NCBI RefSeq assembly: GCF_900156625.1
Contig: NZ_FTOB01000001.1
Coordinates: forward strand, 372,001 to 436,000
Direction: 5' to 3'
From: Zobellia uliginosa
GTDB taxonomy: Bacteria > Bacteroidota > Bacteroidia > Flavobacteriales > Flavobacteriaceae
Length of the DNA stretch: 64,000 nucleotides
Under the pieces are notes generated by a model. That model made no database searches. It was given only the letters and a program-made list of their open reading frames with translations, and was not told the DNA's origin. Position numbers and translations under genes: made by a program. Positions 1 through 64,000 of this stretch are shown here, piece after piece (position 1 is the stretch's first letter; each line of letters starts with the position of its first letter).

Positions 1-1664
1 CGCAATGGTGCGTAAAAGGTCTCTTTTGTTCCATCTTCATATATCACTAGAATATCTATAGGCATAGGCATGGCCCCTTTACGGACTAAGGAAACCTCGG
101 TTTTACCTTCCTTGTCCTTAACATCGGTAATACCGTAATCTATGGTATTGGTCGTCTGTGTCCAGTCCGTTAGATACCAATCGAGTTCCATGCCCGAGAC
201 TTTTTCGGCGGTACGTTTGATATCGTTGGGTGTGGGATGCTTGAACTTGAAATCTTCATAATACTTGCGAAGGGTTTCCATCAATTTATCCTGACCGATA
301 ACATAGCCCAGTTGCGACAAGAAAATAGAGCCCTTGCTGTAAGCGGCTATTCCATAGGCAAAGTTCAGGTCGTAGCGGTCGGCATGGGTGGTCTGGGGTT
401 GTTCCTTACCGGAATTTACCAAGCTGTAATAACCTTTGTAGGTACCTTCAAAAGGATTCTCCTTGTTCTCTTGCATGACCTCGTTCATGGCCAAGGAAGA
501 GATAAAGGTGGTAAAGCCTTCGTCCATCCATTCGTGTTTCGATTCGTTGGTGGCCAAGATGTGTTGAAACCAAGAATGTGCCATTTCATGGGCCGTGACC
601 CCTACCAAGCTTCCAAATTTTCTTTCACCGGTAATCAGTGTGGCCATGGCGTATTCCATACCGCCGTCACCGCCTTGTATAACGGAATACTGCTCGTATG
701 GGTATTCGCCTATGTTTTTGTTGAAAAACTTCATGAGCTCCGCTGTTTTGGGCTGAAGTTTTTTCCAGTTGTCTATAATCTCTTTATTGTCTTTGTACAA
801 AAAGTGAAGCGTAGGCCCGTTTTCTACCTGAAGGGTATCGTGTATATAATCGGGGTCTGCAGCCCACATAAAGTCGTGTACCATCGGTGCCTTAAAGTGC
901 CATGTAAGGGTCTTGCCTTTCTGTTTTTTCACCTTGGTACCGGGCGCTTCATAGCCGTGACCGATTTCTTGAGGGTTTTGCAGGTAGCCGGTTCCTCCCA
1001 CTACATATTTTTTGTCTAGGGTCAGCTTTACGTCAAAATCGCCCCAAACGCCGTGAAATTCACGCGCAATGTAGGGGTCGGCATGCCATCCTTCAAAATC
1101 GTATTCGGCTAATTTCGGATACCATTGGCTCATAGACAGGGCTACACCTTCGGCACTGTTTCTTCCGGCCCTTCTGACCTGTAATGGAACCTGGCCCTTG
1201 AATTCCATTTCAAAGGTGGTCTTTCCTCCAGGAGGTATCGGTTGGGCCAATTCGACCACTAAAATCGTTTCCTCCTCTACAAAATCGACCTTAACACCGT
1301 CTTGGGTGAGCGAGTTTACGTGCAGATAACCGATTTCACTTTCCTTTAGGCTGGCAATACGGCTCTTCTTTTGATCATCGGTCATTCTACCGTCGGGATC
1401 CGGAATGCTCTGTAGTCGCATATCCATTTCGCTTCCCGGCTGAAATGCATTGAAAAACAAATGGTAGTATACGCGACTAAGCTCGTCTGGGGAGTTGTTG
1501 GTATAGACCAGTTTTTGCGTACCGGTATATTGAAAGTTGTCGACGTTCATATCAACTTCCATGGTGTAATCCACGTGCTGTTGCCAATATGAACCGTTTT
1601 GCGCAACCGCCGCTTGCCCCAATAAGAGCATTACGGCGGCTATTCCTTTAAAAAAGTGTTTCAT
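1..1664 (-). CDS. M1-family zinc aminopeptidase, exported (3' end outside window)
   Basis: The reading frame starts at 1664 and runs off the left edge, giving about 554 residues without a stop. It begins with a signal peptide (MKHFFKGIAAVMLLLGQAAVAQ). The zinc motif HEMAH is at residues 359-363 and is followed by a second-ligand motif NESKHEWMDEGF. The exopeptidase motif appears as GGMEYAMATLITG just before it (GGMEN in the canonical family, here with Tyr). These show an M1 (gluzincin) metallopeptidase that trims peptides, probably in the periplasm. It lies 5 bp after the stop of the S8 protease gene on the same strand, so the two are probably co-transcribed and may act in sequence on extracellular protein. 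The C-terminal part cannot be judged. Confidence 0.92.
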   Translation of the reverse strand, partial: MKHFFKGIAAVMLLLGQAAVAQNGSYWQQHVDYTMEVDMNVDNFQYTGTQKLVYTNNSPDELSRVYYHLFFNAFQPGSEMDMRLQSIPDPDGRMTDDQKKSRIASLKESEIGYLHVNSLTQDGVKVDFVEEETILVVELAQPIPPGGKTTFEMEFKGQVPLQVRRAGRNSAEGVALSMSQWYPKLAEYDFEGWHADPYIAREFHGVWGDFDVKLTLDKKYVVGGTGYLQNPQEIGHGYEAPGTKVKKQKGKTLTWHFKAPMVHDFMWAADPDYIHDTLQVENGPTLHFLYKDNKEIIDNWKKLQPKTAELMKFFNKNIGEYPYEQYSVIQGGDGGMEYAMATLITGERKFGSLVGVTAHEMAHSWFQHILATNESKHEWMDEGFTTFISSLAMNEVMQENKENPFEGTYKGYYSLVNSGKEQPQTTHADRYDLNFAYGIAAYSKGSIFLSQLGYVIGQDKLMETLRKYYEDFKFKHPTPNDIKRTAEKVSGMELDWYLTDWTQTTNTIDYGITDVKDKEGKTEVSLVRKGAMPMPIDILVIYEDGTKETFYAPL

Positions 1665-1669
1665 ACTAA

Positions 1670-3301
1670 TTATAATTTAATTTTGCCTTTGGCCACGTTA
1701 TCCGCCATGATCAAGGCGTTGTAGGCATTTACGATTTTACCGGAGGTAGAAACCTTGTCCAAGGTTGCCGTTTTTGCCGTATCACCTCCCAAAATCACCT
1801 TTACCCTTGGAGCCAAACCAGATTCCATGATAATGTGTTTTACTTGGGAAGCGGTCAATTTAGGATAGTAAGAACGAATTAAGGCTGCAACACCGGCAAC
1901 AGCGGGAGCCGCCATTGAGGTTCCACCTTGAAAATCATATGAATTGTCGGGCATTGTTGAATAGATTTCGTCGCCAGGGGCAAAAACATCAACATTAACA
2001 GCGCCGTAGTTTGAGAACGAAGCAAGCATTTCCGATCCGTATTTTGAAGACAATGCGCCTACGGTCAATACGTTATCGGCAATTTCAGGACCGTTGTCCA
2101 CTTGATCGTTCGGAAAGTTTGGATTTGCGGGATCGTCTAGGTCGGCACCTTCGTTACCGGCGGCATGAACAAAAAGCACATCGTTTTCGGCTGCGTATTT
2201 AATGGCATCGTAAACCCATTCGGCCTTTGGGCTAAAGCCTTTTCCGAAACTACCGTTAATGACCTTGGCCCCGTTGTCTACCGCATAACGGATGCCCAAG
2301 GCGATGTCTTTGTCGTATTCATCACCGTTAGGTACCGCGCGAATACTCATAATGGCCACGTTGTTGGCTACTCCGTTGGCCCCTTTACCATTGTTGCGTT
2401 TGGCGCCGATAATACCTGCTACGTGCGTTCCATGGCTTTCGTCTTCTACCCTGTTTTTAGGATTTCCGTTTCCATAGCCCAAATCGGTAATGTCGTAGGG
2501 ATCGTCTCCCACCACTTCGCGGCCATTGAAATCAACGTTGTAGTTGTAGTTCAATTGATCGGAAAAATACTTGATGCCCCCTTCAATTTGCTCTAAAACT
2601 TCAGGAATACTGTCTTCGTAAGTGAGCATTTGTGTCAGGATCCCAATATTTTGCTGCATGGCCTCATCTTTAGGCTCGATAGCGGCAAGGTCTTTTTTGG
2701 TATAGGCTTCCTTTCCCAATTCTTTTTTAACGGCATCATCGGCGTTTTTGACCGCTTGGTAGATTTGCTCGTACTGCTGTTTTTGTTGACCGGACTTGGC
2801 GTATTCGCTGTCTACTTTAGCTTTGGCCTTGGCCTGCAATGAGGCATCGCCTAACTTTAATTTCACGATACGCGTTGCTTCCAGTTGTTCGTTGTACGAC
2901 TCGCCCAAAAAGTTATATCCGTGAATATCATCGATGTATCCGTTTTTATCATTGTCTATACCATCACCGGCTTTTTCACCTTTGTTGGTCCATAGAACGT
3001 CCTTTAAATCCTCATGGTCTAAGTCCATGCCAGAATCAAGTACGGCAACGATGACCGTTTCTCCTTTTTTGTTCTTTATGATTTCGGCATAGGCCTTGTC
3101 AACACTCATACCGGGAATGGTATCGGCTACAAGGTCTAGATGGCCCCAGTTTTTCTTTTGGGCATCGGTTAAATCGGATATTTTTAAGGGAGTGGTATCA
3201 ATGTTCGCAATTGGGGTAGATACCAAGGCTGTTGAACCACAGCCCATAAGCAAAAGACCGGCGGATAAGCCTAATAAGGGTCTTGAAATGAATGGTGTCA
3301 T
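1670..3301 (-). CDS. S8 subtilisin-like serine protease lipoprotein
   Basis: This is a 543-residue protein with a lipoprotein signal: hydrophobic N-terminus and lipobox LLMGC, with the modified Cys at residue 21. The subtilase catalytic residues are all present: Asp89 in AVLDSGMDLDH, His290 in ESHGTHVAG, oxyanion Asn383 in HAAGNEG and Ser462 in GGTSMAAPAVAG. About 200 residues separate Asp and His, far more than in subtilisin. This insert contains a calcium-loop-like DGIDNDKNGYIDD and a Lys/Gln-rich, probably helical stretch, as in many Bacteroidota S8 enzymes. It is probably a surface or periplasmic endoprotease. The M1 peptidase gene starts 5 bp downstream, which suggests one operon. Confidence 0.93.
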   Translation of the reverse strand: MTPFISRPLLGLSAGLLLMGCGSTALVSTPIANIDTTPLKISDLTDAQKKNWGHLDLVADTIPGMSVDKAYAEIIKNKKGETVIVAVLDSGMDLDHEDLKDVLWTNKGEKAGDGIDNDKNGYIDDIHGYNFLGESYNEQLEATRIVKLKLGDASLQAKAKAKVDSEYAKSGQQKQQYEQIYQAVKNADDAVKKELGKEAYTKKDLAAIEPKDEAMQQNIGILTQMLTYEDSIPEVLEQIEGGIKYFSDQLNYNYNVDFNGREVVGDDPYDITDLGYGNGNPKNRVEDESHGTHVAGIIGAKRNNGKGANGVANNVAIMSIRAVPNGDEYDKDIALGIRYAVDNGAKVINGSFGKGFSPKAEWVYDAIKYAAENDVLFVHAAGNEGADLDDPANPNFPNDQVDNGPEIADNVLTVGALSSKYGSEMLASFSNYGAVNVDVFAPGDEIYSTMPDNSYDFQGGTSMAAPAVAGVAALIRSYYPKLTASQVKHIIMESGLAPRVKVILGGDTAKTATLDKVSTSGKIVNAYNALIMADNVAKGKIKL

Positions 3302-3414
3302 ATAGTTATATAAAGTTTAGTGTTTAATTGTTTTATACATTTTTCGGGGTCAAATACATCAAAATAAGTGGATTACCATTGGGAAGCAAAATATTATTTT
3401 AACAGAATTGCTAG

Positions 3415-3422
3415 CAAAGGTA
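3415..3422 (-). promoter_or_regulatory. Predicted -7 element for the S8/M1 operon
   Basis: On the minus strand this reads TACCTTTG, matching the Bacteroidota housekeeping -7 consensus TAnnTTTG, about 110 bases upstream of the S8 start. The surrounding gap 3302-3681 (380 bases) is AT-rich and holds no convincing gene; I see no other feature in it. Confidence 0.4.
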
Positions 3423-3681
3423 ATATTTGGCACAATTTTTTAACCCAATCGTAATCTTTTTATGATTTTTTTATAGAGAATTTTATGAGGTTATCGTTTT
3501 TTTACGGGATCAATATTGCTGGTCTCCCCATAAAAGTTATCGCGGTCTATTTGAGCTTACAAGACATATTTACAAATTTATTTTACTCGTCTATGCTAGT
3601 GGAATAAAGGACTGGATGTATTTTCGTATACGATTAGTATCCATAGCAAATGCTTGAAGCCTTGGGTAAACGTTGGGTGAA

Positions 3682-4542
3682 TTAGCCAAAAATTGACTCA
3701 AAATGGTAGGTTTCGTTTAGTCTTGCACCTTTTTCGGTGGCCTTTAGGGTACAGATCTCGTTATGGGCATCGTGTTCAAAGAACAGATAGTAGTCGTTGG
3801 CAATGGCATCGTTCAAAAAAGCTTCCTTTTCGGTCAGGGTCAAAAGGGGCCGTGTGTCATAGCCCATGACATAGGGCAAGGGAATATGCCCGACCGTAGG
3901 AAGCAAATCGGCCATAAAGACCAATTCCTTTCCTTTATAGGATATATGGGGTAACATCTGCTTATCGGTATGGCCATCTACAAAATGCACCTTAAAACCA
4001 AGTTCAGGAAGCATTTGAAAGGTATCGGAGGTTCTTTCAATAAACTTTAACTGCCCGCTCTCTTGCATGGGCAGAAGGTTTTCCTTTAAAAAAGAGGCCT
4101 TTTCACGGGCATTGGGTTTTGTTGCCCATTGCCAATGGTCTTCGTTCGTCCAAAATGTGGCATTTTTAAAAGCAGGCTCGTAGCCCGTTCTATCTTTGTT
4201 CCACTGGATACAGCCCCCACAATGGTCGAAATGCAAATGTGTTAAAAAGACATCGGTGATATCATCGCGGTGAAAACCCAACTTCTGTAGTGAGGCGTCA
4301 ATGGAATGATCGCCCCAGCGGTTATAGTAGCTAAAGAATTTCTCCGATTGCTTCTGGCCCATACCGGTATCCACTAGAATCAACCTATTGCCTTCTTCTA
4401 TGAGCAGGCTGCGTGCGGCAATGTCAATTTGATTGTTGGCGTCGGCAGGATTGGTACGTTGCCAAATGGTTTTCGGTACAACGCCGAACATGGCTCCGCC
4501 GTCGAGCTTAAAGTTTCCGGTTTCTATAGGATAAAGTGTCAT
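3682..4542 (-). CDS. Metallo-beta-lactamase-fold hydrolase
   Basis: From the chosen start at 4542 (MTLYPIETGNF) the protein has 286 residues. It carries the MBL-fold zinc motif THLHFDH (His102, His104, Asp106, His107), a later metal His in DGHTDKQMLPH, and an Asp in the MADLLPT segment. The layout resembles the AiiA/quorum-quenching lactonase and YtnP-like branch, but substrate cannot be read from sequence. The frame is open 24 codons further upstream to 4614; the later start was chosen because the family begins with the short beta-strand just before the first DG motif. No signal peptide is visible from this start, so a cytoplasmic enzyme is likely. It is the downstream neighbour of the antiporter gene on the same strand but is separated by 200 bases. 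Confidence 0.85.
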   Translation of the reverse strand: MTLYPIETGNFKLDGGAMFGVVPKTIWQRTNPADANNQIDIAARSLLIEEGNRLILVDTGMGQKQSEKFFSYYNRWGDHSIDASLQKLGFHRDDITDVFLTHLHFDHCGGCIQWNKDRTGYEPAFKNATFWTNEDHWQWATKPNAREKASFLKENLLPMQESGQLKFIERTSDTFQMLPELGFKVHFVDGHTDKQMLPHISYKGKELVFMADLLPTVGHIPLPYVMGYDTRPLLTLTEKEAFLNDAIANDYYLFFEHDAHNEICTLKATEKGARLNETYHFESIFG

Positions 4543-4668
4543 CGATCGTGGTTCAGAAAGGGGGTGCAAATTAAGAAAAGCGTTTATGAAGTACAACAAA
4601 TGTGTAAATATCAAAGGAATTACCGAAGCGCCTGAAGCCCATTAAATATAATGTTCGGTATATCTTAT

Positions 4669-4724
4669 GGGCTTGCCCATGGCTGACGGTCTTGCGATTT
4701 CGCACATGAAGACTTGGCGAGCCC
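4669..4724. repeat. Nested inverted repeat between antiporter and MBL genes
   Basis: The outer arms GGGCTTGCC (4669-4677) and GGCGAGCCC (4716-4724) pair with one G-U. Inside, GTCTT (4689-4693) pairs with AAGAC (4709-4713) and GCGA pairs with TCGC around a TT loop. It lies just after the antiporter stop codon on the minus strand and lacks a T-run, so it may be a 3'-end RNA structure or an intergenic repeat element rather than a classical terminator. Confidence 0.45.
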
Positions 4725-4744
4725 GTTATACCCGCTTAGGCGGA

Positions 4745-6526
4745 TTATTGGATATAGATTACATGTTCTCCGGGCTTTATGGTGTCATTGTAGTGAAAAG
4801 GCCGCTTAACCCCGTGCCCGTCACGAATCAATATGGGTAGCACCTCCCTGTCTTTTGAGTTTTTCTTTACCCAGTCCCTAGTGGTCATCTCTTTGTCGAC
4901 CTTTTCTTCCCCCTCCTTAAAATCACCGGCCGAAACCTTGTACGACCAAGCGGACATATCGGTTTTGTTGGCAAACAGTGAAGAGGCCTCGATATGGTTC
5001 AATAGATTGGGTCCGGCCCCGTTTTCGACCGGGGACATCAGCACGATGCGATTGGGAATATAAAACGAATTATAGGCCAATTGTGCCGAGAGGAGGTTGA
5101 TTTCACTGTTGCCCGTCAAGGCAATAAAGGTATGTTTCGATAGGGCATCTGCCGTTTCAAAGGCATCTTCCTTTAAGGCGTTTCCGTATATGGCCTTTAG
5201 CCCTTGTGCCAGGGCTTCGTTTACGTGATCTTTATTGGAGTCTATAAGGGTAACCTCGCTCTGTTGGGCGAGTTGTTTTGAAATGTATAGGCCCAAGGGG
5301 TTGGCCCCGAGTACGAGATAGCCTTTTCGGGCATCCTGTTTTACCAGTTCACCCCGTTTCCTGAGCCAATTGGTAGTCCAGGTGAGTAGTACGGGAACCG
5401 TAAGCGTTGTGGAAATGGCCATAAACACCAATATGGAAAAAATCTCTTGGGAAATAATGTTCATCTGCAGTCCGATACCGGCAATAATGATCTCAACGGC
5501 ACCCCTGCCGTTCATTCCCGTACCTATGGTAACTCCTTCGCGCCAACCGTATCCACTTGGCAGGTAAAATAGGGCCGTTCCTAAAATTTTACCCACGACG
5601 GCGCCTATGATGATCAATACCAATAGGGCGAGGTCGGTTTGAAAGACCTCTAGGGTAACATGAAAACCGGCCGTAACGAAAAATATAGGGGCCAAGAAAC
5701 CGATGGAGATATCGTGAAAGACCCCGGTAACCTCTTTGAGCACCGGTCTTGAAAAGACCCCGTCGCGTATAAAGAGTCCGCCCATAAATGCTCCCAAAAT
5801 TCCGTGAAGCCCTGCGAGTTCCGCCAATTCGGCAAAACCTAATACGATAATGACCATGATGCTGAAATGGGCCGTACGCCCTGTAAGTTTGATCTTGGTA
5901 AGTAATTTTCCTATCAAGGGGAACAGGTAGACACCCGTTAGGCCCGAGAAGGCGAAAAATAAAATGGCCTTCGCCGCCACCCAGCCCAGCCCAAGGGCAT
6001 CGATACTGCCGGCGTCGACAAAACCGATAATTCCGGCAAAAATGATGAGAGCCAAGGTGTCGGAGATCAGGGCTCCGGCCATTAGCACATAGGCTATGCG
6101 GGTATCTAAAAGCTTAAGGTCTACCAAGATCCTGCTTTTTGTGGCCAAGGAAGTAACGCCTACGGCGATACCGACGAAGAGGCCGGCTATTTCCGTGCCA
6201 CCAAAGGCCAAAATGGTATAATAGCCCAGGGCAAAGGGCACTACAAACCCACCAATGGCAGCCAGTAGACCGGCCCATGAGGCCTTGCCCAGATCCTTAA
6301 AATTAATTTCCATTCCGATATAGGCCATAAGAAAGAGTATGCCTATTTCGGCCAAAATGTTCAGGGCCTCAGAGGTATCGAGAACCCCGAGTATGGCAGG
6401 ACCTAGAACGATTCCGATAAGGAGTTCGCCCAAAATGGAGGGGAAGCCCATACGTTTTGCCGTTATTCCACCAATCCAGGCGGCGAACAATACCAATAGC
6501 AGATTTACGATACTAAGTTCTTCCAT
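4745..6526 (-). CDS. CPA2-type cation:proton antiporter with TrkA-N domain
   Basis: This 593-residue protein has about 12 predicted membrane helices in residues 1-390, with the Na+/H+ exchanger fold of the KefB/CPA2 group, including GILFLMAYIGMEINF and TGMNGRGAVEIIIA, the helix pair typical of the transport core. A cytoplasmic NAD-binding TrkA-N (RCK) domain follows at about residue 400 (GYLVLGANPLGLYI). It probably exchanges Na+ or K+ for protons, gated by nucleotide or redox state through the TrkA domain. A second antiporter gene of a different subfamily starts on the opposite strand 190 bases away, so the two share one divergent promoter region. Confidence 0.9.
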   Translation of the reverse strand: MEELSIVNLLLVLFAAWIGGITAKRMGFPSILGELLIGIVLGPAILGVLDTSEALNILAEIGILFLMAYIGMEINFKDLGKASWAGLLAAIGGFVVPFALGYYTILAFGGTEIAGLFVGIAVGVTSLATKSRILVDLKLLDTRIAYVLMAGALISDTLALIIFAGIIGFVDAGSIDALGLGWVAAKAILFFAFSGLTGVYLFPLIGKLLTKIKLTGRTAHFSIMVIIVLGFAELAELAGLHGILGAFMGGLFIRDGVFSRPVLKEVTGVFHDISIGFLAPIFFVTAGFHVTLEVFQTDLALLVLIIIGAVVGKILGTALFYLPSGYGWREGVTIGTGMNGRGAVEIIIAGIGLQMNIISQEIFSILVFMAISTTLTVPVLLTWTTNWLRKRGELVKQDARKGYLVLGANPLGLYISKQLAQQSEVTLIDSNKDHVNEALAQGLKAIYGNALKEDAFETADALSKHTFIALTGNSEINLLSAQLAYNSFYIPNRIVLMSPVENGAGPNLLNHIEASSLFANKTDMSAWSYKVSAGDFKEGEEKVDKEMTTRDWVKKNSKDREVLPILIRDGHGVKRPFHYNDTIKPGEHVIYIQ

Positions 6527-6716
6527 AGGTTAAATTTGTGGGGTTCAGTAAATTAAAGATGAAAAAATAACCAATTAAAAATTATCCTGCAAGAGCGTCA
6601 AAGGGATAATTCCTAGCCTATAATCATCAGTTTTCTGTAGGTCTTTGCTTACAGGGTCTTTTATGGATTTTGCACGGAGCCTTTTTTAAGGTGGGTCAAG
6701 GTTTTTTTTGTTGTAG

Positions 6717-8630
6717 ATGGATTTTTTCTATATTAAAACTTATCTTGCTTCAAATTTTTTTATGGTAGAATTAGCGGGAATAATTATCCTTGGAATTATT
6801 GCACAGTGGGTAGCATGGCGATTTAAACTACCGGCCATTTTGCCCCTTATTCTTATAGGCCTATTGGTAGGGCCTATATCTACGTTGTTTACGGAAGACG
6901 GCACAAAGTTGATCCGACCTATCTGGAATGAAAAGGAAGGACTCTTCCTCGGAGAAAGCCTTTACCACTTTGTATCATTGGCCATTGGGGTTATCTTGTT
7001 CGAGGGCGGACTTACTTTAAAACGTTCGGAGGTGACCAGGGTTGGCCCCGTGATTACCAAGCTGATTACGGTAGGTAGTGCAGTGACCTTCTTTTTGGCA
7101 GGAACTGCCGCCCATTTTATTTTTGAGCTAAGCTGGCAAATATCATTTTTGTTTTCGGCCCTTATCATTGTTACCGGACCAACGGTTATTACTCCGATTC
7201 TTAGAAATATTCCTTTAAAGAAAGACCTTTCGGCCATACTGAAGTGGGAGGGTATTCTTATAGATCCCATTGGAGCCCTTGTGGCGGTATTGGTATTTGA
7301 GTTCATTAGCATCGGTGAGGGACAAGGATATACCCAAACCGGCCTATTGGAATTTGTAAAAGTACTTTTGTTGGGCTTTACCTTTGGATTCACTTTTGCC
7401 CATGCCTTGACCTTGGCCATAAAAAAGAATTATGTGCCCCATTATCTGTTGAATGTGGTGTCTTTGTCCGTGGTGCTTTCGGTTTTTGTTATTTCGGAGT
7501 TGTTTGCACACGAATCCGGTTTGTTGGCCGTGGTAGTCATGGGGATGGTCATGGGTAATACCCAACTGCCCAATATTAAGGAATTACTCTATTTTAAAGA
7601 GTCGATCAGTATATTGTTGATTTCCATGCTCTTTATATTGCTCTCGGCAAGTATGAATTTGCCCGAACTTGAACTGCTGTATAACTATAAGACACTTATT
7701 CTTTTTGCCATAGTGGTGTTTGTCGTAAGGCCCTTGGGCGTATTTTTGAGTACTGCGGGATCCAAGCTCAACTTTAGGGAAAAGCTCTTTATCAGTTGGG
7801 TAGGCCCCAGGGGTATCGTAGCTGCGGGTATTGCTTCCCTTTTTGGCTCTAAATTGATCTTGAGGGGTGAGCCCGGTGCGGATTACATAACCCCATTGGT
7901 CTTTATGATCGTTTTGGGAACCGTTTTGCTCAACGCATCCACGGCGCGCTTCATGGCGAAGTTATTGGGCGTGTTCTTGGAGAAATCGGAGGGTATTGTA
8001 ATCATCGGTGCGTCTAAAGTATCAAGACTGATCGCCGATTATCTGCATAAGAACAACCGTCATGTCGTATTGGTAGATAATAACCAAACGAATATCGAGA
8101 AAGCCCAAAAACTGGGCATAGAGGCCATTACGGCCAATATCTATTCCGATAACCTGACCGATAATATCGAGTTGAACGATGTGGGCTATCTTATGGCCCT
8201 TACCGGAAACTCCGATATCAACAAATATGCGGTTGAAAAATTCAGCAGTCAGTTCGGTGAGAACGGTTCGTTCAGGCTGATCGACTCCGATGAAATGAAC
8301 GATCCGGAGAACAATCCGAAAGAAGGCCTATTCTCACACACGGACGATTTTATCAAACTGACGGAAACGGCGCGTATGTTCCCTATTATCCATGAGATTG
8401 AGATAAAGGACAAGGAACACTATGATGGCCTTATAGAAATTACCAAGGCAGACGATTATGTGGTGCCCATTTTTCTTAAAACGCCTGACGGCGACCTTAA
8501 GATCATACCTTCTTTCAGTACGGATTTTGAGGATATCAATGGAGGATACCGATTGGTGTATTTAGGAAAGATCTTGGAGGTTGACGAAACCGAAGATGAG
8601 GTCGAAACCAAGCATCGAGACGAAGAATAA
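6717..8630 (+). CDS. CPA1-type (NhaP-like) sodium:proton antiporter with TrkA-N domain
   Basis: This 637-residue protein has about 12 membrane helices in residues 15-415, with the CPA1 signatures ILFEGGLTL, VTGPTVITPIL and WVGPRGIVAAGIASLFG. A TrkA-N nucleotide-binding domain begins near residue 425 (GIVIIGASKVSRLIADYL), and the end is highly acidic. It probably exports Na+ (or K+) in exchange for protons in this likely marine organism. It is transcribed away from the CPA2 antiporter; the intergenic 6527-6716 presumably holds both promoters, though I could not assign a clear TAnnTTTG element there. Confidence 0.9.
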   Translation: MDFFYIKTYLASNFFMVELAGIIILGIIAQWVAWRFKLPAILPLILIGLLVGPISTLFTEDGTKLIRPIWNEKEGLFLGESLYHFVSLAIGVILFEGGLTLKRSEVTRVGPVITKLITVGSAVTFFLAGTAAHFIFELSWQISFLFSALIIVTGPTVITPILRNIPLKKDLSAILKWEGILIDPIGALVAVLVFEFISIGEGQGYTQTGLLEFVKVLLLGFTFGFTFAHALTLAIKKNYVPHYLLNVVSLSVVLSVFVISELFAHESGLLAVVVMGMVMGNTQLPNIKELLYFKESISILLISMLFILLSASMNLPELELLYNYKTLILFAIVVFVVRPLGVFLSTAGSKLNFREKLFISWVGPRGIVAAGIASLFGSKLILRGEPGADYITPLVFMIVLGTVLLNASTARFMAKLLGVFLEKSEGIVIIGASKVSRLIADYLHKNNRHVVLVDNNQTNIEKAQKLGIEAITANIYSDNLTDNIELNDVGYLMALTGNSDINKYAVEKFSSQFGENGSFRLIDSDEMNDPENNPKEGLFSHTDDFIKLTETARMFPIIHEIEIKDKEHYDGLIEITKADDYVVPIFLKTPDGDLKIIPSFSTDFEDINGGYRLVYLGKILEVDETEDEVETKHRDEE

Positions 8631-8657
8631 CCCCTTTTTCTTTCATATCATGCCGTT

Positions 8658-8894
8658 TTAACCTGAAAAGGGCATGGTTTCGTGTACGGTAATATCGATA
8701 TCGTCAAGTTGCACTTCGCCTTCATAATTGTCGGCGACCAAGCTATAGAAGTGTAGGGCCGACTCCCTTTTTATTTTGTTGACAAGTAGGGTAATGTCTA
8801 CTTCCCCACTTTCTTGTTGCCAGATAAAGATAGAGTTCTGTTCGGTCGGAATAATACGGTGTCTTGCCGTAAAGTGTGCAATATAAGTCGTCAT
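8658..8894 (-). CDS. Small protein of unknown function (78 aa)
   Basis: A 78-residue protein beginning MTTYIAHFTARHRIIP, with no signal peptide and no membrane segment. It is acidic in its second half and alternates hydrophobic and polar residues as in beta strands (DITLLVNKIKRES). I do not recognise a family. It stands alone, convergent with the CPA1 antiporter gene. A hairpin (arms CATGCC 8649-8654 and GGCATG 8671-8676) overlaps its stop codon and may end both transcripts. Confidence 0.6.
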   Translation of the reverse strand: MTTYIAHFTARHRIIPTEQNSIFIWQQESGEVDITLLVNKIKRESALHFYSLVADNYEGEVQLDDIDITVHETMPFSG

Positions 8895-9150
8895 TTTCTA
8901 TGTGCAATAATTCAACAGTACTAAAACTGAATGCAGGTTTAAAAATTGTGCTGTGCAGGAAGTATTTGTAAGAAAAAATTAATTTTTGTTGTCGGAAACT
9001 ATAAAGGGCTTGACAAAGAAGAAATTATCTTTTTGGGCCTTTTCGGCCGTTGCTCTACATTCACAAATTTGTGTTATTTTCCTACAATAATCGAAAATTG
9101 TTTGCGTTTTTTGTGGTAATTCAATTTTATTAATATTAACGCTGATTACT

Positions 9151-9519
9151 ATGAAAAAAATCGTTTTATTCTTTGCTTTAGCCAGTACCGTTGCCTTTAC
9201 AAGTTGTTCAAAAGATGAGGATGACACTGATGCCATCGTAGGGACATGGGTAAATGAAATGAGCGCCACTCCCCAGGGCGGCGAAACGACTACCCGCGAA
9301 GATAGATGGGTTTTTAAAGCAGACCATAGCGGGGAGTTTAAAAAGACAACAAATGGCGAAATTGATGCGGAGACAAGCTTTAGTTGGACAAAATCCGATG
9401 AGGGTTACCAAGTTGACTATAAGGAAGCCGTACGATCCAATGAAGTATTTACCATAGGTGAGCTCTTAGGAAAACGTATATTGGAAAAAGAAGGGACTAT
9501 GGTTGCCACTAAAAAATAA
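9151..9519 (+). CDS. Small lipocalin-like lipoprotein
   Basis: A 122-residue protein with a lipoprotein signal (MKKIVLFFALASTVAFTSC) and the Bacteroidota-typical SKDEDD run after the lipidated Cys. The mature part contains IVGTWVNEMSA and a series of short beta-strand-like segments, the pattern of the small lipocalin-like proteins (DUF4923/lipocalin_4-like) of this phylum. It is probably attached to the outer membrane and may bind a small ligand; function is not known. It is a single gene ended by a strong bidirectional terminator shared with lepA. Confidence 0.8.
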   Translation: MKKIVLFFALASTVAFTSCSKDEDDTDAIVGTWVNEMSATPQGGETTTREDRWVFKADHSGEFKKTTNGEIDAETSFSWTKSDEGYQVDYKEAVRSNEVFTIGELLGKRILEKEGTMVATKK

Positions 9520-9540
9520 GGCAGAGGCTTTATAAAAGGA

Positions 9541-9579
9541 AAAAGTCCCTTACGTTCAACTCGTAAGGGACTTTTTTTT
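9541..9579. terminator. Bidirectional intrinsic terminator between the lipoprotein gene and lepA
   Basis: A 14-bp perfect stem, AAAAGTCCCTTACG (9541-9554) and CGTAAGGGACTTTT (9562-9575), encloses a 7-base loop and ends in a T-run to 9579. The A-run on the left gives the same U-tail on the minus strand, so it serves both convergent genes. Its right end overlaps the lepA stop codon. Confidence 0.9.
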
Positions 9580-11374
9580 AGTCGTTCAGTTTTAAAACGG
9601 CCATAAAAGCTTGTTGCGGTATTTCAACGTTACCCACTTGGCGCATACGTTTTTTACCTTTCTTCTGTTTTTCCAGCAGTTTTCTTTTACGTGAAATATC
9701 CCCACCATAACATTTGGCGGTAACATCTTTACGTAAGGCCTTTATGGTTTCCCTAGAAATAATTTTAGCACCGATCGCCGCTTGGATGGGAATATCGAAC
9801 TGCTGTCTCGGAATCAACTCCTTTAATTTCTCGCACATTTTTTTACCAATGTTCTGGGCATTGTCAAAATGGATAAGTGCCGATAGGGCATCAACGGGCT
9901 GTGAGTTCAATAAAATATCTACGCGAACCAATTTTGAGGTCCTCATACCGATCGGGGCATAGTCAAAAGAAGCATAGCCTTTTGAAACGGTTTTCAATCG
10001 ATCGTAAAAATCAAAGACGATTTCGGCCAAAGGCATATCGAAGGTAAGTTCAACACGTTCTGTGGTCAGATAGGTCTGATTGGTGATAAGTCCCCTTTTC
10101 TCGATACAAAGCGACATTACGTTACCGACAAAATCGGATTTGGTAATGATCGTAGCCTTGATATAAGGTTCTTCTACGCGATCTATGGTCGACGGGTCGG
10201 GAAGATCTGAAGGGTTGTTTACGATCAACGGCTTTTCGGGATCTTTTCGGGTATAGGCATGGTAACTAACGTTAGGTACGGTAGTTATTACCGTCATATC
10301 GAATTCGCGCTCTAGACGCTCTTGAATGATCTCCATATGGAGCATGCCCAAGAACCCGCAACGAAAACCGAAACCTAGTGCCGCACTACTTTCGGGTGCG
10401 AATACCAATGAGGCATCGTTCAGCTGTAATTTTTCCATGGAAGAACGAAGCTCTTCGAAATCTTCGGTGTCAACAGGATAGATTCCCGCAAAAACCATGG
10501 GCTTTACATCTTCAAAACCAGCAATGGGGTTTTTGGTCGGGTTGGCCGAATCGGTAATGGTATCACCTACTTTTACTTCTCGGGCATCTTTGATACCAGT
10601 AATTAAATAGCCTACATCCCCGGTTTTTATCGACTGTTTCGGATGTTGTGTTAATTTCAAGGTACCTACTTCATCGGCAAAATAGCTTTTGTCGGTAGCT
10701 ACGAATTTAATCTTTTGTCCTTTTTTGATCTCACCGTTGATGACCCTAAAATAGGTCTCTACCCCACGGAAAGGATTGTATACCGAGTCAAAGACCAATG
10801 CTTGTAGGGCTTCATCGGCATTTCCTTGGGGAGCGGGTACACGTTCAATAATGGCGGAAAGGATTTCCTCAATACCGATACCGGTCTTGGCACTGGCGGG
10901 AATTACTTCCTCGGCCGTACAGCCCAAAAGATCTACGATGTCGTCAGTGACTTCTTCAGGGTTGGCACTTGGCAAGTCTACCTTGTTCAGAACGGGAATG
11001 ATCTCTAAATCGTTCTCTAAGGCCAAGTATAGGTTCGATATGGTTTGGGCCTGGATACTTTGCGCTGCATCGACGACCAAAAGGGCGCCTTCACAAGCGG
11101 CAATCGAACGCGATACCTCATAAGAGAAATCTACGTGGCCCGGAGTATCTATCAAGTTGAGCACATATTGCTCACCTTTATAAACATATTCCATTTGTAT
11201 GGCGTGGCTCTTAATGGTGATACCACGTTCTCGCTCTAGATCCATATTGTCTAGTAACTGTTCCTTTTTTTCTCGGGAAGTTACAGATCCTGTGAAATCT
11301 AAAAGACGGTCGGCCAAGGTACTTTTTCCGTGGTCGATATGGGCGATAATACAAAAATTTCGAATATTCTTCAT
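9578..11374 (-). CDS. lepA: Elongation factor 4 (LepA), back-translocating GTPase
   Basis: From the start at 11374 ([19 protein letters not shown]) the protein is 598 residues, matching E. coli LepA. The GTPase motifs are complete: [31 protein letters not shown] and SAKTG. The LepA-specific C-terminal domain follows ([19 protein letters not shown]). The frame is open 13 codons further to 11413, but the TATCTTTG promoter element at 11422-11429 would leave almost no leader for that start, while it leaves about 40 bases for 11374. LepA binds the ribosome and helps during initiation or stalled elongation. Confidence 0.97.
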
Positions 11375-11421
11375 TGATGCTGAGCTCATTTCGGTAAGCA
11401 ACTCCTTATTCATTAAGTAGG

Positions 11422-11429
11422 CAAAGATA
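11422..11429 (-). promoter_or_regulatory. lepA -7 promoter element
   Basis: The minus strand reads TATCTTTG, a full match to TAnnTTTG. It fixes the lepA transcription start near 11416 and so supports translation from 11374. Confidence 0.6.
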
Positions 11430-11685
11430 CGTTATTTTCGTACTGTTTTGTACAATAACGAAAAAGCGAGCCTAAATGTAGATGTGATCAGGGTAAAACC
11501 TGCAGATTTTCAACTGTATCCTTTTGGGTTTGGGGAGCCCTGATCCAGCTTGATCTGTATTTTCTAACCTTCGCTTTATAAGGTGAAGCTATTGGAGGAA
11601 TTGATTTACAGGAGCATCATGCCAACTGACGCTGACATTTTGTGTAGGCTATGTAGGGCGCCGTGCTTTTTAAGGCTACATTTAT

Positions 11686-11731
11686 TGTAGGATTTTACCG
11701 AAAATTGTTAGATTTGGGCAAGAATCCTACA
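11686..11731 (+). promoter_or_regulatory. Promoter with flanking 9-bp inverted repeat upstream of the receptor gene
   Basis: TAGATTTG at 11709-11716 matches TAnnTTTG. It is flanked by TGTAGGATT (11686-11694) and AATCCTACA (11723-11731), a perfect 9-bp inverted repeat centred on the promoter. The downstream arm ends 5 bases before the ATG of the receptor gene. This is a candidate operator. The rest of the gap 11430-11685 shows no gene. Confidence 0.5.
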
Positions 11732-11736
11732 GTTTT

Positions 11737-14139
11737 ATGAATCGTTTTTTATGTCCCTTATTTTTAATGTTCTTTTTTAATGGTGTGCTTTATTCCCAAG
11801 AACTGAGCGTAACAGGTTTTGTAAACGATCGGGAAGATCAGGCGGTTGCTTTTGCCAACGTACTTTTGTTGAGCGCTAGCGATTCTACCTTGGTAACAGG
11901 AACCTCTACCGATGAGGCGGGCGCCTATGCAATACAAAATATTTCGGCTGGCCGTTACCTGATCAAGGCCAGTTATATCGGTAACGAAAGCAATGTAATG
12001 GCATTTGAACTCGAAACGGATAAGGAGTTGGGCCCATTGGTTTTGGAAGATACCGATCAAAAATTGGACGAGGTGGTGGTCACTTCACAAAAACCTAGGT
12101 TGGAAAGAAAAATAGACCGATTGGTCTTTAATGTGGAAAATACGGCCTACGCGGATGGAGATGTCTGGGACGTACTCAAAATAACCCCTAGCGTGATGAT
12201 CGTAAACGACAAGTTGAGCGTTAAGGGCAGTAACTCGGTAGGACTTTTGATCAATGGGCGAAAAATAAACATTCCCCATGACGATATCGTCAACCTGTTG
12301 TCGGGTACCTCCGCTTCCAATGTCGAAAATATTGAAGTCATAACCAACCCACCGGCCAAATACAGTGCGGAAGAAAGTGTACTCATCAATATTGTGATGA
12401 AAAAGAACATAATTGCGGGCTATAACGGTGCGGTTTATAATAAATATGTACAAGGGGTGCTGCCGAAGCATACCATAGGCACCGACCATTTTTTTAAGGG
12501 GAAGAAAACCCAATTATCTTTCAATTACAATTTTGGACATGATAGGAAGGTGGTCTACTATACCGATATCACCAATTTTCCCCAAAGTGATGGTTCCCTA
12601 TCGACCTGGACGGCAGAGCAAGAACATTTGAATCGAAGCAAAGCACACAATTTCTCCCTTTTTTTTGACTACGATATTAGCGAAAATAGCCGGTTGAGTT
12701 TTACGACCATTACCCTGTGGGAACCCGAAATCGCACGAGTATACGATACCGATACCGAATTGACCGGCGATAGCCGTTGGTCTAGTTTCGAGACGTTGAA
12801 CCATGCGGAAAAGGAAAAACTGAATACCTCGTATTACGTCGACTATATTCAAGATTTGGGCAACAATGGCGAACAATTATCCTTCAACGCCCATTATACC
12901 TTTTATGACGAGTCCGACGCACAGTTACTCAATACGGCATTTTACAATACGGCAGGTGGATTGGCCGGGGAAAACGATTTTACTACCGACGCCTTACAAA
13001 AAATCAACCTGTACAGTTTTCAAGGAGACTATGAGGCTCCTTTAGGGGATAACGGAAAAATAGAAACGGGACTTCGCTATGCGGGAATAGCCTCTAACAG
13101 TAGTATTCTGCAAGAAGGCTTTGATCGTGACCAACCGGGTATAGACCCTTCGGCCTCTAGTAATTTCGACTATGACGAGTCTATTTATGCGGCCTATGTT
13201 TCCTATTCGGGCAAATGGGACCGTTGGAAGCTAAAGACGGGCCTACGTGCCGAATACGCCCAGACGGAAGGGGAATGGGATATGGAGCGTCAATTTAACG
13301 AACGCAAAAATTTTCAGTTGTTTCCTTCCGGATCGATCCAATTTAGTCCCAGTGAGAAACACGACCTCAACCTGTATTATTTTAGAAAGATTTCTAGGCC
13401 CAGGTACAATAGCATCAATCCCTTTCAAACCTTTCAAAGCACCTTTTCGACCATTGAGGGCGATCCAGAACTATTGCCTTCCACCAGATATTATATAGCC
13501 GCTGGATATACTTATGATAAGTCTTATACAGTAGAACTGTTTTATAAAAGGAAGAAAAACGGACTCGAACAATTGATTTTTCAGAACAATGACAACAACT
13601 TGCTGCGCTTTATTTCTTCAAACCTAGACCAAGAATGGGCCTACGGGATAGATTTATCGCTCAACAAGAATTTTACGGATTTTTATAATTGCTATGTCTT
13701 GGCCAGTTTTTACAGTGAAACCTTCCGTTTTTCCAACTTAAGCACCAATGCGCCTGTAGAACTGGACCAGTTTAGCTGGTTTGTAAGAACGAGCAATAGT
13801 TTTTCCTTCTTGAGCGACCGTTCCCTTACGGCCGACCTTAATTTGATCTATACGGCACCTATGCTTTCGGGCAACTCTAAATTCGATGCCTTTGGGGCAT
13901 TGAACCTCATGTTCCGTAAGACCTTTTACGATAAGAAGCTGAGCATAACCCTAGGGGTGGAGGATATCTTTAACCAAGGCAACCAGTTCAATACGCGAAA
14001 TTACCAAGACCAAAACGGAACCTCATTACAAAGAGGGGAAAATAGATTGTTGGTTGCCGGTCTACGCTACCGATTCGGAAACTCTAAAATACGCGATAAC
14101 AAGAAGTCAAAGAGGGTTGAAGAGCGCAACCGGATCTAA
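11737..14139 (+). CDS. Outer-membrane beta-barrel (TonB-receptor-like) protein
   Basis: An 800-residue protein with a signal peptide ending near FFFNGVLYSQ. Residues 22-110 form a carboxypeptidase-regulatory-like beta-sandwich (SVTGFVNDREDQAVAFANV, then GAYAIQNISAGRYLIKA). A plug-like segment follows (LKITPSVMIVNDKLSVKG, LINGRKINIP) and then a large barrel rich in aromatic strands, ending in GLRYRFGNSK plus a charged tail of about 20 residues. This is the 'outer membrane beta-barrel family' (OMP_b-brl_3) of Bacteroidota. No SusD partner or obvious TonB box is visible nearby, so the substrate is unknown. The inverted repeat around its promoter suggests regulation by a dimeric repressor. Confidence 0.88.
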   Translation: MNRFLCPLFLMFFFNGVLYSQELSVTGFVNDREDQAVAFANVLLLSASDSTLVTGTSTDEAGAYAIQNISAGRYLIKASYIGNESNVMAFELETDKELGPLVLEDTDQKLDEVVVTSQKPRLERKIDRLVFNVENTAYADGDVWDVLKITPSVMIVNDKLSVKGSNSVGLLINGRKINIPHDDIVNLLSGTSASNVENIEVITNPPAKYSAEESVLINIVMKKNIIAGYNGAVYNKYVQGVLPKHTIGTDHFFKGKKTQLSFNYNFGHDRKVVYYTDITNFPQSDGSLSTWTAEQEHLNRSKAHNFSLFFDYDISENSRLSFTTITLWEPEIARVYDTDTELTGDSRWSSFETLNHAEKEKLNTSYYVDYIQDLGNNGEQLSFNAHYTFYDESDAQLLNTAFYNTAGGLAGENDFTTDALQKINLYSFQGDYEAPLGDNGKIETGLRYAGIASNSSILQEGFDRDQPGIDPSASSNFDYDESIYAAYVSYSGKWDRWKLKTGLRAEYAQTEGEWDMERQFNERKNFQLFPSGSIQFSPSEKHDLNLYYFRKISRPRYNSINPFQTFQSTFSTIEGDPELLPSTRYYIAAGYTYDKSYTVELFYKRKKNGLEQLIFQNNDNNLLRFISSNLDQEWAYGIDLSLNKNFTDFYNCYVLASFYSETFRFSNLSTNAPVELDQFSWFVRTSNSFSFLSDRSLTADLNLIYTAPMLSGNSKFDAFGALNLMFRKTFYDKKLSITLGVEDIFNQGNQFNTRNYQDQNGTSLQRGENRLLVAGLRYRFGNSKIRDNKKSKRVEERNRI

Positions 14140-14149
14140 ATCGGCTAGC

Positions 14150-14335
14150 TTACTTCGTATCCAAGCTAAAATTACTGAGCATAATTCCGCAAGTACCAAA
14201 GCTTATGAGCAGGTAAACACCGGTTAGAATAAAGAAAATCTTGGCCATTTTTTTGTTTTTGCTCGCCAAACCTACAATGGCCAGAATCAAGAAAATAATA
14301 GGAGGCCCTATCATTAGGAATACAATCGTAATCAT
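14150..14335 (-). CDS. Small two-helix membrane protein
   Basis: A 61-residue protein with two predicted transmembrane helices (VFLMIGPPIIFLILAIVGLA and IFFILTGVYLLISFGT) joined by a basic loop SKNKKMAK. Its start overlaps the stop of the radical SAM gene by 4 bases, the usual sign of translational coupling. I do not recognise a family. Its place at the end of the Lgt-like/radical SAM unit suggests a membrane accessory role, but this is inference. Confidence 0.65.
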   Translation of the reverse strand: MITIVFLMIGPPIIFLILAIVGLASKNKKMAKIFFILTGVYLLISFGTCGIMLSNFSLDTK

Positions 14336-15732
14336 ACCGTTTCGTTTTGTAGTTGTTCTAAGTACTTTACTTTGTCATCCCTATAAAATAAGTTCATTGT
14401 TTCAAAAGGAATGATTTTATAGTCTTTGTTTACGATGTGTACGCATGATTTTTTAATGGCACGTACATCAAAGTTATGGGCGTCTATAAACTGCATGATG
14501 ATAATTCTAAAGAGATTATCATACCCAAGTTCCGGAGCGTCTATCTCCGGTAAACAGCACATGATGCTCTTTAAATTCTCCGAAGCTTTTTCAACCGAAT
14601 TACCGGTACTGAAGAGCTCTATCATTTTTCCGTGAAGCGCTTCGTCTTGCTCGTAAATAATGGTGTTCTTGCCCTCGTTCAATAGATCGTCAGGGTTGAT
14701 GTAGCGGGTAAGCGGACTCACCTCATCTCCCAATTTTAAGGCGTAGGCCATGACCAGGGCATCGGGGTTGCAGGGTACGGGAATCAGGTCATCGCTTTCA
14801 AAAATGGGCGATTGTTCCAAAATCTTTCTCCGAACTTCGGTAAGGGTTATTCGGTTGTCGTCTACTTCAAAATTCTCTAGACGGCCCGCAATTTGCGTGG
14901 GCTGAAAAGTAACCCCCCGTACACATTTTTGTTTGAGGGCAAAATCTATGGTATCGCCCATTTCATGGTCGTTCAATCCCTTTTGCAAGGTAACGACGAG
15001 CGTGGTCGACAAGTTGAGCCGGTTCAAGTGTTCCAGGGCCTTTAAACGAATATCGGCCAAATCGGCGCCGCGTAGCGTTTGTAGTACCGTATTGTCCAAC
15101 GAATCGAACTGTAGGTAAATTTCAAAATCGGGGGCATAGCTTGCCAGTCGCTCCGCAAAGGCAAAATCCTTGGCAATTTTAATCCCATTCGTATTTACCA
15201 TCAAGTGTCTAATGGGCAAAGTCTTGGCGTAATCGAGAATTTCGAAAAATTGGGGATGTATGCTAGGTTCACCTCCGCTAAGCTGTACCACATCGGGTTC
15301 GCCCTCGTTCTTAACGATAACGTCGAGCATTTTTTTGATTTCCGCCAAGGTGCGATGCCTTCCATAGGAAGGGGAAGACGAAGCATAACAGGTAGGGCAG
15401 GTAAGGTTACAGCGATCGGTAAGCTCAATTACCGTAAGGCAAGAGTGTTGCTCATGGTCTGGGCAGAGGCCACAGTCATAAGGGCAGCCGAAATGTGTTT
15501 TGGTATTAAAGGTCTTGGGGTATTCAGAAGCCTTGTTATAGTTTCTGATGTTTTTATAGTATTCGATATCATCGGCAATAAGCACTTTGCTCCTTCCGTG
15601 TTCTTTGCAGCTTTTGAGCATATAGACCTTGTCGTTCTCAAAAATGATCTTGGCATCTACACGCCGTAAACATTGGGGGCAAAGACTTAGGGTAAAATCA
15701 TAGTAGGTGTAATCTTTGGTAGGCATAGGCAA
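14332..15732 (-). CDS. Radical SAM protein, Tes/MJ0619-like
   Basis: A 466-residue protein. The N-terminus has Cys pairs SLCPQC and CKEHG, then GCPYDCGLCPDHEQHSC, and then the radical SAM cluster motif CNLTCPTC (CxxxCxxC) and the SAM-binding GGEPSIHP. This arrangement of an N-terminal Cys-rich segment before the core is what I know from the archaeal tetraether synthase (Tes, MJ0619) family and its bacterial relatives that join or modify lipid chains. Membership is inferred from motif layout and not from an alignment. The gene overlaps the upstream Lgt-like membrane gene by 35 bases and the downstream small membrane protein by 4, so all three are probably made together. A lipid or isoprenoid substrate is plausible; a peptide or tRNA substrate is not excluded. 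Confidence 0.8.
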   Translation of the reverse strand: MPMPTKDYTYYDFTLSLCPQCLRRVDAKIIFENDKVYMLKSCKEHGRSKVLIADDIEYYKNIRNYNKASEYPKTFNTKTHFGCPYDCGLCPDHEQHSCLTVIELTDRCNLTCPTCYASSSPSYGRHRTLAEIKKMLDVIVKNEGEPDVVQLSGGEPSIHPQFFEILDYAKTLPIRHLMVNTNGIKIAKDFAFAERLASYAPDFEIYLQFDSLDNTVLQTLRGADLADIRLKALEHLNRLNLSTTLVVTLQKGLNDHEMGDTIDFALKQKCVRGVTFQPTQIAGRLENFEVDDNRITLTEVRRKILEQSPIFESDDLIPVPCNPDALVMAYALKLGDEVSPLTRYINPDDLLNEGKNTIIYEQDEALHGKMIELFSTGNSVEKASENLKSIMCCLPEIDAPELGYDNLFRIIIMQFIDAHNFDVRAIKKSCVHIVNKDYKIIPFETMNLFYRDDKVKYLEQLQNETV

Positions 15733-16465
15733 TTCCTTGACGGATGGTTTGGTAGTAGTACAAAAGACAAATTAAGCATAATATTTGGATGCTGCTGAGC
15801 CCAAGAACAAAAAATGTATTGGGTTTCAAGAACTCGATAAAGAAGCGGAAAGAGAAGTAAAGGATCATAAAAATTTTAAAGAGCATGCCGCTTTCCAAGG
15901 CTTGGGCCCTGGTTTTTATCCGTTTTAAAAAAACGAAGAGCACGATGAGAAAAAGGACTTCATACAGGGCGATGGGGTGCCTGCTGAGCCCGTCCCCCAA
16001 ATCCATCCCCATAAAAAAGGAAGTTTCCTTTCCATAGGTAAACTCCTTGGTCCCCGCTAAAAAGCATCCTATCCTACCGATGATAATACCAAGGACAATA
16101 GGCAGGGTAAAGAGGTCTCCCGACGATTGCTTTTCCCCGATGATCCGTTTGGCCAATTCCACGCCCAATAGACCTCCGAACAGCCCGCCCATAATGGTCT
16201 TGTTGTTCAAGAGTACCATCCACCCCTGTTGGTAGTGAACGAGGGGTTCTTCCAAAAAAGCAACAAGCCTAGAAAGTAGCAAGGCCCCAAAAATGGCTCC
16301 GATGATTATGGTCAGCCTATTGTTGGAGGAAATGGCGTCGGTACTGCGTTTACGGGAAAATACATAGTACCTAAAGGCAATGAAAAACGCCAGATATTCG
16401 AGAATCAGGTGTATATTCCATTTTATACCGAAGAGTATGGGTTCAAAAGGTAGTGTTAAATCCAT
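15698..16465 (-). CDS. Lgt-like (prolipoprotein diacylglyceryl transferase family) membrane protein
   Basis: A 255-residue protein with about seven membrane helices. It matches the Lgt fold: GGLFGGLLG, GRIGCFLAGTKEFTYGKET, RHPIALYE and RFFIEFLKPN fall where Lgt has HGGLxGG, GRIGNFxNGE, RHPxQLYE and R/E near the end. Two functional residues of E. coli Lgt are changed: the His of HGG is missing (TIMGG here), and the Asn of GRxGN is Cys. It is therefore probably not the housekeeping lipoprotein enzyme, which would be encoded elsewhere. It is translationally coupled to the radical SAM gene and likely acts on lipids with it. Confidence 0.78.
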   Translation of the reverse strand: MDLTLPFEPILFGIKWNIHLILEYLAFFIAFRYYVFSRKRSTDAISSNNRLTIIIGAIFGALLLSRLVAFLEEPLVHYQQGWMVLLNNKTIMGGLFGGLLGVELAKRIIGEKQSSGDLFTLPIVLGIIIGRIGCFLAGTKEFTYGKETSFFMGMDLGDGLSRHPIALYEVLFLIVLFVFLKRIKTRAQALESGMLFKIFMILYFSFRFFIEFLKPNTFFVLGLSSIQILCLICLLYYYQTIRQGIAYAYQRLHLL

Positions 16466-16519
16466 AGAACGGGGTAAAGATAGTTATGTTCTGCATTTTA
16501 ATGCCTTATAGATTAGTTG

Positions 16520-16527
16520 TAAATTTG
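16520..16527 (+). promoter_or_regulatory. dusB -7 promoter element
   Basis: TAAATTTG matches TAnnTTTG and ends only 5 bases before the dusB ATG at 16533, so the transcript is probably leaderless or has a very short leader. Confidence 0.5.
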
Positions 16528-16532
16528 CGGCC

Positions 16533-17528
16533 ATGCCAAAAATAGGAGACATTCAATTGCCTGATTTTCCGTTGCTTCTTGCCCCTATGGAAGATGTAAG
16601 CGACCCACCCTTTCGTGCCCTCTGTAAAGAGCAGGGCGCCGACGTGGTGTATACCGAGTTTATTTCTTCGGAGGGATTGATTCGCGATGCCGCGAAAAGT
16701 GTAATGAAGTTAGATATCTACGAAAAGGAAAGGCCCGTGGGCATTCAGATTTTCGGGGCCAATCTAGACTCTATGTTGCAATCGGTAGATATCGTAGAGC
16801 AATCGAAGCCGGATATCATCGATATCAATTTTGGCTGTCCGGTGAAAAAGGTGGTCAGTAAGGGAGCCGGTGCCGGTATTTTAAAAGATATAGACCTTAT
16901 GGTATCGCTCACCAAGGCCATGGTGGAGCGCACCAATTTGCCCATTACGGTAAAGACCCGTTTGGGATGGGACCATGATTCCATTAAAATAGTGGAGGTG
17001 GCCGAGCGTTTGCAAGACGTAGGCTGCAAGGCCATAGCCATTCATGGTAGGACCCGGGTGCAGATGTACAAGGGCGAGGCCGACTGGAAGCCCATTGCCG
17101 AGGTAAAGAACAACCAGCGCATGCATATTCCCGTGTTTGGAAACGGCGATGTGGATTCACCCGAGGCCGCAATGCGAATGCGAGACGAATATGGGCTCGA
17201 CGGTGCCATGATCGGGCGTGCCAGCATTGGTTACCCCTGGTTTTTCGATGAGGTAAAGCACTATTTCAAAACCGGAAGCCACAAGGCGCCCCCCAGCATG
17301 CAAGAGCGTGTAAACGCCGCCCGTCGCCATTTGCAAATGGCCATTGATTGGAAGGGCGAAAAATTAGGGGTCTTTGAAACCCGAAGGCATTATACCAATT
17401 ACTTTAAAGGCATCCCCAACTTTAAGGAATACCGCATGAAGATGGTCACCAGCGACGATTCCGTCGATGTATTTTCGGCCTTTGACGAGGTACTTGAGAA
17501 ATTTGGGGACTACCAGTTTACCTCCTAA
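16533..17528 (+). CDS. dusB: tRNA-dihydrouridine synthase (DusB type)
   Basis: A 331-residue flavoenzyme of the Dus family. Visible motifs are LLAPMEDVSDPPFR at the N-terminus (FMN site), DINFGCPVKKVVSKGAG (the family signature with the catalytic Cys), VKTRLGW and IHGRTR in the TIM barrel, and GNGDV and MIGRASIGYPW near the end. The small helical C-terminal domain is present. It reduces specific uridines in the tRNA D-loop using NADPH. It is divergent from the Lgt-like gene and convergent with the permease. Confidence 0.93.
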   Translation: MPKIGDIQLPDFPLLLAPMEDVSDPPFRALCKEQGADVVYTEFISSEGLIRDAAKSVMKLDIYEKERPVGIQIFGANLDSMLQSVDIVEQSKPDIIDINFGCPVKKVVSKGAGAGILKDIDLMVSLTKAMVERTNLPITVKTRLGWDHDSIKIVEVAERLQDVGCKAIAIHGRTRVQMYKGEADWKPIAEVKNNQRMHIPVFGNGDVDSPEAAMRMRDEYGLDGAMIGRASIGYPWFFDEVKHYFKTGSHKAPPSMQERVNAARRHLQMAIDWKGEKLGVFETRRHYTNYFKGIPNFKEYRMKMVTSDDSVDVFSAFDEVLEKFGDYQFTS

Positions 17529-17541
17529 AAACCAAGGAAGA

Positions 17542-18735
17542 TTAAATCGCGATCATTTTTTTGGTAATCCGGCTACTCGCAATTTTAGAGGCGATGATCC
17601 CCAAAATGAATATGGTACCGAACACGATCAGAACGTTGATCCATTGGTACTCTACGGGATAGGCGAGGGAAGGCGTTATTTTCAGCCATCCAAAAGCCAG
17701 TTGTGACCAGATGAGCAGTGAAGCGAAGACCACACCTATAAATCCGCCCAAGCCCGTAACCAACACGCCCTGCATAAAATAGATGCGACGCAGCTCCTTG
17801 AGGGTCGTGCCTAGGCTGTATAGGGTTTTTAGGTTTTGCAGCTTATCTAAGATCATCATAATAATGGCACCGACGACATTGAACAGGGCAATGCCCAAGA
17901 CCAAGGTAAAGATGAGGTAGGTGGCCAAGTTTTCGGTATTGAGCATGCGGTGCAAGGTGCTATTGAGCTCTTGTCGGTCTTTTAAGATTACTTTGTTTCC
18001 GAAAACCGCGGCAATTTTGCTTTTGACCGCCGCCAATTGCGCTACATTTTGCACTTTAAAGTTGACGCCCGATACTTGGTTGGCTTTCTTTTCCAACAGT
18101 TGCTGTACCGAAGGCAGATCGGCAAAAACGTATTTTTTATCTAGGTTTTCCTCAACGGAGTATACCCCACTTAGCACCAAGGCCTTTGTTTTTAGCGATT
18201 TTTGGGTGAGGGAGCCCTTGCCGGGCTTGAGGGCAAGTACCACCAAGGGGTTTTGGTACTGGTTGATGGTAAGCCCGAGAATGTTGGTGATGCCGATACC
18301 GGCCACGGCTTCTTGGCTATTGATCCGCCAAGTACCGTACAAAAGCGTGCTGTCGATACCCGTAACATGGGTGTAATTGGTGTCAATGCCTTTGATAAAG
18401 GCAATATGGCCCTTTTCGCGATGTTTAAGGTATACCTTTTCCTCCAGCTCCTTCGAATAGAAGGCGAGGCCTTCGATCTGGGCAAGTTCTGCTTCCTGTT
18501 CGGGGCTAACGCTAAAGAATTTGCCCGTTGCGGGCAGGGCTTTTAGGTCGGGATCAAAGGTATTGCTGAACGAAAGACTGAACGATTTGAGTCCAGCAAA
18601 TCCCGAAAGCACGATAAATAGGGCTGCCGAGCCTATAACCGTTACCAAAAAGGTAATGAAGTTTATGACGTTCACCGCATTTTGACTGCTTTTGGAACGC
18701 ACATAGCGCTTGGCGATGTAAAACGGAAAATTCAA
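17542..18735 (-). CDS. FtsX/LolE-like ABC transporter permease
   Basis: A 397-residue membrane protein with the four-helix layout of FtsX/MacB permeases: one helix after the MNFPFYIAKRYVRSK start, a periplasmic domain of about 200 residues, then three helices (NLATYLIFTLVLGIALFNVV, VLVTGLGGFIGVVFASLL, VLIVFGTIFILGIIA). RYVRSK is the usual N-terminal motif of LolC/E-like proteins. It probably works with an ATPase encoded elsewhere, in lipoprotein release or a related envelope task. The gene starts 2 bases after the stop of rbfA, a pairing seen in other Flavobacteriaceae. Confidence 0.88.
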   Translation of the reverse strand: MNFPFYIAKRYVRSKSSQNAVNVINFITFLVTVIGSAALFIVLSGFAGLKSFSLSFSNTFDPDLKALPATGKFFSVSPEQEAELAQIEGLAFYSKELEEKVYLKHREKGHIAFIKGIDTNYTHVTGIDSTLLYGTWRINSQEAVAGIGITNILGLTINQYQNPLVVLALKPGKGSLTQKSLKTKALVLSGVYSVEENLDKKYVFADLPSVQQLLEKKANQVSGVNFKVQNVAQLAAVKSKIAAVFGNKVILKDRQELNSTLHRMLNTENLATYLIFTLVLGIALFNVVGAIIMMILDKLQNLKTLYSLGTTLKELRRIYFMQGVLVTGLGGFIGVVFASLLIWSQLAFGWLKITPSLAYPVEYQWINVLIVFGTIFILGIIASKIASSRITKKMIAI

Positions 18736-18737
18736 CC

Positions 18738-19130
18738 TTATAGTTTTTTTCTCTTGTCCAAAAGGTCTCTGTTCTCAATAGGGTTCTCTTCGCCCTTAAG
18801 CGATTTTTCAATGTTCTCGATATAGTCGAGCGAATCGTCTAAAAAGAACAATAACTCGGGCACCCTGCGCAATTGGTGCTTGGTGCGCTGTGCCAATTCG
18901 TGCTTGATGAGGGGCTGATTTGATTTTATGCCCTCCATAAGTGCCTTGGCCTCTTTGTTCGGAAAAATACTGATATATACTTTTGCAATGGAGAGGTCGG
19001 TGGTCACCGAAACTTTCGTAACCGAAATCAACGTACCTTTTAACCCTCCTTCAATGGCGGCCCGTTGTAGAATATCTACGATATCTTCTTGTATGACCCC
19101 CGCAATCTTTTTCTGTCGTTGTGTTTCCAT
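18738..19130 (-). CDS. rbfA: Ribosome-binding factor A
   Basis: From ATG at 19130 (METQRQKKIAGVIQ) the protein is 130 residues, the normal RbfA size. The KH-like fold motifs are visible: the helix KIAGVIQEDIVDILQ, VTKVSVTTDLSIAKVYISIF and LRRVPELLFFLDDSLDY. It binds the 30S subunit during 16S rRNA maturation. The frame is open to 19187 but this adds non-homologous residues. The -7 element at 19135-19142 lies only 4 bases from the ATG, which suggests a leaderless message or a second promoter further up. Confidence 0.93.
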   Translation of the reverse strand: METQRQKKIAGVIQEDIVDILQRAAIEGGLKGTLISVTKVSVTTDLSIAKVYISIFPNKEAKALMEGIKSNQPLIKHELAQRTKHQLRRVPELLFFLDDSLDYIENIEKSLKGEENPIENRDLLDKRKKL

Positions 19131-19134
19131 ACCG

Positions 19135-19142
19135 CAAAAATA
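19135..19142 (-). promoter_or_regulatory. rbfA -7 promoter element
   Basis: The minus strand reads TATTTTTG, matching TAnnTTTG, placed 4 bases before the rbfA ATG. Confidence 0.4.
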
Positions 19143-19201
19143 CGGAGAAATAGCGTAAATTAGGGGGATAAACACCGATACGGACAAAAATCATCGATCA
19201 T

Positions 19202-19606
19202 TTGGAAAAAATTGAGCACATCGGCATAGCCGTAAACGATTTGGAGGCGGCCAATGAACGCTTTGGGAAGCTTTTGGGCCAAGACCATTATAAGATCGAA
19301 GAAGTGCCCGGCGAAGGCGTCCGCACCTCGTTTTTTAAGACCGGCGACAGCAAGATAGAACTGTTGGAGGCCACCGACCCCGAGGGCCCGATTGCCCGGT
19401 TTTTGAGCAGGAAGGGCGAGGGCGTGCACCATATAGCCTTTGCGGTAGACGATATTGAAAAAGAGATGGAAAGGTTAAGGGGAGAGGGCTTTGTCTTTAT
19501 CAACGAAAAACCCAAGAAAGGGGCTGACAATAAGCTGGTTGCTTTTCTGCATCCCAAGAGCAGCAACGGGGTGTTGATCGAATTATGTCAAGAAATACGA
19601 AAGTAG
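19202..19606 (+). CDS. mce: Methylmalonyl-CoA epimerase
   Basis: A 134-residue protein of the glyoxalase/VOC superfamily, starting with TTG at 19202. It has the family motifs IEHIGIAVNDLEAA, SKIELLEATDPEGPIARFL, GEGVHHIAFAVDDI and NGVLIELCQE, with metal-ligand His and Glu residues in the expected strands. It interconverts (R)- and (S)-methylmalonyl-CoA in propionyl-CoA metabolism. No ATG lies near the N-terminus, so the TTG start is well supported. Its mutase partners are not in the window. Confidence 0.92.
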   Translation: MEKIEHIGIAVNDLEAANERFGKLLGQDHYKIEEVPGEGVRTSFFKTGDSKIELLEATDPEGPIARFLSRKGEGVHHIAFAVDDIEKEMERLRGEGFVFINEKPKKGADNKLVAFLHPKSSNGVLIELCQEIRK

Positions 19607-19663
19607 CCGTTAAAATAGCTTGCACCACCAAAAAATAAGTAGTAATATTGCAGTCCAATTTTT

Positions 19664-19737
19664 GGTCCTATAGCTCAGTTGGTTAGAGCACCTGACTCAT
19701 AATCAGGTGGTCCCTGGTTCGAGCCCAGGTGGGACCA
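19664..19737 (+). tRNA. tRNA with CAT anticodon (tRNA-Met, or tRNA-Ile2)
   Basis: The 74-nt cloverleaf is complete. The acceptor GGTCCTA (19664-19670) pairs with TGGGACC (19730-19736), the discriminator is A, and the T-loop contains GGTTCGAGCC. The anticodon stem CCTGA/TCAGG encloses loop CTCATAA, so the anticodon is CAT. No 3' CCA is encoded. It lacks the unpaired first acceptor pair of an initiator, so it is an elongator Met tRNA or the lysidine-modified Ile tRNA. A promoter-like TTG (19620-19622) and TAATATTG (19643-19650) precede it. Confidence 0.95.
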
Positions 19738-19740
19738 CGG

Positions 19741-19776
19741 AAAACCCCTTTAAATCATTGATTTTTAGGGGTTTTT
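19741..19776 (+). terminator. Intrinsic terminator of the tRNA gene
   Basis: AAAACCCCT and AGGGGTTTT pair around an inner AAATCA/TGATTT segment and are followed by TTTTTATTTTT, directly after the tRNA. Confidence 0.8.
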
Positions 19777-20517
19777 ATTTTTGAAGGGTGCTCGCTAGGG
19801 TGCTTTTTACAAGAAATTGCTATATCTAAGCAGCAACATCAAAAAAATCCAAAGGCTTAAGCTTTGGAGGTAATTCGAAAGGCGACACCCTTTTCGCTAA
19901 AAAGGAAAAGGGGGGCTTTTAGTAAGGACGTACGATTTATAGACGTATACCCAATTTTCATAAATATTGAGTTTTTACAATAGCGCACGCATAGTACAGA
20001 TTTAACAGAATTTTTATCAATCCTATTTCTACTCAAAATAGCGTATTTGACAGTAAGTCGATTTAGTAAACCGCGACTACTGGTTAACCTGCGCAAAAAA
20101 TCATAACACATTTCATTAAAGCTTGTCTAAACTTAGACTGTTCAATATTAGAACCTATGATAGGTGTGACCTCCTCCCATATTTAGGGTAGGCTACACTA
20201 TGATACAGAAATCCTATACGAGATTGTAAATTGCAAAGTGCTATAAAGCGAATCGAACAACCGGTCATTCTCAACTATAATCTGCTGTAACGGGCAGGCC
20301 GGATTAAAGACGAAGGGAGATAGTAATCTTAACCAAACATATTTGACAATCCTGTATAATCAATCTGTAATCACAATAGAATCCCTAAATGTTCCATAAC
20401 AGCAGAAATGATACCAATATCGCTAAGAGCCTTTCTTAACGATTCAATTTGGCCTTGAGTACTCTTTAGAACAATGTGGTCAGAAACGAAAAACCGGACT
20501 GGCGAATCTCTCGCTAA
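19777..20517. other. Gene-poor left end of a probable acquired region
   Basis: About 740 bases with no intact gene directly after the tRNA. A short direct repeat, GGGTGC-TCGCTA-GGGTGC (19786-19803), follows the terminator and could be part of an old attachment site; I could not find a second copy of the tRNA 3' end to support it. On the minus strand, 20371-20520 holds an open frame without a start that ends in IESLRKALSDIGIISAVMEH and LGILL-stop. It reads like the C-terminal end of a protein, but this is weak evidence. Confidence 0.4.
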
Positions 20518-20808
20518 CTTTCGCTGCTGCCAATTGGTGTTTACATTACCAACCTGTCTAAATATGAGCGTAATAAATCTGTTCCCTCTTTAGAGATTAC
20601 CGAGAAGATGGCTACTGTTTTGGATATGTCTTTGGATGAGTTGGTATATGGTCAACAAAATGAAAAAGCCCGTCTCCACTTAGCGGATAACGAGCTTCTT
20701 AGTCTTTTTAATAAAACACAGCAACTACCAGATGACCAAAAGAAAACGGTAGTAGACTTGCTGTCTGCTTTCCTGCTAAAATCTAACCTTAAACAGCAAC
20801 TCTCTTAA
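20518..20808 (+). pseudogene. Truncated XRE-type HTH regulator remnant
   Basis: The frame lacks the first HTH helices and begins at about 20518. It reads IGVYITNLSKYERNKSVPS and then LEITEKMATVLDMSLDELVYG, the second half of an XRE/Cro HTH domain, followed by a helical tail ending at 20808. A stop codon (20515-20517) and degraded sequence lie just upstream. An ATG at 20608 could give a 66-residue product, but this would lack the DNA-recognition helix. It is probably a decayed regulator of a lost mobile element or toxin-antitoxin system. Confidence 0.65.
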
Positions 20809-20840
20809 TGAAAAAAGCCACCCCGAAGGATGGCTTTGAT

Positions 20841-21377
20841 TTAATTACTTAATCGCTTTTGTGCAATTTTATATTTTTGCTTGAAAGAGGTTGGTAAACT
20901 CTCTTCATCTACCTTTTTCAAGTGCCTGATAACATCTGTGTAATTTCCTTCTTTCCACGCTTTGTTAGCTGCCTCCAAAGATTGTTTATTTATTAGGCTT
21001 TCCGTGTATTCACTACTTCTTCTCTCGCTGAACTTTTCAAGGCTAATTACATCAGATTCATTTCCTTTTATTAAACCTTCTCCGTCCCCTACAAAAAACA
21101 AGAATACATTGTTTACAAAAGTCTCTTGAGGAAGGTTACTAAGTTTCAAATCAGAGTTAAAAAACTCCTGCATTACTTGATTGCCAATTTCAACTTCTTG
21201 AAAACCGTCTCTACCAATCCATAGAGTATTTGAGTTCTCACGTGGGTTATGAACCATTGCAACAACCAAACTACCCGATTTATAATTAACAATATACTTT
21301 GATTGCTCAGTCAGTTTAAACCCATTCTCTATGAATAATGGGTGAAGTTTTTCAGATATAAGTTTATTGAATTCCAT
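20841..21377 (-). CDS. Probable immunity protein paired with the RHS toxin tail
   Basis: A 178-residue, soluble, slightly acidic protein starting MEFNKLISEKLHPLFIENGF. Residues 1-115 look like an alpha/beta domain (SGSLVVAMVHNPRENSNTLWIG, then VFLFFVGDGEGLIKG). The last 50 residues form a TPR-like helical pair (LEAANKAWKEGNYTDVIRHL). I do not recognise a named family. It begins 16 bases after the stop of the RHS gene on the same strand, the usual position of an immunity gene for an RHS C-terminal toxin. This role rests on position and not on motif. Confidence 0.65.
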   Translation of the reverse strand: MEFNKLISEKLHPLFIENGFKLTEQSKYIVNYKSGSLVVAMVHNPRENSNTLWIGRDGFQEVEIGNQVMQEFFNSDLKLSNLPQETFVNNVFLFFVGDGEGLIKGNESDVISLEKFSERRSSEYTESLINKQSLEAANKAWKEGNYTDVIRHLKKVDEESLPTSFKQKYKIAQKRLSN

Positions 21378-21393
21378 GCTACCGCCTCCTTAT

Positions 21394-23142
21394 TTAAAAT
21401 CCAGGTGGCATCCATGCCCCTTTACTTGGGTTATAAATCCATCCTCTACCTTGAAGAATTGACCTTTCCGCATTCAAGAATCCTTTCGTAGGAATCAGGT
21501 TTCCGCCTGTTGTTCGATACGAATCAAAAATGGGCTTACCTAACCCCATCTCTCTTCTTAAAGCTCCATAGTTGGCTTTCCAGTTTAATTTCGGAGTTCC
21601 TTTATTTGGCAAGTGGAGCATATAGTCTCCTGTCTTCCATCCAACATTTTTACCAGTTTGAGGTGCTCCCCATTTGAAAAGATTCAATCCACCCTGCGTA
21701 CTCGACTTAGCGGCACTCTTTACTCCTTTAAGGCTTTTCCATAGGCTTCTAAATCCTTTCACCAAACTTAGGCCACCTTTGCCGACGTCCGGCGTGCCCA
21801 TAAGGGGGGCCAATCCAATAGGGTTTCCATCAATATCGTAGCTGATACCATCGACGAATCCACCTCCCAGTACGTAATAATCAACCTTGCCCAAGAATCC
21901 CGAATAATCCTGTTTTGGGGCATTCTTCCACATATGGGCCAAGGGCATCCCCCCAACTCCTCCAGATGCCCCAAAGATAGGTAAATTACTTTGAGTATTG
22001 GTAGCAGGAGTGGGCACCTCCAACGGGTGGGCCACCTTTGGCGGCGGGGATTTGTCCCCACCGCCAAAAATGGGTTCCTTAATGTGTTTATTGAACCATT
22101 TGTTCAGCGGTTTTCCAATATTCTTTTCATACCAACGTCCCGCTTCCCTAAAAGGCCTTGCAATAGCCTCTCCTACATTGTCCCAGTTGATAGGCCCCAC
22201 AAAACTCTCATAAAGGCCAATTACGCCCGTTGCCCAACCAACTATAGGTATGGAAAGTATTTTACTGAACCAGCCTTGGTTAGGGGTCTCGGTAAATTCG
22301 TTTGTCTCCCCACTTGGGTCCACGTACATCAACGGGTTGTTCCAAACATAGCTGTACCTGTTATAGCTCAGGGTACTATACGGGTTCTGAACAAAGTTGT
22401 CGGGCATTAGAAACCGGTGCAGGCCCGGGTCGTAGAGCCTACCGTTCATATGGATCAGGTTGGCACCGAATAGGTGCTCGTGCCCGGTAAAGCCCCGGTC
22501 GGAAAGCGCACCGCCAGCCATACCACCGGTAATTGCCATAACACTGCCGTTGGTCCATTTTACAGGATTGCCCCATGCGTCGAAATGCCGTTTTTCCTTC
22601 AAATTGCCATCCTTGTCCGTAATGGCCAAAATACTGCCCAGGTAATCTCGGTGCAGGTACAGGTATTGGGCGGTGGTGGTCGAGGTCTGTTCGGAGTGAA
22701 AGATGGCCGGTGCAGTATAGGCGTCACCTCCAACATAGGTAGTAAAGACGGTTTTCCCTGTGGTCTTGTCCCAAGTAATTTCCATTGAGCCGTCTTCGCT
22801 ATAATGGCGGTGGTAGCGCCGTTCTTCTTTGTCAGCATCCGTATCGCCAAAGAACATGTTGGCCCGCCCAATGCCCGCATTGTACTGAAAGCTGTACCGT
22901 TCCTTTCCGCTCTCGTTGATCTCGACGGGGCTTTTAAAGGCGTTGTAACTAATTTGTTGCTCGGCCCCGTTCTGGTAAAAACCCTGCCCGGAGGCGTTCA
23001 GGTCTAGTCCAGTTTGTTGAAAATTGGTCGCGGCATATTGGTATTGTCCAAGCATGCTATTTTCATCGATCCTGCCCTTGTTATCATAGGTATGGCTGTT
23101 GTTGCCATTGGGTTTAGAAGAAAAAGTAAAAGATAAAACCAC
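21394..23142 (-). CDS. 5'-truncated RHS-repeat protein with C-terminal toxin-like domain
   Basis: The RHS part begins at about 23112 with YD-type repeats (HTYDNKGRIDENSMLG). It includes YLHRDYLGSILAITDKDG and the hyperconserved core end (GRLYDPGLHRFLMPDNF, NRYSYVWNNPLMYVDPSG). A proline-rich linker follows and then a variable C-terminus ending in NYGALRREMGLGKP, GGNLIPTKGFLNAERSIL and GWIYNPSKGAWMPPGF, the kind of compact tail seen in polymorphic toxins. Full RHS proteins are usually well over 1,000 residues, so most of the shell and any signal peptide are missing. The open frame begins at 23142 inside the permease gene, and its first 9 residues are permease DNA read in another frame. It may be a silent toxin cassette. 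Confidence 0.75.
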   Translation of the reverse strand: MVLSFTFSSKPNGNNSHTYDNKGRIDENSMLGQYQYAATNFQQTGLDLNASGQGFYQNGAEQQISYNAFKSPVEINESGKERYSFQYNAGIGRANMFFGDTDADKEERRYHRHYSEDGSMEITWDKTTGKTVFTTYVGGDAYTAPAIFHSEQTSTTTAQYLYLHRDYLGSILAITDKDGNLKEKRHFDAWGNPVKWTNGSVMAITGGMAGGALSDRGFTGHEHLFGANLIHMNGRLYDPGLHRFLMPDNFVQNPYSTLSYNRYSYVWNNPLMYVDPSGETNEFTETPNQGWFSKILSIPIVGWATGVIGLYESFVGPINWDNVGEAIARPFREAGRWYEKNIGKPLNKWFNKHIKEPIFGGGDKSPPPKVAHPLEVPTPATNTQSNLPIFGASGGVGGMPLAHMWKNAPKQDYSGFLGKVDYYVLGGGFVDGISYDIDGNPIGLAPLMGTPDVGKGGLSLVKGFRSLWKSLKGVKSAAKSSTQGGLNLFKWGAPQTGKNVGWKTGDYMLHLPNKGTPKLNWKANYGALRREMGLGKPIFDSYRTTGGNLIPTKGFLNAERSILQGRGWIYNPSKGAWMPPGF

Positions 23143-24121
23143 CGACTATGGCCATCGCCATTACAGAACCCACAAATGCGATTATGGCTTTGGGCTTTAG
23201 CATGGAAGAGATAATGGCGATCTCTGGCAAGCTTGCTCCCGTTCCCCCAATGATCAAGGCCATGGCCGCGCCCATGCTCATCCCCTTGACGATAAGTGCT
23301 TTTAATATGGGAATCGCCATTTCGATTCGTAAATACAGGGGAACACCTATGCCCGCCGCTATGGGTATGGCAAGTGGACTATTGTTTCCGAGATATTTTT
23401 CTACCCATGCATCAGGTACGAATACGGCTGAAACCGCACTGATTACCGCGCCAAGTAAAACATAGGGGAAAATACGCTTGAACAATGCCCAGCCAAAAGT
23501 AAAGGCTTCTTTAAGTTTTGGATTAGATTCAGGGCTTGCTCCACAGGCCCCGGTAGAAGGTGGCGGGGTATCTGAACACGGACTTTGAACGTTTCCGCAA
23601 GAGGCTGTTGAACTACTTGAGACGGTGGAACAATCCGTAGCGGGTTGAGCGGTACAAGAATTTGTGGCGGCTTGTGAATTTAGATCAATGCGTTTTACGC
23701 ATTTTTTAAGAGAGGTCTTTCCGGCAATGCTACCAAAAAATACGGAACCTAAAAAAACGATCAAGAAGTAGACCAAGGCCACTTTCCATCCGAAAACACC
23801 AAAAATAAAGCCAACCACTACAAAATTGGCCAATGGGGCAGAAAGCAAAAAGGAAAATACCATGGCGAAAGGGGCTCCCATTTCTATCATTCCCATAGAA
23901 ACGGGAACCATAGACGCACTACAGAAAGGAGTAGGGATGCCGAGTAGGGCTCCCATTAATCCACTGTACTTTCCTGTTTTTGATAAGCGTCTTTGAAGTT
24001 TCTGCTGGGGTATAAAAGCCCTGATTATACCGGTAACTATCGATACTAAGGCAATGATAAGTACCAATACTACCCCTACATGTATAAACTCGTCTAATGC
24101 CAATTTTAATTTTTCATTCAT
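23114..24121 (-). CDS. ArsP/DUF318-type permease with Cys-rich cytoplasmic loop
   Basis: From ATG at 24121 (MNEKLKLALDEFIHVGVV) this is a 335-residue membrane protein with about eight helices. It has the family motifs GIPTPFCSASMVPVSMGMIE and GTGASLPEIAIISSMLKPKA. The central loop (about residues 155-215) holds at least seven Cys in a Ser/Thr/Pro-rich stretch (CTAQPATDC, SCGNVQSPC, GACGA), suggesting thiophilic metal or metalloid binding. It probably exports a heavy metal or organoarsenical. An ArsR-type regulator lies just upstream on the same strand, and an operator copy sits before this start. Its 3' end abuts the truncated RHS gene, and the last codons overlap that frame. Confidence 0.85.
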   Translation of the reverse strand: MNEKLKLALDEFIHVGVVLVLIIALVSIVTGIIRAFIPQQKLQRRLSKTGKYSGLMGALLGIPTPFCSASMVPVSMGMIEMGAPFAMVFSFLLSAPLANFVVVGFIFGVFGWKVALVYFLIVFLGSVFFGSIAGKTSLKKCVKRIDLNSQAATNSCTAQPATDCSTVSSSSTASCGNVQSPCSDTPPPSTGACGASPESNPKLKEAFTFGWALFKRIFPYVLLGAVISAVSAVFVPDAWVEKYLGNNSPLAIPIAAGIGVPLYLRIEMAIPILKALIVKGMSMGAAMALIIGGTGASLPEIAIISSMLKPKAIIAFVGSVMAMAIVGGFIFYFFF

Positions 24122-24147
24122 GATATTTGTTTTAATAACTTTATGAT

Positions 24148-24170
24148 ATATGCGCCAAACCACATATGTT
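24148..24170 (-). promoter_or_regulatory. ArsR-type operator, copy 1 (before the permease)
   Basis: On the minus strand this 23-bp site begins AACATATGTG and ends GCGCATAT. It matches copy 2 upstream of arsR at 20 of 23 positions. It lies in the 82-base gap between arsR and the permease start. Confidence 0.6.
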
Positions 24171-24203
24171 ATGGCAAAAAAAGTGGGTGCTTTAGTTTTC
24201 TCT

Positions 24204-24539
24204 TTATTTAGGGCGTTCTGCCAGTAATAGTTTGCATTTGTGTATTTCGTTATTCATCTGCGATTCGGGAATCGTTTTTATGGCTTCTTGAATCAATTGT
24301 CTGAATTCGCTCTTGATCGGTGTCAAATAGTAAAACACCCACTTTCCTTCTTTCACCTCTTCTACCAAATTGGCTTTTTTTAATATTTTTAGATGGCGCG
24401 ATACATTGTATTGATATTCGTCCAATACCTCTACAATTTCCGAAACGCAGATTTTTTCATCGATGTTCGTCAGCAACCAAACAATCTTTAATCGCGTTGC
24501 ATCCGACAAGGCCTTGAATATATTAATATGTTCGTCCAT
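24204..24539 (-). CDS. ArsR/SmtB-family metal-responsive repressor
   Basis: A 111-residue winged-helix protein. It shows the family layout: FKALSDATRLKIVWLL (helix 1-2), KICVSEIVEVLDEYQYNVSRHLKILKKANLV (recognition helix), VEEVKEGKWVFYYL (wing). Cys residues at KICVSEI and near the C-terminus (EIHKCKLLL) could bind metal; the classical ELCVCDL arsenic site is not present, so the inducer may differ. Operator copies lie on both sides of the gene, one next to its own promoter and one before the permease, pointing to autoregulation and control of the permease. Confidence 0.9.
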   Translation of the reverse strand: MDEHINIFKALSDATRLKIVWLLTNIDEKICVSEIVEVLDEYQYNVSRHLKILKKANLVEEVKEGKWVFYYLTPIKSEFRQLIQEAIKTIPESQMNNEIHKCKLLLAERPK

Positions 24540-24554
24540 CTATCTTATAATTTT

Positions 24555-24597
24555 AACATATGTGTTTTTGCGCATGTAAAATTCGGATTCAAATATA
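24555..24597 (-). promoter_or_regulatory. arsR promoter and operator copy 2
   Basis: The minus strand has TATATTTG at 24590-24597, a full TAnnTTTG match. Immediately downstream, at 24555-24577, is the second 23-bp operator (plus strand begins AACATATGTG, ends GCGCATGT) with imperfect dyad arms ACATATG and CGCATGT. Its position over the likely transcription start fits repression. Confidence 0.6.
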
Positions 24598-24731
24598 TAA
24601 AAATAAAATAAACGGCCCTCCAAATTTTTTATATGTAGCCTTCCCTCTTTTCAAAGGTCATAATTTGAATTACTACCGTAAAAAACTCAAAGCTTTCATG
24701 GGTGAAGGAGAATATAGAAGAATTACCGTAA

Positions 24732-24905
24732 TTAACTTTTTTTCACCTATTTGATACGGACAAAGACGGAAAACTGAGTGATGCAGAATTCGCCAAAGAT
24801 AAATCTGAACATGGATTCGATGGCACAGATGTCAATGCAGATAACAAAGTCACGCCAACAGAAGTGGAAGCAGCACACGAAAGTGGACTTCTAACACGTT
24901 TTTAA
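24732..24905 (+). pseudogene. 5'-truncated EF-hand protein remnant
   Basis: An open frame without a start codon reads FDTDKDGKLSDAEFAKD and then DVNADNKVTPTEVEAAHESG before TAA at 24903. These are two calcium-binding EF-hand loops (DTDKDGKLSDAE and DVNADNKVTPTE) from the end of a small EF-hand protein. A stop codon at 24729-24731 and unrelated sequence precede it, so the gene was cut by rearrangement. The rest of the gap (24598-24731 and 24906-25075) is AT-rich, with no gene seen. Confidence 0.6.
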
Positions 24906-25075
24906 TACAAATGACATTGGTCGGATAAGGGCACCTTAAGCTAATAACGTATTTAATTCATAATCAATTCCAGCTTAGTCGTGAATCGTTACACGTCGAC
25001 ATCCAATTCGGTACTTGATCGAAGTGACAAATCTTCTTTAAGACCGATTGCCAATATGCATAATAAGAGTAAGAA

Positions 25076-25798
25076 ATGATAAAAAAACTAGGTGTAGTCC
25101 TTCTAATAATCTTGGCCACGATAATAATATATCAGTACTCAAAACCCCCTTTTGAAATTAATAATACGGAAGCAAGGGATATTGATTATAAGGTACAACC
25201 TTTTAGAGATAGTATGTTTATATACATACCCTATAAAATAAGCATATTCAATAATCGATTAAGTTCTTTAAAAATAAGTAGTGTTTACGATGGATTACGA
25301 GAATATAGACCGAACTTATTATATAATGATGATGGAATGGAATTGGGAACGCTCTACGGAGAATCCCGCGAACGATTTGAAAATGAACTTTTCCTTTTTA
25401 AAATAAAATACAGTAAAACTATTTTTCCTTTTACGAAAAGAGACTTCTACTACTACAAAAAATATACGATTAGTAATAAAAATGATTTGTTTGGGGTGAA
25501 AAACATCCCTAAAGATTCCATTTACAAACAACTTGCCGAACAAGATTATAATGTGTCTATAAATAGGCACCAGAACATTATTGATAGCCTATACAAAACC
25601 AATGATCATAAAATATTTGTTGTTTATTTCTATAATGACTCAGGAGATTTTGAGCCGAAATATGTAAAGACAAAAATAAATAGCAATCAACAGATTGCGG
25701 TTAACATTTCCGATTCCATACAGAACATGAACTTGATGCAAAAAAAAGAGTATTTGTTAAAAGTATTGAAAACAAACCCGTTAACGGGCGACTTTTAA
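25076..25798 (+). CDS. Membrane-anchored protein of unknown function
   Basis: A 240-residue protein with one N-terminal membrane helix (KLGVVLLIILATIIIYQY) and a long, Tyr/Lys/Asn-rich domain that should lie outside the cytoplasm. No lipobox Cys is present. I recognise no family. The gene is clearly more AT-rich than its neighbours, which fits recent acquisition, and it ends at a good intrinsic terminator. Its position between remnants and the SUFU gene gives no clue to function. Confidence 0.65.
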   Translation: MIKKLGVVLLIILATIIIYQYSKPPFEINNTEARDIDYKVQPFRDSMFIYIPYKISIFNNRLSSLKISSVYDGLREYRPNLLYNDDGMELGTLYGESRERFENELFLFKIKYSKTIFPFTKRDFYYYKKYTISNKNDLFGVKNIPKDSIYKQLAEQDYNVSINRHQNIIDSLYKTNDHKIFVVYFYNDSGDFEPKYVKTKINSNQQIAVNISDSIQNMNLMQKKEYLLKVLKTNPLTGDF

Positions 25799-25808
25799 AA
25801 ATAACCCG

Positions 25809-25833
25809 AAAGCCCACTAGCAGGGCTTTTTTT
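25809..25833 (+). terminator. Intrinsic terminator
   Basis: AAAGCCC (25809-25815) and GGGCTTT (25823-25829) form a stem with a 7-base loop, followed by a T-run to 25833, just after the orphan gene. Confidence 0.85.
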
Positions 25834-25991
25834 CTACCGGGTCAGAAAGGGAAAAGGTTAAAACGCTTTTTGGGCCAGCGTCGTTTTCCAACATACCAAA
25901 ACCGAGGATGCAACGTTCTTTGGAAGGGTCAAATACATTTTTTATTGTAAAAACGGCCCATACATTACTGCGACAATAAACCCCAAATCTT

Positions 25992-26573
25992 ATGTTGAAA
26001 AGATTATTTAAGAAGAAAACACCTGTTGAACAATACTTGGCCCATTTAGACAGAATTTTTCAAACCGAACCTGAGTTTTTTAAAGGGGATGCCCATACCG
26101 ATGGGACTCCGGGAGTTACGAATATTGTGTATAGGGATGTTCCTGAAAAAGGAATGATCACGGCAATTACATACGGACTTTCACTAGGGAATCACCCCGA
26201 CTGGAAACTGGGGCGACCCGAATTGATCATTACGGTCGATTCAAATGATGCTTCTTGGACCCAAGTGGCGGGATATGTCGCCGATACCTTAAGAGGAAAT
26301 TGCCCCTTCTTTTATGGTAACACCATAAATTTTAGGGAAAAAATATCGGACGAATCTGAAATGGATGCCTTTTTGGTTTTTGCGCCTTCCATCTTAGAGA
26401 GAAAAGACTTTGCCAATATCGAGATCGGCCTAGACTACAAGATCAATATTGCCGGACTTTACCCGATTTATGCATCTGAAATGGATGTTATTGCTAAAAA
26501 CGGCGTTCAAAAATTCTGGAAGCATCCGAACTTTGACCTGTATAACGTGAATCGAAAAAGAATAACCGAATAG
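25992..26573 (+). CDS. SUFU (suppressor of fused) domain protein
   Basis: A 193-residue soluble protein. The segment MITAITYGLSLGNHPDWKLG followed by RPELIITVDSND matches the bacterial SUFU domain pattern (short strands, then G-x-x-ELxx). Bacterial SUFU proteins are known as immunity proteins for polymorphic toxins, so it may be an orphan immunity gene from the same acquired region as the truncated RHS gene 2.9 kb away. No cognate toxin gene adjoins it. A general housekeeping role is not excluded. Confidence 0.7.
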   Translation: MLKRLFKKKTPVEQYLAHLDRIFQTEPEFFKGDAHTDGTPGVTNIVYRDVPEKGMITAITYGLSLGNHPDWKLGRPELIITVDSNDASWTQVAGYVADTLRGNCPFFYGNTINFREKISDESEMDAFLVFAPSILERKDFANIEIGLDYKINIAGLYPIYASEMDVIAKNGVQKFWKHPNFDLYNVNRKRITE

Positions 26574-26934
26574 AATTCTACAGGAAAGGGGCAAAAAAGG
26601 GCCGTGTGGAGCGTTGTCAAACTTTGTTCGAAAAGCTCATGAACATGCTGTTGCTTGGGTGCCCGTAACAGGTACACCTTCCCATGTCAATCCATTTTTT
26701 AAAATGCATATCACTGATGTACCGGTCGCTTCAAGCATTGAAATTTCACCCCATAATGCCTGTCAAACCTATAAAACCATATGAACTTTGTTGAATTGGC
26801 GAGGCTAGCCTGACATAATATCCCTTTTAGCTTGATACTTAAGGGGTAGCAAAAAAGAATTTCCCCGGGGGTAGGTGATGCTGATATCCGCTCTAGAAAT
26901 TTAGATTATATTTGCCGTACTGATTCTTAGTAAT
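26574..26934. promoter_or_regulatory. Gene-free gap with the lacI-type promoter at 26907-26914
   Basis: TATATTTG at 26907-26914 is a full TAnnTTTG match, 20 bases before the TTG start at 26935. The remaining 330 bases of this gap hold no gene or repeat that I can support. Confidence 0.5.
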
Positions 26935-27957
26935 TTGGATAAAAAACAAACGACTTTAAAAGATATTGCAGCTGAGCTGAATGTTTCGATTTCTACCGTT
27001 TCAAGGGCGCTGCAAGGGAATCCCCGTATTAGCATAAAAACTAGGGAAAAGGTATTGGAACTGGCCCAACAATACGGCTACTTTCAAACCAAGTACATCA
27101 CCCCTTTTTCCGCAAAGAAAATCAATGCGGTCGGGGTAATCGTACCGAGTGTCAAATACCACCTTTACGCCATGGCCATTTCGGGCATTGAAGAGGTTTT
27201 GGAGCGGCACCATATGCAGATTATCATTTGTCAATCGAACGAATCGTACGAGAGGGAAAAGATCTTGGTCAAAGAACTGACCGATATCGGCGTGGCCGGC
27301 CTAATCGTAAGCTTGGCCAGTGAAACCAAGCAATACGAGCATTTTGCTACCGCCAAAAAGAAAAAGATTCCCTTGGTATTCTTCAACCGCCTTTGCGAAG
27401 AGGTGGTGTCGGATAAGGTAATCATCGATAATTTTAAGGCGGCCTACGATGCTACGCAACACCTCATTGCCGTAGGCTGTACACGTATTGCATATATTGG
27501 CGGACCTGAAAAACTACAGATTAGTGAAACCCGGCTTTCGGGCTATAGGGCGGCCTTGCAAGATGCCCATATGGCAATAGACGAAAAGCTTATTGAAAAC
27601 ACCGATTTTACTCGTGATGGCAACCTGAGTACGGCGCGAAAGCTCTTGTATTCCCCGGATCACCCAGACGGTATCCTTACCTTTAGCGATCAAGTGGCCA
27701 TTGGTGCCATGATGGCCGCCAAGGAAAGGGGCTTGCGCATGCCCGAGGAACTGGCCATAATCGGGTTTAACAATGAACCGGTAGACCAATTGCTTGAGCC
27801 TACCCTTACCAGTATCGACCAGCCGAGTTACGAAATGGGCAAAGAATCGGCCCAACTCATTGTGGATCGTATTGCCGATTTTGACAAGGCCGTAACTCGA
27901 AAGGTCTTGAAATCGCAATTGGTGATACGGAACTCCACCAATAGAAACCGGTCGTAA
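26935..27957 (+). CDS. LacI-family transcriptional regulator
   Basis: A 340-residue regulator starting with TTG. The N-terminal HTH is typical (TLKDIAAELNVSISTVSRALQG), followed by the hinge and a periplasmic-binding-protein-like ligand domain (VGVIVPSVKYHLYAMAISGI, IAYIGGPEKLQISETRL, IIGFNNEPVDQLLEPTLTSI). The TTG start is supported by the promoter 20 bases upstream and by the DKKQTTLKDIA N-terminus common in Bacteroidota LacI proteins. Such proteins normally sense a sugar, but no sugar operon is next to it, so its target is unknown. It stands alone at the right edge of the acquired region. Confidence 0.9.
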   Translation: MDKKQTTLKDIAAELNVSISTVSRALQGNPRISIKTREKVLELAQQYGYFQTKYITPFSAKKINAVGVIVPSVKYHLYAMAISGIEEVLERHHMQIIICQSNESYEREKILVKELTDIGVAGLIVSLASETKQYEHFATAKKKKIPLVFFNRLCEEVVSDKVIIDNFKAAYDATQHLIAVGCTRIAYIGGPEKLQISETRLSGYRAALQDAHMAIDEKLIENTDFTRDGNLSTARKLLYSPDHPDGILTFSDQVAIGAMMAAKERGLRMPEELAIIGFNNEPVDQLLEPTLTSIDQPSYEMGKESAQLIVDRIADFDKAVTRKVLKSQLVIRNSTNRNRS

Positions 27958-28139
27958 AACCCTTACCAAAAACGCATTTTTTTAAAGGTGTTAGTATTCG
28001 CCGTCGGTAACGACCAATAGGGCATTCAAATTGTATTGACAACCCATCATCATTCGGTCTAGAGGTGCGCTTATTCGGTAAATGCCGGGCGAAGCCTAGT
28101 CGCCTTGGTCGGCTGTTGATTTATGAAAGAAATTAAAAA

Positions 28140-29135
28140 ATGAAACATATACCTTATTCGATATTGGAACTGGCCACCGTGGGCGCAGGTAAGACCCCGA
28201 AACAGGTCTTTGATAACAGTCTTGAATTGGCCCAAAAGGCCGAGAGCTTCGGCTACAAGCGTTTTTGGTTGGCCGAACACCATAATATGGTCAGTATTGC
28301 CAGTTCGGCTACTGCGGTGCTTATGGGGCATATTGCCGGGGGAACGAAAAGCATACGTGTAGGCTCGGGCGGTATTATGCTGCCCAATCACTCCTCTCTG
28401 CTTATAGCGGAACAGTTCGGCACCTTGGCGTCCTTATACCCGGAGCGTATAGACCTAGGCTTGGGAAGGGCCCCGGGGACCGACCAGCTGACGGCCAATG
28501 CCATCCGCCCCGACCGGATGCAGGCAGTCTACCGTTTTCCCGAGGAAATGCATAACATTCAACGGTATTTTTCAAAGGAGAACCAACAGTCAAAAGTTAG
28601 GGTACCCATTGCGGAAGGGCTAGATGTACCCATTTATATACTGGGTTCGAGTACCGATAGTGCCCACCTAGCGGCCAAAGAGGGACTTCCCTATGTGTTT
28701 GCGAGCCATTTTGCCCCAGGGCAGCTTTTAGAGGCCTTGGATATTTACTACAATAATTTTCAGCCTTCACAATACCTAGAGGAACCTTATACCATGGCCG
28801 GGATCAATGTGGTCGCCGCCGAAACCGACGAAGAGGCCGATACCATATCGACTTCTATGTTGCGATTGATGCTAGGGGTGATGACAGGGAAAATCGATTA
28901 TATGCAGCCCCCGATCAAAATGACACCCGAATTGAAACAGGTCTCCATAGACCCGGCATTTCAGCGTATGTTAAAGTATGCCTTCGTAGGAAGCAAGGAT
29001 AGCGTTAGACAAAAAACCGAGGCCTTTATCAAACAGACCGGGGTCAATGAGATTATTGCAGTCTCGCATATTTATCATCAGGAAGATAGAATAAACTCAT
29101 TCCGATTGTTTTCCGAGGCCATGAATGAAATCTAA
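28140..29135 (+). CDS. LLM-class flavin-dependent oxidoreductase (MsnO8/YwcH type)
   Basis: A 331-residue luciferase-like TIM-barrel protein. Characteristic stretches are IPYSILELATVGAGKTPKQVF, RFWLAEHHNMVSIASSATAV, VGSGGIMLPNHSSLLIAEQF and ERIDLGLGRAPGTD, which mark the 'alkanal monooxygenase-like' group. It is expected to use reduced FMN and oxygen, but the substrate is unknown. The 180-base gap upstream contains a GC-rich hairpin (28084-28113) and no recognisable promoter. It is a single gene. Confidence 0.88.
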   Translation: MKHIPYSILELATVGAGKTPKQVFDNSLELAQKAESFGYKRFWLAEHHNMVSIASSATAVLMGHIAGGTKSIRVGSGGIMLPNHSSLLIAEQFGTLASLYPERIDLGLGRAPGTDQLTANAIRPDRMQAVYRFPEEMHNIQRYFSKENQQSKVRVPIAEGLDVPIYILGSSTDSAHLAAKEGLPYVFASHFAPGQLLEALDIYYNNFQPSQYLEEPYTMAGINVVAAETDEEADTISTSMLRLMLGVMTGKIDYMQPPIKMTPELKQVSIDPAFQRMLKYAFVGSKDSVRQKTEAFIKQTGVNEIIAVSHIYHQEDRINSFRLFSEAMNEI

Positions 29136-29251
29136 AGGGCTATGGCCGAAAAGTAGGTCGGGTTTTGTTCAATAGCGAAAGAATTTGATCGGTTTGGGTC
29201 AAGGTGGCTTGAATGGATTACCTTTCTTTGAAAACGGTAAACCGATCAAAA

Positions 29252-29707
29252 ATGGAGTTGTCCAAAATTCTTTTAGCCGGACTTGTGGGAACCAGCCTTA
29301 TGACTGCCTTTAGTTATATGGTCGGGCGCTTGTGCGATTCCGACCTGGGCGAACCGAAGCTGCTCAACAAACTTTTGGACCGTTCAAAAAGATTGGATGT
29401 AGAGGTGGGGGCCGATAGTATTTGGGGCTGGGTGTTTCACTACTTAACGGGCTTCCTCTTTGCGGGGGCCATGGCCTTGTATTTTTGTTTGACGGAAAAC
29501 GATCCGACCTGGTGGTTGGCCATTGTTCTAGGTTGTGTTTTAGGGCTTTTCGGAGTGCTTTGCTGGATAACCATACTGCGTTTACACACTTCCCCTCCGG
29601 AAATAGACCTAGAGCTTTTCCTCTTACAGTTGGTAGGGGCCCATATTATTTTCGGGTTGGGGGCAACCCTGGTATTTCGGTTTTGGGCCTCGTACTATGG
29701 TCTTTAG
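29252..29707 (+). CDS. Four-helix membrane protein of unknown function
   Basis: From ATG at 29252 (MELSKILLAGLVGTSLMTAF) this is a 151-residue protein with four predicted membrane helices (ILLAGLVGTSLMTAFSYMV, YLTGFLFAGAMALYFCL, WLAIVLGCVLGLFGVLCWI, AHIIFGLGATLVFRFW). The frame is open 13 codons earlier, but those residues are hydrophilic and unlike a membrane N-terminus. I do not recognise a family. It is convergent with the siroheme synthase gene, 22 bases away. Confidence 0.65.
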   Translation: MELSKILLAGLVGTSLMTAFSYMVGRLCDSDLGEPKLLNKLLDRSKRLDVEVGADSIWGWVFHYLTGFLFAGAMALYFCLTENDPTWWLAIVLGCVLGLFGVLCWITILRLHTSPPEIDLELFLLQLVGAHIIFGLGATLVFRFWASYYGL

Positions 29708-29729
29708 AAATCGGGGCGGCGGGCAGTTG

Positions 29730-30314
29730 TTAGGGTTCCTTTTTGTTGACCAGGCCCTTGGTAAACTCGTTAAGGGTCTCGACCTTTTCCTCAAAATCGC
29801 CTTTGATCGTCTTTCTGAATTCATTGAGGTTCTTCACAAGGTCATCTATGTTTTCAGGGATGACATCTTCAAAAAATTGCCGTAAACGCTTGGCCGTAGT
29901 CGGTGATTTTCCGTTGGTGGAAATGGCCACTTTTACATTTCCTTTGGTTACGATCCCTCCCATATAGAAATCACAAAAAGGTGGGTTGTCCGCCACGTTT
30001 ACCAATATACTCTGTGCCCGACAGTCGTGGTATACCTGTTCGTTTACTTCTACCTTATCGGTAGTGGCTACCACCATGTGCTTGTTTTTGAGGAAGCTTT
30101 CGTTATAGGTGCTCGTATGCATGGTGATGCCGAATTTCTCGGCCAGGGCAATGGTTTCTTCCCTGAACATGGGCGATACCATTTCAACCTGTGCGTTCGG
30201 ACTCGATTTTAGCAGGAAGCTCAGTTTTTCCAAAGCTACGTTTCCGCCCCCCACGATCAAAACGTTCAAGTTGGATACCTTTAGAAATACGGGGTACAGT
30301 TCATTCCGCTCCAT
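29730..30314 (-). CDS. Precorrin-2 dehydrogenase / sirohydrochlorin ferrochelatase (Met8-like)
   Basis: From ATG at 30314 (MERNELYPVFLKVSNLNVL) the protein has 194 residues. It has a Rossmann NAD motif (VLIVGGGNVALEKLSFLL), the conserved NVADNPPFCDFYMGGIVTKG (usual form NVxDxPxxCxFxxPA) and VAISTNGKSPTTAKRLR. It oxidises precorrin-2 and inserts iron to make siroheme, the cofactor of the NirB nitrite reductase encoded in the same operon. The methyltransferase half of E. coli CysG is absent and is supplied by the separate cobA gene. Its start overlaps the end of the kinase gene by 14 bases. Confidence 0.9.
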   Translation of the reverse strand: MERNELYPVFLKVSNLNVLIVGGGNVALEKLSFLLKSSPNAQVEMVSPMFREETIALAEKFGITMHTSTYNESFLKNKHMVVATTDKVEVNEQVYHDCRAQSILVNVADNPPFCDFYMGGIVTKGNVKVAISTNGKSPTTAKRLRQFFEDVIPENIDDLVKNLNEFRKTIKGDFEEKVETLNEFTKGLVNKKEP

Positions 30315-32154
30315 GATTTTCTTCTTTTTTGGTTTTATAATTGATGGTAACTCTTGTTCCCTCACCGGGTATGGAGTTGATAAACAATCGGCCGTTGATA
30401 TAATCTATACGTTCTTTCATAAAGAAAAGGCCCATTCCGCCCTCGCTGTTGTTCTGGGGAGGGGTATTGAGAATGGAATCGTCAAAACCCTTTCCGTCGT
30501 CATCGATGACCACGCTTAAAATATGGTCTTTGTAATTGATGGTAACCAAAATATAATTGGCCTCGGCGTATTTGATGGCATTGTTGACGGCTTCTTGAAC
30601 AACACGGTATACGTTGGTTTCCGCCAAAGAGTCGAATCGTATGTTGTCATCGGCCTTATTGTCGAAAAGAATGGTCTTTCCTGTCAGTTTTGAAAGTTCT
30701 ACCGTCATTTTATGAAGGGCGGGAAAAATACCATGGTCGCCCAGTTCCGGAGGGGTAAGGTTGAAGGTGGCCGTACGAACGCCCTTGATCAGGTCTGAGG
30801 TCAAGGACTTCAGGTAGGCTATTTTTTCCACCGTTTTTTCCTTGTTTTCGGGGTCGATGGATTCAATATTGAACTTAAGGGCGGTCAACATTTGTCCGAT
30901 TCCATCGTGAATGTCTTTGGCGATCCGTTTGCGCTCTTCTTCCTGTCCCTCGACAATTTGGCTGGCCTGTACTTTTTTCTGTAACATTCGGGCCTCAAAG
31001 TTCTGTTGGGTCAGTTGCTCGACCTTTATGCTGTTTTCCTTGCGTTCGGTAATATCGGAACACAGTATAAGAATACTCTGTTGTCGGCTCGATTGGTGCA
31101 TGGGTACAATGGACATGTCGAGCCAAAAATGCGCTCCCTTGACCGTTGTAATCTTTATTTCCTCGCTACGGATGACATTTTTTCGGTTGCTCTTGAGCAC
31201 TTCGCGCAGATAGGCTTGTTGGCCTATGTCTGCCGTCAATATTTCGGAAAGGGGTTTGTTGAGTTCGTTTTGGTCAATGCCTAACAGGTTCAGGAACTTT
31301 TTACTGATGAAGACAACACTACCATCGCTTCTGGCACTGGCGAATAGTGCCGCATTGTCTATTACAAAATTCAATTCTTGAAGTTCTTGCAGCGATTTCT
31401 CCTTTTCGGCATAGAGCTGCTCTATTTCCTTGGCGCGGGCCTCCGAGTTGGCCTGGTTTTGCACCAGCTGGGCAATGGTCTTACGTATTTGGATCGATAG
31501 GGGCCTGAAAACAAAGCCTATTTCAAGTACAAGGATCAAGAGGGAGAAGGCCAAGAGTAAAAGCTCTTTCCGTTTTAGGTTTTGTAATTTTTCCTTACTG
31601 TTCTGGTCATAGGCATTTACAATGGTGTCCATCAACCTTAGAAAGGAACGCTCATTCTTCAACAGTACGGAAATTTCGTCCTTTAGCGCATCCTTGGGCA
31701 GGCTATCGTTGGCGGCTAGGCGTAATATGTGCTCTGCGGCCTTGGCCATGGCCGAATAATGGGGTTCTATTTCATGGAAGTGGGCAAGGATATTGTTATC
31801 CTTTTCCGGGGGGAGTCCGAGCTCGGCATCGCCTGATTGTAATCCCTCTTGGGAAGCCTTCCAAACGGTAAGCGTTTTTTTGATTTCGGAGGTGATTAAG
31901 CGTCGTTTTTCTTCGGAAATGGGCGTTTCTTGCAAGAGCAGGGCCTCTTTGACCAATTTTTGGCTATTGGCACGTTGTCGACCGGCCAGGTTGATCACAC
32001 GGGAATCGCTCAGTTGCGTATTCAGGTGGAATTGTATCAAGATCTGGGCGACGATAATGGTCACGGCAATGCCTGCCAAAGCCAAAAGATACCATTTTCT
32101 GATACTCAGAAACGTCTCTGAATCAAGAGGTAATTTTTTTTTGTCTTTTGGCAT
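30301..32154 (-). CDS. NarX/PilJ-type nitrate sensor histidine kinase
   Basis: A 617-residue membrane kinase. Helix 1 is at about 21-43; a periplasmic domain carries the P-box-like INLAGRQRANSQK (residues 54-66), as in NarX (INLAGSLRMQS) and PilJ-type nitrate sensors; helix 2 is at about 198-218. A coiled coil and a PAS domain (about 262-375) follow, then HisKA_3 with phosphorylated His416 (RIAKDIHDGIGQ) and a HATPase domain (DDDGKGFDD, GGMGLFFMKERI). It lies inside the nirB operon, 30 bases after the DUF4202 gene. Its partner is probably the NarL-type regulator at 39994, encoded 8 kb away on the other strand. Sensing of nitrate or nitrite is inferred from the P-box and context. Confidence 0.88.
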   Translation of the reverse strand: MPKDKKKLPLDSETFLSIRKWYLLALAGIAVTIIVAQILIQFHLNTQLSDSRVINLAGRQRANSQKLVKEALLLQETPISEEKRRLITSEIKKTLTVWKASQEGLQSGDAELGLPPEKDNNILAHFHEIEPHYSAMAKAAEHILRLAANDSLPKDALKDEISVLLKNERSFLRLMDTIVNAYDQNSKEKLQNLKRKELLLLAFSLLILVLEIGFVFRPLSIQIRKTIAQLVQNQANSEARAKEIEQLYAEKEKSLQELQELNFVIDNAALFASARSDGSVVFISKKFLNLLGIDQNELNKPLSEILTADIGQQAYLREVLKSNRKNVIRSEEIKITTVKGAHFWLDMSIVPMHQSSRQQSILILCSDITERKENSIKVEQLTQQNFEARMLQKKVQASQIVEGQEEERKRIAKDIHDGIGQMLTALKFNIESIDPENKEKTVEKIAYLKSLTSDLIKGVRTATFNLTPPELGDHGIFPALHKMTVELSKLTGKTILFDNKADDNIRFDSLAETNVYRVVQEAVNNAIKYAEANYILVTINYKDHILSVVIDDDGKGFDDSILNTPPQNNSEGGMGLFFMKERIDYINGRLFINSIPGEGTRVTINYKTKKEENHGAE

Positions 32155-32184
32155 AGGTCTATTTCTTGTTCCTGTACGCCCAGC

Positions 32185-32778
32185 TTAGCCCTTGATCGCT
32201 TTTGAAACCAGTTCCAATGCCGGTTTTGAAAGCGGAAGCTTTAATGCGGCTTGGTGGCCTGCTTCAGACATCTTGCGCCAGGTCTTCTGAAGAATGTCTA
32301 TTACCTTTTCCTCTTTGTGCTCGGCCGCGAAGGGTTCAAAGTAATACTGTAGAAAAACCAGGCAGACCACGTCTTCCAAAGTCTGGGTCTCTTGGTTTTT
32401 TTTGAGTTGTTTTTTTTCCAGCAAGAAGGTCACCTTATCTATGGTTTCCTGGTCGTATCCCACTTCCTCTAATATTGCCGAGGCTTTTTCGGCGTGAAAT
32501 TTTTTAAGGTCTTGACGCCATTTCAAATAGCCCGCGCGGTTCATTTCATACGCGTCACGGGGAATTTCCCAGCGGCAAATATGCTGGCACCTTGCGGTCA
32601 GCTGGAGGGCCTCCGAAGCGTTGGGCGCAAAATCGTTCAACTTCTCCGTCATACGAAGGGCGTAAAGCAATTCCTTAGGGTATGTTTTTCCCGAAGGCGC
32701 AGTTTCTGTATGGGGATCTTGTTCATTCGCCTTGTCGAACAAAGAAAAGGCTTGCTGTAATTTATCGGGCGATGCCAT
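32185..32778 (-). CDS. DUF4202 protein in the nitrite reductase operon
   Basis: A 197-residue soluble helical protein. It contains the conserved CQHICRWEIPRDAYEMNRAGY and LKKFHAEKASAILEEVGYD motifs of DUF4202, a family with HD-domain-like His/Asp spacing. DUF4202 genes repeatedly occur beside nitrate and nitrite assimilation genes, and here it lies between nirD and the sensor kinase. Its function is not established. The gap of 111 bases upstream shows no promoter match, so it is probably read through from nirB. Confidence 0.75.
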   Translation of the reverse strand: MASPDKLQQAFSLFDKANEQDPHTETAPSGKTYPKELLYALRMTEKLNDFAPNASEALQLTARCQHICRWEIPRDAYEMNRAGYLKWRQDLKKFHAEKASAILEEVGYDQETIDKVTFLLEKKQLKKNQETQTLEDVVCLVFLQYYFEPFAAEHKEEKVIDILQKTWRKMSEAGHQAALKLPLSKPALELVSKAIKG

Positions 32779-32889
32779 AGACTTATTTTTTGCCCTAAGA
32801 TACGAATACCGTGCAACCTGTGGTATTTCAATCCATATGGAAACAAGTCTGGGCGTTAAAGTTACAAATCACACCTAACGCCCGTCGGC

Positions 32890-33267
32890 CTATTCCATAA
32901 AACCAACATAGACGGTTTCACCCTCTACCTTAACGGGATAGGTGGCGATGGCATCGAGGCTTCCGTTGAGGTTTTCCCCTGTTTTTAACGAAAAGGTACT
33001 TTTGTGAAGGGGGCACGCAATCTTGGGCTGCCTATCTTCTTCCCCGATCATGCCACGGGAAAGCACCATTTCCATTTTATGCGGACATAAGTTTTGACAG
33101 GCATACCACTGGCCTTGGCGCGTAAAATTGAAAACGGCGATCTGTTTGTCTTTGTATTTGATGCAGGCTCCTCCGTTTTTTGGGAATTTATGTACTGGTC
33201 CGGCCTTGAACCATACCTTTACTTCTTCGGTTGTTACGCTTTCGTATGTACTTAAATTTGCGATCAT
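32890..33267 (-). CDS. nirD: Nitrite reductase small subunit NirD (Rieske type)
   Basis: A 125-residue protein with the Rieske [2Fe-2S] ligand pairs CPHKM and CPLHKSTF, separated by about 20 residues, in a small beta fold. E. coli NirD lacks the cluster ligands, while this version keeps the full CxH...CxxH set, so it may be a true electron carrier. It lies 77 bases downstream of nirB and should form the NADH-nitrite reductase with it, reducing nitrite to ammonium in the cytoplasm. Confidence 0.9.
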   Translation of the reverse strand: MIANLSTYESVTTEEVKVWFKAGPVHKFPKNGGACIKYKDKQIAVFNFTRQGQWYACQNLCPHKMEMVLSRGMIGEEDRQPKIACPLHKSTFSLKTGENLNGSLDAIATYPVKVEGETVYVGFME

Positions 33268-33344
33268 AATGTTGTGTTTTTGTTTGGGATAATATCGAAC
33301 CGATGCCGCTCAAACCCGATGGGGCGCAGGCGTCATTTCATTTT

Positions 33345-35861
33345 TTAGGCCCATTCCTTTGGCATTTTTTGCTCACGTAAGGATACGAACTCAATGTTGT
33401 CATCGGTTTCGTCAGAGTTGATAAAGTGGGTATAGCGTTCCCTTATTTCCGGAGTCTCTACGGCCTCTTTCCATTCACATTTATAGGTGTCGACAAACTT
33501 TTGCATGTCGGCGTCCAATTCTTTTGCAATACCTAGGGAATCGTTGATGACTACATTTTTAAGATAGGTAATGCCCCCTTCCAGTTTTTCAAGCCATGCG
33601 GCGGTTCTTGTAAGTGGTGGTGCCGTTTTGATATAGAACATCATAAAACGGTCTACATATGTTATGGCAGTTTTCTTATCGACTTTTTCGGCCAGTAGTT
33701 CGGCATGCCTTGGGTTGGCGCCACCATTCCCGCCTACGTATACGTTCCATCCGCCTTCAACGGCGATAAAGCCAAAATCTTTGCCACGGGCTTCGGCACA
33801 TTCGCGAATGCAGCCCGAGACACCTCCCTTAAATTTGTGGGGGGAGCGTATACCCTTGTACCTGTTCTCTATTTCAATGGCAAAACTTACACTTTCGTCC
33901 ATACCGTAGCGGCACCAGGTAGAACCGACGCAGCTTTTTACGGTCCGCAGCGATTTTCCATAGGCTTGACCCGTTTCAAAACCTTCGGCTATAAGCTCTT
34001 CCCAAATCAAGGGAAGTTCGTGCAGTTTGGCGCCGAACATATCGATGCGTTGTCCTCCCGTAATCTTGGTGTACAAGTCGTATTTTTTGGCGATTCGACC
34101 CATGGCCATGAGTTGTTTTGGGGATATTTCCCCTCCGGCCACCCTAGGTACGACGGAATAGGTTCCGTTTCGCTGTATGTTGGCTAAATAACGGTCGTTA
34201 CTATCTTGAATGGTTTCTTGGCGGTTGGCCGTTTCATTGTAGATACTGGCAAAAATTGAGGCAGCTAAGGGTTTACAGACTTCACAGCCATGGCCTTTTC
34301 CCACCTCGTCCAACAATTGGTCGTAATCTTCTATGCCCCTGAGTTTTACGATATCGAAAAGTTCTTGTCTAGAATAGTCAAAATGCTCACAGATGTTTTC
34401 CTTTACCGTTTTCCCCAAGGTCTTTAGGCTTTCCTTTACCAAATCGGCCACCATGGGTTTACATCCTCCGCAGCCTGTAGTGGCCTTCGTGGCCTTGGCG
34501 ACGGCCTTTACGGTTTCGTTGCCGTCGTCGATTACCGAACAACAGACCGCTCCTTTAGTTACGGCCTCACAAGAACAGATAACGGCCGTATCGGGCAGGT
34601 CCATGGCACTTCCGAAGGCAGAACCGCCTTCGCCCCTTGCACCAACGATGAGCTCTTCGGCATTGTCGGGTAGGGGGATGTTGTTGAGGTACATCTGGTG
34701 AAGAATGCTGTAATCGGCGGCATCGCCGACCATGATGCCTCCCAATAGGGTTTTACCGTCATGGCTTACGTTAATTCTTTTATATAGGCCTTTGGTCTTA
34801 TTTTCATAGATAATGGAGAGGCCTTTGTCCGCAGGCATATACGGTATTCCAAAACTGGCGACATCTACCCCAATAAGTTTTAGTTTGGTAGACATGTCTA
34901 TTTCCGCCCTCATTATAACCTCATAGCTTTCTACGATTTGGTTGACCGCAACTTCTGCCATTTCATAACCGGGCGCTACGAGGCCATATATCATTTGGTT
35001 GTACAGGGCCACTTCGCCAATGGCGAATATAGAGGGGTCTGAGGTCTGCATTCTGTCGTTTACCACGATACCCCCACGAACGCCCATTTCAAGGTTACAG
35101 GTTCTTCCGAGTTCATCCCTAGGCCGTATTCCCGCCGAAATGACCAGCATATCGACTTCAAGGGTGTCGTCTTCGCCAAAATCCATTCCCGTTATGGCGC
35201 CGTTGCCCAGAATCCGGTTGGTAGCCTTTCCGGAGTGGACGTTGATACCCATATTTTCGAGGGTAAGTTGTAGCACATTGCTACTTCTGGAGTCGAGCTG
35301 TCTCGGCATCAATTTTGGGGCATATTCCACGACGTGGGGCTCCAGTCCCATATCCATTACGGCTTTACCCGCTTCAAGACCTAGAAGTCCCCCACCCAAA
35401 ATGGCCGCTCGTCCCTTGGTTTTCTTTGACTTTATCTTTTCGGCATAATCGAGCATGGCTTCGAGGTCCTCTATAGTTCGGTATACAAAGACCCCTTCTT
35501 TTTCAACCCCGTTTATAGGGGGCACAAAAGGGCTGGAACCCGTGGCGAGTACCAAGTAGTCATAGGTATAGGTTTTATCGCTTCCGGTAGTTACCGTCTT
35601 TGTCTTGCGATGAATGTCGGTAATACGTTCGTTTACGATAAGTTCTATTTTGTTTTCGGCATACCAGTCCATTGGGGCGAGTTCCAATGCCTTTGCATCG
35701 CGGTTTCCAAAGAATTCACTGAGATGCACGCGGTCATAGGCAGCTCTTGGTTCCTCACCGAAAACGATGACCTTAAAATTTTCTGATTCTTTGCGGGCGG
35801 CGAGTTTTTCACAGAACTTGTATCCGACCATGCCGTTTCCGACAACAATAATAGTTTTCAT
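33345..35861 (-). CDS. nirB: Nitrite reductase large subunit NirB
   Basis: From ATG at 35861 (MKTIIVVGNGMVGYKF) the protein has 838 residues, near E. coli NirB (847). In order it shows an FAD/NAD(P) domain (IIVVGNGMVG and AAILGGGLLGLEAGKAV), two BFD-like [2Fe-2S] segments (CSCEAVTKG, TGCGGCKP and HGCEVCKP), a nitrite/sulfite reductase ferredoxin-like half domain, and the siroheme/[4Fe-4S] ligands CVGSTWC and CIREC. It reduces nitrite to ammonium with NADH. The frame stays open to 35918, but those residues are not part of the family. A perfect TACGTA palindrome lies 31-46 bases upstream of the start. Confidence 0.95.
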   Translation of the reverse strand: MKTIIVVGNGMVGYKFCEKLAARKESENFKVIVFGEEPRAAYDRVHLSEFFGNRDAKALELAPMDWYAENKIELIVNERITDIHRKTKTVTTGSDKTYTYDYLVLATGSSPFVPPINGVEKEGVFVYRTIEDLEAMLDYAEKIKSKKTKGRAAILGGGLLGLEAGKAVMDMGLEPHVVEYAPKLMPRQLDSRSSNVLQLTLENMGINVHSGKATNRILGNGAITGMDFGEDDTLEVDMLVISAGIRPRDELGRTCNLEMGVRGGIVVNDRMQTSDPSIFAIGEVALYNQMIYGLVAPGYEMAEVAVNQIVESYEVIMRAEIDMSTKLKLIGVDVASFGIPYMPADKGLSIIYENKTKGLYKRINVSHDGKTLLGGIMVGDAADYSILHQMYLNNIPLPDNAEELIVGARGEGGSAFGSAMDLPDTAVICSCEAVTKGAVCCSVIDDGNETVKAVAKATKATTGCGGCKPMVADLVKESLKTLGKTVKENICEHFDYSRQELFDIVKLRGIEDYDQLLDEVGKGHGCEVCKPLAASIFASIYNETANRQETIQDSNDRYLANIQRNGTYSVVPRVAGGEISPKQLMAMGRIAKKYDLYTKITGGQRIDMFGAKLHELPLIWEELIAEGFETGQAYGKSLRTVKSCVGSTWCRYGMDESVSFAIEIENRYKGIRSPHKFKGGVSGCIRECAEARGKDFGFIAVEGGWNVYVGGNGGANPRHAELLAEKVDKKTAITYVDRFMMFYIKTAPPLTRTAAWLEKLEGGITYLKNVVINDSLGIAKELDADMQKFVDTYKCEWKEAVETPEIRERYTHFINSDETDDNIEFVSLREQKMPKEWA

Positions 35862-35891
35862 AGGCTTCGATTTTAAACTACTTAGCAATAT

Positions 35892-35907
35892 TACGTATAA
35901 ATACGTA
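35892..35907. promoter_or_regulatory. 7-2-7 palindrome in the nirB/cobA divergent region
   Basis: TACGTATAAATACGTA is a perfect inverted repeat of TACGTAT around AA. It lies between the nirB start and a nirB-direction -7-like element (AAAATTTG, 35916-35923, minus strand), so it would sit just after that transcription start. On the cobA side it is about 32 bases upstream of the cobA -7 element. The identical 16-mer occurs at 42120. Confidence 0.7.
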
Positions 35908-35934
35908 TACAACATCAAATTTTATCGAAATAAT

Positions 35935-35946
35935 TACGTAGTTTTG
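35935..35946 (+). promoter_or_regulatory. cobA promoter overlapping a TACGTA half site
   Basis: TACGTAGTTTTG contains a TACGTA half site (35935-35940) fused to the -7 element TAGTTTTG (35939-35946). The same fusion occurs at the narK promoter. Confidence 0.6.
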
Positions 35947-35985
35947 TTGAGGAATTACCAAAAGAAGCTTATAAAATTATTAGGG

Positions 35986-36759
35986 ATGAAAATTGAAAAA
36001 GAAGCAAAGGTTACATTGATAGGGGCTGGTCCAGGTAGCTCAGACCTTATAACAGTTAGGGGTTTGGAGGCTTTGAAGGCAGCCGATGTCGTATTATACG
36101 ATGCCTTGATAGGGGAAGAGTTGCTAGGGCAGATTGATGCCCGTATTCCGAAAATATACGTAGGAAAACGATGCGGACAACATGCCTTTACCCAAGATGA
36201 TATTAATGTGCTTATAGTGGAAAAAGCGTTTGAACAGGGTCATGTGGTCCGCTTAAAAGGCGGTGACCCCTTTGTTTTTGGACGGGCCCATGAAGAAATA
36301 GATTATGTTGAATCTTTTGGTATTCCTGTAAGGGTGGTCCCGGGAGTGTCAAGTGCCATTGCCGTTCCGTCCGGTCAGGGCATACCCATGACGCGTAGAG
36401 GGGTGAGCAGTAGTTTTTGGGTGATGACGGCCACCAAAAGGGACGGCTCCTTCTCCGAAGATTTAAAGTTTGCCTCACAGTCTTCTGCCACTATGGTTAT
36501 ACTAATGGGAGTTAGAAAACTCGCGGAGATTTCGGCCGAGGTAAGTAAATACAGGGGTTCCTTAACACCGATGGCGGTCATTCAAAATGGTACCATGCAG
36601 AATGAATCTTGTATCGTGGGGACATTGGGGGGTGTGGCATCCGCTATTTCCGATATCGATACTTCCAAACCGGGCATCATCGTAATTGGCGATGTAGTTG
36701 CCGAGCATCCTTCCTTTTTTGAGGAAGAGGTCCAGCGCGTTCTTCGTTCCAGTCTCTAG
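35986..36759 (+). CDS. cobA: Uroporphyrinogen-III C-methyltransferase (SUMT)
   Basis: From ATG at 35986 (MKIEKEAKVTLIGAGPGSSD) the protein has 257 residues, the size of a stand-alone SUMT. It has the signatures VTLIGAGPGSSDLITVRG, VGKRCGQHAFTQ, VRLKGGDPFVFGRAHEE and VVPGVSSAIAVPSGQGIPMTRRG. It methylates uroporphyrinogen III twice with SAM to give precorrin-2, which the Met8-like enzyme then turns into siroheme for NirB. It is divergent from nirB across the shared regulatory region, so enzyme and cofactor supply are probably induced together. The start was chosen from family length and promoter position. Confidence 0.95.
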   Translation: MKIEKEAKVTLIGAGPGSSDLITVRGLEALKAADVVLYDALIGEELLGQIDARIPKIYVGKRCGQHAFTQDDINVLIVEKAFEQGHVVRLKGGDPFVFGRAHEEIDYVESFGIPVRVVPGVSSAIAVPSGQGIPMTRRGVSSSFWVMTATKRDGSFSEDLKFASQSSATMVILMGVRKLAEISAEVSKYRGSLTPMAVIQNGTMQNESCIVGTLGGVASAISDIDTSKPGIIVIGDVVAEHPSFFEEEVQRVLRSSL

Positions 36760-36806
36760 GAGCGGTAATAGCGTCGGGTGCGTATTCCTTATATAATAGG
36801 TGTCAT

Positions 36807-36854
36807 CGCCCTGTAAAATACTTGTAATAAGTGTTTTGTAGGGCGGTTTTTTTT
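36807..36854 (+). terminator. Intrinsic terminator after cobA
   Basis: A 17-bp stem from CGCCCTGTAAAATACTT to AAGTGTTTTGTAGGGCG (three G-U pairs) with a 5-base loop is followed by eight T. It separates cobA from narK transcription. Confidence 0.85.
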
Positions 36855-36931
36855 GTTTCGAATCCGATTTCGTCAAATTCCAAAGGCCTTTTTTTTCGAT
36901 ATCTGATTTTTGGCTTCATCTCGTTTGTATC

Positions 36932-37005
36932 CTCGTAAAAATACGTAGTATTTCTATTGTTTTTTAAAATATACGTAGTAATACGTATTTATATACGTAG
37001 TTTTG
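36932..37005 (+). promoter_or_regulatory. narK promoter with clustered TACGTA operators
   Basis: The -7 element TAGTTTTG is at 36998-37005. TACGTA hexamers lie at 36942, 36972, 36982 and 36994. 36972-36987 (TACGTAGTAATACGTA) has the same 10-bp spacing as the nirB site; CTCGTAAAAATACGTA at 36932-36947 is a weaker copy. The last hexamer overlaps the -7 element. No -33 TTG is visible at the normal distance, which suggests dependence on an activator. Confidence 0.65.
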
Positions 37006-37034
37006 GATATCGTTAAACCTAAAACATCCGTATT

Positions 37035-38450
37035 ATGGAAACACCATCTAAAAAAGCGACTACCTTAAAACTGACCGATCTCAAAAGTATGCCCATCCGT
37101 ACGTTTTGGATTACTTCAATAGCCTTCTTTATTTGTTTTTTCGCCTGGTTTGGTATTGTACCTTTTATGCCTGACGTGGTAAAAGACTTGGGACTTACGC
37201 CTGATCAAAAATGGAACTCGATCATATTGGCCGTAACGGGAACCGTATTTGCACGTTTACTGATCGGTAAGCTTTGCGATAAATACGGACCACGCCTATG
37301 TTATACCTATCTATTGGTTTTGGGGGCCATACCCGTTATACTTCTCGGTTTTGTACAGACCCCGACCCAATTTTTGATTTGCCGTCTGTTTATCGGCTTT
37401 ATTGGGGCTTCCTTTGTTATTACCCAATTTCATACCTCTATCATGTTCGCCCCTAATATTGTGGGCACGGCCAATGCAACTTCTGCAGGCTGGGGCAACT
37501 TGGGCGGGGGCGCCAATCGTTTAGGGATGCCATTAATAGCGGCAGCCGTCGTTAGTTTTGGGGTGGCCGATGAAATTGCATGGCGTTATTCCATGGTCAT
37601 TGCAGGTGTAATTGCAATGCTTATGGGAGTGGTGTATTACTTTTTTACACAGGATACGCCCGAAGGGAACTTCGCCCAATTGAAAAAAGAAGGAAAAATG
37701 CCGACCATTAAGAAAGATGAAGAAGGCTTTTTAAGCGCCCTTAAAGATTATAGGGTGTGGATTCTCTTTATCGTATACGGCGCCTGTTTCGGTATTGAGC
37801 TTACCGTTTACGGAACGATGGACGATTACTTGCAGAATACTTTCGGACTCACACGGTCTACGGCCGGAAACTTAGTGCTTTCCTTTGCCCTGATGAATAT
37901 TTTTGCGCGCACCTTGGGCGGCTTTTTTGGCGATAAATTCGGAAAACTCAAAGGCCTTCGGGGTAGGGTGCTTTTTCTGACTATGATCCTCGCAGTGGAA
38001 GGGGTCATGTTAACGGTGTTTTCAGCGACCACAAGTATCGCTTTCGGAATGGTTTTCTTGATATTGTTCAGCCTTTCGGTACAAATGGCCGAAGGCGCCA
38101 CCTTTTCCGTAGTGCCCTTCATCAATAAAAAAGCGATCGGTTCTATATCGGGCATCGTAGGTGCGGGCGGAAACGTCGGCGCATTTTTGGCGGCCATGTT
38201 CCTCAAGTCTAAATCCGCTATTGCCGAGACAACTGCCCTGGCGGCGAATTCCAATTTGGGCGAGGAAGCCATGAAAGCGGCCCAGTCGGCGGCGGCTTCC
38301 AGTGCGGTGTCGAGCGGTTATTTTATCATTGGCGGTTTTGTGGCCGTCACCGCCCTTACCACGCTAGCCATTAAGTTCTCTACAGCGGATGAAAAGGCCG
38401 TAGCGGAAGAAATGCAAGGCAAGCTGGCAATTTCCGGAGCGGACAAATAA
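37035..38450 (+). CDS. narK: NarK/NNP-type nitrate/nitrite transporter (MFS)
   Basis: A 471-residue protein with 12 membrane helices. The nitrate-signature glycine motifs are visible: NATSAGWGNLGGGANR in the first half and GSISGIVGAGGNVGAFLAAMF in the second, with Arg residues in helices 2 and 8 (ARLLIGKLCDKYGPR, ARTLGGFFGDKFG) that bind nitrate in this family. It imports nitrate, or exchanges nitrate for nitrite, across the inner membrane to feed the reductases encoded here. It has its own promoter with several TACGTA sites and is followed by the outer-membrane protein gene 99 bases away, probably in one transcript. Confidence 0.93.
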   Translation: METPSKKATTLKLTDLKSMPIRTFWITSIAFFICFFAWFGIVPFMPDVVKDLGLTPDQKWNSIILAVTGTVFARLLIGKLCDKYGPRLCYTYLLVLGAIPVILLGFVQTPTQFLICRLFIGFIGASFVITQFHTSIMFAPNIVGTANATSAGWGNLGGGANRLGMPLIAAAVVSFGVADEIAWRYSMVIAGVIAMLMGVVYYFFTQDTPEGNFAQLKKEGKMPTIKKDEEGFLSALKDYRVWILFIVYGACFGIELTVYGTMDDYLQNTFGLTRSTAGNLVLSFALMNIFARTLGGFFGDKFGKLKGLRGRVLFLTMILAVEGVMLTVFSATTSIAFGMVFLILFSLSVQMAEGATFSVVPFINKKAIGSISGIVGAGGNVGAFLAAMFLKSKSAIAETTALAANSNLGEEAMKAAQSAAASSAVSSGYFIIGGFVAVTALTTLAIKFSTADEKAVAEEMQGKLAISGADK

Positions 38451-38549
38451 GCAACACATATTACAAGTATGGACACTTTTGGAAACCCTGTTGTTCCTAA
38501 TCACTTTTCATGGGTGTCCTTTTTATTCCAATCTGATAACCCCCTTTTT

Positions 38550-39842
38550 ATGAAAAAGCAATATGCAGTACTGGTTCTTATGGTCTTGTTCGTACAAACC
38601 GTATTTGCCCAGTTTACCTTAGACGGACAATTCCGTCCGCGAACCGAATACCGCCATGGTTTTGGGAGTATCATTCCCGATGCGGCCGATGCCGGGTATG
38701 CCATTAGCACCCGTATGCGTTTGAACGCCGGGTATAAAGTGGATAGCTATGAGTTTTACCTTAGTTTTCAAGATGTATTGGTTTGGGGGGAAAACAGACA
38801 GATCCGCCCAGATGAAGAGAACAATTCTTTTGCCGTATTCGAGGCTTGGGCCAACCTTAACTTGGGTAAAGGATGGTCTACAAAACTAGGAAGACAAGTG
38901 ATTTCATACGACGACCAACGTATTTTTGGCGGCTTGGATTGGGCGCAGCAAGGAAGAAACCACGATGCCGGCCTCTTACAATACAAAAAGGACAAATTTA
39001 TGCTGGATGTCGGTCTGGCCTTTAGCCAAGATTTTGACAGCCCAACGGGCTTTCAGTCGGTGGGTACGGCCTATAATACAACGGGGTATTTTTCCTATAA
39101 AACCATGCAGTACCTGTATCTAAAACAAAAATGGACCCATTTCTCGGGAAGCCTCTTGCTACTGAACAATGGCTTTCAAAACTTTACGGGCGATGCCGAT
39201 GCCCAAGTAGCCGATGGCACGAGTAACCTCCAGACCATGGGAACCCACCTAGAGTATAAAAACGGAAAATTTGGTAGTGCGGTGAATGCCTATTTTCAAA
39301 CCGGGGAAAGACAAAATGAGCTTAAGGTAAGCAGTGCTTATTTGCTGGGACTGGATTTGACCTATAAGGCCAGCGATAAAGTAGGACTGGGAATCGGAAC
39401 GGAATTGACCAGCGGTAACAAAACGAACACTGCCGATCAAACCGAAGCCTTTTTTCCGCTGTATGGAACCAACCATAAATTCAATGGTTTTATGGATTAT
39501 TTCTACGTAGGGAACCATGCCAATAGCATCGGTTTATTGGATGTTCATGCGAGCGCCAATTTTAAATTGGGGGAGAAATCGAGTTTGTTGGTAAAAGTTT
39601 TAAACTTTAGTGGCGAGCAGGAATTGCCCAGTGGGAAAAAATCCTTGGGAGCCGAGGTAGACCTAGTGTTCTCAAAGAGCTTCAACGGTTACGGGTTGGC
39701 CATTGGTTATTCTCAAATGTTTGCCAGCGATGGCCTTTATGAGCTAAAGGGTGTGGGGGAAGATGTAGCGGCCAGCAGTCAGAATTGGGCTTGGGCCATG
39801 CTTACGATAAAACCAAAGTTTCTAAACACCTCTAAAGACTAA
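38550..39842 (+). CDS. Outer-membrane beta-barrel porin-like protein (alginate-export type)
   Basis: From ATG at 38550 (MKKQYAVLVLMVLFVQTVFAQ) the protein has 430 residues including a signal peptide. The mature part is a run of amphipathic strands with many Tyr, Phe and Trp (RPRTEYRHGF, YEFYLSFQDVLVWGEN, KLGRQVISYDDQRIFGGLDW), the layout of the alginate_exp/porin family. It probably forms an outer-membrane channel. Position after narK suggests a nitrate porin; the family name does not imply alginate here. The frame is open to 38469, but only the later start gives a signal peptide. A terminator follows. Confidence 0.85.
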   Translation: MKKQYAVLVLMVLFVQTVFAQFTLDGQFRPRTEYRHGFGSIIPDAADAGYAISTRMRLNAGYKVDSYEFYLSFQDVLVWGENRQIRPDEENNSFAVFEAWANLNLGKGWSTKLGRQVISYDDQRIFGGLDWAQQGRNHDAGLLQYKKDKFMLDVGLAFSQDFDSPTGFQSVGTAYNTTGYFSYKTMQYLYLKQKWTHFSGSLLLLNNGFQNFTGDADAQVADGTSNLQTMGTHLEYKNGKFGSAVNAYFQTGERQNELKVSSAYLLGLDLTYKASDKVGLGIGTELTSGNKTNTADQTEAFFPLYGTNHKFNGFMDYFYVGNHANSIGLLDVHASANFKLGEKSSLLVKVLNFSGEQELPSGKKSLGAEVDLVFSKSFNGYGLAIGYSQMFASDGLYELKGVGEDVAASSQNWAWAMLTIKPKFLNTSKD

Positions 39843-39870
39843 CGCACTTTTGTAAAGATGCTTCGATAGG

Positions 39871-39909
39871 GCCGTTACAACCTTTTGTTGTAGCGGTTCT
39901 TTTGTTTTT
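39871..39909 (+). terminator. Intrinsic terminator after the narK-porin unit
   Basis: GCCGTTACAAC (39871-39881) pairs with GTTGTAGCGGT (39887-39897) around CTTTT, followed by TCTTTTGTTTTT. Confidence 0.75.
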
Positions 39910-39965
39910 AAATGGATCGAGGCTGGGTATAATGCCTTGTGCATCGCTCTTTATAAAAAACCGAT

Positions 39966-39989
39966 TATATTTGTACGTATAATTACGCA
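39966..39989 (+). promoter_or_regulatory. Response regulator promoter with downstream 7-2-7-like site
   Basis: TATATTTG (39966-39973) matches TAnnTTTG. TACGTATAATTACGCA (39974-39989) follows directly and has the 10-bp hexamer spacing with one mismatch in the second TACGTA. It covers the probable transcription start, so the regulator may repress its own gene. Confidence 0.6.
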
Positions 39990-39993
39990 TATT

Positions 39994-40665
39994 TTGGACC
40001 AAACAACGAGTATCATTTTAGCGGACGACCATTCTTTGGTTCGAGACGGCATTAGGGCTTTACTGGAAAGTGAATCCGATTTAAAGGTTATCGGGGAAGC
40101 TTCCGACGGTATCGAAGCGATTGAAATGGTGAACAAAAGTGCACCGGATCTATTGATCATCGATATTCGAATGCCACGGATGACCGGTATTGAGGCTGTT
40201 GAAAAGCTAAGTGCCCAAAATTCGCCCGTAAAGTGCATTATTCTTTCCATGCACGACTCTGAAGAGTATATTTTGCAATCGGTAAAAGCTGGTGCACGCG
40301 GCTACCTCTTAAAAGATACAGGTAAAACGGAATTTATCAAGGCCATTCATGCGGTTCGAGAAGGAGGCAAATACTATAGTGGCGATATTTCAAATGTTTT
40401 GGTCAACAGCTTGTTGAGTTCTACGGCCCCAACGGCCGAGCACCCAAAAAAGACAACGTCGACAAGCAATCCGTTTGACCTGACCAACAAAGAACTTCAG
40501 GTGTTGGAGTTGGTGTTATCAGGCTTAACGAACAAGCAGATTTCCGAAAAACTGCAGAACAGTAAGCGCACGGTAGAAACCCACCGCTTTAACCTTATGC
40601 GTAAAATGGAAGTCAAGAATCTCATCGACCTTTCAAAAAAAGCGCAGCAGTATAATTTGGTGTAG
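39994..40665 (+). CDS. NarL/FixJ-family response regulator
   Basis: From TTG at 39994 (DQTTSIILADDHSLVRDG) the protein has 223 residues. The receiver domain has the acidic pair DD, phospho-acceptor Asp57 (LLIIDIRMP) and the GARGYLLKDTGK switch Lys. A linker of about 35 residues leads to a LuxR-type HTH (LTNKELQVLELVLSGLTNKQ, SKRTVETHRFNLMRKM). The frame reaches back to a TTG at 39937, but the promoter at 39966-39973 rules this out. It probably receives phosphate from the NarX-type kinase at 30301 and binds the TACGTA palindromes of this region; the pairing is inferred from context. Confidence 0.88.
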   Translation: MDQTTSIILADDHSLVRDGIRALLESESDLKVIGEASDGIEAIEMVNKSAPDLLIIDIRMPRMTGIEAVEKLSAQNSPVKCIILSMHDSEEYILQSVKAGARGYLLKDTGKTEFIKAIHAVREGGKYYSGDISNVLVNSLLSSTAPTAEHPKKTTSTSNPFDLTNKELQVLELVLSGLTNKQISEKLQNSKRTVETHRFNLMRKMEVKNLIDLSKKAQQYNLV

Positions 40666-40703
40666 TACCATAGCTTTAAACACGCTCAGTAGTCTTTCCG
40701 AAT

Positions 40704-42047
40704 ATGGACCACGCCATTTTTTATCATATTTATCCCTTAGGGCTTCTCGGCGCCGACAAAAGCAATGATTTCACGGCTGCTCCGGTTAATCGGTTTTCGG
40801 AGCTTCATACTTGGTTGGACCATATGGTAGACTTAGGGTGCAACGCACTTTATATCGGTCCGGTGTTTGAATCTTCAACCCATGGCTACGATACTACGGA
40901 CTATTATAAGGTTGACCGCAGATTGGGTGATGATGCTGCGTTAATCGCTTTCATAGAGAAAGCCCATGAGCTGGGTATACAAGTGGTTTTAGATGGTGTC
41001 TTCAATCATGTGGGAAGGGATTTCTTCGCTTTTAAAGACCTTCAGGAATTGGGGAAGGATTCAAAATATACCGACTGGTTTTCAAATGTGGATTTTAAGA
41101 AACGTAGTCCCCTAAAAGACCCCTTTACCTATGATACTTGGGCAGGTCACTATGAATTGGTAAAATTGAATCTTGCGAACAAGGAAGTCCGCGACCACCT
41201 TTTTGGGGCCGTTAAAAAGTGGATAGGCACCTATAAGATCGATGGCCTGCGTTTGGACACTGCAGATGTATTGGATTTCGACTTTATGAAAGCACTGGCC
41301 CTTTTTTGTAAAAAGGAAAATCCCAACTTCTGGTTAATGGGAGAGGTGGTACATGGCGATTATAATCGGTGGGTAAATCCCCTTATGTTAGATTCCGTTA
41401 CCAATTATGATTACCACACCCCTATGTATGAAAGCTTCAACCTAAAGGATTTCAGTAAAATATCCGAAACGGTGGATGGAGATTTCGGTCCTAAGGGAGT
41501 TTATAAAGATTTGGCCCTCTATTCTTTTGTAGATAATCACGACGTTAACCGGGCCGCCAGTACCTTGAAGAAAGCTGAGCATTTGTTTCCATTATACCTG
41601 CTATTGTTTACCCTTCCGGGAATACCTGCCATTTACTACGGAAGCGAGTGGGGCTTTGAAGGGAAGAAATCTCCCCACAGTGATGATTTGTTGCGCCCAC
41701 CGGTAAAACGGAATGACCTCGGGAAGCAGGCCAAGCATCCAAAATTAATAGCGGCCATAAAGCAATTCATAGCGGTCCGAAAAAGCAGCGAAGCCCTCGT
41801 TAAAGGGGCTTACCAGACTTTATTGGTCACTAGGCAACACTACGCCTTTTCTCGAGAAAGTAATAACGAGACGGTTGTGGTCGTCGTAAACGCTTCAAAC
41901 AAGGCGGCACGTATACACATCCCCCTAAAGAGTCCGTCAGCAACGGTCTTTACAGATCTACTCAGTCCGAAATATAGCCTCGTCTCCGACAAAACCGGAC
42001 TTTATATTGAAGTTCCACCATGTTGGGGGCGTATCTTAGGCCATTGA
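40704..42047 (+). CDS. GH13 alpha-amylase-family glycoside hydrolase, cytoplasmic
   Basis: A 447-residue TIM-barrel enzyme without a signal peptide. The GH13 regions are all visible: DGVFNHVG (region I), GLRLDTAD with nucleophile Asp185 (II), MGEVVHG with acid Glu214 (III) and FVDNHD with Asp280 (IV). It probably acts on maltodextrin or cyclomaltodextrin. It follows the response regulator by 38 bases and precedes the nitrate reductase, so it is embedded in the nitrate locus with no obvious metabolic link. A starch cluster is not nearby. Confidence 0.88.
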   Translation: MDHAIFYHIYPLGLLGADKSNDFTAAPVNRFSELHTWLDHMVDLGCNALYIGPVFESSTHGYDTTDYYKVDRRLGDDAALIAFIEKAHELGIQVVLDGVFNHVGRDFFAFKDLQELGKDSKYTDWFSNVDFKKRSPLKDPFTYDTWAGHYELVKLNLANKEVRDHLFGAVKKWIGTYKIDGLRLDTADVLDFDFMKALALFCKKENPNFWLMGEVVHGDYNRWVNPLMLDSVTNYDYHTPMYESFNLKDFSKISETVDGDFGPKGVYKDLALYSFVDNHDVNRAASTLKKAEHLFPLYLLLFTLPGIPAIYYGSEWGFEGKKSPHSDDLLRPPVKRNDLGKQAKHPKLIAAIKQFIAVRKSSEALVKGAYQTLLVTRQHYAFSRESNNETVVVVVNASNKAARIHIPLKSPSATVFTDLLSPKYSLVSDKTGLYIEVPPCWGRILGH

Positions 42048-42119
42048 TCGAAACCTAGTGAAAAGCCGATTTTTTTGTTGATGTACGATTAAAACCCTAA
42101 ACTATTACGAAAAAAACAC

Positions 42120-42141
42120 TACGTATAAATACGTAATTTTC
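42120..42141 (+). promoter_or_regulatory. Nitrate reductase promoter with perfect 7-2-7 palindrome
   Basis: TACGTATAAATACGTA (42120-42135) is identical to the nirB/cobA site. Its right arm runs into TAATTTTC (42134-42141), a near match to TAnnTTTG, repeating the fusion of half site and -7 element seen at cobA and narK. Confidence 0.65.
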
Positions 42142-42189
42142 TAACTTGCTGTATGGAATTTTGGTGCCTTGCATCAAAAAGGAAAAGCA

Positions 42190-45100
42190 ATGTTAAAGAA
42201 GAAAACACATAAGACCGTTTGTTCCTACTGCGGTGTAGGTTGCGGTATACTGGTAGATGTAGACCATAAAGGAAAGATAGAGGTAGATGGGGACCCCGAT
42301 TATCCTGCCAATAAAGGCATGTTATGCTCCAAGGGAAGAAACTTGAATTATGTCGCCCAAGATACCAGTGACCGGATTATGCATCCGGAAATGCGATGGA
42401 GTAGGAACCATCCCCTGCAAAAAGTAAGCTGGGATACGGCTTTTGAGCGTGCCGCCGCCGTTTTCAAAAGTATTATCGCTAAACACGGACCCGATAGTGT
42501 CGGTTTCTACGTGTCGGGGCAATGCCTTACCGAAGAGTACTATTTGGTGAATAAGATTACCAAGGGTTTTATAGGAACGAACAATGTAGATACCAACAGT
42601 CGCCTATGTATGAGTTCTGCGGTTGTGGGCTATAAAAAAGCCTTGGGCGAAGACTCCGTGCCCATTTCCTATGAAGATATTGAATTAGCGGATTGTTTTT
42701 TGATCGCCGGAGCTAACCCTGCCTGGTGCCACCCTATTTTGTACAGGCGTCTAGAGCAACATAAAGAAGAGAATCCCAACGTAAAGATTATAGTTGTGGA
42801 CCCCCGAAAAACACAGACTTGTGCCTCGGCCGATTTGCATCTGCAAATCCTTCCGGGTACCGATGTCATCCTTTTCAATGCCATAGCGAGATGGCTTATC
42901 GAAAAGAAAAAAATAAATAAGAATTTCATTAAAAAACATACCTCTAATTTCGATGCGTGCAAAGAGAGCGCCTTTACTCTTTCACTTCGCCAGGCGGCCG
43001 AAAAATGTGGAGTGTCCCTTGCCGATATCCGAAAGGCGGCCCAATATATCGGCGATGCCAATAAGTTCATTAGCATGTGGACAATGGGGCTCAACCAAAG
43101 TGTGATCGGGGTGTCAAAAAACGTGTCTCTGTTAAACCTGTCCTTGTTAACGGGACAAATAGGAAAACCCGGTTGCGGGCCGTTTTCGCTAACAGGTCAG
43201 CCCAACGCTATGGGCGGTCGTGAAGTAGGGGGAATGGCAAGCCTTTTGGCAGCGCATAAAGATTTAGGCAATCCGAGGCACAGAAAGGAAGTCTCCGATT
43301 TTTGGGGAGGGAAGGAAATCAATTCCGAACCGGGCTATACCGCAACAGAAATGTTCGATGCACTGGAGAGTGGGAAATTAAAGGCGATTTGGATTATTTG
43401 TACAAATCCCGCGGTGAGCATGCCCAACGTAAAGAAGGTTGAAAAAGCGCTTAAAAACGCGGCATTTGTAGTCGTTCAAGATATCAGTCATAATTCCGAA
43501 ACCACAAAATTTGCCGATCTTTTATTGCCTGCGGCAGGCTGGTTGGAAAAGGAGGGCACCATGACAAATTCCGAAAGGCGAATCAGTTATTTGCCCAAAG
43601 TTATCGATGCACCGGGAGAGGCCTTGCCCGACGCCGAAATTCTTTGGCGCTTTGCCCAGGCCATGGGCTACGAAGGTTTTGATTATAACAATGCTAGCGA
43701 AGTGTATGACGAGCATTGTCTCTTGACCAAAGGCACCAACATTGATATTACGGGCCTATCTCACGAACGCCTGAAAAATGAAGGAAGTTTCCAGTGGCCG
43801 GTCCCCCATAAGACCCATCCGGGTACGCCACGCCTGTTTATGGACCTCAATTTTTATACGAACGATAAAAAGGCCCATTTTAATGCGCCACAGAGTCTCT
43901 ACAATAAATCAGAGGAAACCAATATTGATTTTCCCTTGGTATTGAATACAGGAAGGGTAAGAGATCAGTGGCATACCCGAACCAAAACCGGAAAAGTAAA
44001 GCGCTTGCTGACCCATATTCCGCAACCCTACCTAGAAATGAACAAGGTAGATGCCTATCTCCGAAAGTTAAAAGAAGGGGATATTGCGGTTGTTAAAAGT
44101 AGAAGGGGCGAAGTACAGGTGAAGGTAAAGATCAATTTTGATATTCGCGAACGCGTTGTTTTTCTGCCGATGCACTGGGGAAAAGTATTGAACAATGATT
44201 TTGGTAGGGCCAATAACCTCACAAACGACCTCGTTGACCCAGTTTCTAAAGAACCCGATTTTAAATACTGTGCCGTTCAGGTTGAAAAGTTTGTAAAGCC
44301 GGTTCAAAAAATAATTGTAATTGGAGCAGGTGCGGCCGCTTATCGGTTTATTCAGTCGTATCGGGAAAAAAATAAAAAGGATGAACTCCACGTATTTTCC
44401 AAGGAAAAAGATCCCTTTTACAATCGGGTGTTGTTGCCTGAATATGTAAGTGATGAACTTTCGTGGGAAGCCTTGGAGAAACTAAAATCAGGAGAATTAC
44501 AGAAACTGAACGTGAACTTGCACTCCGGAATCGGGATCAGTGATGTAAATACATCTATGAAACAGGTTACCGATAGCGACGGATTAATACATTCGTATGA
44601 CTTGCTCATAATGGCCACAGGAAGCCGTGCCTTTGTGCCCAGTGAGGTGCAAATAGACCTTCCCGGCCGTTTTACGATGCGTGAACGCGGTGATGCCGAT
44701 AAATTGAAGCAATATCTGCAAAAAACAGGGCTACCGGCAAATGAACAACATGTGGTGATTGTCGGTGGCGGTTTGTTAGGGTTGGAGTTGGCCGCCGCAC
44801 TTAAAAAGATAGACATCAATATAAGTATCGTACAAAGGGCACCACGCCTTATGGAACGTCAGTTGGATAGTATTGCAAGTCGACTTTTGGCGGAAGATGT
44901 CACTGAAAGAAATATCAACCTATACTTTGATAACGAGGTCAGCACGGTGTTCGAGGAAAAAGAGAATCCGTTTCGCTTACTGGTGAACCTAAAAACAGGA
45001 AGAACCATTCAATGTAACGCCATTGTTTATGCTATTGGAACAAGGCCCAATATTGAATTGGCGAAAAAAGCCGATTTAGTTACAAGACGGGGCGTGATCG

Positions 45101-45720
45101 TTAATTCATATTTGCAGACCAACGACCCATCTATTTTTGCCTTGGGTGAAATAGCGGAGTTCAATAACTCGCTTTTCGGAATTACCTCGGCCGCGGAACA
45201 ACAGGCAGATATTGCCGCCAACTATATTTTAGGCGATTATAGCAGCATTTATAACGGCTCCGTCCTTATGAATATCCTGAAGTTCGAAAACCTTGACCTC
45301 TGTAGTATCGGTATGGTAAATGCACCTTCGGGAGATAGTAGTTACGAAGAAATTATTTTGATGGATGTCAGCAAGCGCTTCTACAAAAAATGCATCGTTA
45401 AAGACGATACGTTAAAAGGAGCCATATTAATGGGCGATAAAAATGAGTTTGCCGAGTTCAAACGCCTGATAGAGGAAGAAATTGAACTATCGGAGAAGCG
45501 AAATGAGCTGCTTAGGGGGGCAACGACCACTGTTCCGCTAAAAGGGAAACTGGTCTGCTCCTGCAGTCAGGTAGGCGAAGGCAATGTTATTGACGCCATT
45601 GCCGGCGGTTGCTCCGAATTTAACGCCTTGTGTTCGGAAACCGGTGCAGGGTTGGGCTGTGGCAGCTGTAAACCCGAAGTAAAGGCCCTATTGAACAAAC
45701 AACTACAATTAGCAAATTAA
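42190..45720 (+). CDS. Assimilatory nitrate reductase fused to FAD and [2Fe-2S] reductase modules
   Basis: From ATG at 42190 the protein has 1,176 residues. Residues 1-700 are a molybdopterin oxidoreductase: the [4Fe-4S] motif CSYCGVGC...CSKG at the N-terminus, DTNSRLCMSSAV with the probable Mo-ligand Cys, and the C-terminal dinucleotide-binding domain (LNTGRVRDQWHTRTKTGK). Residues 715-1080 are an FAD/NAD(P)H reductase (IIVIGAGAAAYRFIQSY and VVIVGGGLLGLELAAAL) like NirB or NasB. Residues 1105-1170 are a BFD-like [2Fe-2S] domain (LVCSCSQVGEGN, GLGCGSCKPEVKAL). In Bacillus these parts are separate proteins (NasC and NasB). The fusion should reduce nitrate to nitrite directly with NAD(P)H. Confidence 0.92.
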   Translation: MLKKKTHKTVCSYCGVGCGILVDVDHKGKIEVDGDPDYPANKGMLCSKGRNLNYVAQDTSDRIMHPEMRWSRNHPLQKVSWDTAFERAAAVFKSIIAKHGPDSVGFYVSGQCLTEEYYLVNKITKGFIGTNNVDTNSRLCMSSAVVGYKKALGEDSVPISYEDIELADCFLIAGANPAWCHPILYRRLEQHKEENPNVKIIVVDPRKTQTCASADLHLQILPGTDVILFNAIARWLIEKKKINKNFIKKHTSNFDACKESAFTLSLRQAAEKCGVSLADIRKAAQYIGDANKFISMWTMGLNQSVIGVSKNVSLLNLSLLTGQIGKPGCGPFSLTGQPNAMGGREVGGMASLLAAHKDLGNPRHRKEVSDFWGGKEINSEPGYTATEMFDALESGKLKAIWIICTNPAVSMPNVKKVEKALKNAAFVVVQDISHNSETTKFADLLLPAAGWLEKEGTMTNSERRISYLPKVIDAPGEALPDAEILWRFAQAMGYEGFDYNNASEVYDEHCLLTKGTNIDITGLSHERLKNEGSFQWPVPHKTHPGTPRLFMDLNFYTNDKKAHFNAPQSLYNKSEETNIDFPLVLNTGRVRDQWHTRTKTGKVKRLLTHIPQPYLEMNKVDAYLRKLKEGDIAVVKSRRGEVQVKVKINFDIRERVVFLPMHWGKVLNNDFGRANNLTNDLVDPVSKEPDFKYCAVQVEKFVKPVQKIIVIGAGAAAYRFIQSYREKNKKDELHVFSKEKDPFYNRVLLPEYVSDELSWEALEKLKSGELQKLNVNLHSGIGISDVNTSMKQVTDSDGLIHSYDLLIMATGSRAFVPSEVQIDLPGRFTMRERGDADKLKQYLQKTGLPANEQHVVIVGGGLLGLELAAALKKIDINISIVQRAPRLMERQLDSIASRLLAEDVTERNINLYFDNEVSTVFEEKENPFRLLVNLKTGRTIQCNAIVYAIGTRPNIELAKKADLVTRRGVIVNSYLQTNDPSIFALGEIAEFNNSLFGITSAAEQQADIAANYILGDYSSIYNGSVLMNILKFENLDLCSIGMVNAPSGDSSYEEIILMDVSKRFYKKCIVKDDTLKGAILMGDKNEFAEFKRLIEEEIELSEKRNELLRGATTTVPLKGKLVCSCSQVGEGNVIDAIAGGCSEFNALCSETGAGLGCGSCKPEVKALLNKQLQLAN

Positions 45721-45732
45721 AAAATCGCGATT

Positions 45733-47172
45733 ATGAACGATGATCTGCACCGTATATTGATAAAAGGAGGGGTTACCTCCCCAGGCGAGCTTAAAGATAT
45801 TATTGGCCTGTTGGAAGCTGCGGGACTGAGCGAAGTTTACTTCGGGTCAAGACAAGATTTACTCTTTCCGCTAAAGGGCGTCGAAGAAGGTCAGTTGGAG
45901 CATATATCAAAGTTCAACACCAATATTATAACCAAAAGAAAATACCAGAATATCGTAAGCTCGTATGTTTCTGCCGATATTTTTGATATGACCCATTGGC
46001 TTAAGGGGTCTACCTATCTCTATATTTTAGAGGGATTTGATTTTCTGCCCGAACTAAAAATAAATATCACCGACCCCAAACAGAGGTTGGTGCCCCTTTT
46101 TAACGGCAACCTAAATTTTATTGCTTCGGAGAACGAAGACTATTGGTATTTGAACCTTAAGCTTCCGCATTGGGAAAAAGCGGCATATTATCCCGTTTTG
46201 ATCTATAGTTGGGACATTACCTTGATTTCCAAGGCTATTGAAGAAATTTATGAAGACATTCAAGATGTAGAAGAACTGTTTTTTATCTTGAACAAAAACT
46301 TGGATACCAACAACAAAACCATAGAAAAAGAACTAAAAGTACCCTACTTGACCTTTCCGTATTACGAGGGGATGAACCGTATGGGACTGGATCAATATTG
46401 GCTAGGGCTATACTGGAGGAACAACAGGTACGATCTTTCTTTTCTTAAGGAATTTTGTGGTTTTTGCCTTGACAATAGCATTGGGAAGATTTGCATTACC
46501 CCATGGAAATCGTTCATCGTAAAAGGGATAAAAAAACAGAGCAGACAGACATTAGAACGGTTTTTGGGGCAATGGGGGATAAATGTGAGACATTCACAGC
46601 TGGAAATGAATTGGCACCTTCCTGTAGACGATAATGAGGCTTTGGAACTCAAAAAGTTCTTGGTGCGCAGTTTTGACCAGAACGATATTAGCACGTACGG
46701 ACTAACGTTTGGCATTAGCAACGATGTGGGGAAGCGGTCGCATTTCGCTTCGGTTGTAATCGAGAAGAACAGCTCCCCTACGATCGTAAAAGATTTTGAT
46801 GTGCGGCCTACATATAATGTTCTTCACTTTCAGAATTTTGACCCCAATACCCAAAAATATTTAGCCTATGCCCAAGATGTAGATAAAATCGAGTTGCCTG
46901 GTCTGCTAATGGAACTCAGTAAGAAGTATTTTAATCAGTTGGGTAGGGAAGTCGGAAAAAACGAAGCGCCCAAAAAGCCTATGGAGCAAGAGACAAAGAT
47001 TATTCATCAATGCCAATCGTGCTTTACGGTCTACGACCCGATCTATGGCGATTCAATAGCTGATATTCCTGTAGGCACAGCGTTTGAAGATTTGCCGGCA
47101 ACCTATGTTTGTTCGGTCTGTGAAGCCCCAAAGGCACAATTTGAGAAAACGGAACTGAATTTCTCCATCTGA
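45733..47172 (+). CDS. Siroheme-reductase-like protein with C-terminal rubredoxin
   Basis: A 479-residue cytoplasmic protein. Residues 1-380 have the repeated ferredoxin-like half-domain pattern of nitrite/sulfite reductases and CobG, including ICITPWKSFIVKGI (usual RxTPWRxxxL). The usual siroheme/[4Fe-4S] ligand Cys pairs are missing (only EFCGFC is seen). Residues 430-475 are a rubredoxin (CQSC...CSVCEAPK), an iron one-electron carrier. The gene starts 12 bases after the nitrate reductase gene, so it is surely co-transcribed. It may carry electrons to that enzyme or to NirB; its exact role is unknown. Confidence 0.75.
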   Translation: MNDDLHRILIKGGVTSPGELKDIIGLLEAAGLSEVYFGSRQDLLFPLKGVEEGQLEHISKFNTNIITKRKYQNIVSSYVSADIFDMTHWLKGSTYLYILEGFDFLPELKINITDPKQRLVPLFNGNLNFIASENEDYWYLNLKLPHWEKAAYYPVLIYSWDITLISKAIEEIYEDIQDVEELFFILNKNLDTNNKTIEKELKVPYLTFPYYEGMNRMGLDQYWLGLYWRNNRYDLSFLKEFCGFCLDNSIGKICITPWKSFIVKGIKKQSRQTLERFLGQWGINVRHSQLEMNWHLPVDDNEALELKKFLVRSFDQNDISTYGLTFGISNDVGKRSHFASVVIEKNSSPTIVKDFDVRPTYNVLHFQNFDPNTQKYLAYAQDVDKIELPGLLMELSKKYFNQLGREVGKNEAPKKPMEQETKIIHQCQSCFTVYDPIYGDSIADIPVGTAFEDLPATYVCSVCEAPKAQFEKTELNFSI

Positions 47173-47179
47173 TTTTTGC

Positions 47180-47187
47180 TACATTTG
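47180..47187 (+). promoter_or_regulatory. Kelch lipoprotein gene -7 element
   Basis: TACATTTG is a full TAnnTTTG match, 24 bases before the ATG at 47212 and just after the rubredoxin gene stop. Confidence 0.55.
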
Positions 47188-47211
47188 GATTGTACCTAAA
47201 AATCATTCCAA

Positions 47212-48252
47212 ATGAACAAAAAGTATATCGTCTTATGGAGTTGTGTTCTCCTATTCACAGCTTGTAAAAACAATTCCGATAAGAAAACGGAAGTAGAAAA
47301 CCCGGTAGACCAGATAAGCATTCAAAAGCCTACCATGGAATGGCGGCCGGTCGTATCCGTAGATGGGAGTAAGCCCGTGGCGCGCCATGAGGCGGCATTT
47401 GTTCGCGTAGCCGATAAGTTTTATTTGTTGGGGGGAAGGGACATCCGCCCCGTGAGTATTTATGATACCAAGACCCAGACTTGGTCCGAAGGTGCAAAAC
47501 CGCCTTTGGAGATCCATCATTTTCAGCCCATCGTCTTCGAGAATAAAATATACCTGATTGCGGCATTGACTGGAAAATGGCCCAATGAAACCCCTACGGA
47601 ACATATCTATATTTACGACCCCGCCACGGACGAATGGTCGAAAGGGGGTGAAATCCCTGAGGAAAGAAGACGCGGTTCTACCGGAAATGTACTGTACGAA
47701 GGCAAAATTTATATTTCCTGTGGAATAAGGAATGGCCATATAGGAGATCATAAAAAATGGTTGGACCGTTACGACCCTAGTACGGGCGAATGGGAAGTAT
47801 TGGCAGATGCCCCTCGTGCAAGGGACCATTTTCAGGCAGTTTTGGCCGATGGGAAAATCTATGCCCCCGCCGGAAGGAATACCGGTATTGAACCTGATTC
47901 CCCTTTCGGGGGAACCATAGGCGAAGTAGATGTCTACGATATACAAAGCAATACTTGGGAGACCCTGCCTGAAAACATTCCGACCCAGCGGGCGGGTAAT
48001 GCCGCTGCCTTATACCACAATGAGCTTATAGTTGTCGGAGGGGAATCTACAGCGCAGGAAAAGGCCCATTCAGAAGTTGAGGTATTAGATCTCAACACCC
48101 ATAAATGGCACACCTTACCAGCCATGACCGAAGGTCGGCACGGTAGCGGTCTGGTGCTTTTTGAAGATGAACTGTACATTGCCTCCGGATGTGGGAAGCG
48201 AGGCGGGGAACCGGAACTGACCACAATGGAAAAATACGGGGTAGTAGATTGA
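47212..48252 (+). CDS. Kelch-repeat lipoprotein
   Basis: A 346-residue protein with a lipoprotein signal (MNKKYIVLWSCVLLFTAC). The mature part has about six Kelch repeats, each with the V/ILGGRD or YIAAG type strand, a paired Trp-x-x-L (WSEGAKPP, WSKGGEIPEERR, WEVLADAPRARD, WETLPENIPTQR, WHTLPAMTEGRH), forming a beta-propeller. Such proteins often bind or modify carbohydrates (as in NanM sialic acid mutarotase), but no catalytic residue can be assigned. It is likely in the outer membrane. It precedes the D-amino-acid-type genes, 92 bases away. Confidence 0.83.
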   Translation: MNKKYIVLWSCVLLFTACKNNSDKKTEVENPVDQISIQKPTMEWRPVVSVDGSKPVARHEAAFVRVADKFYLLGGRDIRPVSIYDTKTQTWSEGAKPPLEIHHFQPIVFENKIYLIAALTGKWPNETPTEHIYIYDPATDEWSKGGEIPEERRRGSTGNVLYEGKIYISCGIRNGHIGDHKKWLDRYDPSTGEWEVLADAPRARDHFQAVLADGKIYAPAGRNTGIEPDSPFGGTIGEVDVYDIQSNTWETLPENIPTQRAGNAAALYHNELIVVGGESTAQEKAHSEVEVLDLNTHKWHTLPAMTEGRHGSGLVLFEDELYIASGCGKRGGEPELTTMEKYGVVD

Positions 48253-48305
48253 TTTATAGGGTTCTAATTTTAAAATTATTTGTTACATCGTGACCAAAAA
48301 CATAT

Positions 48306-48313
48306 TACATTTG
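48306..48313 (+). promoter_or_regulatory. -7 element of the PLP-enzyme/DgcN/DgcA operon
   Basis: TACATTTG is a full TAnnTTTG match, 31 bases before the ATG at 48345. Confidence 0.55.
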
Positions 48314-48344
48314 ATAGGGTATTTGCCCACATCAAACTGTAAAA

Positions 48345-49406
48345 ATGGATTTAAGGGACGGGGTTAAAACCGCAGAAAATAAGGTGTCTTCCGAGACCAA
48401 AAAACTAAGCGAATTTGTTAGGGACAAAAGGAAGTCGCTGGTAGATCGTTTGGAGTCATATGAAGATATTATAAATCTTGAGGTGGGCGATACGGGCCTG
48501 CACCGTGCCAAAACCTTGGAGCGTGAGTTTGATATTCGCCAGCTCTATATCAAGTACGAAGGGGATAATCCCACCGGTACCCAAAAAGACCGTATTGCTT
48601 TTGCACAAATCTATGATGCCCTCCGTAGGGAGTTTGAAATGGTGTCTTTGGCTACTTGTGGCAACTATGGGGTTGCGGTGGCCTTAGCGGCCAACTTGGC
48701 GGGTATCGCCTGTCGTATTTATATTCCTGAGAGTTTTCATACCGATCGTGTGGTGGAGATGGAATTATTGGGGGCCGAGATCGTTCGTAGGCCTGGCTCT
48801 TATGAAGATGTGGTAAAAGAAAGTAGCGAACTGGCAAAAACCAACGGTTGGTACGACGCCAATCCGGGAGGGGCGAATACGCCTTTACAGATTAGTGCAT
48901 ACTCCCAGATTGCAACCGAAATTTTCGAAAATTTGGGAGACGCGCCCAAGTATTGTGCCGTTCCCGTTTCCAACGGAACCCTTTTCGCGGGAATTTACCG
49001 GGGCTTCGTGAGCTTGTATAAACGCGGAAAGACCTCTAGGATACCCAAAATGGTAGCGGCATCGTCCTCTAGAAAAAACCCGATCATTCAATCGTTTTTA
49101 CGGGGATTGGACCATTGCAAGGATTTGAATCCCGATACCATTAAAGAAACCAAATACAATGAGCCCCTTATCAACTGGCATAGTTTTGATGGGGAGGAAG
49201 CGCTGTATGTCTTAAGGAAATCCGATGGCGAAGCGTACAATATCAGTGATAAAAAACTGAGAGACATGACGGCCCTATTGGCCAAAAAGGAAGGCTTTCG
49301 CATTTTGCCCGCATCTACCGCAGGGCTTATAGCATTGCTGGAACTCGATGAAAAGATGAATTTTGAACCAGACCGTTTTGTTGCGGTGCTGACAGCAAAA
49401 AATTAA
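48345..49406 (+). CDS. Threonine-synthase-like PLP-dependent enzyme
   Basis: A 353-residue fold-type II PLP enzyme. The PLP-binding Lys81 lies in YEGDNPTGTQKDR, the threonine synthase motif (NPTGSFKDR). SLATCGNYGVAVALAANLAG follows, with the CGNYG loop that contacts PLP phosphate or substrate, and VPVSNGTLFAG is the glycine-rich phosphate loop. It is shorter than true threonine synthase and has an N-terminal extension of about 45 charged residues. It starts an operon with the DUF1611 and epimerase genes (gaps of 10 bases and then an overlap), so it may act on a D-amino acid or its derivative, perhaps as a lyase or dehydratase. This role is inferred. Confidence 0.82.
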   Translation: MDLRDGVKTAENKVSSETKKLSEFVRDKRKSLVDRLESYEDIINLEVGDTGLHRAKTLEREFDIRQLYIKYEGDNPTGTQKDRIAFAQIYDALRREFEMVSLATCGNYGVAVALAANLAGIACRIYIPESFHTDRVVEMELLGAEIVRRPGSYEDVVKESSELAKTNGWYDANPGGANTPLQISAYSQIATEIFENLGDAPKYCAVPVSNGTLFAGIYRGFVSLYKRGKTSRIPKMVAASSSRKNPIIQSFLRGLDHCKDLNPDTIKETKYNEPLINWHSFDGEEALYVLRKSDGEAYNISDKKLRDMTALLAKKEGFRILPASTAGLIALLELDEKMNFEPDRFVAVLTAKN

Positions 49407-49416
49407 TACGAAGAGA

Positions 49417-50490
49417 ATGAAAAAATCAATTGATGGAAAGGCCCTGGTGTATTGCGAAGGGGCTTTCAATACCCCTAATGGAAAAACTGCACACGGCTTG
49501 GTTCGTTTTACCGAACGTTACGATATTGTGGGCGTACTGGATGCAAATTACGCTTCTAGGGACGCGGGCGAAGTACTTGACGGAAAAGCCAATGGTATTC
49601 CCATTTTTGCAACGATAGACGACGCCATTGAAACCTTGGGCGCTTCGGGAAATACCCCTGGGTCGCTAGTTATCGGTTTGGCTCCCGATGGCGGAAGATT
49701 GCCGCAAGAAGCAAAGGCCACCATTTCCAAAGCTTTGGAAATGGGCTGGAATGTTGATAGTGGATTACACGATTTTTTGACCAACGACACCACATTGATG
49801 GCAATCGCCACTAAACATAATTGTCGGCTACGTGATGTACGTAAAACACCGGATAGGGATAAACTTCATTTTTTTACGGGGGAAATAGAAAAAGTAGATT
49901 GTCTGAAACTGGCCATTTTAGGAACGGATTCCGCACTGGGAAAACGCACTACGGCTTGGTTGTTGGTCCATGGTCTAAGGGATGCCGGTCAAAAGGCCGA
50001 AATGATAGGGACCGGGCAGACCGCTTGGATGCAAGGGGCAAAATACAGTATGGTAATGGACAGTTGCATTAACGATTTTGTGTCGGGTGAGATTGAACAT
50101 GCCGTCGTGAGCGCGTATAAAAATGAAAACCCCGATGTTATCGTAATCGAAGGACAAGGAAGCCTTATGAACCCAGCCTACCCGGGCGGTTTTGAGATTT
50201 TGGCAGCGGGAAGGCCTGATTATGTCATATTGCAACACGCCCCGAAACGATTGGAGTATGATGGTTTTCCCGGCTATAAAATACACTCCCTGACCGAACA
50301 GATCAATGCCATTGAAGTCATTTCGGGGAAAAAGGTAATAGCCATTACGGTAAACCATGAAGATATAGGGGAAGACGAGATTCTGGAGGCCTGCAAACAG
50401 ATTACCCTGGAAACAAAACTCCCTGCCTTTGACGTCTTGAAATATGGCACAAAAGAACTGGTGGCCTTGGTAAAGGAAAGAATGATATGA
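49417..50490 (+). CDS. dgcN: DUF1611 protein, DgcN-like (D-glutamate N-acetyltransferase candidate)
   Basis: A 357-residue protein of the DUF1611 family. Residues 1-150 form a Rossmann-like domain (GKALVYCEGAFNTPNGKTAH). Residues 163-357 form a P-loop domain with the Walker-A-like GTDSALGKRTT. DVIVIEGQGSLMNPAYPGGF is the family signature. In marine bacteria a DUF1611 protein (DgcN) has been described as acetylating D-glutamate, with an enolase-superfamily partner (DgcA) that racemises the product. Here the next gene is that partner and overlaps it by 4 bases. The gene name is given by this pairing and is not proven for this phylum. Confidence 0.75.
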   Translation: MKKSIDGKALVYCEGAFNTPNGKTAHGLVRFTERYDIVGVLDANYASRDAGEVLDGKANGIPIFATIDDAIETLGASGNTPGSLVIGLAPDGGRLPQEAKATISKALEMGWNVDSGLHDFLTNDTTLMAIATKHNCRLRDVRKTPDRDKLHFFTGEIEKVDCLKLAILGTDSALGKRTTAWLLVHGLRDAGQKAEMIGTGQTAWMQGAKYSMVMDSCINDFVSGEIEHAVVSAYKNENPDVIVIEGQGSLMNPAYPGGFEILAAGRPDYVILQHAPKRLEYDGFPGYKIHSLTEQINAIEVISGKKVIAITVNHEDIGEDEILEACKQITLETKLPAFDVLKYGTKELVALVKERMI

Positions 50491-51548
50491 AAATAACCAA
50501 TGTATCCTACGAGCGACTTGACCTTAAGCTCTCCATTCCCTATACCATCGCTTACGAAACTATAGACCGTACGGTAAATTTTATCCTTAAAATAGAGACC
50601 GATACGGCCATTGTTGGCTACGGTTGTGGGGCTCCCGATAAAATAGTGACGGGAGAGCACCCAAAAGAGGTAGAGGCGGCCTTAAAAGACATTATCCTTC
50701 CTTATTTGAAAGGGAAGGACCCCTTTACCTATGCTTATATTCTTAAAGACCTTAAAAAACTCTTGGGGCGAAAGTCATCTTCTTTGGCCATGGTAGATAT
50801 GGCGCTTTACGATGTCGTTGCAAGGAAGGCCGATGTGCCGCTGTATAAGTTTCTAGGCGGTTACCGACAGAGTATTCCAACAAGTATAACGATTGGTATA
50901 TTATCTTTGGGGGAAACTATGGCCCAAGCCAAGGAGTTTGTGCAACAGGGCTTTTCTATTCTAAAGGTGAAGGGCGGACATGAGCTTGCGGAAGACATTG
51001 AAAAAATGACCTTGTTACACGAAAAATTTCCCGAGGTGACTTTTCGCTTCGATGGAAACCAAGGGTATTCGGTAGTAGATTCGGTGGCATTTGTAAAGGC
51101 GACCGGCCAAATAGGAATCGAAATTTTTGAACAGCCCACAAAGCAGGAAAGGGAAGAACGCCTAGGTCAGGTCATGGATCAGATAGACATTCCGCTAATG
51201 GCCGATGAAAGTTTAAAAACCCTGACCGATGTATTCCGGTTGGCCCAGAATGAAAGGGTAGATATGGTAAATATCAAGTTGATGAAGGTGGGGGGTATTT
51301 TTGAGGGAATGCACATCAATTCCGTAGCCAAATCGGCAGGTATTGAAACCATGGTAGGCTGTAACGACGAATGTGCCCTGGGAATTTCGGCGGGACTTCA
51401 TTTTGCACTCTCCAGACCCAACATAGGTTATGCCGATCTAGACGGGCATTTAGATGTGGTAGACGACCCTTTCAAAGGCTTGTTCCAACTGGAAAAAGGG
51501 GTGTTGTACCCGTCCGATGCCCCGGGCTTGGGAAAAATAGATTGGTAA
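50487..51548 (+). CDS. dgcA: Enolase-superfamily epimerase (dipeptide epimerase / DgcA-like)
   Basis: A 353-residue muconate-lactonizing-type enolase superfamily protein. Catalytic and metal residues are visible: Lys160-x-Lys162 in ILKVKGG, Asp189 in FRFDGNQGY, Glu215 in EIFEQPT, Asp240 in LMADESLK and Lys264 in VNIKLMKVGG. The set fits L-Ala-D/L-Glu epimerase (YcjG/YkfB) and also DgcA, which works on N-acetyl-D-glutamate. The overlap with the DUF1611 gene favours DgcA. Both activities point to use of D-glutamate from peptidoglycan. Confidence 0.85.
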   Translation: MKITNVSYERLDLKLSIPYTIAYETIDRTVNFILKIETDTAIVGYGCGAPDKIVTGEHPKEVEAALKDIILPYLKGKDPFTYAYILKDLKKLLGRKSSSLAMVDMALYDVVARKADVPLYKFLGGYRQSIPTSITIGILSLGETMAQAKEFVQQGFSILKVKGGHELAEDIEKMTLLHEKFPEVTFRFDGNQGYSVVDSVAFVKATGQIGIEIFEQPTKQEREERLGQVMDQIDIPLMADESLKTLTDVFRLAQNERVDMVNIKLMKVGGIFEGMHINSVAKSAGIETMVGCNDECALGISAGLHFALSRPNIGYADLDGHLDVVDDPFKGLFQLEKGVLYPSDAPGLGKIDW

Positions 51549-51562
51549 TCGACTATTTTTCC
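51531..51562. terminator. Hairpin shared by the convergent dgcA and protease genes
   Basis: GGAAAAATAG (51531-51540) and CTATTTTTCC (51553-51562) form a perfect 10-bp stem across the 3' ends of both genes, inside coding sequence on each side. It may terminate both transcripts, but the T-run is in the stem and its strength is uncertain. Confidence 0.45.
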
Positions 51563-54117
51563 TTGGTCTCTTGAATGGAATAATCCCTTCGAAAAGGAAT
51601 AAACAAGGGGTCTACATCCTTGGTTTCACCGACTACCGATTCGATTTCCCTTTTTAAATAGTTCAAATGGGCAATGGTCAGCCTATCGGTCATCACCGGA
51701 ATGGTTCGCTTTATTTTGCTTTGCAGGTTGATAAGGTTGTCAAGGGCCAAAGATCGTACGTCGGTATTGGCGGTATAGCCTTCCGACAATTTGGCCAAGA
51801 TACCTTCGACCAGGCCTTCCGCTTCATCGGGTTTGTAAAGGGTAATAAGGTTGGAAACGTATGATTTCTGGAGTTTTCTACGGTAGGCGTTGGTTTGATA
51901 GAAAACGTTCATATCTCCCCAGACCAACTGGTTCAAATCGTCCATATATTCTTGGGGATGATAGGGGTCTTCGTCTTCGTAGCGCTCGGCAATAAAGGTC
52001 ATTCGGCTTAAACGGCTGCCGCCCAAAAGGTTCATCATGACACTTTCCATGGTCTTGGTTACCGATTCTTTCGATTGGGGAGACTGAATGGCGTTCAATA
52101 TATCGTTTCGCAATAACCATTTCGGTTCTTTAAAGATATAATTGCTCAAAAACACCAAGGCCTGTTTTTGCTTTTGTTTTTCAACCGGACGATAGACTTC
52201 TCCCTCTTCACCCATGGTCTTCGGGGTAACATAGATGCCCCCAATGTTTTTTGATACGTGAAAAATATAATCGCTATACTGTCCTACGAGGTCCTTATAG
52301 ATTTGATCGAGGTTGGCGTAGTCATCGCTACTTTTTTCCTGTGTCCATTTTTTTAGATAGGGCGCAATACGCTGTAAGTTCAGAATGCCGTACATGCTGG
52401 CTTGCATGGCATCGTCACCAAGGTCTTCGGTCTGTGACCTGGGGTCGAAATTACGGCCTTCGCCACCGAACCAAAGTCTTGGGTTGGCCGAAACACTGTC
52501 GACTACCATTTGGCTCAAAAGTTCTTTTTCTTCCTTTAGCGACAAATCATCCGCAAATCTGGAATAGCCCCATTGTATGGCCCATTTATCGTAATCGCCG
52601 ATTCGCGGCATTAGATCTTCGGTAGGGATACTGTCTTCGGGTTGCGCCACGTAATTGAAGCGGGCATAATCCATAATCGAACTGGTATGCCCGTTTTTGC
52701 GTAAAAATTCCGCATCGCGTAATTTTTCTACGGGCGTTGCCGAGCTGGCTCCCATGTTATGTCTCAATCCTAGTGTATGTCCGACCTCGTGGGAAGCGAC
52801 AAAACGGATAAGATTTCCCATAAGTTCAGTGTCGTATTCCATTTTTCTTGCACGCTCGTCTACGGCACCGGCCTGGATCATGTACCAACTGTGCAATAGG
52901 CTCATCAGGTTGTGATACCATCCGATATGGCTCTCTAATATTTCACCACTTCTGGGGTCGACAATATTGGGTCCGTATGCATTTTTGGAAGGAGAGGCAA
53001 AATAGCGCAAAACGGAAAAACGGGAATCTTCGAGACTCATGCTCTTGTCGTTCTCTGGCCAAGGTTTCCCGATGATGGCGTTTTTAAATCCGGCCTGCTC
53101 GAAAGCCACTTGCCAATCGTTGATTCCTTGTATCAGGAAAGGCCTCCACTTTTTAGGGGTGGCGGGGTCGATATAATAAACGATCGGTTTTTTCGGCTCT
53201 ACCAATTCGCCACGCTTCCATTTCAATGAATCTTCAGGCTTGGGTTCTAGTCTCCATCTGTGAATGTAGGTATTTCGGTCGACCTGTTGCTGGTCGTCGC
53301 CGTATTCCAAATACGAACTGGCAAAATAGCCTACGCGGGCATCGTAGAGTCTTTTTCTCATGGGCTCCTTCGGAAGCAAGATAAAAGAGTTGTTGATTTC
53401 CAAGGTGACCACTCCTGCAAGAATGGCCGCAGGAAGTTCCTTTCTTTTATTGGAACCCGATTTGGCCTTATAGGTCTTAACAGTCTTGATTTCCGTATTT
53501 ACGGGAAATGAATTGATTTCCTTTATATAAGATTTATCCTTTTCAAGCGAGGTAAGCTTGTAATCGTCTTTTTGGTCACTACTAAGGGCCAAGAGCGGAT
53601 TTTCACTATTGATGAAATCGGTAACCTCTATTACATGCGATTGTCGGTCTTCATTGGTCGCCTTAATGGGGAAGGCTTCAAGAATAGGGGTAATATTGGA
53701 GTTGTTTACCGCCTTTGATATGGCATCGTCTTCACTGGCGGCGCTTACCAAGGTAGAAATACGAAGAAAAATATTGTTTGAAGGCCCTCTTTCAAAGGTA
53801 ATGGTGTTCTCTGAAATTTTTTCACCGCCGTAGTTTCCGGCACCTGAAGGGGTTTTTATGAATCGGGTCACTACCAGCATCTCACGTTTGAAAAGACTAT
53901 CGGGTATTTCAAAATAATACTTGTCCCCTATTTTGTGAACGTCAAAAAGTCCGTTATTGGTAACGGCTTCACTGGTAATCAAGCGGTCATAGGCCTTGGC
54001 ACTGGTAGAGGCAAAGCTTTCGACCTTCCCTTTCTTATTTGATTTTCGGGCTACGCCTATGGAGCTGCACGATACAGCAAACAATAGCAAGCCTATATAT
54101 GTAAAAAGTTGTTTCAT
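51553..54117 (-). CDS. Zinc metalloprotease lipoprotein, metzincin motif (DUF5117/DUF4953 type)
   Basis: An 854-residue protein with a lipoprotein signal (MKQLFTYIGLLLFAVSC, Cys17). The metzincin zinc motif is HEVGHTLGLRH, with His443, Glu444, His447 and His453, and then NMGASS. The family usually begins with a DUF5118/DUF5117 beta-rich part, seen here as YFEIPDSLFKREMLVVTRF. It probably degrades peptides at the cell surface. It is convergent with dgcA and has a perfect palindrome upstream (54139-54159). Confidence 0.88.
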   Translation of the reverse strand: MKQLFTYIGLLLFAVSCSSIGVARKSNKKGKVESFASTSAKAYDRLITSEAVTNNGLFDVHKIGDKYYFEIPDSLFKREMLVVTRFIKTPSGAGNYGGEKISENTITFERGPSNNIFLRISTLVSAASEDDAISKAVNNSNITPILEAFPIKATNEDRQSHVIEVTDFINSENPLLALSSDQKDDYKLTSLEKDKSYIKEINSFPVNTEIKTVKTYKAKSGSNKRKELPAAILAGVVTLEINNSFILLPKEPMRKRLYDARVGYFASSYLEYGDDQQQVDRNTYIHRWRLEPKPEDSLKWKRGELVEPKKPIVYYIDPATPKKWRPFLIQGINDWQVAFEQAGFKNAIIGKPWPENDKSMSLEDSRFSVLRYFASPSKNAYGPNIVDPRSGEILESHIGWYHNLMSLLHSWYMIQAGAVDERARKMEYDTELMGNLIRFVASHEVGHTLGLRHNMGASSATPVEKLRDAEFLRKNGHTSSIMDYARFNYVAQPEDSIPTEDLMPRIGDYDKWAIQWGYSRFADDLSLKEEKELLSQMVVDSVSANPRLWFGGEGRNFDPRSQTEDLGDDAMQASMYGILNLQRIAPYLKKWTQEKSSDDYANLDQIYKDLVGQYSDYIFHVSKNIGGIYVTPKTMGEEGEVYRPVEKQKQKQALVFLSNYIFKEPKWLLRNDILNAIQSPQSKESVTKTMESVMMNLLGGSRLSRMTFIAERYEDEDPYHPQEYMDDLNQLVWGDMNVFYQTNAYRRKLQKSYVSNLITLYKPDEAEGLVEGILAKLSEGYTANTDVRSLALDNLINLQSKIKRTIPVMTDRLTIAHLNYLKREIESVVGETKDVDPLFIPFRRDYSIQETKEK

Positions 54118-54138
54118 TGATATAAAAATTTACCGTCC

Positions 54139-54159
54139 CCTATAATTGGGAATTATAGG
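54139..54159. promoter_or_regulatory. Perfect 9-bp-arm palindrome upstream of the metalloprotease gene
   Basis: CCTATAATT (54139-54147) and AATTATAGG (54151-54159) flank GGG. It lies 21 bases before the protease start (minus strand), so it may be an operator or a leader hairpin. The rest of the gap 54118-54445 has no gene or further structure that I see. Confidence 0.45.
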
Positions 54160-54445
54160 TATTCGTCGGTATTTGCCCCTTAAAATCTGCCCGCGATGGG
54201 TCTTCGTATAAGTAGCGAACGCATCAGCACATACTTTTAGTATGGTTTTGGCCGAGTCTTGGTCGCATTTAACAGAAAATTGTACTGAACTTAAGTGGTT
54301 TACGCCTGTAATGGTAAATATATACGACCATCCCAGCAAAAAAGACGAGTTCAATATACAATTCTGCCAGCTTGATATCAATTTAAATTTGAAAAAGCGT
54401 GGGCGATATGCATTTAAGGGAAGAAACGGATATCGTTAAACCATA

Positions 54446-55201
54446 TTAGCGTATCAGGATCATTATGGCCCCAAGGGCCGTAAGTACCAAAATCATCTTT
54501 CGGTAAAAATCCTCTTTTATGATCTTCACCAAGCGTATGCCCAAGAAGACCCCTAAAATAATACCCGGTATCAGCTTAAGGTCGAATAAAAGGGTTTCAA
54601 CCGTTATGGTCTCCCAAACAAAGATGTGCAGGGGTAACTTCAATACGTTGATAATGAGGAATAACCAAGCGGCAGTACCGATAAACTCGTTTTTGGGTAC
54701 CCGCATGGCCAAAAAGTAGATATTGCTAAAGGCCCCGCCTAAATTACCGATCATGGTAGTGATGCCTGCAATGGTTCCTACAAGGCCTGCAAAGAGCCAA
54801 TGCGTTGGCACGGATTTCGATTTGCGCCTGTCCCACCAATACATCATAATAACACTGACCAAGATGATAATGGCCATGGCAATTTTGAATACGCCTTCAT
54901 CCAGGTCGTTTCCAATTAATACACCGCAAACGATACCGACCAAAATCCACGGCAAGAATTTCACGATATGCGACCATCTGGTGTGGCGGTTGTAATAAAT
55001 AACGGCAAAAATATCGCCCACGACCAGTAGCGGAACTACAATGCCCGTAGATGCCTTGGCGCTAAAGGCAAGGGCCATCAGGGTTACGTTAACGATTGCA
55101 ATTCCCTTAATTCCAGCCTTTGAGAGTCCGATGACGATGGCGGCCGTAAATGCAAGGGCCCAAGCGGTAAGTGTAATGTCGAAAGAAGTGGTTAAAAACA
55201 C
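54446..55201 (-). CDS. TauE/SafE (TSUP) family permease
   Basis: A 251-residue membrane protein with about seven helices. The TSUP pattern is visible: ALAFTAAIVIGLSKAGIKG at the start (G-x-x-KxGxxG motif), AGLVGTIAGITTMIGNLGGAF in the middle, GIILGVFLGIRLVKIIKEDF near the end. TSUP proteins export sulfite, sulfoacetate or other organic anions. No sulfur genes are close, so substrate is unknown. It is divergent from the symporter gene. Confidence 0.87.
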   Translation of the reverse strand: MFLTTSFDITLTAWALAFTAAIVIGLSKAGIKGIAIVNVTLMALAFSAKASTGIVVPLLVVGDIFAVIYYNRHTRWSHIVKFLPWILVGIVCGVLIGNDLDEGVFKIAMAIIILVSVIMMYWWDRRKSKSVPTHWLFAGLVGTIAGITTMIGNLGGAFSNIYFLAMRVPKNEFIGTAAWLFLIINVLKLPLHIFVWETITVETLLFDLKLIPGIILGVFLGIRLVKIIKEDFYRKMILVLTALGAIMILIR

Positions 55202-55226
55202 AAGAAGAGGTTTGGTTATTAAACAG

Positions 55227-55256
55227 CAAAAGTATTCTAAAAAAACAATATCTTTA
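55227..55256. promoter_or_regulatory. Divergent promoters of the TSUP and symporter genes
   Basis: The minus strand reads TACTTTTG at 55227-55234 (full TAnnTTTG match) for the permease gene. The plus strand has TATCTTTA at 55249-55256, one mismatch, 29 bases before the symporter ATG. Confidence 0.5.
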
Positions 55257-55284
55257 ACGATTCACCGAAAACCCTTAATTATTA

Positions 55285-57096
55285 ATGGAGTTATCTACAT
55301 TAGACTACAGTTTTATCATTGTTTTTTTTACAATTGTTCTTGGTATAGGTTTTTATGTTTCTAAAAAGTCGGGTAAAGATTCTTCGGAGTTTTTTCTTTC
55401 GGGACGAACCATGCCTTGGTGGTTGTTGGGGCTTTCAATGGTAGCGACTACCTTTTCTACCGATACACCCAATTTGGTGACCGATATCGTTAGAACCAAT
55501 GGTGTGTCGGGCAACTGGGTCTGGTGGGCGTTTTTGATTACGGGGCTTTTAACCGTTTTTGTCTATGCTAAACTTTGGCGTAGGTCAAATGTCAATACCG
55601 ATTTAGAATTTTATGAAATGCGCTATGGCGGTAAACCCGCTAGTTTTCTGAGAAAGTTCAGGGCCATTTATTTAGGGGCCCTTTTTAATATGATCACAAT
55701 GGCTTCGGTTACCTTGGCGGCCATTAAGATCGGGGGTATTATGCTAGGCTTGGAACCATGGGAAACCGTGGTCGGTGCGGGTTTGATTACCGTTACTTTT
55801 AGCGCCCTAGGTGGTTTTAAAGGAGTGGTTTATACCGATTTTCTTTTGTTCTTCGTGGCTATGGCCGGAGCAATAGGCGCCGCATATTATTTGGTGAACA
55901 TTCCCGAAGTAGGTGGTATCGAGGCATTGATGGCCCACGAAAATGTATTGAACAAGCTTGATATCGTACCTGACTTCGGTAATAGAAAGGCATTGATTAC
56001 CCTGTTTATAATTCCCTTGGCCGTACAATGGTGGTCTTCTTGGTACCCAGGTGCGGAACCCGGTGGAGGGGGATATATCGCCCAACGTATGTTGGCGGCA
56101 AAAGATGAGAACCACGCTATCGGGGCCACCTTCTTTTTTAATATCATGCACTACGCCCTAAGACCTTGGCCTTGGATTTTGGTAGCCTTGGCCTCATTGG
56201 TCGTATATCCTGATATTGCCAGTATTCACGAAGCCTTCCCGAATATTGCCGAAGACAAGTTGGGGCAAGATTTGGCATATTCCGCTATGCTGACCAAATT
56301 GCCGAGCGGACTCCTTGGGGTGGTTCTGGCTTCCTTGATCGCTGCTTATATGAGTACCATTTCAACCCAGCTAAACTGGGGGTCCTCCTATATTGTATTC
56401 GATTTTTATAAGCAACAGGTAAATCCTAATGCAACAGAAAAGCAAATGGTGGCCGTGGGTAGAATCTCTACGGTGGTGCTTATGGTACTTAGTGCAGGTT
56501 TGGCATTGGCCCTTGAAAACGCACTACAGATATTTGATATATTGTTGACTTTTGGCGCCGGTACGGGACTCATTTTTATCTTGCGTTGGTTCTGGTGGCG
56601 AATTAATGCATGGAGTGAAATAACCGCTATGTTCGCTTCCGGGATTATATCCATATTGTTGAAAACAACGGCCTTGGGTCCCTTACTTTTTGCGGAAACG
56701 ACCGGGGTTTTTCCAGATTGGGCCGAGTATCCCTTTGTGGTAGTGCTTACTTCTGCCATTTGGTTGACGGCAACCTTTATGACACAACCTGAATCGAAAG
56801 AAACCCTTCGTTCTTTCTACAAGCGTATTCAACCCGGTGGTCCAGGATGGACAAAAGTGGTCGAAGAGGCCGAAGTGGACGGGGAAGTGATCAAGAAGGA
56901 AAATGAAAAGTGGAGCGTACCCCAGGGTATCACCGCAATGGTTCTTGGTTGTGTGTTGATCTATACCATTATGTTCGCGACGGGTTATTGGATCTATGGA
57001 AGAACCGAGTCCGCACTATTGCTTACCGGAATAGCCGTAATATCAGGTATTCTGCTTATAAGGGCATGGGGCAAGATGAAAGAAAATATTCTGTAG
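55285..57096 (+). CDS. Sodium:solute symporter (SSS family)
   Basis: A 603-residue membrane protein with about 13 helices. The SSS fold markers are FFLSGRTMPWWLLGLSMVATTFSTDTPN near the N-terminus (Na+ site region), LEFYEMRYGGKPASFLRKFRA, and a Ser/Thr-rich helix LIAAYMSTISTQLNWGSSYI (family motif). It should import a small solute with Na+. Its position near the D-glutamate-type genes suggests an amino acid or peptide fragment, but the opposite-strand genes between break up the operon, so this is only a guess. Confidence 0.88.
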   Translation: MELSTLDYSFIIVFFTIVLGIGFYVSKKSGKDSSEFFLSGRTMPWWLLGLSMVATTFSTDTPNLVTDIVRTNGVSGNWVWWAFLITGLLTVFVYAKLWRRSNVNTDLEFYEMRYGGKPASFLRKFRAIYLGALFNMITMASVTLAAIKIGGIMLGLEPWETVVGAGLITVTFSALGGFKGVVYTDFLLFFVAMAGAIGAAYYLVNIPEVGGIEALMAHENVLNKLDIVPDFGNRKALITLFIIPLAVQWWSSWYPGAEPGGGGYIAQRMLAAKDENHAIGATFFFNIMHYALRPWPWILVALASLVVYPDIASIHEAFPNIAEDKLGQDLAYSAMLTKLPSGLLGVVLASLIAAYMSTISTQLNWGSSYIVFDFYKQQVNPNATEKQMVAVGRISTVVLMVLSAGLALALENALQIFDILLTFGAGTGLIFILRWFWWRINAWSEITAMFASGIISILLKTTALGPLLFAETTGVFPDWAEYPFVVVLTSAIWLTATFMTQPESKETLRSFYKRIQPGGPGWTKVVEEAEVDGEVIKKENEKWSVPQGITAMVLGCVLIYTIMFATGYWIYGRTESALLLTGIAVISGILLIRAWGKMKENIL

Positions 57097-57120
57097 TCAA
57101 GGAAAAGACAGGGGAGCGTT

Positions 57121-57537
57121 CTAAGATGCTTCCTCCAAGAAAATTTTAAATACCTCGTTTTTCTTGATCTCGACAATAGAGGTCGATTTGATTTCTTTTT
57201 TATTGCCTTCGGCATCAATGGTGTACGCACTATAGGGAATCTCTTCGCCTTCCGCAAATACCTTTATTTGATATATGGTCCGTGGTCCTTCCTCTAGCTC
57301 GGTATAACTGTATGTGTCGAGGCTTTGTCCGTATTCTTTTTCGGCATTGGTGCCATGCCTTAGTTTGAAGGTCACATGGTCGGCAGTGAAGCCTTGCGAG
57401 TTTACAAATGATAGTCCGGTTTCATTCGATATTTTGGCCTCTCCGTTTATAAGGTCGGCTTCCTTTTCGTCTTTTGAGCAACTTAGGGTCATCGACACGA
57501 AAACAGTGCATAGTAGGTATACAAAGTACTTTTTCAT
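57121..57537 (-). CDS. Small lipoprotein of unknown function
   Basis: A 138-residue protein with lipoprotein signal MKKYFVYLLCTVFVSMTLSC and acidic SKDEKE after the lipidated Cys. The mature part alternates short strands (VTFKLRHGTNAEKEYGQ, YQIKVFAEGEEIPYSAY). I recognise no family. It is convergent with the symporter gene 24 bases away. Confidence 0.75.
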   Translation of the reverse strand: MKKYFVYLLCTVFVSMTLSCSKDEKEADLINGEAKISNETGLSFVNSQGFTADHVTFKLRHGTNAEKEYGQSLDTYSYTELEEGPRTIYQIKVFAEGEEIPYSAYTIDAEGNKKEIKSTSIVEIKKNEVFKIFLEEAS

Positions 57538-57762
57538 AATGGCAGGTTTAGGGAGTGATTTGGGACTCCTGATTAGTGTAGATGTATGGGCAACATCTTA
57601 TGAATCAACGCTGGTTGTTCGCTCTTATTGTGTTTTGATCGATGGGTCGGTGCGGTCAATTTAGCGGGTTTAGTGGTTACATCTAGTTTTCTATATCACA
57701 TATACCAATTATGGGAAACCTGCGTTATCATCTATCCAAACCCAACAAAACCTGCCTTTGCC

Positions 57763-60700
57763 ATGAGATTTCTTCGCATTTTGCTCGTAGTTTGTGCCCT
57801 GTCCGTTTTTTCCGTCCAAGGCCAAGAAAACAACAAATTGGAAACCCATTGGCAATACCTTTTTCAAAATCGGCAGTCTGAGGCACTCTCAAAGTTTGAA
57901 AAGAAGAAACAGAAAACCTTGCCTGAAATACTCACTAGGGAAATCATTAAGAACGAGAACGGCATCTTCGCCAATGATGAAGGTTTTATAGAAAAGGTCG
58001 GTTCCTTTCCTGATTTCGAATACTATCTCTATGCCCTTTGGAGCCATAACTTTTTCTTTGACACCTATCTCAGCACGGGCTTTAACGGAAAAAACGTAAG
58101 GAACATAAAGACGCTACAGCTTGAAGCCATCCAAAACCCAACGGTAAAGGAATCGTTACGGTATCTAAAATCGGCCGTAGCCCAACATTCCGATGATTGG
58201 GAAACCTATTATCAAATAAACGCCGAAATACCGGCAATCAAAGCATGGCAATTCTGTGGTAGTTTTGAAAATTTGAACGGTAGTGGACTTGACACGGAAT
58301 ACGGTCCTGAAAAATATGCCGTATCGCAAAATGATTTTAATGCCAATAGCAACGGTTTTATAAACTGGTATGAAATCGATGAACGTAAAAAGGAAGCCTA
58401 TCAATATTACTCGAACCACAGCGAATACGGAGGTGGGGTCAACTATGCCCAAACATTCATTTATAATCCATCGGATAGAAAAGTGGTAGTGCGCTTGGGC
58501 AGCTCGTCTTTTTCAAAACTTTGGTTGAACGATGTACTGATCTATGAAAATACTAATGACGGCATATCCGACTTAGACGCGTATAACGTTTTGGTCAACC
58601 TTCCAAAGGGCAATAACCGACTTTTGGTGAAAAATGCGGATACGAACGGCATTGCCTATTTTATTGTTAGGATTACCGATGAAGAAGGTCGCCCTATCAA
58701 TGGTTTGACATATAGCGCCAAGCCGAGCGATTACCCAAAAAGTACCTTGGCTACCATTGCCCCTCAACCCCTAGACCATCCGGTAGAAGCTTTTTTCAAG
58801 AAGAGATTGGAGGCAAGCCCCAACGATTTTATGAATAGGCTGTGCCTGATCAACACCTATTTACGTAATTCAAAGTACAACGAGGCCAAGGCTTTGTTAC
58901 AACCTTTGCTTGCGGCATACCCGCAAAGTTCGTTTTTGCGAAAGTACCTGATCGAAAGCTACTCTAAGGAAAACGATTACGCTTCGGCCAAAGAGGTGCA
59001 GAAGAATATCCAAAACGATGACGAAAATTATTATTTGTCGTATGTATACCAGTTTGAAGATTCGCGTGAGCTATTTAAGCTTCCCTTGGTAGAGTTCGAA
59101 AAATTTGTAAACGATTTTTCGGCTTCTACGGATATGGATGTTTTAAAGGAGTCGGCCCAATTGTTATTGCATATTAGAAAAGAAGATAAGGGTGCCGTAA
59201 AGCAGAGCCTAAAGGAAATTACCGAGAAACACAGTGACCAATTGGGTGTGGTAAAGGCCTATATCGGAATATACTCGGGTTATTTGAACGAAGACGACAA
59301 GGCTATTGAACTGCTTGAAAACATAAACGCCAACTATTTTGATTACGCGGCCCTGAAGACCTTGGCCAGTTTTTACAATAAGCAAAACCGAAAAGACGAG
59401 GCCTTGGCCTTGTTTGAAAATAGATATGACCTGGTCGCCCACGATAATATCTATCTCTCCGATTATATATCCTATCTACACGAATATAAGAGGTATGAGG
59501 CGTCATTGCCCTATATTGACCAGATGCTCAAGAACTTTCCGTATTCCTTTGTTGCCATGGAATTAAAAGGAACGGCATTGGAACAGTCAGGCCGCAAAAA
59601 GGAAGCCTTGACCTGGTATAAAAAGTCATTGAAACACAATAGCGCCAACGCAGCCCTCCGTAAAAAAATCGACGACCTTTCGAACGCCAAAGACTATTTG
59701 GAAGAATTCGCTACCCCAAATATTTACGAGTTTATGGCCGAGAATAGGAATAGGGGTGTTAAAGGCCATTATGGCTTTAATTATTTGTTAGATGAAAGCC
59801 TGTTGCAACTCTACCCTGAAGGGGGAGGCAAATCAAGAACCCGTTACGTGGTGGAAATCACCAGTGACAGTGGAATAGAATCGTTAAAAGAAGTAAACTT
59901 GGGCCTTTCGGGAAACTATCATATCACGAAGTCCGAAATCGTAAAACCCAACAAAAAAATTGTTCCGGCGTCGAAGAGCGGTTCAAACCTTGTTTTCAAT
60001 AACCTTGAGATCGGTGATATTCTCTATGTCGATTACGAAAGTAGTTATGCCAATAGCGGACGCTTTTATAAAGACCATGTCGATTATTTTCAGTTCGATT
60101 CCTACCACCCTATTTACAAGAATAGTTTAAAGGTATTGGTACCCAAGGGCAAAGAATTTATAAGCAAGACCCTAAACGGAGAGGTGCCCTACCGCACTGA
60201 AGAGGTAGATGGCTATGTCTGCCATGAGTGGGAAACCATAGGTCAAGAAGAATTGGGCCCCGAAGAGAACTTTATGCCCAGCCTTGGCGATATTGCCAGG
60301 TATGTGCATGTAAGTACCATTGGTTCTTGGGATGATATAGCCCATTGGTATTCTGATTTGGTGCGACCGCAAATGCTTGTCAATTCAGATGTTCAGGAGG
60401 CCTTCGACAAAATTTTTCCAAAGGGAAGTGCGTCCCTAACCGACGACGAAAAGGCTTCAAGAATCTACTACTATATTATGGAGAACTTTAGTTATAGCTA
60501 CGTAAGTTTTAGACAGAGCGGATACGTGCCACAACGGCCGGCGAAGACCATAAAGTCGAAACTGGGCGACTGTAAGGATTTTTCCACCCTCTACGTGACC
60601 TTGGCCCAAATGGCCGGGTTAAAGGCCCACTTGGTTTTAGTGCTGACTTCAGATTACGGGGAAAAAACCATGACCTTGCCCAGCCAAGATTTCAACCACT

Positions 60701-61563
60701 GTATCGCCAAGGTGTTTATAGAGGGCAAGCCCCAATACCTAGAGCTAACGGACAACAATATGCCCTATAGGGCCATACCCACCAGTTTAGAGCATGCGAC
60801 CGCTTTAGATATACCTAATAAATGGGTAAAGGACGTCAAAAGCGGTATTTACAAGCTAGACGACATTGCCCATATTGCCACGGAACTTGAAAGTAAAATG
60901 GAATACACCATAGGTGAAGGTAAACATCGGTTACAGATAGAATCTATTTTAAAGGGAAGCATCAATTCGCATTATGCGGCTATTTTTAAGGAGAAGAACT
61001 ATGAGGTAATACGAAAGAGCCTTGCCGATGATTTTAAAGGTAGGATTTCGGAAGACTTCACCTTCGATAGTATTCACGACATTCATTATGAACTGCGCTC
61101 CCCGGTCTTAAAATATGTGTCCGATCTTACCGTAAACGAAAAGTTCGATGAAATAGGTAGTATGAAGGTATTTCGTATTCCGGCCGTGAACAATGCCTAT
61201 AATACCTCGATCATACAAGATGATGAGCGTGCCTTTCCTATAGATTATCTATTGTATGAGAATGCCGATACCTACAAATCGAGTTATGTGATCAAATTGG
61301 AGGAGGGTCAGCGTTTTGTTGAAATTCCTGAAAGTGCCGATTACAGTTTTAAAAAACATCGTTTCAAAATCGATTACGATTTGGTCAAAGATAATGAACT
61401 GCATATTTCCATAGAGGCAAATACCTCTAAAGAACGTATTGCCGCAAGTGAATACAAAGGCTTTAAGGCCTATGTAAAAGCGGCTTTGGATGCCAAGCAG
61501 CAATTGATCGGTTTTAAAAAGGACAAAAAGAGCATCAAGGTGAGCTTTTCTGAGAAAAAATAG
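57763..61563 (+). CDS. Exported DUF3857 and transglutaminase-like protein with TPR segment
   Basis: From ATG at 57763 (MRFLRILLVVCALSVFSVQGQ) the protein has 1,266 residues, with a signal peptide. The middle contains TPR-like helical repeats (EASLPYIDQMLKNFPYSF, EQSGRKKEALTWYKKSLKHN). A DUF3857 beta domain follows (RTRYVVEITSDSGIESLKE). A transglutaminase-like domain has the Cys/His/Asp triad in KLGDCKDFSTLY, FNHCIAKVF and YLELTDNN. Such proteins are common in Bacteroidota, with no proven reaction. The frame opens further to 57628, but only the later start has a signal peptide. Confidence 0.85.
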   Translation: MRFLRILLVVCALSVFSVQGQENNKLETHWQYLFQNRQSEALSKFEKKKQKTLPEILTREIIKNENGIFANDEGFIEKVGSFPDFEYYLYALWSHNFFFDTYLSTGFNGKNVRNIKTLQLEAIQNPTVKESLRYLKSAVAQHSDDWETYYQINAEIPAIKAWQFCGSFENLNGSGLDTEYGPEKYAVSQNDFNANSNGFINWYEIDERKKEAYQYYSNHSEYGGGVNYAQTFIYNPSDRKVVVRLGSSSFSKLWLNDVLIYENTNDGISDLDAYNVLVNLPKGNNRLLVKNADTNGIAYFIVRITDEEGRPINGLTYSAKPSDYPKSTLATIAPQPLDHPVEAFFKKRLEASPNDFMNRLCLINTYLRNSKYNEAKALLQPLLAAYPQSSFLRKYLIESYSKENDYASAKEVQKNIQNDDENYYLSYVYQFEDSRELFKLPLVEFEKFVNDFSASTDMDVLKESAQLLLHIRKEDKGAVKQSLKEITEKHSDQLGVVKAYIGIYSGYLNEDDKAIELLENINANYFDYAALKTLASFYNKQNRKDEALALFENRYDLVAHDNIYLSDYISYLHEYKRYEASLPYIDQMLKNFPYSFVAMELKGTALEQSGRKKEALTWYKKSLKHNSANAALRKKIDDLSNAKDYLEEFATPNIYEFMAENRNRGVKGHYGFNYLLDESLLQLYPEGGGKSRTRYVVEITSDSGIESLKEVNLGLSGNYHITKSEIVKPNKKIVPASKSGSNLVFNNLEIGDILYVDYESSYANSGRFYKDHVDYFQFDSYHPIYKNSLKVLVPKGKEFISKTLNGEVPYRTEEVDGYVCHEWETIGQEELGPEENFMPSLGDIARYVHVSTIGSWDDIAHWYSDLVRPQMLVNSDVQEAFDKIFPKGSASLTDDEKASRIYYYIMENFSYSYVSFRQSGYVPQRPAKTIKSKLGDCKDFSTLYVTLAQMAGLKAHLVLVLTSDYGEKTMTLPSQDFNHCIAKVFIEGKPQYLELTDNNMPYRAIPTSLEHATALDIPNKWVKDVKSGIYKLDDIAHIATELESKMEYTIGEGKHRLQIESILKGSINSHYAAIFKEKNYEVIRKSLADDFKGRISEDFTFDSIHDIHYELRSPVLKYVSDLTVNEKFDEIGSMKVFRIPAVNNAYNTSIIQDDERAFPIDYLLYENADTYKSSYVIKLEEGQRFVEIPESADYSFKKHRFKIDYDLVKDNELHISIEANTSKERIAASEYKGFKAYVKAALDAKQQLIGFKKDKKSIKVSFSEKK

Positions 61564-61564
61564 T

Positions 61565-62161
61565 TTAAGCTTCGTTCCGGTGAGCCATAAGCTTGGCCAC
61601 GTACTTGCCGATAACATCGAACTCAAGGTTGACCACCGTGCCGATTTGGTACGACTTAAATCGGGTGTGCTCGTAGGTATAGGGGATAATGGCAACACTA
61701 AAACTGTTCTTGCCTGAATTTACGACGGTAAGGCTTGTACCGTCAATGGTAATGGAACCTTTCTCTATGGTGGGGTTTCCGGTAGCGTCATCGTATTCGA
61801 AGGTAAAGAACCAACTTCCGTCTTTTTCCTCAATGGCCGTACAGGTTCCGGTCTGGTCAACATGGCCCTGAACGATATGGCCGTCTAGACGCGAACCTAA
61901 AATCATGGCGCGTTCCAAGTTTACCTTTTCGCCTACCTTTAATTCCCCTAAATTGGTTTTTTGTAGGGTCTCGTCAATGGCGGTTACGGTATAGGTGTTT
62001 TCATCTAATGAAACTACGGTAAGGCATACGCCGTTATGCGCTACGCTCTGGTCAATTTTGAGTTCTGGGGCCAAAGAAGATTTTACCCTTATGTGAAGGT
62101 TTCCGCCTTCATGTTGCAATTGCTGTATTTCGCCCAAAGTTTCGATAATGCCCGTAAACAT
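61565..62161 (-). CDS. ribE: Riboflavin synthase (alpha subunit)
   Basis: A 198-residue protein starting MFTGIIETLGEI, the invariant start of riboflavin synthase. The two lumazine-binding domains repeat the SVAHNGVCLTVV / GSITIDGTSLTVV motif, and the first domain has GHIVQGHVDQTG. It converts two 6,7-dimethyl-8-ribityllumazine molecules to riboflavin. A full promoter match (TACCTTTG, minus strand, 62204-62211) lies upstream, back to back with the pdxA promoter. Confidence 0.96.
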   Translation of the reverse strand: MFTGIIETLGEIQQLQHEGGNLHIRVKSSLAPELKIDQSVAHNGVCLTVVSLDENTYTVTAIDETLQKTNLGELKVGEKVNLERAMILGSRLDGHIVQGHVDQTGTCTAIEEKDGSWFFTFEYDDATGNPTIEKGSITIDGTSLTVVNSGKNSFSVAIIPYTYEHTRFKSYQIGTVVNLEFDVIGKYVAKLMAHRNEA

Positions 62162-62178
62162 GTTCCGTTAAATTTAAG

Positions 62179-62211
62179 TAGTTTTGTACCTTATATGATT
62201 AGGCAAAGGTA
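62179..62211. promoter_or_regulatory. Overlapping divergent promoters of pdxA and ribE
   Basis: TAGTTTTG on the plus strand (62179-62186) serves pdxA, and TACCTTTG on the minus strand (62204-62211) serves ribE. Both match TAnnTTTG fully. The two start regions face each other within 35 bases and could interfere. Confidence 0.6.
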
Positions 62212-62220
62212 AAGAATAAG

Positions 62221-63267
62221 ATGCAGGAAGAAGGAAAAATTAGACTCGGTATTTCAATAGGCGATTTGAACGGAATAGGTTGCGAGGTCGCACTCAAGAC
62301 CTTTGAAGATACCCGTATGCTCGATTTTTGCACCCCGGTTATCTTTGCTTCTAACAAAACCATTTCTTTTCAGAAAAAGGAATTGGGGCTCGATATCAAC
62401 TATCACGGTGTAAGTGATGCTTCAAAAGCGGTGGACGGTAAGATAAACGTGGTAAATGTCTGGAAGGAGGTTCCGAAAATCAAATTCGGCGAAGCCACGC
62501 CAGAAGCGGGTAAGTTTGCCATTGCATCTTTACGTGCGGCGGTCGGGGCATTGAAAAACGACAGCATAGACGTTTTGGTTACGGCCCCGATCAATAAAAA
62601 CAATATTCAAGCCGATGATTTTAAGTTTCCCGGACATACCGACTTCTTGGCACAAGAGCTGGAAGGGGAGAGCTTGATGTTTATGGTCACCGACGATCTT
62701 AAGGTGGGCTTGCTAACCGATCACCTTGCGGTAAAAGATGTTTCCGCCGCAATCAATCCGATTTTAATTCGGGATAAAGTGCGAACCATAGAAAAATCGC
62801 TTCAGATGGATTTTGGCATACGCGCGCCTAAAATAGCTTTGTTGGGCATTAACCCGCATAGTGGCGATAACGGCGTTATCGGCAAAGAAGACGATGAGGT
62901 GTTGAAACCGGTCATTAAAGAAATGTCAGATGCGGGCCATTTGGTTTTCGGGCCTTACTCTGCCGATAGCTTTTTCGGTTCCGATGCCTATAAGGGTTTT
63001 GATGCCATATTGGCCGCATATCACGACCAAGGGCTTATTCCTTTTAAAACCTTGTCGTTTGGCAAAGGAGTCAACTATACGGCGGGCCTTTCAAAGGTGC
63101 GGACTTCCCCCGATCACGGTACGGCCTACGAGATTGCCGGAAAAGGAAAGGCCGATCCCAGCTCGTTCAAAGAAGCGGTGTTTACCGCCTTGCATATATT
63201 TAAGAATCGAAAAGAGTACCAAGAGCTTACTGCAAACCCCTTGCAAAAGCAGCGAATTCGCCGTTAA
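62221..63267 (+). CDS. pdxA: 4-hydroxythreonine-4-phosphate dehydrogenase
   Basis: A 348-residue protein of the PdxA family. Motifs are RLGISIGDLNGIGCEV, VLVTAPINKNNIQ, FPGHTDFLAQ (metal His), INPHSGDNG and AAYHDQGLIPFK (metal His), and the NAD site near YTAGLSKVRTSPDHGTAY. It oxidises 4-phosphohydroxythreonine in the DXP-dependent vitamin B6 pathway. Confidence 0.95.
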   Translation: MQEEGKIRLGISIGDLNGIGCEVALKTFEDTRMLDFCTPVIFASNKTISFQKKELGLDINYHGVSDASKAVDGKINVVNVWKEVPKIKFGEATPEAGKFAIASLRAAVGALKNDSIDVLVTAPINKNNIQADDFKFPGHTDFLAQELEGESLMFMVTDDLKVGLLTDHLAVKDVSAAINPILIRDKVRTIEKSLQMDFGIRAPKIALLGINPHSGDNGVIGKEDDEVLKPVIKEMSDAGHLVFGPYSADSFFGSDAYKGFDAILAAYHDQGLIPFKTLSFGKGVNYTAGLSKVRTSPDHGTAYEIAGKGKADPSSFKEAVFTALHIFKNRKEYQELTANPLQKQRIRR

Positions 63268-63355
63268 AATCGGGCTTTTGCCACGTGCAAGCCTCTAAAT
63301 TCCAATAAATGGTCTAAAAGATAGGCGAACTTCTTGAAATCCAATTAAAAAAGCG

Positions 63356-63385
63356 TTGGAATTTTACTAAAAAATAGTATCTTTG
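63356..63385 (+). promoter_or_regulatory. Promoter of the yceD-rpmF operon
   Basis: TTG (63356-63358) and TATCTTTG (63378-63385) are spaced by 19 bases, the best full Bacteroidota promoter in the window, 43 bases before the ATG at 63428. Confidence 0.7.
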
Positions 63386-63427
63386 CACCCGCCTTTAATC
63401 AGGCGGTATATTAAAATCAGTGTTGAA

Positions 63428-63952
63428 ATGATGAAGCAAAAGGAGTTTTACATTCCTTTCTCGGGGTTAGGACAAGGAAAACACGAATTTGAGTATACGA
63501 TCAACAACCCGTTCTTTGAATCTTTTGGGTACGACGAATTCAACGCCGCCGACATCGATTTGCATGTGGTCTTGAATAAAATGAGCACTATGCTCGAGTT
63601 CGAGATGAAAGCCCAAGGCACGGTTAATGTAAATTGCGACCTGACCAACGAACCTTTTGATCAGCCTATTGGGGCAGATTTGGAATTGGTGGTCAAGTTC
63701 GGGAGTGAGTTTAATGACGAAGATGATGAGATTCTGATTATTCCCCATGGAGAACATCAGGTCAATATTGCGCAATACGTATACGAAATGTTAGTGTTGG
63801 CCGTACCACAAAAAAGAATTCACCCAGGGGTTTTAGATGGTACGTTGCAGTCGGAAGCTTTAAAAAAGCTAGAAGAATTGCAGCCCAAGGAAGAGAAAAA
63901 AGAGAGTGATCCCAGATGGGACGAATTAAAGAAACTGTTAACGGATAAATAA
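63428..63952 (+). CDS. yceD: DUF177 (YceD) family protein
   Basis: A 174-residue protein (MMKQKEFYIPFSGLGQGKHEF). It contains MSTMLEFEMKAQGTVNVNCDLTNEPF, with the conserved Cys motif, and an acidic ELVVKFGSEFNDEDDEI followed by HQVNIAQYVYEMLVLAVPQ, the DUF177 signature. The family sits next to rpmF in most bacteria and helps large-subunit rRNA processing in plants and E. coli; here rpmF follows 7 bases on. The upstream start at 63383 lies over the promoter and is rejected. Confidence 0.92.
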   Translation: MMKQKEFYIPFSGLGQGKHEFEYTINNPFFESFGYDEFNAADIDLHVVLNKMSTMLEFEMKAQGTVNVNCDLTNEPFDQPIGADLELVVKFGSEFNDEDDEILIIPHGEHQVNIAQYVYEMLVLAVPQKRIHPGVLDGTLQSEALKKLEELQPKEEKKESDPRWDELKKLLTDK

Positions 63953-63959
63953 GTTTTAA

Positions 63960-64000
63960 ATGGCACATCCTAAGAGAAAAATATCGAAAACCAGAAGGGA
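63960..64000 (+). CDS. rpmF: 50S ribosomal protein L32 (3' end outside window)
   Basis: The first 13 codons read MAHPKRKISKTRR, the typical L32 start. The gene runs off the right edge. Its place directly after yceD is the usual one. Confidence 0.93.
   Translation, partial: MAHPKRKISKTRR

Follow-up and report, generated by a model that had tools for sequence, protein, structure and literature searches.

The DNA analysed here, a window of 64,000 nucleotides from the seaweed-associated Zobellia uliginosa (Flavobacteriaceae), contains a cluster of nitrate genes and their apparent regulators. Four of these lie on the minus strand: narHK (30301..32154), whose domain matches identify a sensor kinase with a PilJ/NarX-type sensor, PAS, HisKA_3 and HATPase_c domains; a DUF4202 protein gene directly 5' of it (32185..32778); nirD (32890..33267); and nirB (33345..35861). 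The plus strand carries cobA, the uroporphyrinogen-III C-methyltransferase gene (35986..36759); the nitrate/nitrite transporter gene narK (37035..38450), whose TIGR00886 score of 306.6 bits is slightly below the cut-off of 311.7; narRR (39994..40665, probably with a TTG start), which encodes a response regulator combining a receiver and a LuxR-type (GerE) domain, the proposed binder of the sites described below; a nasA-type nitrate reductase gene with a fused NirB-like FAD/BFD part (42190..45720); and a gene that we label nirRub (45733..47172), which encodes a nitrite-reductase-like half domain (a weak match) and a rubredoxin, and has no operator of its own.

The narHK protein matches PF13675 (E 2.3e-12), PF07730 and PF02518; the domain search found neither HAMP nor GAF-like domains, and PAS is present instead. 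Its sensor helix contains the motif N-x-[AS]-G-x-Q-R-x-x-S-Q, conserved among 90 aligned kinases and a putative counterpart of the NarX P-box. In 95 of the 95 tested loci that have both genes, the DUF4202 gene sits immediately 5' of narHK in the same orientation. Its AlphaFold model is confident (pLDDT 92.9), and the top PDB matches of the model are HD-superfamily hydrolases; these are weak (best E 0.056, TM 0.55) with none at E ≤ 0.001, so an HD-hydrolase-like fold is only weakly predicted.

Operators and -7 boxes of the nitrate promoters

A pattern search of the window finds TACGTANNNNTACGTA exactly at 35892, 36972 and 42120. The first of these, TACGTATAAATACGTA (35892..35907), is common to nirB (minus strand) and cobA (plus strand) and is kept in relatives, and the nasA operator at 42120..42135 is the identical pair, as the first-pass annotation of this DNA had reported. 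That annotation took the narK site (TACGTAGTAATACGTA, 36972..36987) for a close variant, but it too is an exact pair. The variant that it noted at the response regulator, TACGTATAATTACGCA (39974..39989), has one mismatch to TACGTANNNNTACGTA and lies over the predicted transcription start of that gene. The further variant at narK, CTCGTAAAAATACGTA (36932..36947), is present with two mismatches but is a weak element; the narK upstreams of relatives, read by eye, show mainly its right half, and the left arm is not kept.

Predicted -7 boxes accompany these sites; the box types, TAnnTTTG and TAnnTTGY, are those of PMC9723704. The predicted nirB box TAATATTG (35886..35893, minus strand; one mismatch to TAnnTTTG, similar in relatives) has the operator's outer TA in common with it. 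At cobA a perfect box TAGTTTTG (35939-35946) is entered by a single TACGTA half-site (35935..35946, plus strand) that belongs to the consensus of cobA upstreams, and at narK a third TACGTA (36994..37005, plus strand), found by reading the sequence, likewise runs into a perfect TAGTTTTG box at 36998-37005. The predicted response regulator box TATATTTG (39966..39973, plus strand) is immediately 5' of the operator-like site, and nasA has a possible TAnnTTGY-type box TAACTTGC (42142..42149, plus strand), with TAATTTTC at 42134 as an alternative.

At two or fewer mismatches the window holds nine matches, against a mean of 1.44 and a maximum of 5 in 100 shuffles. The genome (5,303,163 bases) contains only three exact TACGTA-N4-TACGTA sites, and these are the nirB/cobA, narK and nasA sites of the window; the hexamer frequency in the window predicts 0.1 to 0.5. 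Exact sites are thus not scattered (three of three are at nitrate promoters), and the earlier remark that pairs with 10-bp spacing occur only at these promoters is true genome-wide at zero mismatches. At up to two mismatches there is no enrichment in the genome (164 sites versus 161 in a reversed control). A site is therefore informative only if it is exact or is a variant kept in relatives, and because of this equality the mismatch-tolerant scan was dropped in favour of the exact and relaxed-consensus forms. The relaxed form TAMGTANNNNTACKTA occurs four times genome-wide, at the three nitrate sites and once within a coding sequence (reversed control, two); the site at 39974 falls outside it. 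Nitrate-locus proteins found no match in the 3-kb loci around the eight other one-mismatch sites of the genome.

Conservation and arm structure of the operator

Sixty-five relatives, the window excluded, were examined for the same sites: the kinase-selected loci (60 of 77 PF13675 genomes were fetched, among them L150, which lacks nirB) and six further nirB genomes, with G271, whose nirB is at a contig end, outside the count. Matches by tblastn that start away from the gene start, genes nearer the locus end than the upstream length, mutual cross-matches of NirB and NasA, and weak NarK matches were left out, here and in the regulator-selected loci below. In 64 of the 65, nirB has an exact TAMGTA-N4-TACKTA no more than 200 bp away, and the exact relaxed site is found upstream of narK in 30/34, nrtA in 16/17, the response regulator in 33/56 and nasA in 24/50, whereas control upstreams have none even at one mismatch (nirD 0/65, DUF4202 0/63, the kinase 0/59, nirRub 0/33). 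Positions are fixed across 80 regulator-selected loci, in which sites with at most one mismatch precede narK in 44 of 44 upstreams tested, nasA in 73 of 74 and the regulator in 31 of 79 (25 of these 31 at -20); the sites are also conserved in the kinase-selected loci, chosen by neither motif nor regulator. Counting against a uniform picture, 26 of 50 relatives lack the exact relaxed site at nasA, and 23 of 56 lack it at the regulator promoter, although 11 of the 23 are within one mismatch; in several relatives without a nasA site nasA is closely 3' of narK and so perhaps in one operon with it. The search of related Flavobacteriaceae that had been proposed thus finds conserved sites upstream of nirB, narK, nrtA, nasA and the regulator, which together with the lack of scatter in the organism's own genome supports the self-contained nitrate regulon suggested at first pass.

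Selection by the motif itself gives a more mixed result. The strict pattern is present in 43 of 299 family genomes (reversed control, 5), including genomes without nirB, and many of the pairs are away from nitrate genes. Thirty motif-selected loci, one per genome from 30 of the 43, comprise nine at nitrate genes, six in convergent gaps and 15 elsewhere, one of the last (L042) being the porin-PII promoter of G180; with 9 of 30 at nitrate genes, such genomes are insufficient as proof of nitrate linkage. All six convergent-gap loci adjoin a LuxR-type regulator or aspartyl-protease gene, and five face a 2-oxoacid dehydrogenase E2 gene. Of 20 loci examined phylum-wide (from 20 of the 35 genomes in which PF13675 matched), eight carry nirB next to the kinase; five of these eight have the exact relaxed motif at nirB, four in the same family and one (L189) in another. 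The fetched loci L190 and L204, from another family and with regulators 40-41% identical, lack the motif, and in L195 (61% GC) several TACGTA words are present but differently spaced, the best match having two mismatches.

The convergent-gap pairs, and the tolerant genome count that equals its control, are what one would expect if the palindromes were chance or structural AT-rich repeats and not protein sites. We give this explanation practically no credence: the sites keep a fixed distance from start codons and from -7 boxes, and their arms are conserved around a variable centre, with variation that is position-specific. For the nitrate promoters it is refuted by conservation.

Among 355 pairs of the words TACGTA, TAAGTA and TACTTA, 352 have inverted arms, and a spacing of 4 between hexamers occurs in 352 cases while any other spacing from 0 to 20 occurs at most 34 times (identical upstreams were removed here and in the -33 counts below; the pooled locus sets behind the arm, offset, regulator-alignment and residue-196 counts may include one species twice under different handles). 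Position 4 of the left arm is G in 98-99%. Where three hexamers follow one another at 10-bp steps (26 triples), the central one, which has to work in both orientations, is TACGTA in 25. The operator is therefore an inverted repeat of TAMGTA and TACKTA arms with 4 bp between hexamers, and the 7-2-7 geometry claimed at first pass, that of the Escherichia coli NarL/NarP operator with its 7-bp arms 2 bp apart (PMC7419079), is arithmetically correct, its inversion being shown by the arm asymmetry in relatives. The match of TACGTAT to the NarL heptamer TACYYMT is six of seven positions, as stated there, and that of TAAGTAT five of seven; judged by sequence, the half-site TAMGTA is nearer to reported FixJ sites, of the TAAGTA/GTAMGTAG type (PMC4999443), than to TACYYMT.

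The response regulator and its probable mode of action

Across the 299 family genomes, the 67 with a narRR orthologue are exactly the 67 with nirB; G180 and G228 are among them, with narRR and nirB on different contigs. A Crp/Fnr-type regulator, for which the dyad would read TACGT-N6-ACGTA, came under consideration as the owner of the operator because several relatives carry its gene in the interval from narK to nrtA (in L046 at 3276-4034), and because it adjoins nirB in G180 and G228, from whose nirB loci the response regulator and kinase have moved away while the operator stayed. The Z. uliginosa genome, however, has no close orthologue of it (best 31% identity), and an orthologue at E ≤ 1e-50 is missing from 18 of the 67 nirB genomes, but the exact relaxed operator is still at nirB in all 17 of the fetched Crp-less genomes and in the window; the response regulator, by contrast, is in 67 of 67. 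Triples at 10-bp steps would also misfit a Crp dyad. With the operator present where the cognate gene is not, this candidate was rejected as largely refuted and is very improbable. The phyletic match of narRR with nirB, and the persistence of the site without the Crp-type regulator, make narRR very probably the protein that binds the operator.

Among 168 PDB matches of narRR the top one is NarL (1a04; 124 bits), and among NCBIfam models MctR (180 bits, cut-off 300) scores above NarL (152 bits, cut-off 250), both sub-threshold, with FixJ at 89.7 bits (cut-off 255). The reading helix, SKRT-x-E-[TV]-HRFNLM-[RK]-K, is nearly invariant in 143 regulators. The base-contacting helix residues of NarL are K188, V189 and K192, and these are not kept in narRR, where E195, T or V 196 and F199 align with them. 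The PilJ/NarX-type sensor agrees with the NarX-type kinase of the first-pass description; the regulator's reading helix is FixJ/SsrB/EsrB-like. Residue 196 is V in 43 of 142 relatives and tracks arm position 3, TAAGTA making up 19% of arms with T and 70% with V, a covariation confounded with a two-clade split. FixJ has V at the equivalent position and a TAAGTA-type site (PMC4999443); the TVE-x-HR helix and the TAAGTA/GTAMGTAG half-sites are shared with it as a resemblance, not as membership.

At 74 of 122 nirB and 38 of 74 narK sites the operator's last TA doubles as the first two bases of a perfect -7 box, and perfect TAnnTTTG at that same offset is rare at nasA (9/94) and nrtA (2/16); 24 of 39 regulator sites and 24 of 74 narK sites precede the box by 22-26 bp. 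In other bacteria a site that overlaps a -7-type box usually means repression, and narRR might accordingly be a repressor that binds the site and blocks the -7 box until nitrate relieves it, a reading that suits the overlaps and the position of the window's regulator-promoter site over the predicted start. We think it unlikely, though it deserves some weight. Only 7 of 120 target promoters have a TTG placed 17-25 bp before the -7 box, versus 33 of 119 other TAnnTTTG promoters, as expected of activator-dependent promoters, although these come from related genomes that are not independent and base composition accounts for some of the contrast at -33, since TTG at a background distance (40-48 bp) also differs (5/120 versus 16/119). 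The sites 22-26 bp upstream of the box do not suit a repressor either, nitrate repressing its own use would be odd, and NarX/NarQ kinases phosphorylate upon nitrate. Frequent -7 overlap together with a rare -33 element favours activation; the site over the predicted start of the window's regulator gene may serve autorepression.

We consider it highly probable, from this comparative evidence, that the two-component system encoded in this locus uses these sites as its operator, and it would most likely activate the nitrate promoters through them. The PilJ-type kinase narHK would sense periplasmic nitrate and phosphorylate narRR, and a narRR dimer would bind TAMGTAT-N2-ATACKTA with one subunit on each arm. 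At nirB/cobA, narK, nrtA and nasA, whose promoters have a -7 box and rarely a -33 element, the dimer would sit in or just upstream of the promoter spacer and most likely activate; over the predicted start of its own gene in the window it would most likely damp expression.

A sensor-less clade and comparison with known systems

In a clade of four genomes (G002, G237, G180 and G228) the kinase lacks the periplasmic nitrate sensor but keeps the membrane part, PAS and kinase domains, and adjoins DUF4202. All four have the operator at glnA, the promoter for which there is a systematic control across genomes (none of 60 others has it). All four also have it upstream of a BBP2 porin gene, each time with the -7 box at a constant offset; in the three whose contig continues, the porin gene is followed by P-II and Amt genes. 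Operator places were scanned in 12 genomes, the PilJ-bearing ones among the matches listed being G163, G175, G049, G075 and G011, and those of G000 are known from the relaxed-form genome scan. Through loss of the sensor domain the nitrate switch could have become a general, NtrBC-like regulator of nitrogen metabolism, a suggestion that we make tentatively and hold at somewhat less than even chances; the remaining input would then be internal, via PAS and/or the HD-like DUF4202 protein. If true, a two-component system has taken on a different signal and a wider regulon with its DNA word unchanged. NtrBC of Proteobacteria is a two-component control of glnA and PII-Amt with a sigma-54-type regulator; the clade would resemble it in these targets, but has a LuxR-type regulator and a HisKA_3 kinase, and its relatives are nitrate systems.

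Flavobacteria play a major part in breaking down algal biomass; the titles and abstracts searched here describe neither this operator nor how these bacteria switch on nitrate use. With a one-word operator code and its probable regulator, nitrate regulons can be predicted throughout the family from sequence; the code also offers a ready reporter promoter and exemplifies an operator fused to the -7 box of Bacteroidota promoters.

The Zobellia system is like NarX-NarL and NarQ-NarP of E. coli in its PilJ/NarX-type kinase, LuxR-family regulator, 7-2-7 operator and nitrate targets. It differs from NarX/NarQ in that the kinase has PAS and no HAMP or GAF-like part, from NarL in its TAMGTAT half-site (not TACYYMT) and a reading helix that is not NarL-like, and from E. 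coli NarX-NarL in that the site is set at a Bacteroidota -7 box and the targets are those of nitrate assimilation, not respiration. FixJ of rhizobia shares the TVE-x-HR reading helix and TAAGTA/GTAMGTAG-type sites with narRR, but its reported site, TAAGTAATTTCCCTTA, is less symmetric than the Zobellia operator (PMC4999443), and it answers oxygen via FixL and controls fixK and nifA. Close counterparts are also the Bacteroidetes narHK/narRR genes named in PMC8199190, which have equal sensor architecture (a short sensor, PAS in some, no HAMP or GAF) and a nitrate neighbourhood; to that account, whose portions drawn on here do not describe the DNA site, targets or sensor-less forms, the present analysis adds the operator code and the regulon.

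Operator sites at the nitrate locus and in relatives

Three exact copies of the paired hexamer operator, TACGTANNNNTACGTA (TACGTA-N4-TACGTA), lie at 35892, 36972 and 42120, while 39974 holds an operator-like site that differs by one mismatch and 36932 a weak match. The exact copies are the complete set in the 5.30-Mb genome; a genome-wide scan at up to two mismatches gave no enrichment over the reversed-motif control. Leftward from the 35.9-kb gap are nirB, nirD, a DUF4202 gene, the PilJ-PAS-HisKA_3 kinase gene (narHK, 30301-32154, minus strand) and a siroheme-synthesis gene; rightward are cobA, narK, a porin-like gene, the LuxR-type response regulator gene (narRR, 39994-40665, plus strand), an alpha-amylase-family gene, nasA and nirRub (a nitrite-reductase-like half domain plus rubredoxin). 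The regulator's nearest named relatives are from Zobellia species (90-92% identity).

The predicted conservation upstream of nirB and nas orthologues is borne out in relatives. Among 80 loci selected by the regulator, the 250 bp preceding the gene contain a pair with no more than one mismatch for 73/74 nasA, 53/57 nirB, 50/54 cobA, 44/44 narK and 31/79 regulator genes, and for none of the kinase (0/25), DUF4202 (0/34), nirD (0/39), porin (0/74) or nirRub (0/69) genes. Sixty loci picked by the kinase PilJ domain, to escape selection by the regulator, carry the operator at the same promoters. TAAGTA...TACTTA is commoner in a second clade, whose regulators are ~48-55% identical, so the general form is TAMGTA-N4-TACKTA; it occurs exactly within 200 bp of nirB in 64 of 65 relatives, and with one mismatch in the 65th.

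In six 3-kb loci holding no nitrate genes (L029, L031, L034, L036, L041 and L045), an exact TACGTATNNATACGTA lies at 1501 in a convergent gap, adjoining a different LuxR-type response regulator gene (in L045, an aspartyl-protease gene instead) and facing a 2-oxoacid dehydrogenase E2-like gene in all but L029. L195, a locus from a genome with 61% GC in a different family, keeps several TACGTA words upstream of nirB and nasA at other spacings. Among the matches listed, the family genome G082 has TACGTAACGTTACGTA at three places (among them L248 2602, which is also L223 1501, and L233 1501), possibly a repeated element.

Arm symmetry and promoter overlap

TACGTA is its own reverse complement, so exact sites cannot distinguish an inverted from a direct repeat. 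Arm variants settle the matter in favor of the inverted repeat originally proposed: among 355 pairs made of TACGTA, TAAGTA and TACTTA in 459 unique upstreams, 352 have a TAMGTA left and a TACKTA right arm, and in triples at 10-bp steps the common middle hexamer is TACGTA, the sole form fitting both orientations, in 25/26.

Flavobacterial sigma-A promoters are described as having TAnnTTTG at -12 to -5 (PMC9723704). The operator's last TA is the TA of a perfect such box at 74/122 nirB and 38/74 narK sites, but at only 9/94 nasA and 2/16 nrtA sites; the box lies 22-26 bp from the operator start at 24/74 narK and 24/39 regulator sites. The window's regulator site comes directly after TATATTTG and overlies the predicted transcription start. 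Promoters in which TTG precedes the box by 17-25 bp number 7/120 among targets versus 33/119 among non-targets, and a separate distance-wise count agrees on this scarcity, although composition accounts for part of it, since background-distance counts also differ (5/120 versus 16/119).

Sensor-less kinases and a possible regulon expansion

No match to PF13675 is present in six of the 67 nirB genomes; this is the PilJ/NarX-type sensor domain. In G030 the kinase is full-length but diverged; in G002, G082, G237, G180 and G228 it is 446-477 aa, begins right after DUF4202, lacks the sensor and keeps the PAS and kinase parts (L209 13175-14515, L211 12812-14179, L214 13438-14784, L216 10364-11797, L217 10694-12103; the Pfam domain run covered four of the five). 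In 95/95 loci tested the DUF4202 gene immediately precedes the kinase gene, and the two remain adjacent where moved away from the nirB locus. The window's DUF4202 protein (32185-32778) has a weakly HD-hydrolase-like predicted fold with invariant His and Glu-Asp residues, and is possibly a third component of the nitrate signalling system; the literature searched gave no mention of DUF4202 by name.

G002, G237, G180 and G228 have a further operator ahead of a BBP2-type porin gene (L219 1989, L238 2122, L244 2668, L246 2560), and its offset to the -7 box is identical in all four; P-II and Amt genes follow in three, and the G002 contig ends within the porin gene. All four have the operator upstream of glutamine synthetase (L241 2543, L237 2401, L243 2341, L245 2684), against 0/60 among the others (G030 and 59 genomes matching PF13675), where the best match has at least two mismatches; G082, G165 and G271 have no match to this glutamine synthetase at threshold. 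This systematic control is for the glutamine synthetase promoter only. The four form one clade in the regulator and kinase trees (support 0.90 and 0.95), whereas G082 pairs with G113, a genome that has the PilJ domain. The simplest reading is that the sensor was lost twice and the regulon expanded once, in which case the tie of expansion to sensor loss rests on a single event. We note that in G180 and G228 an operator also lies in a citrate synthase/ilvD-type gene gap (L220 2255, L239 2448; Pfam check on L220).

The probable binding protein and known systems

A regulator orthologue (E <= 1e-58) is present in 67/299 family genomes, exactly those holding nirB (lists matched by eye and identical). 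A Crp-type regulator is present in only 49 of the 67, and the nirB site is kept without one in the 17 such genomes fetched and in the window. Arm position 3 tracks regulator residue 196, though mostly along the two-clade split.

No description of the operator code, the -7 box overlap, the phyletic match or the sensor-less expansion was found in the literature searched. The kinase/regulator pair itself is of a known kind, the Bacteroidetes narHK/narRR described in PMC8199190. The regulator's reading helix, nearly invariant in 143 regulators, is closer to those of EsrB, SsrB and FixJ than to that of NarL, and FixJ sites are given as TAAGTAATTTCCCTTA and GTAMGTAG in PMC4999443.
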